Shown one piece after another: positions 1-34,893 of a stretch of 34,893 nt of DNA; within the stretch, counting starts at the first letter, position 1, and every line of letters starts with the position of its first letter. The DNA comes from Bacteroidota bacterium. GTDB taxonomy: Bacteria; Bacteroidota; Bacteroidia; Bacteroidales; Prolixibacteraceae. Made by a program: the position numbers and the translations under genes. The notes beneath the pieces are model-generated. The model was not told the DNA's origin. It worked only from the letters and a program-made list of their open reading frames with translations, and did not search any database. Where the stretch lies: the NCBI GenBank assembly GCA_029265715.1, contig JAJUGZ010000039.1, positions 1 through 34,893 of the forward strand, written 5' to 3'.

Positions 1-43
1 CAATTAGAGCGACTAAATTAATTTTACAATCAGACCCGGACAG

Positions 44-87
44 CAAAGCTGACAAGACTGCACTGTTTTGTCAGCTTTGTTTTTTTT
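44..87 (+). terminator. Rho-independent terminator of an upstream gene
   Basis: A perfect 12-bp stem (44-55 pairing with 68-79) with a 12-nt loop is followed by a run of eight T. It would end a + strand transcript entering from the left of the window. Its 3' arm and T-run overlap the promoter of the fucosidase gene. Confidence 0.85.
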
Positions 88-106
88 CATTTTTCCTATA
101 TTTTTG
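76..106 (+). promoter_or_regulatory. Bacteroidota-type promoter for the fucosidase gene
   Basis: TTTG at 76-79 and TATTTTTG at 99-106 match the known Bacteroidota primary-sigma consensus (TTTG, 19-21 nt, TAnnTTTG) exactly, with a 19-nt spacer. The predicted start of transcription is near 113, which leaves a leader of about 57 nt before the ATG at 170. The -33 element sits inside the 3' arm of the preceding terminator. Confidence 0.7.
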
Positions 107-169
107 GCATCAGCATAGTGCAGGATAATATCCTTACTTTAACAATTAATAACCACTAAACAAATAACC

Positions 170-1621
170 ATGAAGCAGAATTTTCTCGCTGCTGCATGCC
201 TTGCATTGGGTTTGCTCAGTTCTTCGTGTAATAAACCTGTTTTACCACCGGAACCTGTTTTGCCGGTCCCGACCGAGCGCCAACTGGCTTGGCACGAAAT
301 GGAGCAATACGCCTTTGTCCATTTTACGACTAACACATTTACCAATAAAGAATGGGGATATGGCGATGAAAATCCTTCTGTTTTTAATCCGACAGAACTG
401 GATGCAACACAATGGGCCCGGGTCATTAAAGAAGCCGGACTGAAAGGGATTGTCCTTACATGCAAACATCATGATGGATTTTGTTTGTGGCCCAGCCAGT
501 ACACCGAGCATTCGGTAAAAAACAGCCCATATAAAAACGGGCAAGGCGATGTTGTTGCAGAAGTTGAAAAAGCTTGCCGGGAACAAGGCCTTAAATTCGG
601 TGTATATCTTTCACCTTGGGACCGAAACCGCGCCGACTATGGGCAGCCATCGTACATTGAGTACTACCGGAACCAGTTAAAAGAACTATTTACCGCCCAT
701 GCTCCGATTTTCGAAATGTGGTTCGACGGAGCCAATGGCGGCGATGGCTTTTACGGCGGAGCCAGAGAAAAACGCAGCATCGATGGCCGGAATTATTATG
801 ACTGGCCGACTACCCTGGCGATGATCCGGGGAATGGAACCCAACGTGATTTTCTTCAGCGATGCCGGACCGGATATCCGCTGGTGTGGAAACGAACGTGG
901 GTTTGTTGATGAAACAAACTGGGCAACAATTACTCCAGACACATTGTATGCAGGCAAATCGGGCATCAGCGATTTGTTGCAAACGGGCTCAGAAAATGGA
1001 ACGCACTGGATCCCGGCTGAAGTTGATGTTTCGATTCGCCCCGGATGGTTCTATCATCCGGAGGAAGACGACAAAGTAAAAACGCCGGAACAGCTGTTCG
1101 ATATTTATTTATCGTCGGTGGGACGAGGGGCCAATCTGATTTTAAACATCCCTCCCGACCGTCGTGGGCTGATCAATGAGATTGACGTGGCTGCCTTGCA
1201 GGGCTGGAAAAAGCTGATCGACGAACGGCTGTCAAACAATCTGGCCCTGAACAAACCGGTCGAAGCCAGCTCTGTGCGGGGAAAAGCTCCGACATACACA
1301 GCCGCCAACGTGACCGATGGCAATAAAGATACCTATTGGGCAACCAACGACGACGTGACAACCGGCTCGCTCGTTGTCGATCTCGGAAGCAGGCAAAAAG
1401 TCGGCTATGTCCTGGTTCAGGAATATATCCGGTTAGGCCAGCGGGTAAAAGCGTTTTCTGTCGAGGTTGAAAAAGATGGGCAATGGGTTGAAGTTGCCTC
1501 CGGAACAACCATTGGCTATAAGCGGATTGTACGTTTTGCTCCGGTCGAAACACAAAAAGTCCGCATATCAATTTCGGACTCAAAGGCTTGCCCGGTAATT
1601 TCGAACCTGGAGGTATACTGA
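170..1621 (+). CDS. GH29 alpha-L-fucosidase lipoprotein with C-terminal F5/8C (discoidin) domain
   Basis: This is a retaining glycoside hydrolase of family GH29 that would remove alpha-linked L-fucose from glycans at the cell surface or in the periplasm. A lipoprotein signal ends in a lipobox with Cys20. The catalytic barrel spans about residues 40-350. The FEMWFDG motif holds the probable nucleophile Asp186, and the RWCGNE motif holds Glu242, the likely acid/base; this motif is typical of the GH29-B subgroup (alpha-1,3/1,4-fucosidases). A C-terminal beta-sandwich from about residue 357 to 483 looks like an F5/8 type C carbohydrate-binding module. At 483 aa it has the usual length of the two-domain form. 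It stands alone between its own promoter and terminator, with no SusC/SusD genes beside it. The subgroup assignment is inference from motifs; the family call is firm. Confidence 0.93.
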   Translation: MKQNFLAAACLALGLLSSSCNKPVLPPEPVLPVPTERQLAWHEMEQYAFVHFTTNTFTNKEWGYGDENPSVFNPTELDATQWARVIKEAGLKGIVLTCKHHDGFCLWPSQYTEHSVKNSPYKNGQGDVVAEVEKACREQGLKFGVYLSPWDRNRADYGQPSYIEYYRNQLKELFTAHAPIFEMWFDGANGGDGFYGGAREKRSIDGRNYYDWPTTLAMIRGMEPNVIFFSDAGPDIRWCGNERGFVDETNWATITPDTLYAGKSGISDLLQTGSENGTHWIPAEVDVSIRPGWFYHPEEDDKVKTPEQLFDIYLSSVGRGANLILNIPPDRRGLINEIDVAALQGWKKLIDERLSNNLALNKPVEASSVRGKAPTYTAANVTDGNKDTYWATNDDVTTGSLVVDLGSRQKVGYVLVQEYIRLGQRVKAFSVEVEKDGQWVEVASGTTIGYKRIVRFAPVETQKVRISISDSKACPVISNLEVY

Positions 1622-1653
1622 TCCGAAAATATTGCATAGAAAGAATGTTATTC

Positions 1654-1689
1654 AACCGTCGTCAATCGATGCATTGGCGACGGTTTTTT
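1654..1689 (+). terminator. Rho-independent terminator of the fucosidase gene
   Basis: A 13-bp stem with one G-U pair (1654-1666 with 1673-1685), a 6-nt loop and a T-run lies 33 nt after the fucosidase stop codon. Confidence 0.9.
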
Positions 1690-1711
1690 GCTTTTTATGT
1701 CCGCCCCGGCA

Positions 1712-1754
1712 AGTCAGTCTGCTGACAAGCTGACACAATGTCTGCCAATGTCAG
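1712..1754 (+). promoter_or_regulatory. Palindromic hexamer array upstream of groES
   Basis: CTGACA occurs at 1722-1727 and 1730-1735, and its inverted form at 1739-1744 (TGTCTG) and 1749-1754 (TGTCAG); a further half-site, AGTCAG, lies at 1712-1717. The array is close to dyad-symmetric and lies about 190 nt before the groES start. It is not the CIRCE operator of HrcA. It could be an operator or an upstream activator site for heat-shock control; which one is inference. Confidence 0.5.
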
Positions 1755-1866
1755 TCGCCCGATATCGTCTGTTTTTCAAACCATTGAGAAAACCTACCTG
1801 ACAAACCCGGTTAAAATCCGGCGCAAAAATGTCGTTAGACAAGTCCGGGAAAGCGGTCAGCCCTTT

Positions 1867-1883
1867 TTGGCACAAAATTCGAT
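1867..1883 (+). promoter_or_regulatory. Possible sigma-54-like -24/-12 element before groES
   Basis: TTGGCAC at 1867-1873 is a perfect -24 block of a sigma-54 promoter. The -12 block in register (1879-1883, TCGAT) fits only three of five consensus positions. It lies 58 nt before the groES ATG and about 115 nt after the palindromic array, which is a normal enhancer distance. I found no TAnnTTTG element in this intergenic region. The call is tentative. Confidence 0.3.
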
Positions 1884-1941
1884 AAGCAAGGATGTCAAAA
1901 CAAAAAAAAATGAATGTCTAACCAATTAAATAATTCGAAAA

Positions 1942-2220
1942 ATGGCAGAGTTAAAAGGTAAAATTCTTGCAGGAAAAATTTTAGTACAACCGAAGGCAGC
2001 AGAACAAAAAACTGCAAGCGGAATTATCATCCCTGATTCAGCAAAAGAAAAACCTCAGGTTGGAACCGTGGTTTTAGTTGGTGCCCCTAAGAAAGACGAA
2101 GCAATGGAAGTGAAAGTTGGCGATACGGTGTTCTACGGAAAATATTCGGGAACAGAACTGAACATCGACGGAACGGATTATCTGTTGATGTCGCAGACTG
2201 ATGTGTTGTTCATTGCATAA
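1942..2220 (+). CDS. groS: Co-chaperonin GroES (Hsp10)
   Basis: GroES forms the heptameric lid of the GroEL folding chamber in the cytoplasm. The 92-aa length is typical. The mobile loop that contacts GroEL is visible at about residues 16-32, with the hydrophobic tripeptide III before Pro31, and the fold motifs VGDTVFYGKYSGTE and EDVLFI-like ending (here TDVLFIA) are conserved. groEL follows after 34 nt on the same strand, the standard operon. There is no promoter-like element between the two genes, so expression is probably joint from the unusual upstream region at 1712-1883. Confidence 0.98.
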   Translation: MAELKGKILAGKILVQPKAAEQKTASGIIIPDSAKEKPQVGTVVLVGAPKKDEAMEVKVGDTVFYGKYSGTELNIDGTDYLLMSQTDVLFIA

Positions 2221-2233
2221 TTTTTATAAGTAA

Positions 2234-3886
<1,653 letters not shown>

Positions 3887-3954
3887 TCTGAGCTAAACGC
3901 AAATAGGATTTCAGTACAGTATAATCAATCACTTACTGAAAGGATTTAGGATAC

Positions 3955-3993
3955 AAGCAGCGCGGTAATTTCTATCGCGCTGCTTCTTTTTTT
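3955..3993 (+). terminator. Rho-independent terminator of groES-groEL
   Basis: A 10-bp GC-rich stem (3955-3964 with 3976-3985) is followed by a T-rich run. The T-run reaches into the stop codon of the convergent DUF6048 gene. Confidence 0.9.
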
Positions 3994-4696
3994 ATTTTCC
4001 GTTGCCCAGGCCCTTGAAGCCAAAAGGCAGGTTATAGTAAATTGAATAGGTGAAATCCATATTAAAACCCCGGGAAGCCCTTCCGTAACCCGGGATAAAA
4101 AATACAGGCGGCATCGTGTATTCTTTGCTGTTGAGCTTAACCTTCCCGCGAACAGTCCATCCCATGTAAATGTTTTTCACAATTTCCCCTTTAATTCCCA
4201 GTAAAATCTCGCCCCAGTGCGCAAAGTAGTTTTGCTGCGGAAAACCATGGTTTTCAGTGCCCCAATACGAGTCGATCGTATAACGCTCAACCTGTTGGTT
4301 CCCCAGAGTAAAACCATACCGAAGGCCGGCGATTAAGATGTCTTTATCTTTAGGTGTTTCGGCAACCAACAAATTATAATCGATCCCGAACCTGCTGTAT
4401 GGTCCGGTGCTGTTATATTTCACACTTGCCTGATCAATTTTCAGTTTTTCCCAGCCGGTTTCAAAAACAGGGAACAAATTGGGGCACAACTCCATATCGA
4501 ACGACAACTCTGAACCATAACGATCGCCATTGTTCCAGTACTTCTGAAACGGACGAGACAAGTCCATTCCTACCCGGATACCTTTCATCCGAATGAAATT
4601 GTCGGTCCGCTTGGGCTTAATCTTTTTTTGAGGTTCTTGGCCGAAGCTAACTCCCGCTACCAGACAAAGTATGAAGATAAAATTTAAGATTTTCAT
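3992..4696 (-). CDS. DUF6048 family secreted protein
   Basis: I recognise this as the DUF6048 family, known from Bacteroidota and without an assigned function. The 234-aa precursor begins with a clear type I signal peptide (hydrophobic segment about residues 4-19, cleavage probably after SFG). The rest is rich in alternating aromatic and polar residues and ends in an aromatic-rich strand (MDFTYSIYYNLPFGFKG), which suggests a small outer-membrane beta-barrel or a periplasmic beta-protein. The start is fixed by the signal peptide, and this makes its first 50 nt overlap the end of the upstream DUF6452 gene. The two genes usually occur together, so they probably work together at the envelope. Function is unknown. 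Confidence 0.75.
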   Translation of the reverse strand: MKILNFIFILCLVAGVSFGQEPQKKIKPKRTDNFIRMKGIRVGMDLSRPFQKYWNNGDRYGSELSFDMELCPNLFPVFETGWEKLKIDQASVKYNSTGPYSRFGIDYNLLVAETPKDKDILIAGLRYGFTLGNQQVERYTIDSYWGTENHGFPQQNYFAHWGEILLGIKGEIVKNIYMGWTVRGKVKLNSKEYTMPPVFFIPGYGRASRGFNMDFTYSIYYNLPFGFKGLGNGK

Positions 4697-5105
4697 TCCA
4701 TTCAGTTGTTACCAGGGTGTCAGCAATTAATATTGAATCGATCCGATGGTTGGTAAACCATACTTCTTTCAAGGTATATTCGTTATAAAAGCCCGTCATC
4801 ATCGACTCGTATTTCAGCCTTGTCTCATGAATCAGCACGACCGTATCGGTTATATTGTCGAATGTCAGCCTATAGGATGTGGTATCTCCGGATGACAACG
4901 GGAGATAAACTGTGTTCAACGTATCCTTGTTAATCCATAAGCTGTCGGCACCAAACCCGTATGCCGAAACAACCGAGGTAGTCGATTTACCAGTCGAGGA
5001 ATTGAATAATGATATTTGCAGCTGAGACTGCGGCGGAGCATCGTAGGTGTCTTCACAGGCAGCCAAAATCATCAGCACAAAAACAATCAGCAACAATCGT
5101 TTCAT
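4647..5105 (-). CDS. DUF6452 family lipoprotein
   Basis: This 152-aa protein matches what I know of the DUF6452 family, a Bacteroidota envelope lipoprotein of unknown function that pairs with DUF6048. The signal sequence ends in a lipobox with Cys17 (LAAC), so the mature protein is lipid-anchored. The mature part is short and beta-rich, with the repeated pattern of Thr/Ser-rich strands seen in small immunoglobulin-like folds. Its last 50 nt overlap the start of the DUF6048 gene, which implies tight coupling. No clear TAnnTTTG promoter is visible on the minus strand upstream. Confidence 0.7.
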   Translation of the reverse strand: MKRLLLIVFVLMILAACEDTYDAPPQSQLQISLFNSSTGKSTTSVVSAYGFGADSLWINKDTLNTVYLPLSSGDTTSYRLTFDNITDTVVLIHETRLKYESMMTGFYNEYTLKEVWFTNHRIDSILIADTLVTTEWNENLKFYLHTLSGSGS

Positions 5106-5356
5106 AATGGTTTTTTCGAGGAAGGTAAAGGTATGTATTCTCTGCTGATATGAAAAAAAACACTTCTTTTTTTTCGGCGCCTGGTTGATAAACCGGGTTA
5201 TCCAGTAGAAATGATTTTTACCCGGAGGTGAAAATTAGTCCGAAGTTTTTTCATCCACCCGGTAGGTGATTGGGGCAACAAATTGTAATACTTCCGGAAT
5301 TCAATCAGAGAAGATCTTATAAATAGCTATGCGCCAACGTTCGCATCAATCGGAAA

Positions 5357-5530
5357 AATGAATAACTGGCTATTCGCTTGGCGGGTTTCGCTGCGTGGAT
5401 CTTTGCTGCATTCCGATTCGCAAGCTTTGTTTCACTCCGGTGCTAGCTTGGTTGAAAAGTAAACGCTGTTACGAAAATTTTATGAACCTGCTTTGAAAAT
5501 TTATACGCACCGAAATAACCATAAAAGCCA
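5357..5530 (+). repeat. Dispersed intergenic repeat, copy 1
   Basis: A 38-nt block at about 5477-5514 matches 21338-21375 at 32 of 38 positions by eye, including an identical stretch CTTTGAAAATTTATACG. On both sides there are further shared pieces: CTGGCTATTC upstream, GTTGAAAA nearer, and GAAATA(A/G)CCATAAAAGC downstream (the latter matching unit 2 at 21239-21258). It resembles a degenerate non-coding repeat element. Confidence 0.5.
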
Positions 5531-5746
5531 TCGCTCATACAAACCGAAAAGGAATTAACGGTGTTAACCTTTACATATGACTCTGGCTATGTCGACGAAA
5601 TTGATATATATGAACCCAATACCTTTACTTCGTCAGTATTCAGTACCCCCCAAGCAGCTATAGCGCAAAGCATTGCAAAAAACATGCGCGCTCGTTTATC
5701 AAAAGAAGGTCTCCTGAAAATCAGAAAATACACCCCAAAACCATGA
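5525..5746 (+). pseudogene. Possible gene fragment (about 73 codons)
   Basis: An open frame runs from just after a stop at 5522-5524 to TGA at 5744-5746. It has no ATG near its beginning (only GTG at 5561) and directly abuts the dispersed repeat. The predicted peptide (GYVDEIDIYEP near its middle, a basic C-terminus ending in KYTPKP) looks protein-like, but I do not recognise it. It could be the 3' remnant of a gene cut by insertion of the repeat, or chance. Confidence 0.25.
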
Positions 5747-5771
5747 ACTAAAATAAGTTATTGTTGGTTTT

Positions 5772-6737
5772 TCACAAATTGACCGCCTTATACCACGCCA
5801 CAAAATTCTCCACCCCTTTCCGGAACGAATACTGTGGGTTGTATCCAAACAATTGCCGGGCCCGGTCGATGTTCGCAAAGGTTATATTAACATCGCCCTG
5901 CTGCATGGGAAATTGCTTAATTGCTGGCCGAACGCCGCAAACATCGGCAATGGTCGCAATCATATCTTTCAATGTCACGGGCTGATTATTGCCCAGGTTT
6001 ACAATCTCGTACACGCCGGAATGCGCGAACAAGTAATTGCAGGCCCCCACAATCCCGTCAACGGTATCTTCGTAATAGGTATAATCGCGCGAGGTACTTC
6101 CATCGCCAAACATCGGGATTTCCTCGCCATTCAACATCATGCGGGTAAACTTGTGTATCGCCAGGTCGGGACGCTGGCGCGGACCGAATACCGTGAAAAA
6201 ACGCAAGTTGACAATATCGAGGCCAAACAAATTGTGATACGTGTAATTGATCAGCTCGCAGGCTTTTTTGGTAAAGGCATACGGCGAAATCGGATTCGAA
6301 ACATCCATCCTTTCGTGATACGGTGTCACCGGGGTATTTCCATAGACCGACGATGAGGAGGCAAAGGCCAGCTTACGGATTCCGCGCTCTTTCATCAGGT
6401 CGAGAATATTTTGCGTGGCAATAATGTTTGCCCTGATATATCCCTGCGGGTCCTGAATGGATGGTCGAACCCCGGCTTTCCCTGCCAGATGAACTATCAG
6501 GTCGATTGACAACCCGTCGAGACCGTTTTTTAATGCGGACATATCGGCCAAGTCAAGTTCCCGAAATATAAAATTCGGGTTGCTTACAAAGCCTTGAAGG
6601 TTCCGGAGTTTGATGGATTTGTCGTAAAACGGGTCAAAATTATCGATCCCGATAACCTGATTCCCGGAGGCCAGTAACTTTTCGGAAAGATGAGAACCTA
6701 TAAAGCCCGCACATCCGGTTACAAGAATATTTGCCAT
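5772..6737 (-). CDS. UDP-glucuronate 4-epimerase-like NAD-dependent epimerase
   Basis: This is an extended short-chain dehydrogenase/reductase of the UDP-sugar 4-epimerase group, closest in pattern to UDP-glucuronate 4-epimerases that supply UDP-galacturonate for surface polysaccharide. With the start chosen here (321 aa) the NAD-binding motif TGCAGFIGSH is at residues 7-16, the acidic residue ending strand beta-2 is Asp32 in GIDN, and the catalytic pair is Tyr153 and Lys157 (YAFTK), with the SSSSVYG serine motif before it. The frame is open 23 codons further to 6806, but that extension is not family-like and the fold starts directly at MANILVTG, so I place the start at 6737. It lies downstream of the LAB_N gene on the same strand, with 86 nt between. 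The exact substrate is inferred. Confidence 0.85.
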   Translation of the reverse strand: MANILVTGCAGFIGSHLSEKLLASGNQVIGIDNFDPFYDKSIKLRNLQGFVSNPNFIFRELDLADMSALKNGLDGLSIDLIVHLAGKAGVRPSIQDPQGYIRANIIATQNILDLMKERGIRKLAFASSSSVYGNTPVTPYHERMDVSNPISPYAFTKKACELINYTYHNLFGLDIVNLRFFTVFGPRQRPDLAIHKFTRMMLNGEEIPMFGDGSTSRDYTYYEDTVDGIVGACNYLFAHSGVYEIVNLGNNQPVTLKDMIATIADVCGVRPAIKQFPMQQGDVNITFANIDRARQLFGYNPQYSFRKGVENFVAWYKAVNL

Positions 6738-6823
6738 AGGTTTCTGTTTAAAGTATTTCTGAACAATAATGTTGTATGCCTCTGTTATGGATGGCTGGGC
6801 TGCCATAAACCGACATCCCCGAG

Positions 6824-7513
6824 TTATTTTATTTTCCCTGAAATAGTTTTAATCACTTTGTTTACAACGGGGATGTCGACCTTATCGAACAACGAACCCC
6901 GGTTCATACTTAGCATCAGGTTCCGGAAATAAAGAAACAGGCCAATGCTGTGGGCCATCATCAAAACCGGGTCAAGACGGAAAATGGCATACGAAAAAAT
7001 CATGGCCGATCCAACAAGGCTGATGATCCAGAAGCCCATAGGCAATACCGATTCCTTTTGGCTCTCGGAGTAAATCCACTGATAAAAAAAGCGGCTGAGA
7101 AAAAGCAACTGCCCGCAAATTCCCCAAGTCATCAAAACCGTACTGATGTCGTCGTTATGAATAATCTCAGACAAACTGGCCGATTCGTCCCAAATAAGCC
7201 AGGCCGGAAAGGCAAGTGGCAGAATGAAAAAGAAAATACGCAGCCAGAGCGGGAAAATCCGCCAGGCATCCTTTAATTGCAAGTTCCGGATATAGATGAA
7301 GTAGGTAAAAAACTGCCCGATCAGAATGGCTGCATCGCGCCGTAAGATACCGTAAATAAACATCATGATCGCGGCAAACAGGCTCATGTGCCAAAACAGC
7401 GTGGGCGAAGTTACTTTACCTTCCTGCTCCGACTTAAACCACTGAACGATCGTGCGTCCAAGAAATAAAATCTGAGCTAAAAAGCCTATCCCGAAAATAA
7501 AAATGTTCTTCAT
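6824..7513 (-). CDS. LAB_N (lipid A biosynthesis N-terminal) domain membrane protein
   Basis: This 229-aa integral membrane protein carries two copies of the LAB_N domain, named after the N-terminus of some lipid-A-disaccharide synthases and related to the MtN3/PQ-loop class of small membrane proteins. The repeat is visible from paired motifs: FLGRTIVQWFKSEQEGKVTSP (about residues 17-37, split here as FLGRTIVQW and SEQEGKVTSP) and FLSRFFYQW with SESQKESVLP (about residues 138-158). Each copy has about three hydrophobic segments. The family's function is not established; a link to lipid A or lipid-linked sugars is inferred from domain fusions and from the sugar-nucleotide epimerase that follows. 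Confidence 0.82.
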   Translation of the reverse strand: MKNIFIFGIGFLAQILFLGRTIVQWFKSEQEGKVTSPTLFWHMSLFAAIMMFIYGILRRDAAILIGQFFTYFIYIRNLQLKDAWRIFPLWLRIFFFILPLAFPAWLIWDESASLSEIIHNDDISTVLMTWGICGQLLFLSRFFYQWIYSESQKESVLPMGFWIISLVGSAMIFSYAIFRLDPVLMMAHSIGLFLYFRNLMLSMNRGSLFDKVDIPVVNKVIKTISGKIK

Positions 7514-7533
7514 GCGGTAAAAATTGAGCGCAT

Positions 7534-7541
7534 CAAATATA
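7534..7541 (-). promoter_or_regulatory. -7 promoter element for the LAB_N gene
   Basis: Read on the minus strand this is TATATTTG, a full match to TAnnTTTG, 20 nt before the start codon at 7513. No good TTTG is present at the -33 distance. Confidence 0.45.
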
Positions 7542-7666
7542 GAGAATCTGAATATCCGTGATCGAAATTTTAATCTTTTTGTTTGACCCGGATGTTTAGA
7601 TTTAACGCAAAAGATAAAGTTCTTCGGAGGCTTGGCTTGGCGCCGCTGTCATTTGTAAAATTTAGA

Positions 7667-7674
7667 TATCTTTG
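7667..7674 (+). promoter_or_regulatory. -7 promoter element for lepA
   Basis: TATCTTTG matches TAnnTTTG and lies 53 nt before the lepA start. The -33 TTTG is not found at the right spacing; another TTTG occurs only 11 nt upstream. Confidence 0.5.
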
Positions 7675-7727
7675 CGCGAAAATCAACAGGAGTATTTGAT
7701 TAGTAAGCTTTTTGAAACCTATCAGGA

Positions 7728-9515
7728 ATGAAGAATATCCGGAATTTTTGTATCATCGCACACATCGATCATGGGAAGAGTACCCTGGCCGACCGTCTGT
7801 TGGAATATACCAAAACGATTGACCAGCGCGACATGCACGCGCAGGTGCTTGACAGTATGGACCTTGAGCAAGAACGAGGCATTACCATTAAAAGCCATGC
7901 AATTCAGATGGTATATAATTCAGGAGGGCAGGATTACACGCTAAACCTGATCGATACTCCCGGGCACGTCGACTTTTCATACGAAGTTTCCCGATCGATT
8001 GCCGCCTGCGAAGGCGCTTTGCTCATTATTGATGCAACCCAGGGAATTCAGGCACAAACCATCTCTAACCTTTATCTGGCACTTGAGCATGATCTGGAAA
8101 TTATTCCGGTACTCAATAAAATGGACCTCCCAAACGCGATGCCCGAAATCGTGGAAGATCAGATCATTGACCTGATTGGCTGCAAGCGGACTGACATTAT
8201 CCGCGCCAGTGGAAAAACCGGCGAAGGAGTTACCGAAATTCTCGAACGGATTATTCATGTTATCCCGCCTCCGGAAGGCGATCCGGAAGCGCCGCTGCAG
8301 GCTTTGATCTTCGACTCGGTTTTCAACTCGTTCCGTGGGGTTATTGCTTATTTTAAAGTGGTGAACGGCGAAATCCGCAAAGGCGACCGGGTAAAATTTG
8401 TAAACACCCGCAAAGAATATGTGGCCGACGAAGTAGGCGTTCTTAAGCTGAATATGATTGAGCGCGATGTGCTGAAAACCGGCGATGTAGGGTACATCAT
8501 CTCTGGGATCAAGACGGCCCGCGAAGTAAAAGTGGGCGATACCATTACCCATGTGGCGCGTCCGTGCGATAAAGCCATATCCGGATTTGAAGAGGTTAAG
8601 CCGATGGTGTTTGCCGGAGTTTATCCGATTGACTCGGAAGATTATGAAGAACTCCGCGCATCGATGGAAAAACTCCAGCTAAACGATGCGTCGCTGACTT
8701 ACGAGCCAGAATCGTCGGCAGCGCTGGGCTTTGGGTTCCGCTGCGGGTTCCTGGGACTGCTGCACATGGAGATTATACAGGAACGGTTGGACCGCGAATT
8801 CGACATGAACGTAATCACCACCGTGCCGAACGTTTCGTACAAGGTACACACCACCAAAGGCGAAACCATTGATGTTTACAATCCTTCCGGATTACCAGCC
8901 GCAACCCTGATCGATCAGATCGACGAACCTTATATCCGGGCAAACATTATTACCCAGAGCGATTATATCGGGGTAATCATGCGTCTTTGCTTAGATAAAC
9001 GCGGGATCCTGATTAAACAGGATTACCTGACTACCGACCGGGTGGAATTAGTTTTCGATATGCCACTGGGCGAAATTGTATTCGACTTTTACGACAAACT
9101 AAAGAGCATTTCGCGCGGATATGCCTCGTTCGACTATCATATCCTGGATTTCCGCCCGGCCAAATTGGTCCGTCTGGATATCCTCCTGAACGGTGAAATG
9201 GTAGACGCTCTTTCAACGCTGATTCATTTTGACAATGCCTACAATTTTGGCCGCCGCATGTGCGAAAAACTAAAAGAACTGATTCCGCGCCAGCAATTCG
9301 ACATAGCGATCCAAGCCGCTATCGGGGCCAAGATTATCGCCCGGGAAACAATCAAGGCCGTTCGAAAAGACGTAACGGCCAAATGTTACGGAGGCGATAT
9401 TACCCGAAAACGAAAATTGCTTGAGAAACAGAAAAAAGGTAAAAAGCGAATGAAACAGGTCGGCAACGTGGAAGTGCCTCAAAATGCGTTCCTGGCTGTT
9501 TTAAAGCTCGATTAA
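7728..9515 (+). CDS. lepA: Elongation factor 4 (LepA), back-translocating GTPase
   Basis: LepA/EF4 is a ribosome-associated translational GTPase related to EF-G and involved in ribosome assembly and translation under stress. The G1 motif AHIDHGKST is at residues 11-19, followed by RGITI (G2), DTPGH (G3) and NKMD (G4). The LepA-specific C-terminal domain is present, with the basic stretch [16 protein letters not shown] near the end. The 595-aa length is standard. It stands as a single gene with its own promoter element and a strong terminator shared with the convergent hydC gene. Confidence 0.98.
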
Positions 9516-9536
9516 CATCATCCCAAATAAAACGAT

Positions 9537-9580
9537 ATTGGCCCGATGGCTTCAGGTCATCGGGCCAATCAGTTATTTTT
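9537..9580. terminator. Bidirectional terminator between lepA and hydC
   Basis: A perfect 12-bp stem (9537-9548 with 9558-9569, 9-nt loop) has a T-rich tail on the + side (9573-9580) and a weaker T-rich tail in the minus direction. It ends the convergent lepA and hydrogenase transcripts. Confidence 0.88.
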
Positions 9581-9582
9581 CC

Positions 9583-10089
9583 TCAAGCCGTTTTAGCCTC
9601 GGCAGCACAGCCTTCCTTGTACTCGGCAATAATTTTATGTACCTGCTGCGGCGACACGCGGCCATACACTTTTTCGCCGACCATCACCACCGGGGCCAAA
9701 CCACAGGCGCCGACGCAACGCAGGCAACTCAGTGAAAAGCGGCCATCGGGCGTAGTCTCTCCCACCTCGATGCTCAGTTGTCGTTTGATTTCGCTTAAAA
9801 CCTGCTCAGCACCCCGAACATAACAGGCCGTCCCCATGCAAACCGAGATCGGGTGCTGTCCCTTGGGTAACATAGTAAAAAACGAATAGAACGTAACTAC
9901 GCCATACACTTTGGCCACCGAGATATTCAGTTCGCGGGCAATCACTTCCTGCACTTCGGCAGGCAGATAGCCCAGTTTGCTTTGTACCTGGTGAAGGACG
10001 TTGATCAGCTCGCCTTCGTCGTTATTGAATTTTGTGCAGATTTCCCTAATCAGGTCAACAGCTTTCTCTGCTAATTTTATTTTTGGCAT
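9583..10089 (-). CDS. hydC: [FeFe]-hydrogenase subunit HydC (NuoE-like [2Fe-2S] protein)
   Basis: This 168-aa protein is the NuoE/HoxE-like subunit of a multimeric NADH-linked [FeFe] hydrogenase. A helical N-terminal part (residues 1-75, GYLPAEVQ and VYGVVTFYSFF motifs) is followed by a thioredoxin-like [2Fe-2S] domain with ligands Cys84, Cys89, Cys125 and Cys129 (CMGTAC and CVGAC). It would pass electrons between HydB and HydA. It is the last gene of the locus, which is unusual, since hydC more often precedes hydB. It is separated from hydA by 129 nt with repeated CCACAGAG motifs. A general NuoE is the alternative name, but no other complex I genes are present. Confidence 0.92.
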   Translation of the reverse strand: MPKIKLAEKAVDLIREICTKFNNDEGELINVLHQVQSKLGYLPAEVQEVIARELNISVAKVYGVVTFYSFFTMLPKGQHPISVCMGTACYVRGAEQVLSEIKRQLSIEVGETTPDGRFSLSCLRCVGACGLAPVVMVGEKVYGRVSPQQVHKIIAEYKEGCAAEAKTA

Positions 10090-10154
10090 TTTCGAACGAT
10101 TTTCATTTTTAATACAGATTCAATTAATTTTCTGTGTGAAACTCGGCGAGAGAA

Positions 10155-10199
10155 CTCTGTGGTAAATAACCCACAGAGAACACGAAGTACCCACAGAGA
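10155..10199. repeat. CCACAGAG inverted and direct repeats between hydA and hydC
   Basis: CTCTGTGG at 10155-10162 pairs with CCACAGAG at 10171-10178 across an 8-nt loop, and an 11-nt direct repeat (ACCCACAGAGA) occurs at 10169-10179 and 10189-10199 with a 20-nt period. The element lies inside the hydA-hydC transcript. It may be a genome-wide repeat, a processing hairpin or neither. Confidence 0.6.
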
Positions 10200-10218
10200 T
10201 TTTCATGACGATCCATCG

Positions 10219-11970
10219 CTAGCTTCTGTCAAAATATTGAGTATGCAGCAGATGATGCGACTTTTCGCTCAACGGGGCACCCAGGAACTCTTCGTACAGT
10301 TTTTTTATGTACGGGTTTTCATGCGATTTCCGGAGTTTCTTGTTTTTATCTTCTGCATAAATAGCCTTCTGTCGTTTTTTCAGGATCTCTGCATTTCCGT
10401 GGTGATACGGCTGGCCTCCTCCCCCGATACAACCACCCGGGCACGACATAATTTCAATGGCATGGAACTCGCTGGTACCAGCCTGAATTTCTTCGAGCAA
10501 CTTGCGGGCATTCCCCAATCCGTGGGCAATACCAATATTGATCGGCGTTCCGTTGAAATCGATCGTTGCTTTACGCAAACCGTCCATCCCGCGCAGTTCT
10601 TCGAAATCGAGACGAGGCAACGATTTTCCGGTAAATACTTCGTAAGCCGTACGGACAGCCGCTTCAATTACGCCACCGGTTGTACCGAAAATAACCCCGG
10701 CTCCGGTCGATTCGCCCAATGGCTGGTCAAAATCTTCATCGGGCAGCGAACGGAAATCAAGATTGGCCAGCTTAATCAGCTGTGCCAGTTCGCGAGTAGT
10801 CAAAGCATAATCGACATCTGGATTCCCGTTCACAGCAAACTCTTCGCGACTGCTCTCGTATTTTTTTGCTACACACGGCATGATCGAAACCACTACCAGG
10901 TCTTCGCGTTTCACTCCCAGTTTCCCGGCAAAATACGTTTTGGCTATCGAGCCAAACATTTGCTGGGGCGAACGGGCTGTCGACGGAATATCTTTCAACT
11001 CCGGAAACTGGTGTTCGAAGAATTTCACCCAGGCCGGGCAACAACTGGTCAGGATTGGCAACTTGACATTCTTGTCGCCTTCCATGAAAGCCGATAAGCG
11101 GCCCAGCAACTCGGTCCCTTCTTCCATGATGGTCAGATCGGCAGCAAAATCGGTGTCGAACACATAATCGAACCCCAGACGGCGCAAAGCAGCGGCCATT
11201 TTGCCGGTCACCAGCGTACCGGCAGGCATGCCAAATTCTTCGCCCAACGCCGCACGCACAGCCGGAGCCGTTTGCACAATGACGGTTTTGGTCGGGTCAG
11301 ACAACGCGCGGATCACTGCGCCAGTTTCGTCCACTTCGGTCAAAGCGCCGGTAGGACAAACGGCCACACACTGCCCGCAATAGGTACATACCGAGTGGTC
11401 GAGGTTCATCTCGAAAGCCGGGGCCACCACCGCGTTAAAACCGCGATTTACAGCCGACAGTACACCAACGGTCTGCACTTCGTTGCACATGGTTTCGCAG
11501 CGACGGCACATAACACATTTGTTCACTTCGCGAATAATAGCCGGCGATGTGTCTTCGCGGTAGGTCGACTGCTCACCTTTGTAATGAATCTCCCGGATTC
11601 CGAGACGGGTTGCCAAATCCTGCAACTCGCAATTGCCCGATTTGGCGCAGATCAAACAATCGGCCGGGTGATCGGAAAGGATCAACTCAACCACTGTGCG
11701 GCGGGCATTTACCACGCGCATGGTGTGCGTGCTCACCTCCATGCCTTCGGTAGCTTCGGTGCAGCAGGCCGGGGCCAGGTTGCGGCGCCCTTTTACTTCA
11801 ACCACGCAAACACGGCACCCGCCCGGCTTATTTTCGATGTTCAGATCGTCCAACTTCATGTGGCACAACGTCGGGATATCGATGCCGATGCTTTCGGCAG
11901 CTTTCAGTACGGTAGTCCCTTTTTTTACAACTACCGGTTTATTGTCGATTTTTAAATTGATTATTTCCAT
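10219..11970 (-). CDS. hydA: [FeFe]-hydrogenase catalytic subunit HydA
   Basis: HydA carries the H-cluster that makes or splits H2, here as the catalytic subunit of a HydABC complex coupled to NADH and ferredoxin. Domains in order: [2Fe-2S] (Cys36, Cys52, Cys55, Cys69 or 70), His-ligated [4Fe-4S] (His101, Cys105, Cys108, Cys114), two [4Fe-4S] clusters (Cys152/155/158/162 and Cys195/198/201/205), then the H-domain. All three H-cluster signatures are intact: TSCCPAW at 308-314 (proton-shuttle Cys310, ligand Cys311), MPCVAKK at 364-370 (Cys366), and EIMSCPGGC at 506-514 (Cys510, Cys514). At 583 aa it lacks an extra C-terminal cluster domain known in longer HydA proteins. The start lies 3 nt after the hydB stop. 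Maturases HydE/F/G are not in this window. Confidence 0.97.
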   Translation of the reverse strand: MEIINLKIDNKPVVVKKGTTVLKAAESIGIDIPTLCHMKLDDLNIENKPGGCRVCVVEVKGRRNLAPACCTEATEGMEVSTHTMRVVNARRTVVELILSDHPADCLICAKSGNCELQDLATRLGIREIHYKGEQSTYREDTSPAIIREVNKCVMCRRCETMCNEVQTVGVLSAVNRGFNAVVAPAFEMNLDHSVCTYCGQCVAVCPTGALTEVDETGAVIRALSDPTKTVIVQTAPAVRAALGEEFGMPAGTLVTGKMAAALRRLGFDYVFDTDFAADLTIMEEGTELLGRLSAFMEGDKNVKLPILTSCCPAWVKFFEHQFPELKDIPSTARSPQQMFGSIAKTYFAGKLGVKREDLVVVSIMPCVAKKYESSREEFAVNGNPDVDYALTTRELAQLIKLANLDFRSLPDEDFDQPLGESTGAGVIFGTTGGVIEAAVRTAYEVFTGKSLPRLDFEELRGMDGLRKATIDFNGTPINIGIAHGLGNARKLLEEIQAGTSEFHAIEIMSCPGGCIGGGGQPYHHGNAEILKKRQKAIYAEDKNKKLRKSHENPYIKKLYEEFLGAPLSEKSHHLLHTQYFDRS

Positions 11971-11973
11971 GGC

Positions 11974-13767
11974 TTATCCGATAATTATGGCGTCAAACTT
12001 ACATTTCTCGTAGCAGACCCCGCATTTGATACACAGCGACTGGTCGATGTAGTGCGGGCTGCGCTTTTCTCCGGAAATTGCTCCGACCGGGCAATTACGG
12101 AAACAGAGCGTACAGCCGGTACACTTGTCTTCGAGAATAGTATATTTCAGCAGTGCTTTACATTGTCCTGACGGGCATGTTTTGGAATCGACATGCGCCA
12201 GGTATTCGTCATAAAAATGGTCAAGCGTAGAAAGGACCGGGTTGGGCGAAGTTTGTCCCAATCCGCACAGCGAGGCATCTTTGATCACGGTGCTCAACAT
12301 GCGCAGACGGTCGAGATCTTCCTTGGTCCCATTTCCTTCGGTAATGCGTTCCAGAATTTCGTGCAGGCGTTTGTTGCCAATGCGGCACGGCGCGCATTTT
12401 CCGCACGATTCGTCGAGGGTAAACTCCAGGTAGAACTTGGCAATCGAGACCATGCAGTCGGTTTCGTCCATCACGATCATCCCTCCGGAGCCCATCATCG
12501 AGCCGGCAGCCAGCAGGTTGTCGTAGTCGATCGGTGTATCCAGAAAATCTTTGGTCAAACAACCTCCGGAAGGACCCCCGGTTTGAACGGCCTTGAATTC
12601 TCTCCCGTCTTTGATGCCGCCGCCAATGTCGTAAATTACTTCGCGCAGGGTAGTTCCCATCGGAACTTCGATCAGCCCCACGTTGTTGATTTTCCCGGCG
12701 AGCGCAAACACTTTGGTCCCCTTCGATTTTTCAGTTCCGATTGCTGCAAACCATCCTGCCCCTTTGTTGATAATCGGCGGGATGTTGGCAAAAGTTTCCA
12801 CGTTGTTCACATTGGTGGGTTTACCTTTGTAGCCCGACTCGGCCGGGAACGGAGGTTTAACGGTAGGTTCGCCGCGCAAACCTTCCATCGAATGGATCAG
12901 CGCGGTTTCTTCGCCGCACACAAAAGCGCCGGCGCCGTAACGGATCTCGATATCGAAATTAAAGCCGCTGCCCATGATATCCTCGCCCAACAAACCATAC
13001 TCGCGGGCTTGTTTGATGGCAATCTTCAGTCGTTCTACGGCCAGCGGGTATTCGGCACGAATGTAAACCAAACCTTTGTCGGCACCAATGCAGTAGCCGC
13101 AAATAGCCATGGCTTCGATCACCGAATGCGGGTCGCCTTCCAAAATCGAGCGGTCCATGAAAGCGCCCGGGTCGCCTTCGTCAGCGTTGCAAACCACATA
13201 CTTCTGGTCGCTCACCGATTTACGGGTAATTTCCCATTTCAGCCCGGTCGGGAAGCCACCGCCTCCACGCCCGCGCAGACCCGAGTCTTTAATGATCCGG
13301 ATCGTTTCTTCCGGGGTTTTCTCCAGCAGGCACGACCCCAGGGCCGCATAACCATCACGGGCAATGTACTCATCGATGTTTTCAGGATTAATAAAACCGC
13401 AGTTGCGCAAGGCGATACGCACCTGTTTTTTGTAGAACTCCATACCTTTGGCATCGTGCACCGAAGCCTGGGTCTCCGGATCGACATAAAGCAAGCGCTC
13501 TACTTTGCGCCCCTTCACGATGTGCTCCTCGACCAGTTCGGTCACATCTTCCGGAGTAACATGCACATAGAACGTGTTGTCGGGAAGAATTTTAACGATT
13601 GGCCCTTTTTCGCAAAAACCGAAGCAACCGGTCATAACCACCTGGACTTCGTCGGAAAGCCCAAGTTCACTGAGCCGGTTCTGAAAATTCAGTTTGATTA
13701 ACTCACTCTGGGAGGCCTTGCATCCGGTCCCACCGCACACAAGGACATGCATTGTATAATCAGCCAT
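11974..13767 (-). CDS. hydB: [FeFe]-hydrogenase subunit HydB (NuoF-like NADH/FMN subunit)
   Basis: HydB is the flavin and NAD(H)-binding subunit of electron-bifurcating hydrogenases. The 597-aa protein has an N-terminal thioredoxin-like [2Fe-2S] domain (Cys11, Cys16, Cys48, Cys52), the NuoF core with the nucleotide motif GRGGGGFPTGLKW (166-178) and the FMN motif GAGAFVCGEETALI (278-291), a [4Fe-4S] site (Cys455, Cys458, Cys461, Cys501), and a C-terminal 2x[4Fe-4S] ferredoxin domain (Cys549/552/555/559 and Cys579/582/585/589). The ferredoxin-like tail distinguishes HydB from plain NuoF and supports the bifurcating type, in which NADH and reduced ferredoxin jointly drive H2 evolution. A further CPSGQC pair (Cys531, Cys536) may bind an added cluster or metal. 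Bifurcation itself is inferred from family knowledge. Confidence 0.96.
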   Translation of the reverse strand: MADYTMHVLVCGGTGCKASQSELIKLNFQNRLSELGLSDEVQVVMTGCFGFCEKGPIVKILPDNTFYVHVTPEDVTELVEEHIVKGRKVERLLYVDPETQASVHDAKGMEFYKKQVRIALRNCGFINPENIDEYIARDGYAALGSCLLEKTPEETIRIIKDSGLRGRGGGGFPTGLKWEITRKSVSDQKYVVCNADEGDPGAFMDRSILEGDPHSVIEAMAICGYCIGADKGLVYIRAEYPLAVERLKIAIKQAREYGLLGEDIMGSGFNFDIEIRYGAGAFVCGEETALIHSMEGLRGEPTVKPPFPAESGYKGKPTNVNNVETFANIPPIINKGAGWFAAIGTEKSKGTKVFALAGKINNVGLIEVPMGTTLREVIYDIGGGIKDGREFKAVQTGGPSGGCLTKDFLDTPIDYDNLLAAGSMMGSGGMIVMDETDCMVSIAKFYLEFTLDESCGKCAPCRIGNKRLHEILERITEGNGTKEDLDRLRMLSTVIKDASLCGLGQTSPNPVLSTLDHFYDEYLAHVDSKTCPSGQCKALLKYTILEDKCTGCTLCFRNCPVGAISGEKRSPHYIDQSLCIKCGVCYEKCKFDAIIIG

Positions 13768-13780
13768 CTGCTCCGTCGGT

Positions 13781-14179
13781 TTATGGGTTATCGATCTGTT
13801 TATAATTCACCGGAATAATTCCGTCAACCAATTGATTGAGCTTGATGTGTTTCTCGATGATTTCCTGGGCCTTGGCACGATTGACATAACCATAAACCAC
13901 CGGTTCGCTGCCCGGCATGGTCAGCTCGATGGTTGGTTCGGCATAGCAATAGCCCATGCAGCCAGTTTGGGTCACCACGGCATCGATCCCCTGATGTTCG
14001 AGTTCTTCAATCAGGTAAGTCATCGTTTCCTTTGCTCCGGAAGCGATACCGCAAGTGGCCATCGAAACCCTGATCTGGATCAGATTTTCGGGATGGTCGC
14101 CCTTTTCCCTCAGTTTAATTTTCGACTGAACTTCTGCCTTTAATTGCTTCAGGTCAGCCAATGATTTAATTTTTGTCAT
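13781..14179 (-). CDS. Thioredoxin-like [2Fe-2S] ferredoxin domain protein of the hydrogenase operon
   Basis: A 132-aa protein with a basic, helical N-terminus and a thioredoxin-like ferredoxin domain (about residues 34-112). Visible cysteines are Cys43 (ATCGIASGA) and Cys74 and Cys78 (TGCMGYC). The fourth ligand of the usual C-x4-C...C-x3-C pattern is missing: position 48 is Gly, and Ser47 is next to it. I believe the TCGIASGA form is normal for this hydrogenase-associated subfamily, so an incomplete or differently ligated cluster is likely. The gene precedes hydB by 13 nt and follows a 192-nt gap, so it is probably the first gene of the catalytic transcript. It may be an electron-transfer or regulatory accessory of HydABC. 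Confidence 0.85.
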   Translation of the reverse strand: MTKIKSLADLKQLKAEVQSKIKLREKGDHPENLIQIRVSMATCGIASGAKETMTYLIEELEHQGIDAVVTQTGCMGYCYAEPTIELTMPGSEPVVYGYVNRAKAQEIIEKHIKLNQLVDGIIPVNYKQIDNP

Positions 14180-14267
14180 ACGAATTAAGGTTGCTTAATA
14201 ACAGGTTGTTTATCTATAATAAGTGTTTGTCATTTCTCATTTTTACCACAGGGGCCACTGGGTTATA

Positions 14268-14330
14268 TACAGTGTTTAAGCTACGGCCTAATGCCTATGT
14301 GTACTCTATCTATCAAGGCCTTACACTGTA
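14268..14330. promoter_or_regulatory. Dyad in the leader of the ferredoxin-hydBAC genes
   Basis: TACAGTGT at 14268-14275 is perfectly complementary to ACACTGTA at 14323-14330. Between them lie smaller inverted pieces (GGCCT and AGGCC). The dyad lies in the only large gap of the regulatory-catalytic series, about 90 nt before the start at 14179. It could be a regulator site or a leader RNA structure. No TAnnTTTG element is evident on the minus strand here. Confidence 0.4.
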
Positions 14331-14371
14331 AATTTCCGGAGTTTCACATTGAAAACCGCTAATATTTGTCA

Positions 14372-14920
14372 TTATCTGCTAATTTGTATCTGTTCCAAAT
14401 TCTCTTGAATCAATTCTTTAAGAAATTTTCGGATATCCGGATGATTGATTGGCACCTCGTCCAAGTTTTGCTTCACTTCGCGGGTATCAATCTGGTAATG
14501 CCCGCTGGGAGTGTGATGAGAATAAACAAAGTCGATACCGGGATATGAGCTAAAAAGCAAAACCAATGTTTCGGCGATATTGCCCAAAACAGGGCGGTCG
14601 AGGTGGCTTAAGCCAAAGTCGGCTGTGACCTGCGTTCCTTCGCCGGGTTTTGATTGTATGGAAAACCGGCCTCCGGTACTTTCTGCATTTTGTTTAAACA
14701 GGGGAATTCCCAACCCCACTTTTCTTGTTGTTCGTGATGTATAAAACGGACTAACGACCTTTTCGAGTGTTTCATTGTCCATTCCGGAACCATTGTCAGT
14801 AATGCAAATTCGGTAAATATCTTTTCCGGGGTCTTCGATAATTTCAATGTTTATCAGCCCGGCGCTGGCGCGAACAGAGTTCTGGACAATGTCGAGAATA
14901 TGCATCGAAAGATCTTTCAT
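14372..14920 (-). CDS. Histidine-kinase-type ATP-binding (HATPase_c) protein of the hydrogenase operon
   Basis: This 182-aa protein is a stand-alone GHKL ATPase domain. The N-box is ILDIVQNSVRASA (residues 8-20), the G1 box DNGSGMD (about 42-48), and the G2 region is RKVGLGIPLFKQNAESTGG (about 66-84). There is no dimerisation/phospho-acceptor helix, no sensor and no membrane segment, so it is not a classical two-component kinase. Its C-terminal 70 residues have no recognised motif. Proteins of this type recur beside HydS-like hydrogenases. It probably acts as a protein kinase or ATP-dependent regulatory partner. It is the last gene of the regulatory block, 62 nt after the PHP gene. Confidence 0.85.
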   Translation of the reverse strand: MKDLSMHILDIVQNSVRASAGLINIEIIEDPGKDIYRICITDNGSGMDNETLEKVVSPFYTSRTTRKVGLGIPLFKQNAESTGGRFSIQSKPGEGTQVTADFGLSHLDRPVLGNIAETLVLLFSSYPGIDFVYSHHTPSGHYQIDTREVKQNLDEVPINHPDIRKFLKELIQENLEQIQISR

Positions 14921-14982
14921 TTGGGTGTTGTGTTGTTCGTTCGTTGTGTATTTGTGTATTGAGTGTGTCCTTGTAGCGATGT

Positions 14983-15732
14983 CTATAAACTATCCAAGCG
15001 AGTCAATCGCCCATCCTGACGGGTCAGGGCTTTTTTTATTTCAGAAAACGAAGGTTTGTCCATTTCAAACCAAGTATAGGTTGAACCCAGGTCATCGGGG
15101 TAATGCGCATCAGAAAAGCGGACCAGCGTGATTTCTCCGGGGACAAAAAACTGTTCCCGAACGGCTTGTTCATCAGCATACTTCGAGATTTGAAGGGCAT
15201 CAATCGTCAACCCATTCGGTAAAAAGCCTAATTGGCTAAACAAGCTGTTCCGTGGGCGATCGACATGAGCCGGAATAAACAACCCGCCCAGCTCGTGTAC
15301 TTTTTGTTCCAGTTCATCGATGCTGACATCGAGCGCCACGCCCAGGTAACGTTCTTCGGTTTCCGAGATCAGGTCGTTCTCGTCGACCAGGACCTGGTAC
15401 CCAAACAGATCGTCCCGGTTGGGAATTACCGGGAGATGCCGGTCAAGAAAAGTCTGAAAACTATCCAGTATTTCCAAATCAGGGAAAATACACAGACAAT
15501 GAACCTCTTCGGACGAGCAGGCTTCGGCGCCTGGCAAAACCAACAGGCCACCCTGCTTTTCAGCAATCTCGATAACCTTAGCACATTGCCGCGTTGTATT
15601 GTGATCGGTTACAGCAATCACATCCAGTCCATTTTGCCGGGCCAGCTTTACAATATTCGAAGGGCTCATTTCAAGGTCGCCACACGGCGAAAAGACCGAA
15701 TGAATATGCAGATCGACCTTGAATTGATGCAT
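14983..15732 (-). CDS. PHP-domain phosphoesterase of the hydrogenase operon
   Basis: The 249-aa protein has the metal-binding motifs of the PHP superfamily: DLHIHS (Asp7, His9, His11), TDHNT (Asp43, His44), a GAEACSSEEVH segment (Glu70, His78), PAHVDRP (His156) and FSDAHYPDDLG (Asp208, His210). This is the arrangement of histidinol-phosphatase-type and nucleotide/phosphoprotein phosphoesterases with a trinuclear metal centre. The gene starts immediately beside the end of DRTGG copy 2 (2 nt apart). Given its ATPase neighbours it may remove a phosphate placed by them, or hydrolyse a small signal molecule. The substrate is unknown. Confidence 0.88.
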   Translation of the reverse strand: MHQFKVDLHIHSVFSPCGDLEMSPSNIVKLARQNGLDVIAVTDHNTTRQCAKVIEIAEKQGGLLVLPGAEACSSEEVHCLCIFPDLEILDSFQTFLDRHLPVIPNRDDLFGYQVLVDENDLISETEERYLGVALDVSIDELEQKVHELGGLFIPAHVDRPRNSLFSQLGFLPNGLTIDALQISKYADEQAVREQFFVPGEITLVRFSDAHYPDDLGSTYTWFEMDKPSFSEIKKALTRQDGRLTRLDSL

Positions 15733-15734
15733 CG

Positions 15735-16073
15735 TTACTGCTGCTTAAGAAGTTGATATAACTTACCTGAAATCTCGAATGTCGACAGATCGGTCCCCAA
15801 GATCGGGATGTTTTCGTCGTTACTGTGCTGCACCGTACTTTCGTGTGGCTGAAACCCTTTCACCAGGATAACGGCAGCCAGTTCTTTCAATGAAGCAATA
15901 GCCATTACATTCTGGTGTACCTGAAGGGTCACCCAAACCTGGCCTTCCTGCGAAAAGCCCATCACATCGCTCAACAGGTCGGAAACATATCCGCCCGAAA
16001 CTTCGCGGTCGAGCCCGCTATGTCCTGAAAATACTTTCAGTCCTAATTTTTCTACAATTTCAGAAACCTTCAT
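15735..16073 (-). CDS. DRTGG-like domain protein, copy 2
   Basis: This 112-aa protein resembles the DRTGG domain, first seen at the N-terminus of HPr kinase and in phosphotransacetylase-linked and CBS-linked regulators. The family core is visible: GLDREVSGGYVSDLLSDVM at about residues 19-37, an NVMAIASLKELAAVIL helix-strand, and IPILGTDLSTFEISGKL near the end. The alpha/beta pattern suggests a small-ligand or protein-binding module with no obvious catalytic residues. It is clearly paralogous to copy 1 (17852-18196). Its first 14 nt overlap the end of the HydS-type gene, so the two are translationally coupled. Confidence 0.8.
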   Translation of the reverse strand: MKVSEIVEKLGLKVFSGHSGLDREVSGGYVSDLLSDVMGFSQEGQVWVTLQVHQNVMAIASLKELAAVILVKGFQPHESTVQHSNDENIPILGTDLSTFEISGKLYQLLKQQ

Positions 16074-17439
16074 TTCGTCGTCCTCTTTTATTACAATCAG
16101 CTTTAAACCGGTCGATCCCCCACTTTTTCTCTAAGTTCCGGTAAGCTTTTCCGGTTTGTATTTTTCCTTCGTCTTCCCACATTTGTTGCAGAAAAACGCA
16201 ATCAGACATTTTCGCCTTTCCATTTACCATGTCTTCGGCCAAAGCATGACAATTGGGGGCACCACAGGCCCCACAATCGATACCAGGCAAAAAACAAATA
16301 ATCCGCTGGACCTTGTTCATCTTGTCCATGGCTCTTGTACGGTCGCTCCCAAAAATATAGACTGGCTTGGGATTGATACGTTCGATGATTAATTTCTTCT
16401 GAAGGACAGCCGTATCGACCCGGATCTGGTTTTTGTTGATCGACTGGGCTGCCGGATAGCGCTTAGCCCGGCGTTCGAGCCGTTCGACGGTCATAAAGCG
16501 GTTACCGGTCAGCAGGATACCTCCGGCGCAACTCTGATCGCAGGCCCGCATTTCCAAAAAATCGATGCCATGCACCTGATCGTCTTCCAACCGTTCCAAG
16601 AACCGGATTACATTGTGCATCCCATCAACCGCCATACTGCGGGAACCAAAATGACATGCTTCGCCACGGGTCAGGCTCCATAAAACCCCATCGCGTGTCA
16701 GATTTTCGCGTTGACTACTGGTATCTTCTTCCGGCCCTCCTTCTTCAATGATTTTCATCACCCGGTTATACAGCTCATTCATGTTGATTACCCCGTCAAC
16801 AATCGATTCTTTCTCTCCCACCGGACTTTTCACCGAGGCAATCTTTGCACTGCAGGGGGTTACATAAAACAACCCGATTTCATCCTCACCAGCCCCTTCT
16901 TTCTTCAAGCGCTCAATCGCGTAGTGGGCAGCCAGATCGTGTGGTGCTTTCCGGAGCAACAAATTCTCGGTCAGCGCCGGATAACGGTTTTGGATCAAGC
17001 GCACCACCGATGGGCAAAAAGTCGATATAACCGGTTTGGGGGTATCTTGCGCTGCCAGATATTCTTTGATCGAATTAATCAGAAGCTTAATTGGCTGTTC
17101 AATCTCAAAAACATGGGTAAATCCAATTTTAAGCAGGCTGCTGTATATCTGGTTTTCAGAGATCTTTTCGGGAAACTGCCCGATCATGACTGACGGGAAC
17201 AAAACCACCCGATATTTAAAATTCCGTATTTTTTGAATGTCGTCCTGCTCGATATAAAAAGCATTGGTCGGGCAGCTGCGATGGCAATATCCGCAATCGA
17301 CACAGCGTTCGTGATCGATTACAGCTTTACCGTTTATCACGCGGATAGCCTCGGTTGGACACGATTTCATGCAATGTGTACACCCGATGCATTTGGCTTC
17401 ATCAATTTTCAGTGCGTGATATTTGGGTAATCCACTCAT
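16060..17439 (-). CDS. HydS-type (putative sensory) divergent [FeFe] hydrogenase
   Basis: A 459-aa iron-sulfur protein with two N-terminal [4Fe-4S] clusters (Cys17/20/23/27 and Cys46/49/52/56), an [FeFe]-hydrogenase H-domain (about 75-330) and a C-terminal [4Fe-4S] domain (Cys389, Cys392, Cys397, Cys414). The four H-cluster ligands are kept: Cys142 (TFCP), Cys196 (TPCSAK), Cys300 and Cys304 (ACDQSC). The surroundings are altered: the proton-shuttle Cys of TSCCP is Phe141, Met of MPC is Thr194, Met of ExMAC is Arg298, and the PGG of L3 is DQS. Lys199, which helps hold the diiron site, remains. No PAS domain follows. This fits the 'group D' putative sensory hydrogenases found next to HydABC. 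Fast H2 turnover is unlikely; sensing of H2 or redox state is the inference. It overlaps the RsbW-like gene by 4 nt. Confidence 0.9.
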   Translation of the reverse strand: MSGLPKYHALKIDEAKCIGCTHCMKSCPTEAIRVINGKAVIDHERCVDCGYCHRSCPTNAFYIEQDDIQKIRNFKYRVVLFPSVMIGQFPEKISENQIYSSLLKIGFTHVFEIEQPIKLLINSIKEYLAAQDTPKPVISTFCPSVVRLIQNRYPALTENLLLRKAPHDLAAHYAIERLKKEGAGEDEIGLFYVTPCSAKIASVKSPVGEKESIVDGVINMNELYNRVMKIIEEGGPEEDTSSQRENLTRDGVLWSLTRGEACHFGSRSMAVDGMHNVIRFLERLEDDQVHGIDFLEMRACDQSCAGGILLTGNRFMTVERLERRAKRYPAAQSINKNQIRVDTAVLQKKLIIERINPKPVYIFGSDRTRAMDKMNKVQRIICFLPGIDCGACGAPNCHALAEDMVNGKAKMSDCVFLQQMWEDEGKIQTGKAYRNLEKKWGIDRFKADCNKRGRRNEGF

Positions 17440-17849
17440 TTGAAAAAATTGACCATTTTTACAGTTGTTCCTTTCCCCACTTCACTTTCAATCAACAGCT
17501 CGTCGGTATTTTTCTTGATATTGGGCAGCCCCATTCCGGCGCCAAACCCCATATCGCGTACCTCCTTGCTGGCCGTTGAGTATCCTTCCTGCATGGCCAG
17601 GTTGATGTCCGGGATACCAGGGCCCTCGTCTTCCAGCAGCATGGTAATTTTGGTATCATCGATCATGATGGTAGCTTTGCCCCGGTAGGCATGCGCTACC
17701 ACATTGACTTCGGCTTCGTACAAAGCGATCACGATACTTTTAATAGTGCGGGCGTCGATACCTAATTGTTTCAAGACCTTTTTCACCTCGCTGGATGGAT
17801 GTCCGGCCCGGGTAAAATCGCCTCCGACGATATCATACGTTAGGGTCAT
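17436..17849 (-). CDS. RsbW-like anti-sigma-factor/serine kinase-type ATPase
   Basis: This 137-aa GHKL ATPase is of the RsbW/SpoIIAB kind. The N-box is EAEVNVVAHAY, the G1 box DEGPGIPD, and the G2 box DMGFGAGMGL. Such proteins phosphorylate a partner on Ser/Thr or sequester a sigma factor. The frame is open to 17930, but that extension lies inside the upstream gene; the ATG at 17849 is 2 nt after the preceding stop and gives a normal RsbW-like beginning. The 3' end overlaps the HydS-type gene by 4 nt (ATGA). No anti-anti-sigma (STAS) protein is present, so one of the DRTGG proteins or HydS itself may be the partner. Confidence 0.88.
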   Translation of the reverse strand: MTLTYDIVGGDFTRAGHPSSEVKKVLKQLGIDARTIKSIVIALYEAEVNVVAHAYRGKATIMIDDTKITMLLEDEGPGIPDINLAMQEGYSTASKEVRDMGFGAGMGLPNIKKNTDELLIESEVGKGTTVKMVNFFK

Positions 17850-17851
17850 AT

Positions 17852-18196
17852 TTAATAAACAGGTTTTAATCCGGCCTGAAACAACAACCCACTCGACCGG
17901 AACATCGACAGAGGCGACTCTAAAATGCACATCCCGTTCTCACAGGCCAATTTAACCATTTCAGGAGTTGCACGTTTGTTGCGCACAAAAACAATGCACT
18001 GAACATCGGCCATCTCGGCGGTACGAATGGTTTGCAGGTTCGACAGGCCTGTCAGCAAAACCATGTTCTCGGTATCTAAGGTCAATACGTCGCTCATCAG
18101 GTCGGAGCTATAACCTTTATCGATTTCCCGTTCGAGCCCATCGGCCCCACACACAACGTCAGCATTCAGCAAAGCAGCAATTTCTTTAATCTTCAT
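17852..18196 (-). CDS. DRTGG-like domain protein, copy 1
   Basis: A 114-aa paralogue of the protein at 15735-16073. Shared positions run through the whole chain: MK-EI at the start, GLERE/GLDRE, GYSSDLMSDV/GYVSDLLSDV, a central Val-Leu-Leu-Thr/Val-Trp-Val-Thr strand, and ILESPLSMFRSSG/ILGTDLSTFEISG at the end. No catalytic motif is seen. It is the first gene of the regulatory block of the hydrogenase locus, and its leader contains a long hairpin (18237-18271). The family role (ligand or protein binding linked to phosphate metabolism) is not established. Confidence 0.78.
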   Translation of the reverse strand: MKIKEIAALLNADVVCGADGLEREIDKGYSSDLMSDVLTLDTENMVLLTGLSNLQTIRTAEMADVQCIVFVRNKRATPEMVKLACENGMCILESPLSMFRSSGLLFQAGLKPVY

Positions 18197-18236
18197 CCGG
18201 TTAATTGGTCATTGGGGGATTTACAAATAACCATAC

Positions 18237-18271
18237 TGTTGACGGGCCAACCCTTCTGGTCCGTCGCAACA
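18237..18271. promoter_or_regulatory. Hairpin or operator in the leader of the hydrogenase regulatory block
   Basis: GACGGGCC (18241-18248) pairs with GGTCCGTC (18258-18265) with one G-U or mismatch position, and flanking TGTT/AACA add four pairs after a 2-nt bulge. It lies about 45 nt before the DRTGG copy 1 start. It could be an attenuator-like RNA stem or a protein-binding dyad. Confidence 0.4.
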
Positions 18272-18390
18272 ACAGCACGTGCTTTGCAAATTTCATAAAA
18301 ATTTTGGTTGTCAAAACGGGAGTACCCTGTTTTTGCGCTATTTAAAATGGTTATACGAAACAGCACACGAATCCTCTATCACGGAGAAAT

Positions 18391-18420
18391 AAAAAAGCCA
18401 TCAGGGAACTCCCGATGGCC
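18391..18420 (-). terminator. Rho-independent terminator of the 221-aa membrane protein gene
   Basis: On the minus strand the stem GCCATCGGG/CCCTGATGGC (18397-18406 with 18411-18419, one bulged base) is followed by a T-run (complement of A at 18391-18396). It lies 28 nt after the stop codon. Confidence 0.85.
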
Positions 18421-18447
18421 ATATCGTATTGAGCTTATAAACAAGAC

Positions 18448-19113
18448 CTACTCTTTGTCGATCACGGCCGGATGCAAAAAGATCAGAAAGAAAATAAACG
18501 CGAATGAAAGCTCGTGCAGCTCACTTTCTTTGACGCGGTGAATAGAAACAATCATCAGGGTAACGATGAGCATAACCACAATATGTTGGACGCGTGGCAG
18601 TGGAACCCGGAACATGTTGACCAGGTTGCGGAACCATTTTACTTTCCAGGCCAGCAAGCGGGCAAAAACTAAATAAAAAATCAAAACCACAAACATAAGC
18701 CGGGAGAAAATCAGGATATTCAAATCTTCTCCGTCAACAACCAGGTTGTGCAGGTTGGTTTCGCCCTGTTTGTTGTGTTCGAGGAAGTACTCTCCGCTCT
18801 GAATATTGAAAATCCGCTGCCCCCAGCTAATTTCCTCTCCTGCGGCAAAAAAGAACAAAATGCCAAGCATAACGGCTGTAAAAATCCAGAGCTTCTTCTT
18901 ACTGTTGCGATATTCGTAAACACGGTAGAAACTTACCACACTGGCAGCCAACAGCGACAAAGCGGTCAGATTCTCAACCAGTCCGTCTTCCTGAACAAAG
19001 GGATAAAAAACTTCCTGTCCCTGACTTCCGAGGTACATGCCATATCCGGTGAAAATAAACAGCGCTGCGAACAAGATCCATTCAAGGCCTTTAAATAATT
19101 TTTCCTTTTCCAT
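18448..19113 (-). CDS. Integral membrane protein of unknown function
   Basis: I do not recognise a named family. The 221-aa protein has about six hydrophobic segments (roughly residues 12-27, 49-64, 75-91, 132-152, 177-191, 198-216). The most distinctive part is the polar loop after the third segment, with the motif GEEISWGQRIFNI and then EHNKQGETNLHN, whose Glu, Trp, Gln, Asn and His residues look conserved and could bind a substrate or metal. Similar membrane proteins with GEEISWGQR...NLHN are, as far as I recall, widespread and uncharacterised. It is a single-gene unit with its own terminator, divergent from the PMT-like glycosyltransferase. Confidence 0.75.
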   Translation of the reverse strand: MEKEKLFKGLEWILFAALFIFTGYGMYLGSQGQEVFYPFVQEDGLVENLTALSLLAASVVSFYRVYEYRNSKKKLWIFTAVMLGILFFFAAGEEISWGQRIFNIQSGEYFLEHNKQGETNLHNLVVDGEDLNILIFSRLMFVVLIFYLVFARLLAWKVKWFRNLVNMFRVPLPRVQHIVVMLIVTLMIVSIHRVKESELHELSFAFIFFLIFLHPAVIDKE

Positions 19114-19510
19114 ACGTGATCAATGATTTTCTTTTTGTTTTTTGTCCTCTATGAATATTACAATTAGATTGCAATATTATTGCGGGGCGTAAAAATAATA
19201 TTAAATATTCAGCACAATCTTAATTGCCACAAAATCTTGGCCGGGATCATGAATTAGGTCCGTGAAACAATTTATTGTTGTATTATGGGCCCCACGTCAA
19301 CTGGCAGACACCCCCTCTACGAGGGTCGGGGGCAAAGCAAACTTGGGGGTAGATCAATAACAATCAAAAAAAGATGCAACACTTCTCTTTTCTTATTCCT
19401 TAAACTCCTGATCATCGAACAAGCAACTGCCTGACTGATGTTTTTACATGCAGATAAGTCGGGATGTTTGCGAGTTAATTGTACATTTGCCTTCAGCTTA
19501 ATAAGAAAAT
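19114..19510. other. Divergent intergenic region
   Basis: This 397-nt stretch separates two divergent membrane-protein genes. The part next to 19114 is AT-rich. A GC-rich, C/G-run segment at about 19306-19352 (CCCCCTC, GAGGG, GGGGG, ACTTGGGGGTAG) looks like a short intergenic repeat and can fold on itself. A TACATTTG element is at 19482-19489. I see no gene here. Confidence 0.5.
19482..19489 (+). promoter_or_regulatory. -7 promoter element for the glycosyltransferase gene
   Basis: TACATTTG matches TAnnTTTG and lies 21 nt before the start codon at 19511. No TTTG is found at the -33 spacing. Confidence 0.45.
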
Positions 19511-21151
19511 ATGCAGAACTTTAAAAAGTCGGGCTGGCTGATCGCCATTATTGCCCTGTACCTTCTTGTCAATATTCCCGGAATATTTCTTCCGATGGTT
19601 GTCAATGCAGCCAAATATGCCCAGGTTGGGCGCGAAATACTCGATAATCACGACTGGATAAACTTAACAGTTGGCGGCGATGCCTACGACCAAAAACCAC
19701 CCCTGTTGTTCTGGCTGGCTGCCATTGTTTTCAAAGTATTCGGGCTGCATCCGGAGATTTACAAACTAGCCGTGTTGCTGGTTTCGCTCATTGGTGTTTA
19801 TGGAACCTACAAACTCGGAGAGCTGCTTTACGACAAACGGACCGGCAAGCTGGCTGCCTTTTTCTGGGCTACCAGCCTGGGTTACGTCCATTTCCATAAT
19901 GACATTCATACCGACACGATGCTGGTTGTCCCGGTTATCCTGTCGATCTGGCAATATGCAGCGTATTACAAATTCAGGAAAGATTATCATTTTTATCTGG
20001 GGACTGTCTTTGTCGGGCTGGCTATGCTGACCAAGGGACCTGTGGGAATGGTCATTCCCGGTGCAGCGGTTGGCCTGCACCTGCTGATGACCCGCAATTA
20101 CCGCGATATTTTCAACTACCGCTGGCTGATAGCAAGCCCGATTGTGGCGATCCTGATCTTACCGGCACTCTGGGGCCTGTATGCCCAGTTCGGTATGGAA
20201 GGCATCAAATTTTACTTCTGGACCAACAACATGGGCCGTATCACCGGGAGCTACCACGGCAGTAACAGCGACCCGATTTTTTATATTCATACCACGCTTT
20301 ACACCATCGCACCGTGGGCCATTTTAGGCTTCGCCGGAATTTATTTCCAGATTCGTGAAAAGATTCAAAAGCGCTGGAAATACGCGAACGCCGACGAGTT
20401 TTTCACCCTTGGCGGAACGTTCTTTTACCTGATCGTTCTATCGACCGCCAAAGCCAAAAACCCGCACTACGAACTGGCCGTCCTTCCGCTAATCCTGATT
20501 ATTGCCGCACGTTGGGCTTACCTGATCTTCGACAACCCGGCATCGGTTAAACTGCAAAAGGTATTGGGGTATATCCACCTGGTTATGAGCGTCGTGCTCT
20601 GGCCGCTGATTTTCGTTTTCCTAACCTGGTTTTTCCCTGAAAAAAACATCCTGATCTGGGTCGTGGTTGTTGCGTTGTTTGCCGCTTACATTTTTATCCT
20701 GACCTGGAGACGCAGTTTCGAGAAGCAACTGGCGTACCTGCTTGTATCGATCAGCGCATTCCTGTTTACGCTCAACACCAACATCCTTGCAACGATGAAC
20801 CAGTATCACTCAACCTTCGAGGCCTGTCGCATTTTTAATGAAAAAGCCGACCAGGGAGCAAAACTGCACATCTTTACCGATCAGGCCCGTTACTGGGATA
20901 TCTTTTTGTATTCGAAAGGATACGGCCATTACTTAGTTACTCCGGAAGATTTTCAAAAAAGAACCCCACCGGCAAACGACTGGATTTATACCGGCCCGCA
21001 AGGAGTGAAAGATCTTAAAGAAATGAACGTTGCCGTGGATACGATGCAGGTGATGAAATTCCGGAGCCTTTCGCGCATGTCGCTCAAATTTCTGAACCCG
21101 AAAAGCCGTGAATCGAAACTCGAAACACGGTACTTGCTGCGGATGAAATAG
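19511..21151 (+). CDS. ArnT/PMT-family polyprenyl-phosphate-dependent glycosyltransferase
   Basis: A 546-aa multi-spanning membrane enzyme of the PMT_2/ArnT type (GT-C fold), which moves a sugar from a polyprenyl-phosphate donor to lipid A, a glycan or a protein on the outer face of the inner membrane. Family marks are the first periplasmic loop with YDQKPPLLFW (about residues 59-68), the HTDTML motif (about 133-138), and the LTKGPVG loop (about 173-179). About eleven to twelve hydrophobic segments precede a soluble C-terminal part (about 435-546). The true sugar and acceptor cannot be told from sequence. The stop codon lies inside the left arm of the first inverted repeat at 21141-21211, so the repeat begins within the coding end. 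Confidence 0.88.
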   Translation: MQNFKKSGWLIAIIALYLLVNIPGIFLPMVVNAAKYAQVGREILDNHDWINLTVGGDAYDQKPPLLFWLAAIVFKVFGLHPEIYKLAVLLVSLIGVYGTYKLGELLYDKRTGKLAAFFWATSLGYVHFHNDIHTDTMLVVPVILSIWQYAAYYKFRKDYHFYLGTVFVGLAMLTKGPVGMVIPGAAVGLHLLMTRNYRDIFNYRWLIASPIVAILILPALWGLYAQFGMEGIKFYFWTNNMGRITGSYHGSNSDPIFYIHTTLYTIAPWAILGFAGIYFQIREKIQKRWKYANADEFFTLGGTFFYLIVLSTAKAKNPHYELAVLPLILIIAARWAYLIFDNPASVKLQKVLGYIHLVMSVVLWPLIFVFLTWFFPEKNILIWVVVVALFAAYIFILTWRRSFEKQLAYLLVSISAFLFTLNTNILATMNQYHSTFEACRIFNEKADQGAKLHIFTDQARYWDIFLYSKGYGHYLVTPEDFQKRTPPANDWIYTGPQGVKDLKEMNVAVDTMQVMKFRSLSRMSLKFLNPKSRESKLETRYLLRMK

Positions 21152-21211
21152 CCATGATTTGCAAACACCAACAGATAATGAAAATAATAACCGGATCATG
21201 GCTATTCCATC
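21141..21211. repeat. Inverted repeat unit 1 at the glycosyltransferase stop codon
   Basis: GATGAAATAGCCATGA (21142-21157) is complementary to 21196-21211 at 15 of 16 positions, around a 38-nt loop. The left arm contains the last codons and TAG stop of the preceding gene. Confidence 0.7.
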
Positions 21212-21238
21212 TGACAACTTAAAAACAAATTATTTACA

Positions 21239-21303
21239 GATGAAATAGCCATAAAAGCTGAAGCTTATACCAACCGGGAATGTATATAAATGGCTATTCC
21301 ATC
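21239..21303. repeat. Inverted repeat unit 2
   Basis: GATGAAATAGCCAT (21239-21252) is complementary to 21290-21303 at 13 of 14 positions. Both arms repeat those of unit 1, 97 nt (left arm) downstream, and the same single mismatch is kept in both units. Confidence 0.7.
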
Positions 21304-21337
21304 TCGTTGAAAAACTAGTTTGAAAAACAGAAATAGA

Positions 21338-21390
21338 TACGAAAATTGTAAGTAACAACTTTGAAAATTTATACGGATGAAATAGGGATA
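21338..21390 (+). repeat. Dispersed intergenic repeat, copy 2, with third half-unit
   Basis: The 38-nt block at 21338-21375 matches 5477-5514 at 32 of 38 positions by eye. It runs directly into a third GATGAAATAGG left arm (21376-21386) that has no matching right arm. Confidence 0.55.
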
Positions 21391-21408
21391 ATACAAATCA
21401 CAGAAACC

Positions 21409-21446
21409 AATACCTCCGGAGGTTCGCGCTTCGGAGGTATTTTTTT
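21409..21446 (+). terminator. Rho-independent terminator downstream of the glycosyltransferase
   Basis: A perfect 10-bp stem (21409-21418 with 21432-21441) and a T-run. It lies 258 nt after the stop, beyond the repeat cluster, so the repeats are probably transcribed. Confidence 0.85.
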
Positions 21447-21760
21447 ATGATGCCCGAACACCAGTGACAACCGTTTCATCGGCAGCAAACTAACATAGCG
21501 CCCCAAGCTATAAGCAAAAGCACCCGGTCAGATATCGCATTTCAGCATCCTGCGGCCATTTCAGCTGCAACATAAGCGAACAAACAGCATGAACGGTTGA
21601 AAAAGCCCCAGAAGCAAGCGGTTAAACAATGAACTGTTTCGAGATAAATCAGGAAAGAAAATTTGATTGAAACAGTGCAAAAGTATTACAAGATAATTGC
21701 AACAAGGAGGAGGGTAAACCATTAATCCGATGAACTCAACGTCAGCGGATTAAAAATATC
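21447..21760. other. Intergenic region without a supported gene
   Basis: Between the two convergent terminators I see no gene or clear repeat. A purine-rich AAGGAGGAGGG stretch at about 21706-21716 looks like a ribosome binding site, but the only nearby ATG (21730) opens a frame of seven codons. Confidence 0.5.
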
Positions 21761-21802
21761 CAAAACAAAAAGCCTCCGGGATCTTATGATTCCGAAGGCC
21801 TT
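21761..21802 (-). terminator. Rho-independent terminator of the secG operon
   Basis: On the minus strand an imperfect stem (21771-21783 with 21788-21801, one bulge and G-U pairs) is followed by a T-rich run (complement of 21761-21771). It ends the sigma-54 activator-lptE-TPR-secG operon. Confidence 0.8.
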
Positions 21803-21833
21803 TAAGTATATTTTTTGACCAGATAGTCTCGGA

Positions 21834-22196
21834 TTATTTAGTGCTGTCAGGCGTTGTAGTTGTTGTTGCAGCTGGTTTTTCCTGTGCAGCATTGGGGAAA
21901 CTGGGAACCTGATTCGGATCAACGGCCTGTTCAACCTGTTCTTTAATTGCAGACTGACCACCGTTCTGAGTTTCGCGCGGGATGAATGCACTGCCTAAAA
22001 CCGACAGGAACAACAGCGCACCGGCCAATGCCCAGGTTGCCTTTTCAAGGAAATCGGCTGTTTTACGAACACCCATAATCTGAGTTGAAGCCTGGAAATT
22101 GCTGGCCAAACCTCCGCCTTTTGAGTTCTGAACCAACACAATCAGGATCAGCAAAATGCAAATGATAAATATTAAAACGGTTATCAGTGTGTACAT
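21834..22196 (-). CDS. secG: Preprotein translocase subunit SecG
   Basis: SecG is the small auxiliary subunit of the SecYEG channel in the inner membrane. The 120-aa protein has two membrane segments (about residues 3-21 and 52-72) separated by the conserved cytoplasmic loop VLVQNSKGGGLASNF and a TADFLEKATW stretch. A Thr/Pro/Gln-rich tail (TTTTTPDSTK at the end) extends it as in other Bacteroidota. It is the last gene of a minus-strand operon, 12 nt after the TPR-like gene. Confidence 0.95.
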   Translation of the reverse strand: MYTLITVLIFIICILLILIVLVQNSKGGGLASNFQASTQIMGVRKTADFLEKATWALAGALLFLSVLGSAFIPRETQNGGQSAIKEQVEQAVDPNQVPSFPNAAQEKPAATTTTTPDSTK

Positions 22197-22208
22197 GACT
22201 TACGAGAA

Positions 22209-22832
22209 TTAATTATTCAATAATTTTTTGATTTTTTCAATCTGCCCGGCAAAGTAAATATTTTTTTCCGGATATTTCAAACTTAATTTTTCCATCACTC
22301 CAATAGCTTTCTGGTAATGCCCCTGGTTTAGATAAATTCTTGCCAGCGTTTCGGTTACAAGCTCTTCGGTGTCATCGCTCTCGGCATTTTGCGCCCGTTC
22401 TTCCCTGATTTTTTTAATCTCTGAACGTTCAATGGCTTCGCGCGCCAGCTGGAAATTATCCAACAACCGCGTCTTCCGGCTGATTGATCTTGCAATTTCT
22501 CCCAACGATTCACCGGAGGTCTCGTCCGAAGCAGCCGGACTTTCAAGCTGATAGCCGGTAGGGACATCCATTCCTGCAATTACCGGCTTCTCGACGGTCG
22601 ATGTATTCAGCAACTGAAACAAACGTCCGCGTTCCTGGACATGAATTGAAGCCAGGCGAAGCGCATTTTCAAACTCGGCCAGGTTCAGCTTTTTCAGATT
22701 TTGCAGATACAAAACCCAGGCAGCCTCAAACGAGGGATAACTCGCAACAATTTCCTTCAATGGCTGAACGGTTTCAGCGGTCAGCAAGCCGGGATTCCGG
22801 AAATATCGGTAAAACTCAGTGATGGTCATCAT
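22209..22832 (-). CDS. TPR-like protein of the lptE-secG operon
   Basis: A 207-aa soluble protein of unknown function. The N-terminal half is helical (YPSFEAAWVLYLQNLKKL, then NALRLASIHVQERGRLFQLL), and residues about 155-200 form one TPR-like helix pair (TLARIYLNQGHYQKAIGVMEKLSLKYPEK). Residues 80-110 are Ser/Glu-rich and probably disordered. The start codon overlaps the lptE stop (TAATG), so the genes are coupled. Position between lptE and secG is, to my knowledge, common in Bacteroidota, and suggests a role in envelope biogenesis. No named family is claimed. Confidence 0.75.
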   Translation of the reverse strand: MMTITEFYRYFRNPGLLTAETVQPLKEIVASYPSFEAAWVLYLQNLKKLNLAEFENALRLASIHVQERGRLFQLLNTSTVEKPVIAGMDVPTGYQLESPAASDETSGESLGEIARSISRKTRLLDNFQLAREAIERSEIKKIREERAQNAESDDTEELVTETLARIYLNQGHYQKAIGVMEKLSLKYPEKNIYFAGQIEKIKKLLNN

Positions 22833-23350
22833 TACCAGTTTGCTATTGATGCGTTAAAAATGTCGTCGGTAAGCTTTTCAATAATCAGCTTCATCAGTTC
22901 ATCTTCGACGGCGCTAAGCGACTGCGAGCTTTCGTAGTCTTCGTAAGCGGTAAACGATTTGTCCCAGTCGTCGTCGTGATTTTTGTTGTTTACGTATTTA
23001 ACCTTGACAGTCACCGTCAGGCGGTTCTGGGCGGCTTTGTCTTTCTCCTGAATATTGATCGGTTTAACATCGTAGCCGGTAATTTGTCCGGAGAACTCCA
23101 GATCGCCTCCTTCGCGCAACTGGTTCAACGAGGTTTGTTTGACCAGCTTATCCTGAAGCCCCTCTGTGAATTGCTGACTCAGATTCGGGTTAACCAGCGG
23201 AGCCCTGTTCGGGAAGTAATAAACAGAAAATGTTCTCACTGCCGGGGATATGGAAGCTCCGGTAAACGAGTAACTAACCTTACAAGCAGGAATCAGCACA
23301 ACGGACAAAAGCAATATGGTCAGACTGATTAGTGCGAATTTAATCTTCAT
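22832..23350 (-). CDS. lptE: LPS assembly lipoprotein LptE
   Basis: LptE plugs the LptD barrel that inserts lipopolysaccharide into the outer membrane. The 172-aa precursor has a lipoprotein signal with Cys23 (LIPAC). The mature part shows the LptE-family alpha/beta pattern: the KVSYSFTGASI start, a long helix around SQQFTEGLQDKLV, a strand-rich middle (LEFSGQITGYDV), and a final helix (AVEDELMKLIIEKLTDDIF). Sequence identity to the E. coli protein is low, as usual in this phylum, so the call rests on pattern and position. It lies 6 nt after the sigma-54 activator gene. Confidence 0.85.
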   Translation of the reverse strand: MKIKFALISLTILLLSVVLIPACKVSYSFTGASISPAVRTFSVYYFPNRAPLVNPNLSQQFTEGLQDKLVKQTSLNQLREGGDLEFSGQITGYDVKPINIQEKDKAAQNRLTVTVKVKYVNNKNHDDDWDKSFTAYEDYESSQSLSAVEDELMKLIIEKLTDDIFNASIANW

Positions 23351-23356
23351 AAATCG

Positions 23357-24601
23357 TTATTCGATGTTGTATTCTTTGATTTTTCGATAGAGCGTACGTT
23401 CGGAAATCCCCAGTTCCTGAGCGGCATGTTTCCGTTTGCCCTTGTGCTTTTCAAGCGCTTTCCGGATCAGCTCAATCTCTTTATCTTCGAGCGAAAGCGA
23501 TTCTTCCACAAACTCTTCGGTATCCAAAATATCGTTCGATTCAACCGGATGATTTATGGTTGTCACACGGTTCACCATCGACTGATCGGGAACAACCGTA
23601 CTTTTTGATTTTTCAGACTGATAAAGATTGTGAATCAACTGGGCATTATCGGCATGTAAGTCTTCGACATTGGTCCCATGCTGCAACATATCGAAAACCA
23701 GTTTTTTCAGGTCGTTCATGTCTTTTTTCATGTCGAAAAGAATCTGATAGAGAATCTCCCGTTCCGAGGCAAATGTCTTTTCATCCACTCCGTGATAAAC
23801 CGCCGGCAGATGCGTTGCCTGGGCCGACGGGATATAATGGCGCAAGGTATTAGCGTCGATGATCCGGGCTTTCTCAATAATTGAAAGCTGCTCGGTGATA
23901 TTTTTGAGTTGCCTGATGTTTCCGGGCCAGGTATACGACATTAGCACCTGAACAGCCTCGTCATCGAGCCTGACCGGGGGCATCCGGTAACGCTCGGCAA
24001 AGTCCGAAGCAAATTTCCGGAACAGCAGATGAATATCTTCCATCCGGTCGCGCAGAGGTAAAACCCGGATCGGCACGGTATTTAAACGATAATACAAATC
24101 TTCGCGAAACTTTCCTTCGCTGATGGCCTTCGGGATATCCACATTCGTTGCGGCCACAACACGCACATTGGTCTTCAAGACTTTCGACGAACCCACTTTG
24201 ATAAACTCGCCGGCTTCGAGCACACGCAACAGACGTACCTGCGTTGCAAGCGGCAACTCACCGATTTCGTCCAGGAAGATGGTGCCGCCGTCGGCCTCTT
24301 CAAAATACCCTTTCCGGTCGGCCAGAGCACCAGTGAACGAACCTTTTTCGTGGCCAAACAATTCGGAGTCGATGGTCCCCTCAGGAATAGCGCCGCAATT
24401 TACCGCTATGTATTTTCCATGTTTTCGGGCCGAAAACTGATGGATGATCTGAGGGAAAGACTCTTTCCCGGTTCCGCTTTCCCCGGTAATCAGCACCGAC
24501 AAATCGGTTGGGGCTACCTGAACGGCCACCTCAATTGCCCTGTTTAGCCCCGGCGAATTCCCAATAATGCCAAATCGTTGTTTTATTTCCTGAACATCCA
24601 T
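23357..24601 (-). CDS. Sigma-54-dependent transcriptional activator without receiver domain
   Basis: A 414-aa bacterial enhancer-binding protein that uses ATP to open sigma-54 promoters. The AAA+ domain starts almost at the N-terminus: Walker A GESGTGKE (40-47), the sigma-54 contact loop as GSFTGA (87-92) instead of the usual GAFTGA, Walker B GGTIFLDEIGEL (105-116). A linker (about 290-370) follows, then a Fis-type HTH (ALEKHKGKRKHAAQELGISERTLYR, about 384-408, quoted in two parts as KHAAQELG and ISERTLYR). There is no receiver, GAF or PAS domain, so it must be controlled by amount or by a partner. It heads the lptE-TPR-secG operon and may adjust envelope genes. The GSFTGA variant is known to be functional in other activators. 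Confidence 0.93.
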   Translation of the reverse strand: MDVQEIKQRFGIIGNSPGLNRAIEVAVQVAPTDLSVLITGESGTGKESFPQIIHQFSARKHGKYIAVNCGAIPEGTIDSELFGHEKGSFTGALADRKGYFEEADGGTIFLDEIGELPLATQVRLLRVLEAGEFIKVGSSKVLKTNVRVVAATNVDIPKAISEGKFREDLYYRLNTVPIRVLPLRDRMEDIHLLFRKFASDFAERYRMPPVRLDDEAVQVLMSYTWPGNIRQLKNITEQLSIIEKARIIDANTLRHYIPSAQATHLPAVYHGVDEKTFASEREILYQILFDMKKDMNDLKKLVFDMLQHGTNVEDLHADNAQLIHNLYQSEKSKSTVVPDQSMVNRVTTINHPVESNDILDTEEFVEESLSLEDKEIELIRKALEKHKGKRKHAAQELGISERTLYRKIKEYNIE

Positions 24602-24625
24602 ATTGTAGCCAATCGATTAATCGTG

Positions 24626-24633
24626 CAAATTTA
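24626..24633 (-). promoter_or_regulatory. -7 promoter element for the sigma-54 activator operon
   Basis: Read on the minus strand this is TAAATTTG, a full TAnnTTTG match 24 nt before the start at 24601. The nearest TTTG upstream is 25 nt away, slightly beyond the usual spacing. Confidence 0.5.
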
Positions 24634-24694
24634 CAATTTTAAGCGTTAACGCTGCTTTCAAAATTAAATTAACTTTAGTTTCAAAGCCTTAAGC

Positions 24695-24702
24695 TATCTT
24701 TG
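24695..24702 (+). promoter_or_regulatory. -7 promoter element for kdsB
   Basis: TATCTTTG matches TAnnTTTG and lies 50 nt before the kdsB ATG. A TTTA at 24674-24677 is a weak -33 candidate with a 17-nt spacer. Confidence 0.5.
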
Positions 24703-24752
24703 TTTTAACAAGATTTAGCTTTTTTTGTGCATCAAAAAAATAACAAAACACA

Positions 24753-25508
24753 ATGATCAACTTTATTGGAATTATACCGGCGCGTTACCAATCGACCCGC
24801 TTCCCCGGCAAACCGCTGGCCATGCTTGCAGACAAGCCAATCATTCAATGGGTTTACGAAAATGCCGCACAAACACTCGATCAGGTTTTTGTGGCTACCG
24901 ACGATGAACGAATTTTCAATGCGGTTGAACAATTCGGGGGCAAAGCCATTTACACATTGCCAACCCATCAGAGCGGAACCGACCGTTGCGCCGAGGCTGC
25001 CCGAAAAGTAGCAGGGCAGTTTCCGACCGATGTGATCATTAATATTCAGGGCGACGAACCGTTTATCAGGGAGGAACAAATTGAAGCATTGAAAACCTGT
25101 TTCGACGGTCCGGAAACCGAAATTGCCACCCTGATTAAACCAATTACTGATCCGGCCGAGATACGAAATATCAACCGTCCGAAAGTGGTAGTGAACAACC
25201 GGAACGAAGCGCTTTATTTCAGCCGCTCTCCCATCCCGTTTGTCCGCGACAGCCAGCCCGACGAGTGGATCGGCAAGACCCGTTTTTTTGCCCATATCGG
25301 CCTGTATGCTTACCGGTTCGATGTGCTTCAACAGCTCACCCGGTTACCGGTAGGAGTACTTGAAAAGGCCGAATCGCTTGAACAGTTACGCTGGCTCGAA
25401 AACGGGTTCCGGATTAAAACAGCCGTTACAACGTTCGAAAACATAGGGATTGATACCCCGGAAGATCTGGAAAACGCAAAAATCTTCCTTCAGTCGCAAA
25501 AGATGTAA
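24753..25508 (+). CDS. kdsB: 3-deoxy-manno-octulosonate cytidylyltransferase (CMP-Kdo synthetase)
   Basis: KdsB activates Kdo with CTP to CMP-Kdo, the donor for the inner core of lipopolysaccharide, in the cytoplasm. The 251-aa length is normal. The nucleotide-binding signature IPARYQSTRFPGKPLA is at residues 8-23, followed by VATDDERI, THQSGTDRCAEA and NIQGDEPFI. The LEQLRWLENG and VTTFENIGIDTPEDL motifs near the C-terminus are also typical. The gene is divergent from the sigma-54 activator operon, which contains lptE, so two LPS functions share this 151-nt regulatory region. It ends 4 nt before the convergent response-regulator gene, with no terminator between. Confidence 0.97.
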   Translation: MINFIGIIPARYQSTRFPGKPLAMLADKPIIQWVYENAAQTLDQVFVATDDERIFNAVEQFGGKAIYTLPTHQSGTDRCAEAARKVAGQFPTDVIINIQGDEPFIREEQIEALKTCFDGPETEIATLIKPITDPAEIRNINRPKVVVNNRNEALYFSRSPIPFVRDSQPDEWIGKTRFFAHIGLYAYRFDVLQQLTRLPVGVLEKAESLEQLRWLENGFRIKTAVTTFENIGIDTPEDLENAKIFLQSQKM

Positions 25509-25512
25509 TCCG

Positions 25513-26238
25513 TTACAGGTTGATGGAGGCGATCATGTCTTTAAAGGCACTTTTGTAGTTTTCGCCAACCGGCACAAACGTTTTCCCGATTACAATGCGG
25601 CTTCGCTGGATGGAGTCGATTTTGGGCAAAGCTACAATGAACGAACGGTGGACCCTGACAAAGCGGCTTTCAGGCAAGATCTCCTGAAGCTTTTTCAAAC
25701 TGTTCAGCGTTAAAATGGTTTTCCCGGGGGTATGTATCTTGATGTAGTCTTTCAACCCTTCGATGTATAAAATATCATCGAGGTTCACCTTCAGGGTATT
25801 ATACCCGGTTTTCACCATGATAAAATCGGGCTGATGATCTTTTTCTGTAGCCGTGTTTTCTTTGGCCTCGCTGCCTTTTCGACTCAACTTATTGATGTTA
25901 TAAGCTTTGTTTACTGCCTTCAGGAAACGTTCGAACATGATCGGTTTAACCAGATAATCGGTGATCTCCAGATCGTAACCCGCCAGGGCATATTTATCGT
26001 AAGCGGTGGTAAAAATAACCTGGGGCCTCGACTGAAGACATTTCACAAATTCGATCCCGTTGACATACGGGAGCTCAACATCCAAAAAAACCAAGTCTAC
26101 TTTGTTTTCCTGAAGATAGCTGAGACCTTCAATCGGATTGGTGAAGGTACGCTGCAGTTTCAGGAACGGAATTTTTTCGATATAATCCTTTAACAAATCA
26201 AGGGCCAGTGGCTCATCGTCGATTGCTATGCAGTTCAT
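25513..26238 (-). CDS. LytTR-family response regulator
   Basis: A 241-aa transcription factor of a two-component system. The receiver domain covers about residues 1-120, with acidic pocket Asp7-Asp8, phospho-acceptor Asp53 (FLDVELP) and the conserved Lys in LVKPI. A linker of about 20 residues leads to a LytTR DNA-binding domain (about 137-238), recognised by IMVKTGYNTLKVNLDDILYIEG (here given as VNLDDILYIEG), FVRVHRSFIVA and FVPVGENYK. LytTR domains bind pairs of short direct repeats. The first 26 nt overlap the end of the sensor kinase gene, so the two are co-translated. Confidence 0.95.
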   Translation of the reverse strand: MNCIAIDDEPLALDLLKDYIEKIPFLKLQRTFTNPIEGLSYLQENKVDLVFLDVELPYVNGIEFVKCLQSRPQVIFTTAYDKYALAGYDLEITDYLVKPIMFERFLKAVNKAYNINKLSRKGSEAKENTATEKDHQPDFIMVKTGYNTLKVNLDDILYIEGLKDYIKIHTPGKTILTLNSLKKLQEILPESRFVRVHRSFIVALPKIDSIQRSRIVIGKTFVPVGENYKSAFKDMIASINL

Positions 26239-27349
26239 TGTTTCTGAGTTTAATTGAAAGATTGATCTGATATCTGTTCCCCTTACGGGCGTTTTCTATT
26301 TCGTAGTTGCCGGGGTAGCAAAGTTCAAGCCGGCGAATCACATTATTCACCCCGATTCCCATGCTGTTCACTTCGCTCAGTTTTTCCTGAATGACCGGGT
26401 TACTGACCTTAAAATGCAGCCAGTCGCCAACCATTCGCAAGTGAATGTTGATCACTGATCCAACGCCGGCAATTGTTCCATACTTAAAAGCATTTTCGAC
26501 CAGCGGGTTCAGGATAAACGGTTCGATGTTGTGACTGTCTTTCACATTTTCGGCTATAAAATCGACTGTTATCCCATTTTTCAGCCACAATTTTTGAAGG
26601 TCGATATAGTTTCTGATAAGGTCGATTTCGCGCGTTAACGGTATTTCATTTTCCGGATGCTCGCTGAGCATATACCGCAATATCGAAGAGAGTTTCCCAA
26701 TGGCTTCCGACGTCTTATCCGATTTTAAGGTTGCCAGAGAATGAATGTTATTTAGCGAATTAAACAGAAAATGCGGGTTCACCTGTTGCCTCAGCATCTT
26801 TAATTCGGCAGCCAGTTTTTCATGCCGATACTGACGGTTTAAATCTTCCTCTTTTTTCATCCGCTGAAATATGCGAACCAGCGAAGAGAGCGACAAAACG
26901 GACAACAACAAAAAAAACATTCCCTGCGGCCTGCGCGGAGGCGGCAATTGTCTGCCGGGGCGAATAGCCGGAAAACCTTCGGTGAGATGCCGTCCGTTGA
27001 AATCAGCCGACTGATTTTGAATCATGTCGCGAACGGCAAACCGATGAATCTGCGGATCGACGACCCAAAACGAAACAACAATCAGTGCGGCCAGCGACAA
27101 GGTAAACACGAAATACTTTTTAGATAGCAGCAACCGCGGGGTCAAAAAAAAGTAGTTCAGGTAAAAAATCACAAGCCCATAAAAATAAAGCAGAACCATG
27201 AAATACGGAATCCGCTCGTTTCGGCGGATTGATAAAAGAGAAAAAGCCACAAAAAGCATCAGCCACACCGTGACGTGCAAAAGAAGCAACATCCATTGTT
27301 CCTTCCTGACATTCCGAATGGCTTTCACTACATGGTTAAATTGCGTCAT
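26213..27349 (-). CDS. LytS/YpdA-type sensor histidine kinase
   Basis: A 378-aa membrane kinase paired with the LytTR regulator. Four hydrophobic segments lie in the N-terminal part (about 20-40, 48-68, 79-96) and at 143-160, with a periplasmic loop between the last two that is rich in Pro and Arg (PGRQLPPPRRPQG). The kinase part is the His_kinase (PF06580) type: the phospho-acceptor His193 is in QQVNPHFLFNSLNNIH, the N-box is NPLVENAFKYG (Asn286), and the final G-box is GIGVNNVIRRLELCYPG. The loop is too short for a standard sensor domain, so the signal may be membrane-derived. A direct repeat upstream (27516-27548) resembles a LytTR site. Confidence 0.93.
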   Translation of the reverse strand: MTQFNHVVKAIRNVRKEQWMLLLLHVTVWLMLFVAFSLLSIRRNERIPYFMVLLYFYGLVIFYLNYFFLTPRLLLSKKYFVFTLSLAALIVVSFWVVDPQIHRFAVRDMIQNQSADFNGRHLTEGFPAIRPGRQLPPPRRPQGMFFLLLSVLSLSSLVRIFQRMKKEEDLNRQYRHEKLAAELKMLRQQVNPHFLFNSLNNIHSLATLKSDKTSEAIGKLSSILRYMLSEHPENEIPLTREIDLIRNYIDLQKLWLKNGITVDFIAENVKDSHNIEPFILNPLVENAFKYGTIAGVGSVINIHLRMVGDWLHFKVSNPVIQEKLSEVNSMGIGVNNVIRRLELCYPGNYEIENARKGNRYQINLSIKLRNNELHSNRR

Positions 27350-27515
27350 TGTCTGTTTGTCGATTTATTCCGGCGCTTCATAGATGCAAAAACTGTCATA
27401 ATAGTTGCTTGCATTAATTTGTCCCTTATACATCCAGAACCGGATTTACCCGAACTTTTTCTCACTATTTTTTTTTACAAACCACCACAAATATCAACAA
27501 CAATCAGATAATCTG

Positions 27516-27548
27516 AAAGTTAAAGATTTGAGAAAAAAGTTAAAGATT
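27516..27548 (+). promoter_or_regulatory. Tandem direct repeat resembling a LytTR binding site
   Basis: AAAGTTAAAGATT occurs identically at 27516-27528 and 27536-27548, a 20-nt period (two helical turns). LytTR regulators such as AgrA bind pairs of GTTAAG-like 9-mers with 11-13 nt between. The site lies about 170-200 nt upstream of the kinase start in the same locus. Assignment to this regulator is inference. Confidence 0.4.
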
Positions 27549-27596
27549 GATAAACAAACCGACAGCGAAATACCCGTCCCTTCGTTGCTATAACTG

Positions 27597-27662
27597 AAAA
27601 AAAAGAGCTGCCCTCCTCTGAGGAACAGCTCTAAGCCTTAATTATCAAAATTGGATACGGGT
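27597..27662 (-). repeat. Terminator-bearing repeat, copy A
   Basis: On the minus strand a 30-nt block (27633-27662) ending in a TAA stop is followed by a hairpin (27604-27610 with 27626-27632) and a T8 run (complement of 27597-27604), a good rho-independent terminator. The 30-nt block is identical to that in copy B. Confidence 0.75.
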
Positions 27663-27823
27663 CTTCTACTCTTCTGTGCCAGTTGATTATGATTGTTTAT
27701 TTTCAATACAAGCTCTGGTACCGTCATTGTTTTTTCGAATATGATACAACCCAATCCATATTTACCCCACTTTTCTGATGCTTTTTTTAGAAAATATTTT
27801 TCCCTGCCGGACAAATGGCCCAC
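27638..27823 (-). pseudogene. Possible fragment of a protein gene ending in copy A
   Basis: A 61-codon open frame with only a GTG start ends in the residues RRPVSNFDN and stops inside repeat copy A. The same last residues (KPVSNFDN) and stop are encoded in copy B, but there the frame is closed three codons earlier. I do not recognise the peptide (it contains GKYGLGCIIFEKTMTVPELV). It is more likely the tail of a decayed, duplicated gene than a working one. Confidence 0.3.
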
Positions 27824-27882
27824 CCCGTATTATCCGGAGAAAAAGAACCAATTAATTAACCAACGTTTTCCCCAAGCGCATT

Positions 27883-27949
27883 GAAAAAAAGAAGCTGTCC
27901 CCATTCAGGAAACAGCCTCAAGCCTTAATTATCAAAATTGGATACGGGT
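27883..27949 (-). repeat. Terminator-bearing repeat, copy B
   Basis: The 30-nt block at 27920-27949 is identical to 27633-27662, 287 nt away. It is followed on the minus strand by a related hairpin (27891-27898 with 27912-27919) and a T7 run. The stem bases differ between copies but pairing is kept, which points to selection on the terminator. It may serve as a terminator for the Kelch gene. Confidence 0.75.
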
Positions 27950-28031
27950 TTTTCTTATTGTAAGTGACTATTTAAATTTAGGTTATCGGAAAATTTTAAA
28001 CTCAATTTTATCATTTTTCACTCTCCCCACG

Positions 28032-28091
28032 CCCGGTAAACCGGTCTTTTCCCCGCTCTATGCTAGAGCGGGGCGGCGCATCAAAGATGCG
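28032..28091. repeat. Cluster of three stacked hairpins
   Basis: Three palindromes follow one another: CCGGTAAACCGG (28033-28044), a perfect 10-bp stem CCCCGCTCTA/TAGAGCGGGG with a 3-nt loop (28051-28073), and CGCATC-AAA-GATGCG (28077-28091). No T-run follows on either strand. The segment is GC-rich amid AT-rich DNA and looks like a REP-type element. Confidence 0.6.
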
Positions 28092-28147
28092 ACAGGAGTA
28101 AGTATGGAGGACAAATAAAATTTAAACAGTTTCTAAGCTATTCCGGG

Positions 28148-29158
28148 TTAATCTTCGTCGTCGTATTCTTCCCACGGTTTGAATTCATAAACGTCGTCGA
28201 AATAGGTACTGCCACTCTCTCCTGTTGCAACAAATGCCTTCCCGTTCACTACAAAAGAAACGGCATTATAGCGCCCGGTTTTTTCAAACGGAGTTTTTTC
28301 AGTCCATAAATCGGTCGTGAAGTCATATTCCCAAACATCTAGAATAGTTCCTGATTTCTGGCCTAATGCCACATACGCTTTGTTGTCCAAAACAAACGCG
28401 CAACCAGCCTTTCGCATGATGGTCCAATTATCATCATCATCTAACAGCGTTTTCTTAGTCCAGGTATCTGCAGTCGGGTCATATTCATACATATCATTCA
28501 GATAACCTCCGCTTGTTTTATTATACCCGGCAAAAACATATCCTTTGCCATTGTAGGTAAAAGCCATTGCGTCTTCACGCTTTTCTCCACCCAAACTGCG
28601 AACTTTCGTCCATTGGCTCCCCGATGCAGCCGTCGGATCAAACCGATAGAAGTCAGTATTGTCTATCAATCCGTCGCCATAGCCAGTCCCGACATAACCA
28701 TAGTTACCAATAGCAAAGGCACAAGCCGAATAACGTCCGCCACCCGGAAAATCATCCATCTTTTTCCAGGTATTCGTGGCGGGGTCATATTCCCAGAAGT
28801 CGCTTAATCGTTTACTGTTTTCACCATCGTACCCGGTTCCGACATACCCTTTGCCGTTAACTGAAAAAGCTACTGCTTCTGTTCTGCCAATTCCCGGGAA
28901 CGATTTAACGGAAGTTGTATTCCAACTATCAGTCGATGAATCATAAATCGAAAAATCAGTCAAATATTCATCATCCGCATCGTCATAATAGCCCAAGCCA
29001 ACATACGCCTGATTGTCAATAACAAAACAAACTGCTCCTCCACGGGGATATGCCTCGAAAGCATTTTTCTTCACCCAGTTTCCCAGCGGATCGTCATCGT
29101 CGTTGCACCCCGCCAGCAGAAACAAGACTAACACTACTACTTTCCACAACGTTTTCAT
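28148..29158 (-). CDS. Kelch-repeat (six-bladed propeller) lipoprotein
   Basis: A 336-aa surface or periplasmic lipoprotein. The signal ends in a lipobox with Cys18 (LLAGC), followed by an acidic NDDDDP stretch. Six Kelch-type repeats follow, each starting with a pattern like GRYSACAF and continuing with GYVGTGY and a D..YDP.T..W strand; starts are at YPRGGAVCF, IGRTEAVAF, GGRYSACAF, EKREDAMAF, IMRKAGCAF and TGRYNAVSF. They predict one closed six-bladed beta-propeller. The frame is open to 29203, but the signal peptide fixes the start at 29158. The C-terminus is acidic (EEYDDED). It is divergent from a DUF4270 lipoprotein gene; I recall the two families as neighbours in Bacteroidota, which hints at a joint envelope role. 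Confidence 0.88.
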   Translation of the reverse strand: MKTLWKVVVLVLFLLAGCNDDDDPLGNWVKKNAFEAYPRGGAVCFVIDNQAYVGLGYYDDADDEYLTDFSIYDSSTDSWNTTSVKSFPGIGRTEAVAFSVNGKGYVGTGYDGENSKRLSDFWEYDPATNTWKKMDDFPGGGRYSACAFAIGNYGYVGTGYGDGLIDNTDFYRFDPTAASGSQWTKVRSLGGEKREDAMAFTYNGKGYVFAGYNKTSGGYLNDMYEYDPTADTWTKKTLLDDDDNWTIMRKAGCAFVLDNKAYVALGQKSGTILDVWEYDFTTDLWTEKTPFEKTGRYNAVSFVVNGKAFVATGESGSTYFDDVYEFKPWEEYDDED

Positions 29159-29564
29159 AGCTTTTCTATTTTTCAATTTTTGAGCCTCAAAACTACGTGG
29201 CATTGCGATGCATTAAAAACAAATTCATTCAGACTGCTCCTTGTGATCGACAAACAGGATTTTTTTATAGACAAACACAATTTATCGAAGATGAAACCAA
29301 AACAGTTCCCGCAAAACACACACGCTTCTTACTATATATCAACACATTAACACACATGCTCTTTATAATCAAAATCCGATTGATCGACACATTCAAGCCT
29401 TCGGTATATTTTAATTCCTGAAATTAAGATTCCCACCTACATTCGCTCCAAGTTTTTTAAAGCCATGAGTAGGGAAATATGCTTTTCGTAACCGGTGTTC
29501 CACATTTAATGACCAGTAAACGAACGCATATTTTCGGGTTTACATTAAAACAATGAACGACTGA
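29159..29564. other. Divergent intergenic region, Kelch to DUF4270
   Basis: A 406-nt AT-rich stretch. The best promoter candidate for the DUF4270 gene is TTTA at 29505-29508 and TATTTTCG at 29528-29535 (19-nt spacer, two mismatches to consensus), 29 nt before the ATG. I see no gene or strong repeat. Confidence 0.4.
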
Positions 29565-30941
29565 ATGAAAAAGATTAAAATCCTGAGTTTCCTGCTTGCT
29601 ATTTTGTCGGTTTCCTGCTCTGTATCCTCTATCGAGGATTTTGTGGTGGGTGAAAACTTTATGAAAGACCAAACTGGTATTGCGATGCTTGATACGTTCA
29701 CGTTGAACGCATCGACAGTCATGTTTGACTCGATTATTACCAATTCTCCAAGCCGCTTGTTGATTGGCAGCAACTACAACCGATTTACCGGCTATAAATC
29801 GTCAAATGCGTTCATGGAAATGAAATTTGACGACGACATTGATTACACCGATTTTGTATTTGACTCTCTATGCCTGGTCATGTATTACGACACTCATTAT
29901 TTTGGTGACACAACGGTTGCTCAGACCTTTACCGTTCACCAACTTCAGGAAGAAATGGAGCTAAATGATGATAACTATTTATATTCAACCAGCAGTTTCG
30001 CGTACAACAATACGCCATTAGGATCGATTACACTGAAACCCCGCCCGACCACACACAAGAAAACCAATAAAATAAACATCAGGCTAGATGACAAATTAGG
30101 CCAGCGTTTTGCCGACATGATCATGAACAGCAAACGAAGAGACACCATCACCTCGCAGAGTAAGTTTAAAAAATTCTTTAACGGGATCATCATTAAAACC
30201 CAGCCCAACATTGCTGGCGCCACGTTTGGCATCCGTACCTCCGATTCCGGATCGACTGATGATGGGACAAAAGCTGAAGATATTGAAACCAAACCCGAAT
30301 TTCGTCTGTATTATCACCTCAGGCCAAACCCTGACAATTTGAAAGATCTTTACTATAAATTTTCATTTTATAGCGACGGCATTTATTTCAACCAGATATC
30401 CGGGAACAACACGGGAAGTTTAATCGAAGGAATCGAACAATCGGACAATGAAAAAAGTTCGACATTGACCGAAAACACATTAATTGTACAATCGGGGGTT
30501 CAGATTTTCTCGAAATTCAAGATCCCTTACATCGAAAACCTGCTGATGCTGGGCGAGAATACCGCCTATATCGGAGCGACCTTAACGCTATACCCGGTTA
30601 AAGGGACATATAATACCGTCGACGACCTGCCCGATTCGCTTTATGTATATAGCGCAAACCGTAAAAATAAACTGAGCGGCCAGATAACCATTCCCGGAAC
30701 AAGCGACGGAGTTTATGCCCGCCTGACAACCAGCAGCGATATTGAAAAAACAGTTTCCTACATTATGGACGTAAGCACGTTTATCGACAACGAGCTGAAG
30801 TCAGATATCCAAACCAACCTTTCGTTGATGATTGGCTATGGCTCGACAAAAGCGAAACAATCAGCCGACCATGTCATGTTAGGGGCCCCCGGTTCAGGAA
30901 GATATTCTCCGAAATTGAACGTTTACTATTACCACAATTAA
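29565..30941 (+). CDS. DUF4270 family lipoprotein
   Basis: I recognise the DUF4270 family of Bacteroidota envelope lipoproteins of unknown function. The 458-aa precursor has a lipoprotein signal with Cys18 (LSVSC). The family pattern is visible: an early DTFTLNASTVMFDSI strand, SRLLIGSNYNRFTGYKSSNAFMEM (quoted as LLIGSNYNRFTGYKS), FDSLCLVMYYD, and a C-terminal LMIGYGS...SPKLNVYYYH. The protein is predicted to be nearly all beta. It is followed after 13 nt by a beta-barrel gene on the same strand, so the two form an operon, perhaps a lipoprotein with its outer-membrane partner. Confidence 0.85.
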   Translation: MKKIKILSFLLAILSVSCSVSSIEDFVVGENFMKDQTGIAMLDTFTLNASTVMFDSIITNSPSRLLIGSNYNRFTGYKSSNAFMEMKFDDDIDYTDFVFDSLCLVMYYDTHYFGDTTVAQTFTVHQLQEEMELNDDNYLYSTSSFAYNNTPLGSITLKPRPTTHKKTNKINIRLDDKLGQRFADMIMNSKRRDTITSQSKFKKFFNGIIIKTQPNIAGATFGIRTSDSGSTDDGTKAEDIETKPEFRLYYHLRPNPDNLKDLYYKFSFYSDGIYFNQISGNNTGSLIEGIEQSDNEKSSTLTENTLIVQSGVQIFSKFKIPYIENLLMLGENTAYIGATLTLYPVKGTYNTVDDLPDSLYVYSANRKNKLSGQITIPGTSDGVYARLTTSSDIEKTVSYIMDVSTFIDNELKSDIQTNLSLMIGYGSTKAKQSADHVMLGAPGSGRYSPKLNVYYYHN

Positions 30942-30954
30942 TATATTATTGGGA

Positions 30955-32211
30955 ATGAACCTTAAAATCACCATACTCATCCTTGTGCTGATCATTCAGG
31001 GAAGTTTAACCTATGCGCAAAACAACACCAGTTCGCCTTACTCCGGATTTGGGATTGGAGAACTGGAAATGTCGAGCGGCGGCAGAAACAGCGCCATGGG
31101 ACAAACTGGGATTGCCCTGCGCTCGAATTTATTTTTGAACCTGGGCAACCCGGCCTCGCTGACCGCAATCGAGCGTCAAAGCTTTCTGTTCGATATTGGC
31201 GTGAACATGGAATATACCAATCTGGCAAACTCATCGAAAAGCGTTGACGTAATTGACGGGAACCTAAGCTGGGTCCAGATGGGGTTCCCGATTTCCAAAA
31301 AACTTTTCGGGGGCCTTTCCATCAATCCGCGAAGCAGTGTCGGCTATAATGTATATACAACCAACACAATCGATGGCACTTTAACGCCCTATTCGTCCCT
31401 GTACGAAGGAACCGGCGGTTTGAGCGAAGCATCCGGCTTACTTGCCCTGAAAGTTTCGCCCTATATCTCGCTGGGCGTCAAAGCTGGTTATTTGTGGGGA
31501 AATGTGGCCCAAACAATCAATCAGTCAGTCACGATTTTCTCTACTTCATACACTCTGATTCAGGAAGATAATATTTCGTATTCAGGAGGCTATGTAAACT
31601 TGGGGACTCAAATCAGTATCCCGGTAACCAAGAAAGCAAGCTTTGTTTTAGGAGGAGTAGCCGGCCTAACCAGCCGATTAAATTCTGAAACATCGACAAC
31701 CATTACCAAAACGTACGAAAGCTCGTCGGAAGTGATGGCCAGCGATGTAAAATCGAACAACTCGATGAAATTGCCCATCGACCTCGGCGGCGGGATCAGC
31801 TTCCTGTACGGCCCGAAATGGGTTGCATCGTTCGATTTTAAACAGAGCAACTGGGAAAATGCCTCGCTGAACATCAGTTCCCGCAAACTGAGCACCAACT
31901 CGAGCTACCGCGGGGGATTGGAGTTTGCTCCCAAAAACGACCCGTCCCTCTTCCGGAATGTGGCCCGTTACCGGATTGGCTACCGTTACGACAGCGGGTA
32001 CCTGAAGTTGTACAACAACGAAATCCACGAACAAGCAGCAACCTTTGGGGTCGGCCTGCCAATCAAGAAAGGGCGGAGCTATGCCAATGTTTCGTTTGAA
32101 GTTGGATCGCGCGGGACCAAACAGTCTGGCCTGGTAAAAGAAAACTTTGTAAAACTGAACTGCAGTTTTAGCCTCTGGGAAAACTGGTTCTCCAAACGTC
32201 AGTACGATTAG
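30955..32211 (+). CDS. Outer-membrane beta-barrel protein (FadL/PorV-like pattern)
   Basis: A 418-aa precursor with a type I signal peptide (cleavage likely after LTYAQ or TYA). The mature start NNTSSPYSGFGIGEL and the motif GGRNSAMGQTGIALR resemble Bacteroidota outer-membrane proteins of the FadL/PorV-like group, and the remainder alternates polar and hydrophobic residues in amphipathic strands, ending in the strand VKLNCSFSLWENWF. The exact family is not certain. I chose the ATG at 30955; an in-frame TTG at 30949 would add two residues. It is coupled to the DUF4270 gene and ends before a terminator. Confidence 0.78.
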   Translation: MNLKITILILVLIIQGSLTYAQNNTSSPYSGFGIGELEMSSGGRNSAMGQTGIALRSNLFLNLGNPASLTAIERQSFLFDIGVNMEYTNLANSSKSVDVIDGNLSWVQMGFPISKKLFGGLSINPRSSVGYNVYTTNTIDGTLTPYSSLYEGTGGLSEASGLLALKVSPYISLGVKAGYLWGNVAQTINQSVTIFSTSYTLIQEDNISYSGGYVNLGTQISIPVTKKASFVLGGVAGLTSRLNSETSTTITKTYESSSEVMASDVKSNNSMKLPIDLGGGISFLYGPKWVASFDFKQSNWENASLNISSRKLSTNSSYRGGLEFAPKNDPSLFRNVARYRIGYRYDSGYLKLYNNEIHEQAATFGVGLPIKKGRSYANVSFEVGSRGTKQSGLVKENFVKLNCSFSLWENWFSKRQYD

Positions 32212-32274
32212 TCGCATCACCCTGCGGCCGGAGCCTGTTCGAACCACCGGATACGCCTGGCCGTTCCAGATACC

Positions 32275-32323
32275 GGGTCGTTGAGCTACATACAACCGCA
32301 GTGTTCAACGACCCTGCTTTTTT
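32275..32323 (+). terminator. Rho-independent terminator of the DUF4270-barrel operon
   Basis: A perfect 10-bp stem (32275-32284 with 32305-32314), a 20-nt loop and a T-run at 32318-32323. It lies 64 nt after the stop and only 14 nt from the end of the convergent vsr gene, and marks the edge of the R-M island. Confidence 0.82.
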
Positions 32324-32336
32324 AGGCAAAGCTTGC

Positions 32337-32807
32337 TTATGCGTCATCTTTTTGTAAATAACTGGTTATCTTATTCAGGCACCGGTCGAAGTCTTTTTTT
32401 AATTCAGTTTCCCAAAAACGGATTACATGCCAGCCAGAATCTCTCAAAAGTTGGTTATTCTGTCTATCCCTTTGAATATTCCGTTCGATTTTAGGGATCC
32501 AAAACTCCCGGTTTGTTTTAATCTTTGACCTTTTTTCAGCCCAATTATAACCATGCCAAAATTCGCCATCAACAAATATTGCCAACTTGTGCTTAGGATA
32601 AACAATGTCTGGACAACCAGGTAATTTCTTATAATTCTTCCTGTATCGATACCCAAGGTTCCATAGTGCCTTTCTTAGCTTAAGCTCTGGCGTTGTATTT
32701 TGGGATTTGATTTTCCCCATCAATTCAGATCTTTGCTTGGTTGTATAAAAACCATTTGTTTCATTAAACCTTGGCACAACAATGTGGTTTTCAATATACT
32801 TCTTCAA
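32337..32807 (-). CDS. vsr: Very short patch repair endonuclease (Vsr)
   Basis: Vsr nicks DNA 5' of T in T:G mismatches that arise when 5-methylcytosine deaminates, and so protects sites of a C5-cytosine methyltransferase. The 156-aa protein has the family pattern TTKQRSELMGKIKSQNTTPE (residues 22-41), the catalytic-region PDIVYPK with Asp67, FVDGEFWHGYNW with His85, and the WxVIRFWETEL motif near the end. The start is a TTG at 32807, which gives MKKYIENHIVVPRFNE, a natural Vsr beginning; the frame is open to an ATG at 32879, but that extension is hydrophobic, unlike the family, and would cross the promoter region of the divergent methyltransferase. DNA is visibly AT-rich relative to the flank. 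Confidence 0.92.
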   Translation of the reverse strand: MKKYIENHIVVPRFNETNGFYTTKQRSELMGKIKSQNTTPELKLRKALWNLGYRYRKNYKKLPGCPDIVYPKHKLAIFVDGEFWHGYNWAEKRSKIKTNREFWIPKIERNIQRDRQNNQLLRDSGWHVIRFWETELKKDFDRCLNKITSYLQKDDA

Positions 32808-32864
32808 CTTTAAGATTGTTAATAAATATCTACAAATTAAAGTATAATAGACTAAAAATAAAAC

Positions 32865-32872
32865 TATATTTG
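32865..32872 (+). promoter_or_regulatory. -7 promoter element of the methyltransferase gene
   Basis: TATATTTG is a full TAnnTTTG match, 35 nt before the start at 32908. The expected transcription start near 32879 leaves no room for the in-frame ATG at 32878, which supports the later start. The -33 region is not a good TTTG. Confidence 0.6.
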
Positions 32873-32906
32873 TAACCATGTGTAATGTTGCACAATATGG
32901 TTATAA
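32870..32906 (+). promoter_or_regulatory. 37-nt dyad between promoter and methyltransferase start (candidate operator)
   Basis: TTGTAACCAT at 32870-32879 is inverted at 32897-32906 (ATGGTTATAA), with nine of ten positions matching and a 17-nt centre. The dyad begins inside the -7 element, covers the expected transcription start and ends one base before the ATG at 32908. It is the natural place for repression by the HTH domain of the methyltransferase; that link is inference. Confidence 0.55.
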
Positions 32907-32907
32907 A

Positions 32908-34140
32908 ATGAAAAAATATTACTCAATCGCTGAAGTCGCAGATTTACTTTCGGTTAGTAAAGAAACCTTACGTCGTTGGGATAGAAGTGGAAAGCTTACT
33001 GCAGTCCGAGAACCAATGAGTAATTACAGGGTTTATCATAAAGACCAACTAAAAATATTTGAAAGTTTGGATTTTTTATTTACCCCAACAGAAAGCGAAA
33101 ATGCTATCAAACCAAACCGGGATTTTAATTCAATTGAGCTTTTTGCTGGAGCAGGTGGCTTGGCCATAGGGTTAGAAGAAGCAGGAATAAAATGTTTGGC
33201 ACTCAACGAATTTGACCATTGGGCCTGCGAAACTTTGAAAAAGAACCGTCCTGATTGGAATGTTATTGAAGATGATGTCAAAAATGTCTCTTTTTCTAAT
33301 TTTAGAGGAATCGTAGATATTGTAACCGGAGGGTTTCCATGTCAGGCTTTTAGTTATGCCGGGAAAAAACTTGGGCTCCAGGATGCGAGAGGCACATTGT
33401 TTTACGAATTTGCAAGAGTTGTACAAGAAACAATGCCTGCAATTTGTGTCGGAGAGAATGTGAGGGGGTTATTGACACATGAAAATGGGAAAACAATTGA
33501 AGGTATGATTTCTATCCTCGATGAAATTGGATATAACGTAATTACGCCAAGAATTTTTAAAACCATTTTTTATAAAGTACCCCAAAAAAGAGAACGCGTA
33601 TTAATTGTTGGCATTAGAAAAGATTTGAACCATCACTTATATGAATTCCCAAAACCATTTAAAAAAGTTTATACCCTCCGGGATGCATTAAAAAAAGGGG
33701 AACTATATAATTGTGATGTGCCTGAATCTATCGGGTCTAAATACCCTAAAAGTAAAAAAGAAGTATTAGAGTTGGTTCCGGAAGGTGGCTACTGGAGAGA
33801 TTTGCCAATAGACATACAAAAGAAATATATGGGAGGTAGTTATTATTTAGGCGGAGGAAAAACAGGAATGGCAAGACGTATGAGTTGGTCAGAACCTTGC
33901 CTAACTTTAACTTGCAGCCCGGCACAAAAACAAACAGAACGTTGTCACCCCGAAGAAACAAGACCTTTTACAGTCAAAGAATATGCCCGAATCCAAACAT
34001 TCCCTGATGATTGGGAATTTGCTGGATCAGTCTCCCAGCAATACAAACAAATAGGCAATGCAGTCCCTGTAAATTTTGCGAAAGAAGTAGGCTATTCAAT
34101 CATACGGTTTCTAAATAAGGTTTATCCAAATCAAGAATGA
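32908..34140 (+). CDS. DNA (cytosine-5)-methyltransferase with N-terminal MerR/excisionase-like HTH
   Basis: A 410-aa modification enzyme that transfers a methyl group from AdoMet to C5 of cytosine. Residues 1-55 form a helix-turn-helix of the MerR/excisionase type (YYSIAEVADLLSVSKETLRRWDRSGKL, quoted as IAEVADLLSVSKETLRRWD). The catalytic part follows: motif I ELFAGAGGLAIGLE (77-90), motif IV GGFPCQAFS with the nucleophile Cys145, motif VI GENVRGLL (182-189), motif VIII QKRERVLIVG (226-235), a target-recognition region of about 245-365, and motif X QIGNAVPVNFA (381-391). All key residues are present. The start at 32908 follows the HTH and the promoter position. It lies between vsr (divergent) and an Eco47II-type endonuclease gene (56 nt downstream), so the methylated site is probably GGWCC or GGNCC (inference). 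Confidence 0.95.
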   Translation: MKKYYSIAEVADLLSVSKETLRRWDRSGKLTAVREPMSNYRVYHKDQLKIFESLDFLFTPTESENAIKPNRDFNSIELFAGAGGLAIGLEEAGIKCLALNEFDHWACETLKKNRPDWNVIEDDVKNVSFSNFRGIVDIVTGGFPCQAFSYAGKKLGLQDARGTLFYEFARVVQETMPAICVGENVRGLLTHENGKTIEGMISILDEIGYNVITPRIFKTIFYKVPQKRERVLIVGIRKDLNHHLYEFPKPFKKVYTLRDALKKGELYNCDVPESIGSKYPKSKKEVLELVPEGGYWRDLPIDIQKKYMGGSYYLGGGKTGMARRMSWSEPCLTLTCSPAQKQTERCHPEETRPFTVKEYARIQTFPDDWEFAGSVSQQYKQIGNAVPVNFAKEVGYSIIRFLNKVYPNQE

Positions 34141-34196
34141 TATATTGTAAAATTGTTTTATTTTTATGGCTTAAATAAAATGTAAAAATTGAGCCA

Positions 34197-34893
34197 ATGT
34201 CCTTTTTATCTTGGATTTCTGATATCAACCTTATAAACGAAGTATCCCAATTGCTTTCAATTGCAAAGGACGCAAAAAAAACGACAGTAGCAAAATTCGG
34301 CAAAAATGTAATTGATCCTTTTTCTGCACTATTTGAAATGTCTGGTTTTGAGATTGATTACGACACATGGATAAAAAGTGAAACCACCCGGCAAGCCCAA
34401 AAAACGTTGCAAAACCATATTGGCGATTTTCACCAAAATATCCTTGGCTACGCCAAAGGATGGACAAATATGAAAGTTGGGAATGTTATTGACCTTGTTT
34501 CTGATGATAACAAAGCAATTGCAGAGATTAAAAACAAGTACAACACGATCTCTGGCGGTAAACTCTCTGATTTGTATTATTCACTTGACAAATTAATTAG
34601 TCCAAAGTCAAGTATTTATAAAGGTTATACAGCATATTACGTTGCTGTCATCCCGAAAAAAGGGGAACGTTACAACAAACCATTTACTCCATCTGATAAA
34701 GATAAGGGCGAAAAGTGCCCTCAAAATGAACACATACGAGAAATCGACGGGGCAAGCTTTTATAGCCTAGTAACTGGGTCTGATAATGCATTAGAAGATT
34801 TATTTGATATCTTGCCTGAAGTCATAAAAATTTGTTCTGAAGGGAGATATCAAATTAGAGACAAAGAGAAACTCAAAAATTTTTTCAATTTGG
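34197..34893 (+). CDS. Eco47II-family type II restriction endonuclease (3' end cut by window)
   Basis: The frame is open from ATG at 34197 to the window edge (232 codons). I recognise the Eco47II family, whose known members cut GGWCC or GGNCC. Conserved runs are KFGKNVIDPFSALFEM (residues 34-48), SETTRQAQKTLQNHIGDFHQ (61-80), NVIDLVSDDNKAIAEIKNKYNT (96-117, given by position) and KPFTPSDKDKGEKCP (161-175). The PD-(D/E)xK active site is probably Asp99, Glu110 and Lys112. Eco47II itself is, from memory, near 240 aa, so only a short C-terminal part may be missing. It follows the methyltransferase gene by 56 nt without a visible promoter, so expression may depend on read-through and on the methyltransferase's own control. 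Confidence 0.9.
   Translation, partial: MSFLSWISDINLINEVSQLLSIAKDAKKTTVAKFGKNVIDPFSALFEMSGFEIDYDTWIKSETTRQAQKTLQNHIGDFHQNILGYAKGWTNMKVGNVIDLVSDDNKAIAEIKNKYNTISGGKLSDLYYSLDKLISPKSSIYKGYTAYYVAVIPKKGERYNKPFTPSDKDKGEKCPQNEHIREIDGASFYSLVTGSDNALEDLFDILPEVIKICSEGRYQIRDKEKLKNFFNL

Follow-up and report, generated by a model that had tools for sequence, protein, structure and literature searches.

Ten minus-strand genes span positions 18196 to 9583 of the window (the whole 34,893-nt stretch of DNA analysed), in the order DRT1, GHK1, HydS, DRT2, PHP, GHK2, Fdx, HydB, HydA and HydC. The initial annotation had reported HydABC preceded by six genes on the same strand, and we found all of these nine genes with the same outer ends; its list had omitted Fdx (14179–13781), which lies between GHK2 and HydB. 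The genes and two nearby hairpins are as follows:

DRT1, 17852–18196, minus strand: DRTGG-fold protein of 114 aa, whose gene opens the operon (Pfam DRTGG and AlphaFold2 model)
GHK1, 17436–17849, minus strand: GHKL ATPase resembling SpoIIAB/RsbW, a candidate partner or kinase for DRT1 (HATPase_c_2)
HydS, 16060–17439, minus strand: 459 aa, group-D-like sensory [FeFe] hydrogenase homologue (Fe_hyd_lg_C and FeS)
DRT2, 15735–16073, minus strand: second DRTGG protein (Pfam DRTGG)
PHP, 14983–15732, minus strand: PHP-family metallophosphoesterase with complete metal-site motifs (PHP and PHP_C)
GHK2, 14372–14920, minus strand: second GHKL ATPase (HATPase_c), with a C-terminal domain of ~75 aa that has no assignment
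Fdx, 13781–14179, minus strand: 132-aa thioredoxin-like [2Fe-2S] protein (fdxn_Clost and 2Fe-2S_thioredx, both below cut-off)
HydB, 11974–13767, minus strand: NuoF-like flavin subunit (Complex1_51K, 156.6 bits)
HydA, 10219–11970, minus strand: NADH-dependent [FeFe] hydrogenase, group A6 (NF040763)
HydC, 9583–10089, minus strand: NuoE-like [2Fe-2S] subunit (2Fe-2S_thioredx, 177.2 bits)
Terminator-like hairpin upstream of the operon, 18396–18420, minus strand: 10-pair stem followed by a T run, which would end the preceding gene (pattern match only)
Hairpin between hydC and the convergent lepA, 9537–9569, no strand given: 15-pair stem, candidate operon end (pattern match; lepA assigned from sequence by eye)

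The upstream genes had been described as mostly overlapping or 2 nt apart, which holds for the four leading junctions (gaps of 2 nt at both DRT1-GHK1 and DRT2-PHP, and overlaps of 4 nt at GHK1-HydS and 14 nt at HydS-DRT2) but not for the later ones (PHP-GHK2, 62 nt; GHK2-Fdx, 192 nt; Fdx-HydB, 13 nt; HydB-HydA, 3 nt; HydA-HydC, 129 nt). The flanking hairpins are weak evidence for operon ends, since positions 9400–18700 contain 18 terminator-like hairpins against 12.6 (sd 3.7) in shuffled sequence. The gene order itself is not a chance arrangement, because it is unbroken in 56 of the 80 named loci retrieved from Bacteroidota using HydS. Seventeen of the remaining 24 either agree up to the limit of their contig or, in the case of L098, contain a low-scoring HydA, and 7 deviate.

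Although DRT1 scored below the Pfam DRTGG cut-off in the profile search (20.8 vs. 25.2 bits), its AlphaFold2 model (pLDDT 97.0) indicates a DRTGG fold, matching the DRTGG structure 2ioj (TM 0.85, E 4.2e-7) and HPr kinase 1ko7 (TM 0.67); the nearest DRTGG folds in the structure search include the CBS pyrophosphatase regulatory region and HPr kinase. DRT2 exceeds the same cut-off (27.1 bits) and, by alignments A2, A3 and A4, is a line distinct from DRT1. GHK1 scores 46.7 bits against HATPase_c_2, above cut-off, and its ATPase domain, of the SpoIIAB type, carries the N, G1 and G2 boxes (E45xxxN49 and the segments D74-G78 and G101-L108, unchanged across 20 sequences). Its best PDB matches are anti-sigma F and RsbW structures (1til, 1l0o, 6m36), and it falls short of the anti-sigma F equivalog TIGR01925 (63.4 bits vs. 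cut-off 135) and the RsbW family NF003144 (34.6 bits vs. cut-off 145).

HydS matches Fe_hyd_lg_C (87.9 bits) and FeS (50.9 bits), and a Pfam scan found no PAS domain match in it up to E 0.1. Residues were surveyed in 81 HydS sequences, from the window and the 80 named loci. All 81 keep the four H-cluster cysteines (C142, C196, C300, C304) and the eight N-terminal cysteines of two [4Fe-4S] motifs, and 80 keep the C-terminal Cx2Cx4Cx16C motif (C389, C392, C397, C414), the exception being a frame-broken sequence. More distant HydS proteins (L139, L140, L159, L160) lack the cysteine at position 20 and retain the four H-cluster cysteines. With its [4Fe-4S] motifs, H-domain, Cx2Cx4Cx16C motif and PAS-free architecture, HydS would, judging by sequence, be a group D (M2e) protein like TamHydS, the putative sensory [FeFe] hydrogenase encoded upstream of HydABC in Thermoanaerobacter mathranii, for which the consulted portions of the reports describe Ser at M353, Leu at M497 and no Cys at C299 in CpI numbering (PMC8163306, PMC13104023). 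The proton-relay cysteine and both active-site methionine positions are substituted in every one of our 81 sequences: the C299 site holds F (72) or Y (9), M353 holds T (72), S (7) or A (2), and M497 holds R (74) or K (7), where the TamHydS pattern would be Leu. These sites were placed by distance to the cluster cysteines.

The PHP protein exceeds the cut-offs for PHP (32.2 bits) and PHP_C (24.0 bits), its homology matches are phosphoesterases and nucleases, and its metal-site residues H9, H11, D43, H44, E70, H156, D208 and H210 (HxH, DH, E, H, DxH) are invariant in 20 sequences. Tyrosine-phosphatase activity is known for another Bacteroidota member of the PHP family, Php1, the likeness being one of family (PMC6759763, in part). 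GHK2 scores 59.7 bits against HATPase_c, with D10, N14, D42, G44, G46, G69 and G71 invariant, and its model (pLDDT 92.2) matches histidine kinases and MutL-type proteins in Foldseek. The usual N-box residue of GHKL proteins is Glu; GHK2 has Asp in its place and so may be either an ATPase or a protein with no enzyme activity. HydA exceeds NF040763 (910.2 bits vs. cut-off 765; group A6), and with NuoF-like HydB and NuoE-like HydC it is assigned to a bifurcating-type group A6 set. Fdx, which resembles Acetobacterium woodii HydD by gene position, reaches 29.2 bits for fdxn_Clost (cut-off 150) and 17.5 bits for 2Fe-2S_thioredx (cut-off 24.8).

Independent occurrence of the six families, which the initial annotation had named as counting against its proposal, is not what we observed. 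Among 198 genomes from the source organism's order, DRT1 and GHK1 occupy the identical 67 (phi 1.00), HydS 63, DRT2 67, PHP 65 and GHK2 68, and all six occur together in 60 of the 71 genomes having any. Pairwise phi across the families is 0.88–1.00, in related genomes that are not independent trials; p-values overstate independence owing to this common ancestry. HydA6 is more widespread than the module (129/198 genomes, including 68 of the 135 that are HydS-negative). Adjacency (same strand, gap −150 to 450 nt) was found for DRT1-GHK1 in 66/67, GHK1-HydS in 62/63, DRT2-PHP in 61/64 and PHP-GHK2 in 58/65 genomes, and for HydS-DRT2 in just 50/62; some non-adjacent cases are contig breaks, certainly in G041 and possibly in G449 and G426. 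Three DRT1/GHK1 genomes have no PHP match (G403, G470 and the fragmented G495). Four of the 67 DRT1 genomes lack HydS and retain the other five genes. Because two of these four still carry a normal [FeFe] HydA after the module, HydS loss is not a simple consequence of hydrogenase loss.

The module consists of two triplets, {DRT1, GHK1, HydS} and {DRT2, PHP, GHK2}, which are apart or exchanged in some genomes. They are separated in G037 (L132/L146), G499 (L133/L134), G459 (L135/L136), G473 (L144) and G530 (L137/L138, with PHP on a third contig), and their order is reversed at L141 and L142. DRT2-GHK2 occurs without PHP at L131 and at L148, there immediately ahead of Fdx-HydB-HydA-HydC. The split {DRT1, GHK1, HydS}/{DRT2, PHP, GHK2} ranked top of 10 in a distance-correlation test over 56 loci, itself a weak test. 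DRT1 and GHK1 are fused in a single frame in two genomes (278 and 272 aa; the two fusions may share one origin event), and PHP and GHK2 form a 433-aa frame in another case, found in one genome. The separations, swaps and adjacencies fit two DRTGG-GHKL triplets better than the grouping first offered, of one sensor, two kinases and two targets.

The module also accompanies other enzymes. In Parabacteroides the six genes are free-standing, away from hydABC; in two genomes they lie upstream of [NiFe] hydrogenase subunits (L159, L160), and reduced sets precede molybdopterin-oxidoreductase (formate-dehydrogenase-like) subunits at L139, L140 and L128. HydB/HydC homologues are common to the [FeFe], [NiFe] and formate-dehydrogenase-like associated complexes. 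Both [NiFe] genomes have HydS and lack HydF, which tells against H2 sensing in those two, so that the role of H2 sensor is not assured in every genome. In a Clostridia arrangement, DRT1-GHK1-HydS-DRT2-PHP is divergent from HydC-GHK2-Fdx-HydB-HydA. A dedicated circuit, as suggested earlier for H2 metabolism, is still the best reading of the co-inheritance, but the Parabacteroides, [NiFe] and formate-dehydrogenase-like loci show that it is not bound to [FeFe] HydABC.

A SpoIIE-type PP2C is found at 35 of the 80 loci and could be the true phosphatase in place of PHP. It tracks HydA6 (present in 72 of 74 PP2C genomes) more tightly than it tracks the six-gene module (PP2C in 53 of 67 DRT1 genomes). 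The Pfam scan found neither component of the group C system, PAS-bearing HydS and PP2C, within the window operon; the source genome carries a PAS-like and PP2C pair on another contig, C104. At L079 and L102, a group-C-like HydS with PP2C directly adjoins the group-D block.

We put at roughly 50% the probability that the six genes form one signalling module built from two cognate pairs of DRTGG and GHKL proteins, an enzyme accompanying each pair, in which the first triplet senses and the second transmits. Its best reading is a redox- or H2-responsive partner switch, with DRTGG replacing STAS as the GHKL partner, acting on bifurcating-type NADH/ferredoxin enzymes. HydS would shift conformation in response to H2 or, more generally, to the redox state of the Fe-S centres it carries, thereby setting GHK1 activity; GHK1 would bind and probably phosphorylate its DRTGG partner, as SpoIIAB/RsbW does with a STAS protein; and PHP would undo this modification or clear a phosphorylated ligand, its presumed substrate. 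We infer that the signal runs on to DRT2 and GHK2, which would relay the result to the enzyme encoded alongside (HydABC here), with GHK2 as output. As the module is without any DNA-binding gene, the output is most likely direct action on, or assembly of, the HydB/HydC core. More tentatively, and with the odds against it, this may be a new type of partner switch, in which DRTGG proteins are obligate GHKL partners in two mirrored triplets, HydS is basically an Fe-S redox sensor, and HydB/HydC-core enzymes are governed irrespective of the catalytic part they carry, be it [FeFe], [NiFe] or formate dehydrogenase; HydF-less genomes would then keep an H-cluster pocket that, by the known route, goes without its [2Fe] unit.

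The same genes might instead assemble or repair the enzyme, with GHKL ATPases and DRTGG proteins as chaperone-like builders of its many clusters and HydS as scaffold. Of the module genes, GHK2 lies closest to those of the enzyme, both in the window and at most loci, and A. woodii HydE, a GHKL-like product of the hyd operon, is absent from the active enzyme and described as possibly serving assembly or signalling (PMC3315566, in part). We consider this unlikely, because genomes retain the enzyme in the absence of the module (HydA6 in those 68 of 135 HydS-negative genomes) and Parabacteroides holds the six genes away from hydABC. Somewhat less likely again is classical transcriptional switching, in which GHK1 would be an anti-sigma factor freed by a phosphatase and the sigma factor would be encoded elsewhere. 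The anti-sigma F and RsbW structures closest to GHK1 favour it, as does the PP2C near 35/80 loci and, with a PAS protein, on the other contig of the source genome. However, the obligate partner of GHK1 is DRT1 rather than a STAS protein, a search of the 80 loci with the single-sequence L114 query (a weak one) found no STAS beyond L114's own, and inspection by eye of the 22 most frequent flanking clusters showed nothing resembling a sigma factor or STAS protein.

Those 22 clusters, again by eye, include no messenger synthase, which argues against a nucleotide signal that DRTGG proteins would bind (adenine nucleotide or similar), PHP would hydrolyse and the GHKL proteins would read. The DRTGG resemblance to the CBS pyrophosphatase regulatory region and HPr kinase, and a phosphoesterase- or nuclease-like PHP with its metal site complete, speak for such a module, but GHK1 is tracked exactly by DRT1 and less so by PHP, which gave no match in three of their genomes; we judge it improbable. 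That HydS is an ordinary additional hydrogenase with passenger neighbours is disfavoured and seems very improbable: its H-cluster cysteines are all kept and a Thermoanaerobacter relative turns over H2 slowly (PMC8163306, in part), yet co-inheritance is near-perfect with order fixed, the proton-relay and both methionine sites are replaced in 81/81, and four genomes retain the other five genes with HydS missing.

For signal relay by putative sensory [FeFe] hydrogenases, the 2026 TamHydS paper, in the portion consulted, calls finding interaction partners critical (PMC13104023). Comparative genomics names candidates, GHK1 first and then DRT1. It predicts two cognate pairs, whose natural fusions offer targets for structure solution or modelling, and supplies natural knock-outs for comparison in the HydS-less and DRT2-GHK2-only genomes. 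If the module serves [NiFe] and formate-linked enzymes as well, anaerobic redox metabolism would be under a general layer of control, a point of relevance to the turnover of H2 in the gut and to cell factories that make H2 or are acetogenic.

SpoIIAB/SpoIIAA and RsbW/RsbV are partner-switching pairs with a STAS partner. GHK1 shares with SpoIIAB and RsbW the ATPase domain, its motifs and a small obligate partner encoded alongside, and differs in that this partner has a DRTGG fold and the set lacks a sigma factor. TamHydS and the HydS described here have in common the two N-terminal [4Fe-4S] motifs, H-domain, Cx2Cx4Cx16C motif and lack of PAS, and both are encoded ahead of a bifurcating hydrogenase, next to a gene for a histidine-kinase-like ATPase. 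Two residues before the third H-cluster cysteine, TamHydS has Leu whereas all 81 sequences here have Arg or Lys, and the TamHydS flank, as far as the consulted sections describe it, holds an AraC regulator, with DRTGG or PHP genes unmentioned (PMC8163306, PMC13104023). Group C HydS (TmHydS, hfs operon) similarly pairs a sensory with a catalytic hydrogenase and a phosphorylation-type partner, but has a PAS domain and a serine phosphatase in hfs, and DRTGG-GHKL pairs go unmentioned in the sections seen (PMC10055695, PMC11837493).

A. woodii HydE and Acetomicrobium mobile HisK/HydD/HydP (NiFe-HydABCSL) place a GHKL-type gene in a bifurcating-hydrogenase operon, outside the pure enzyme; the match of HydE/HisK to GHK2 is one of gene position, and the accessible parts of these reports do not mention sensory HydS, DRTGG or PHP, the "HydS" of HydABCSL being the [NiFe] small subunit (PMC3315566, PMC8880783, PMC9304861). 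The two-triplet architecture was not found in the literature searched; what has been published before is the placement of HydS ahead of HydABC and a plain list of ten genes. That list, the putative operon Halsa_1862-1871 of Halanaerobium hydrogeniformans, appears in the consulted part of its source without functional interpretation (PMC4237134). It fits the ten-gene set by annotation, number and order, and differs in having HydC ahead of the histidine kinase and no gene named DRTGG (Halsa_1871 is an unidentified ORF, and 1868 and 1869 are annotated "iron-sulfur").

The six-gene block and the enzyme genes form a ten-gene run on the minus strand of the window (18196 to 9583). Pfam and NCBIfam profiles assign HydB, HydC, HydS (a group-D-like sensory [FeFe] hydrogenase homologue), the metallophosphoesterase PHP and the two GHKL ATPases (GHK1 and GHK2), and place HydA in group A6 (910 bits against a cut-off of 765); one of the two DRTGG proteins, DRT1 and DRT2, falls slightly above the Pfam cut-off and the other slightly below it. 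The genes named in the initial annotation are thus recovered, except that it had overlooked the tenth gene of the run, Fdx, which encodes a thioredoxin-like [2Fe-2S] protein with weak family scores in Pfam and NCBIfam and which by gene position resembles A. woodii HydD. Within the block, genes at the first four junctions overlap or are separated by 2 nt; the spacing is 62 nt between PHP and GHK2 and 192 nt between GHK2 and Fdx.

The predicted fold of DRT1 (pLDDT 97.0) matches the DRTGG protein 2ioj (TM 0.85) and the HPr kinase 1ko7 (TM 0.67), and the candidate phosphosites Ser35 and Thr49 are invariant across both DRTGG lines in a 16-sequence alignment. In alignments, GHK1 retains the SpoIIAB boxes, PHP retains its metal site, and GHK2 carries Asp at the N-box position, where GHKL proteins normally have Glu; the C-terminal domain of GHK2 has no clear structural relative among the 50 matches listed. 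Elsewhere in the window, a 15-pair hairpin (9537-9569) lies between the convergent ends of hydC and lepA, and a Vsr mismatch endonuclease gene stands head to head with a C5-cytosine methyltransferase gene (32337-34140); the methyltransferase has a MerR-type HTH at its N-terminus, and the start regions of the pair, as listed, overlap by 2 nt.

The co-inheritance of the block was evaluated in an even sample of the order, 198 genomes from 147 genera, with E-value cuts of 1e-40 for HydS, 1e-5 for DRT, 1e-20 for GHK1 and GHK2, 1e-30 for PHP and 1e-150 for HydA of group A6 (HydA6). HydS was found in 63 genomes, DRT1, DRT2 and GHK1 in 67 each, PHP in 65, GHK2 in 68 and HydA6 in 129. DRT2 was scored only via weaker matches of the DRT1 profile and can be missed; that of G525 is outside the profile count and was recognised on locus read-out, and the sole DRT match of G412 was entered as DRT2. 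Left out of the count were a further HydS match in G484, a further HydS fragment in G041 and an extra DRT1 fragment in G483. Of the 71 genomes having at least one of the six families, 60 have the full set, and the 67 genomes with DRT1 are exactly those with GHK1 (phi 1.00). Independent occurrence of the families, which would have counted against the proposal of a single control circuit for H2 metabolism, is not what this sample shows: the six are co-inherited, with phi no lower than 0.88 (HydS-GHK2), although shared ancestry among the genomes means that the p-values should not be read literally. Partial sets occur in G403 and G470 (no PHP or GHK2) and in G495 (no DRT2, PHP or GHK2 matches, its HydS also being cut). 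HydA6 is present in 61 of 63 genomes with HydS and in 68 of 135 without it, so the module is nearly always found with the enzyme and the enzyme often without the module. In the wider phylum, strong HydS matches (>300 bits) occur in only 3 of 296 genomes.

Gene order was compared in 80 named loci, taken from 575 relatives by HydS alignment, Bacteroidota throughout, and annotated with profiles of the ten families; since HydS selected these loci, they are no test of family independence. The order DRT1-GHK1-HydS-DRT2-PHP-GHK2-Fdx-HydB-HydA-HydC is complete in 56 of 80, and another 17 are consistent with it up to the contig end (among them L098, with a low-scoring HydA). The remaining 7 deviate: L107, L111, L114, L116 and L121 keep the six genes in order with hydABC not directly downstream, L117 retains five of the six and L113 three, and all seven genomes carry further [FeFe] hydrogenase genes elsewhere. 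Two of the three fetched Parabacteroides loci (L107, L111) and a P. distasonis record (L126) have their own six-gene run. One locus with intact ten-gene order (L040, genome G033) has a HydS of only 26% identity in which the four H-cluster Cys are kept but the FCP and TPC..K motifs around them are gone. No HydS relatives were found in viral contigs.

Within the module, adjacency in the stated order is near-universal for DRT1-GHK1 (66/67) and GHK1-HydS (62/63), high for DRT2-PHP (61/64) and PHP-GHK2 (58/65), and lowest for HydS-DRT2 (50/62), the junction between the two triplets. Among the 12 exceptions at this junction, G041 reflects a contig break within HydS and G449 and G426 possibly contig breaks; the loci read out show the triplets truly apart in G037, G499, G459, G530 (its PHP on a third contig) and G473. 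Triplet order is reversed in G431 and G514, DRT2 lies upstream of DRT1 in G403 and G470, and PHP precedes DRT2 in G037 and G449. DRT2-GHK2 occurs without PHP in G412 and also in G525, there directly before Fdx-HydB-HydA-HydC. This pattern identifies DRT1-GHK1 and, less strictly, DRT2-GHK2 as the tightest units. DRT1 and GHK1 are fused in single open frames of 278 aa (G403) and 272 aa (G470) in which Pfam detects both domains, and PHP and GHK2 in a single 433-residue frame in one genome (G529), all read as they stand with no repair or read-through; the two DRT1-GHK1 fusions may represent one event. A weak mirror-tree test (56 loci, no significance value) ranked the split {DRT1,GHK1,HydS}/{DRT2,PHP,GHK2} first of 10.

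The module also occurs without HydS and with other enzymes. Four genomes (G370, G421, G471 and G474) encode DRT1-GHK1-DRT2-PHP-GHK2 with no HydS between GHK1 and DRT2 and no HydS-like gene elsewhere in the genome at E 1e-40. Each encodes a PP2C phosphatase together with a HydS of group-C-like type, which scores 534-686 bits against the PAS-bearing L079 protein; the one of the four group-C-like proteins scanned (L155) has an H-domain by Pfam and no PAS at E 1e-4. Behind the HydS-less module lies [FeFe] HydABC in G471 and G474 and a contig end in G370; in G421 (L128) it is followed by Fdx, HydB and HydC, with a molybdopterin oxidoreductase occupying the HydA position between the last two:

L128:13261-15957 (G421), between HydB and HydC: molybdopterin oxidoreductase, 899 aa

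Two genomes outside the class (G239, G247; L159, L160) have the six genes followed by HydC, Fdx, HydB and a HydA-like protein with no H-domain match, and then FlpD and the [NiFe] small and large subunits. In G403 and G470, DRT2, the DRT1-GHK1 fusion and HydS adjoin NuoE/NuoF-like and molybdopterin-oxidoreductase genes, and in L140 NfnAB-like genes come after the molybdopterin-oxidoreductase set. HydB/HydC-like subunits are common to all module-associated enzymes; these putatively bifurcating enzymes fit into the broader 'Bfu' family of HydABC-like enzymes, which has numerous catalytic ends (PMC9304861). In G387 (L152), HydA is absent from within the operon, and HydA6 and HydF are absent from an assembly rated 95% complete; these absences may partly reflect incomplete assembly, although the HydA gap sits inside the operon.

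Without exception, the 81 HydS sequences (window plus 80 loci) share all eight N-terminal Cys and the four Cys of the H-cluster; a C-terminal Cx2Cx4Cx16C is present in 80, the remaining sequence being cut. The proton-relay Cys site holds Phe or Tyr, the first Met site Thr, Ser or Ala, and the second Met site (Met497, CpI numbering) Arg in 74 and Lys in 7:

Window 16063-17439, minus strand, HydS residue 298: Met497-equivalent site (alignment of 81)

This charged residue sets the Bacteroidota HydS apart from TmHydS, with Ser, and from TamHydS, with Leu (PMC8163306). Of 13 genomes examined for the maturase HydF, 10 scored above its cut-off; G239, G247 (both rated 99% complete) and G387 did not, and in all three HydS keeps its four H-cluster Cys. 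In these genomes HydS would either be matured by another route or be an Fe-S protein without the [2Fe] subcluster.

In 35 of 80 loci a SpoIIE-type PP2C gene is found close to the block, and 14 aligned members have invariant Asp residues in a pattern that we take to be that of the SpoIIE type. A PAS-like protein adjoins it on the same strand in 35 of 35; of the loci read out, L052 and L055 have here a ~310-aa PAS protein divergent from the block, and L079 and L102 a group-C HydS. The source genome of the window has such a pair on another contig. PP2C was an attractive candidate for the missing phosphatase, but at genome level it tracks HydA6 (72 of 74 PP2C genomes) more closely than the module (53 of 67 DRT1 genomes), and is a hydrogenase-linked phosphatase, perhaps shared, and not an obligate module member. 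In L079 and L102, the group-D block is directly preceded by a row made up of another hydC-hydB-hydA set, its HydB shorter, and then a small 2Fe-2S protein, PAS-type HydS and PP2C; L075, L080, L082, L083, L091, L093 and L095 show similar rows. A Rex-type gene (Put_DNA-bind_N and CoA_binding) precedes DRT1 in L127, and its look-alike cluster occurs in 4 of 80 loci; Rex control of the window operon was rejected, Rex-box-like sites numbering 16 against 19.8 by chance. Promoter-like sites in the window number 9, in line with the 9.9 expected by chance, and an Rfam scan gave no match. With a single-sequence query, a STAS gene is found in 1 of 80 loci. At L149:7037-8107 (G488), a lone GHK2-like gene sits beside a gene for a SiaC-family regulatory phosphoprotein, SiaC being a component of another partner switch.

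Our working model, drawn from gene content and arrangement, is a partner switch in which the DRTGG proteins would take the STAS role with the GHKL ATPases as partners, PHP would be its phosphatase-like member, and output would come from GHK2 acting on the HydB/HydC core. Such a switch would account for the obligate pair and its fusion, for the existence of a second pair, and for a phosphatase-like protein (PHP) in the module. An output via GHK2 would fit its position nearest the enzyme, the occurrence of DRT2-GHK2 before HydABC without the rest of the module in G525, and its inclusion in the enzyme operon at the Clostridium-type locus. A role for the module in assembly, in sigma-factor control or in nucleotide signalling is in each case possible, at a lower probability than the proposed switch.

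That Clostridium-type arrangement is seen in a Subdoligranulum variabile record, where DRT1-GHK1-HydS-DRT2-PHP is divergent from HydC-GHK2-Fdx-HydB-HydA. As the 80 loci kept of 575 relatives were Bacteroidota alone, the Clostridia are represented by one plasmid-collection record (L125) and by published gene lists. The DRTGG-GHKL pairing, its co-inheritance and the fusions were not found in the literature searched, a coverage that takes in few subscription journals. At the gene level a record already existed: in Thermoanaerobacter strains the bifurcating hydrogenase has a group D-like hydrogenase and a gene for a histidine kinase upstream of it (PMC3608648), and Halsa_1862-1871 of Halanaerobium hydrogeniformans, none of them named DRTGG in the list printed in PMC4237134, correspond by number and order to the same ten genes.
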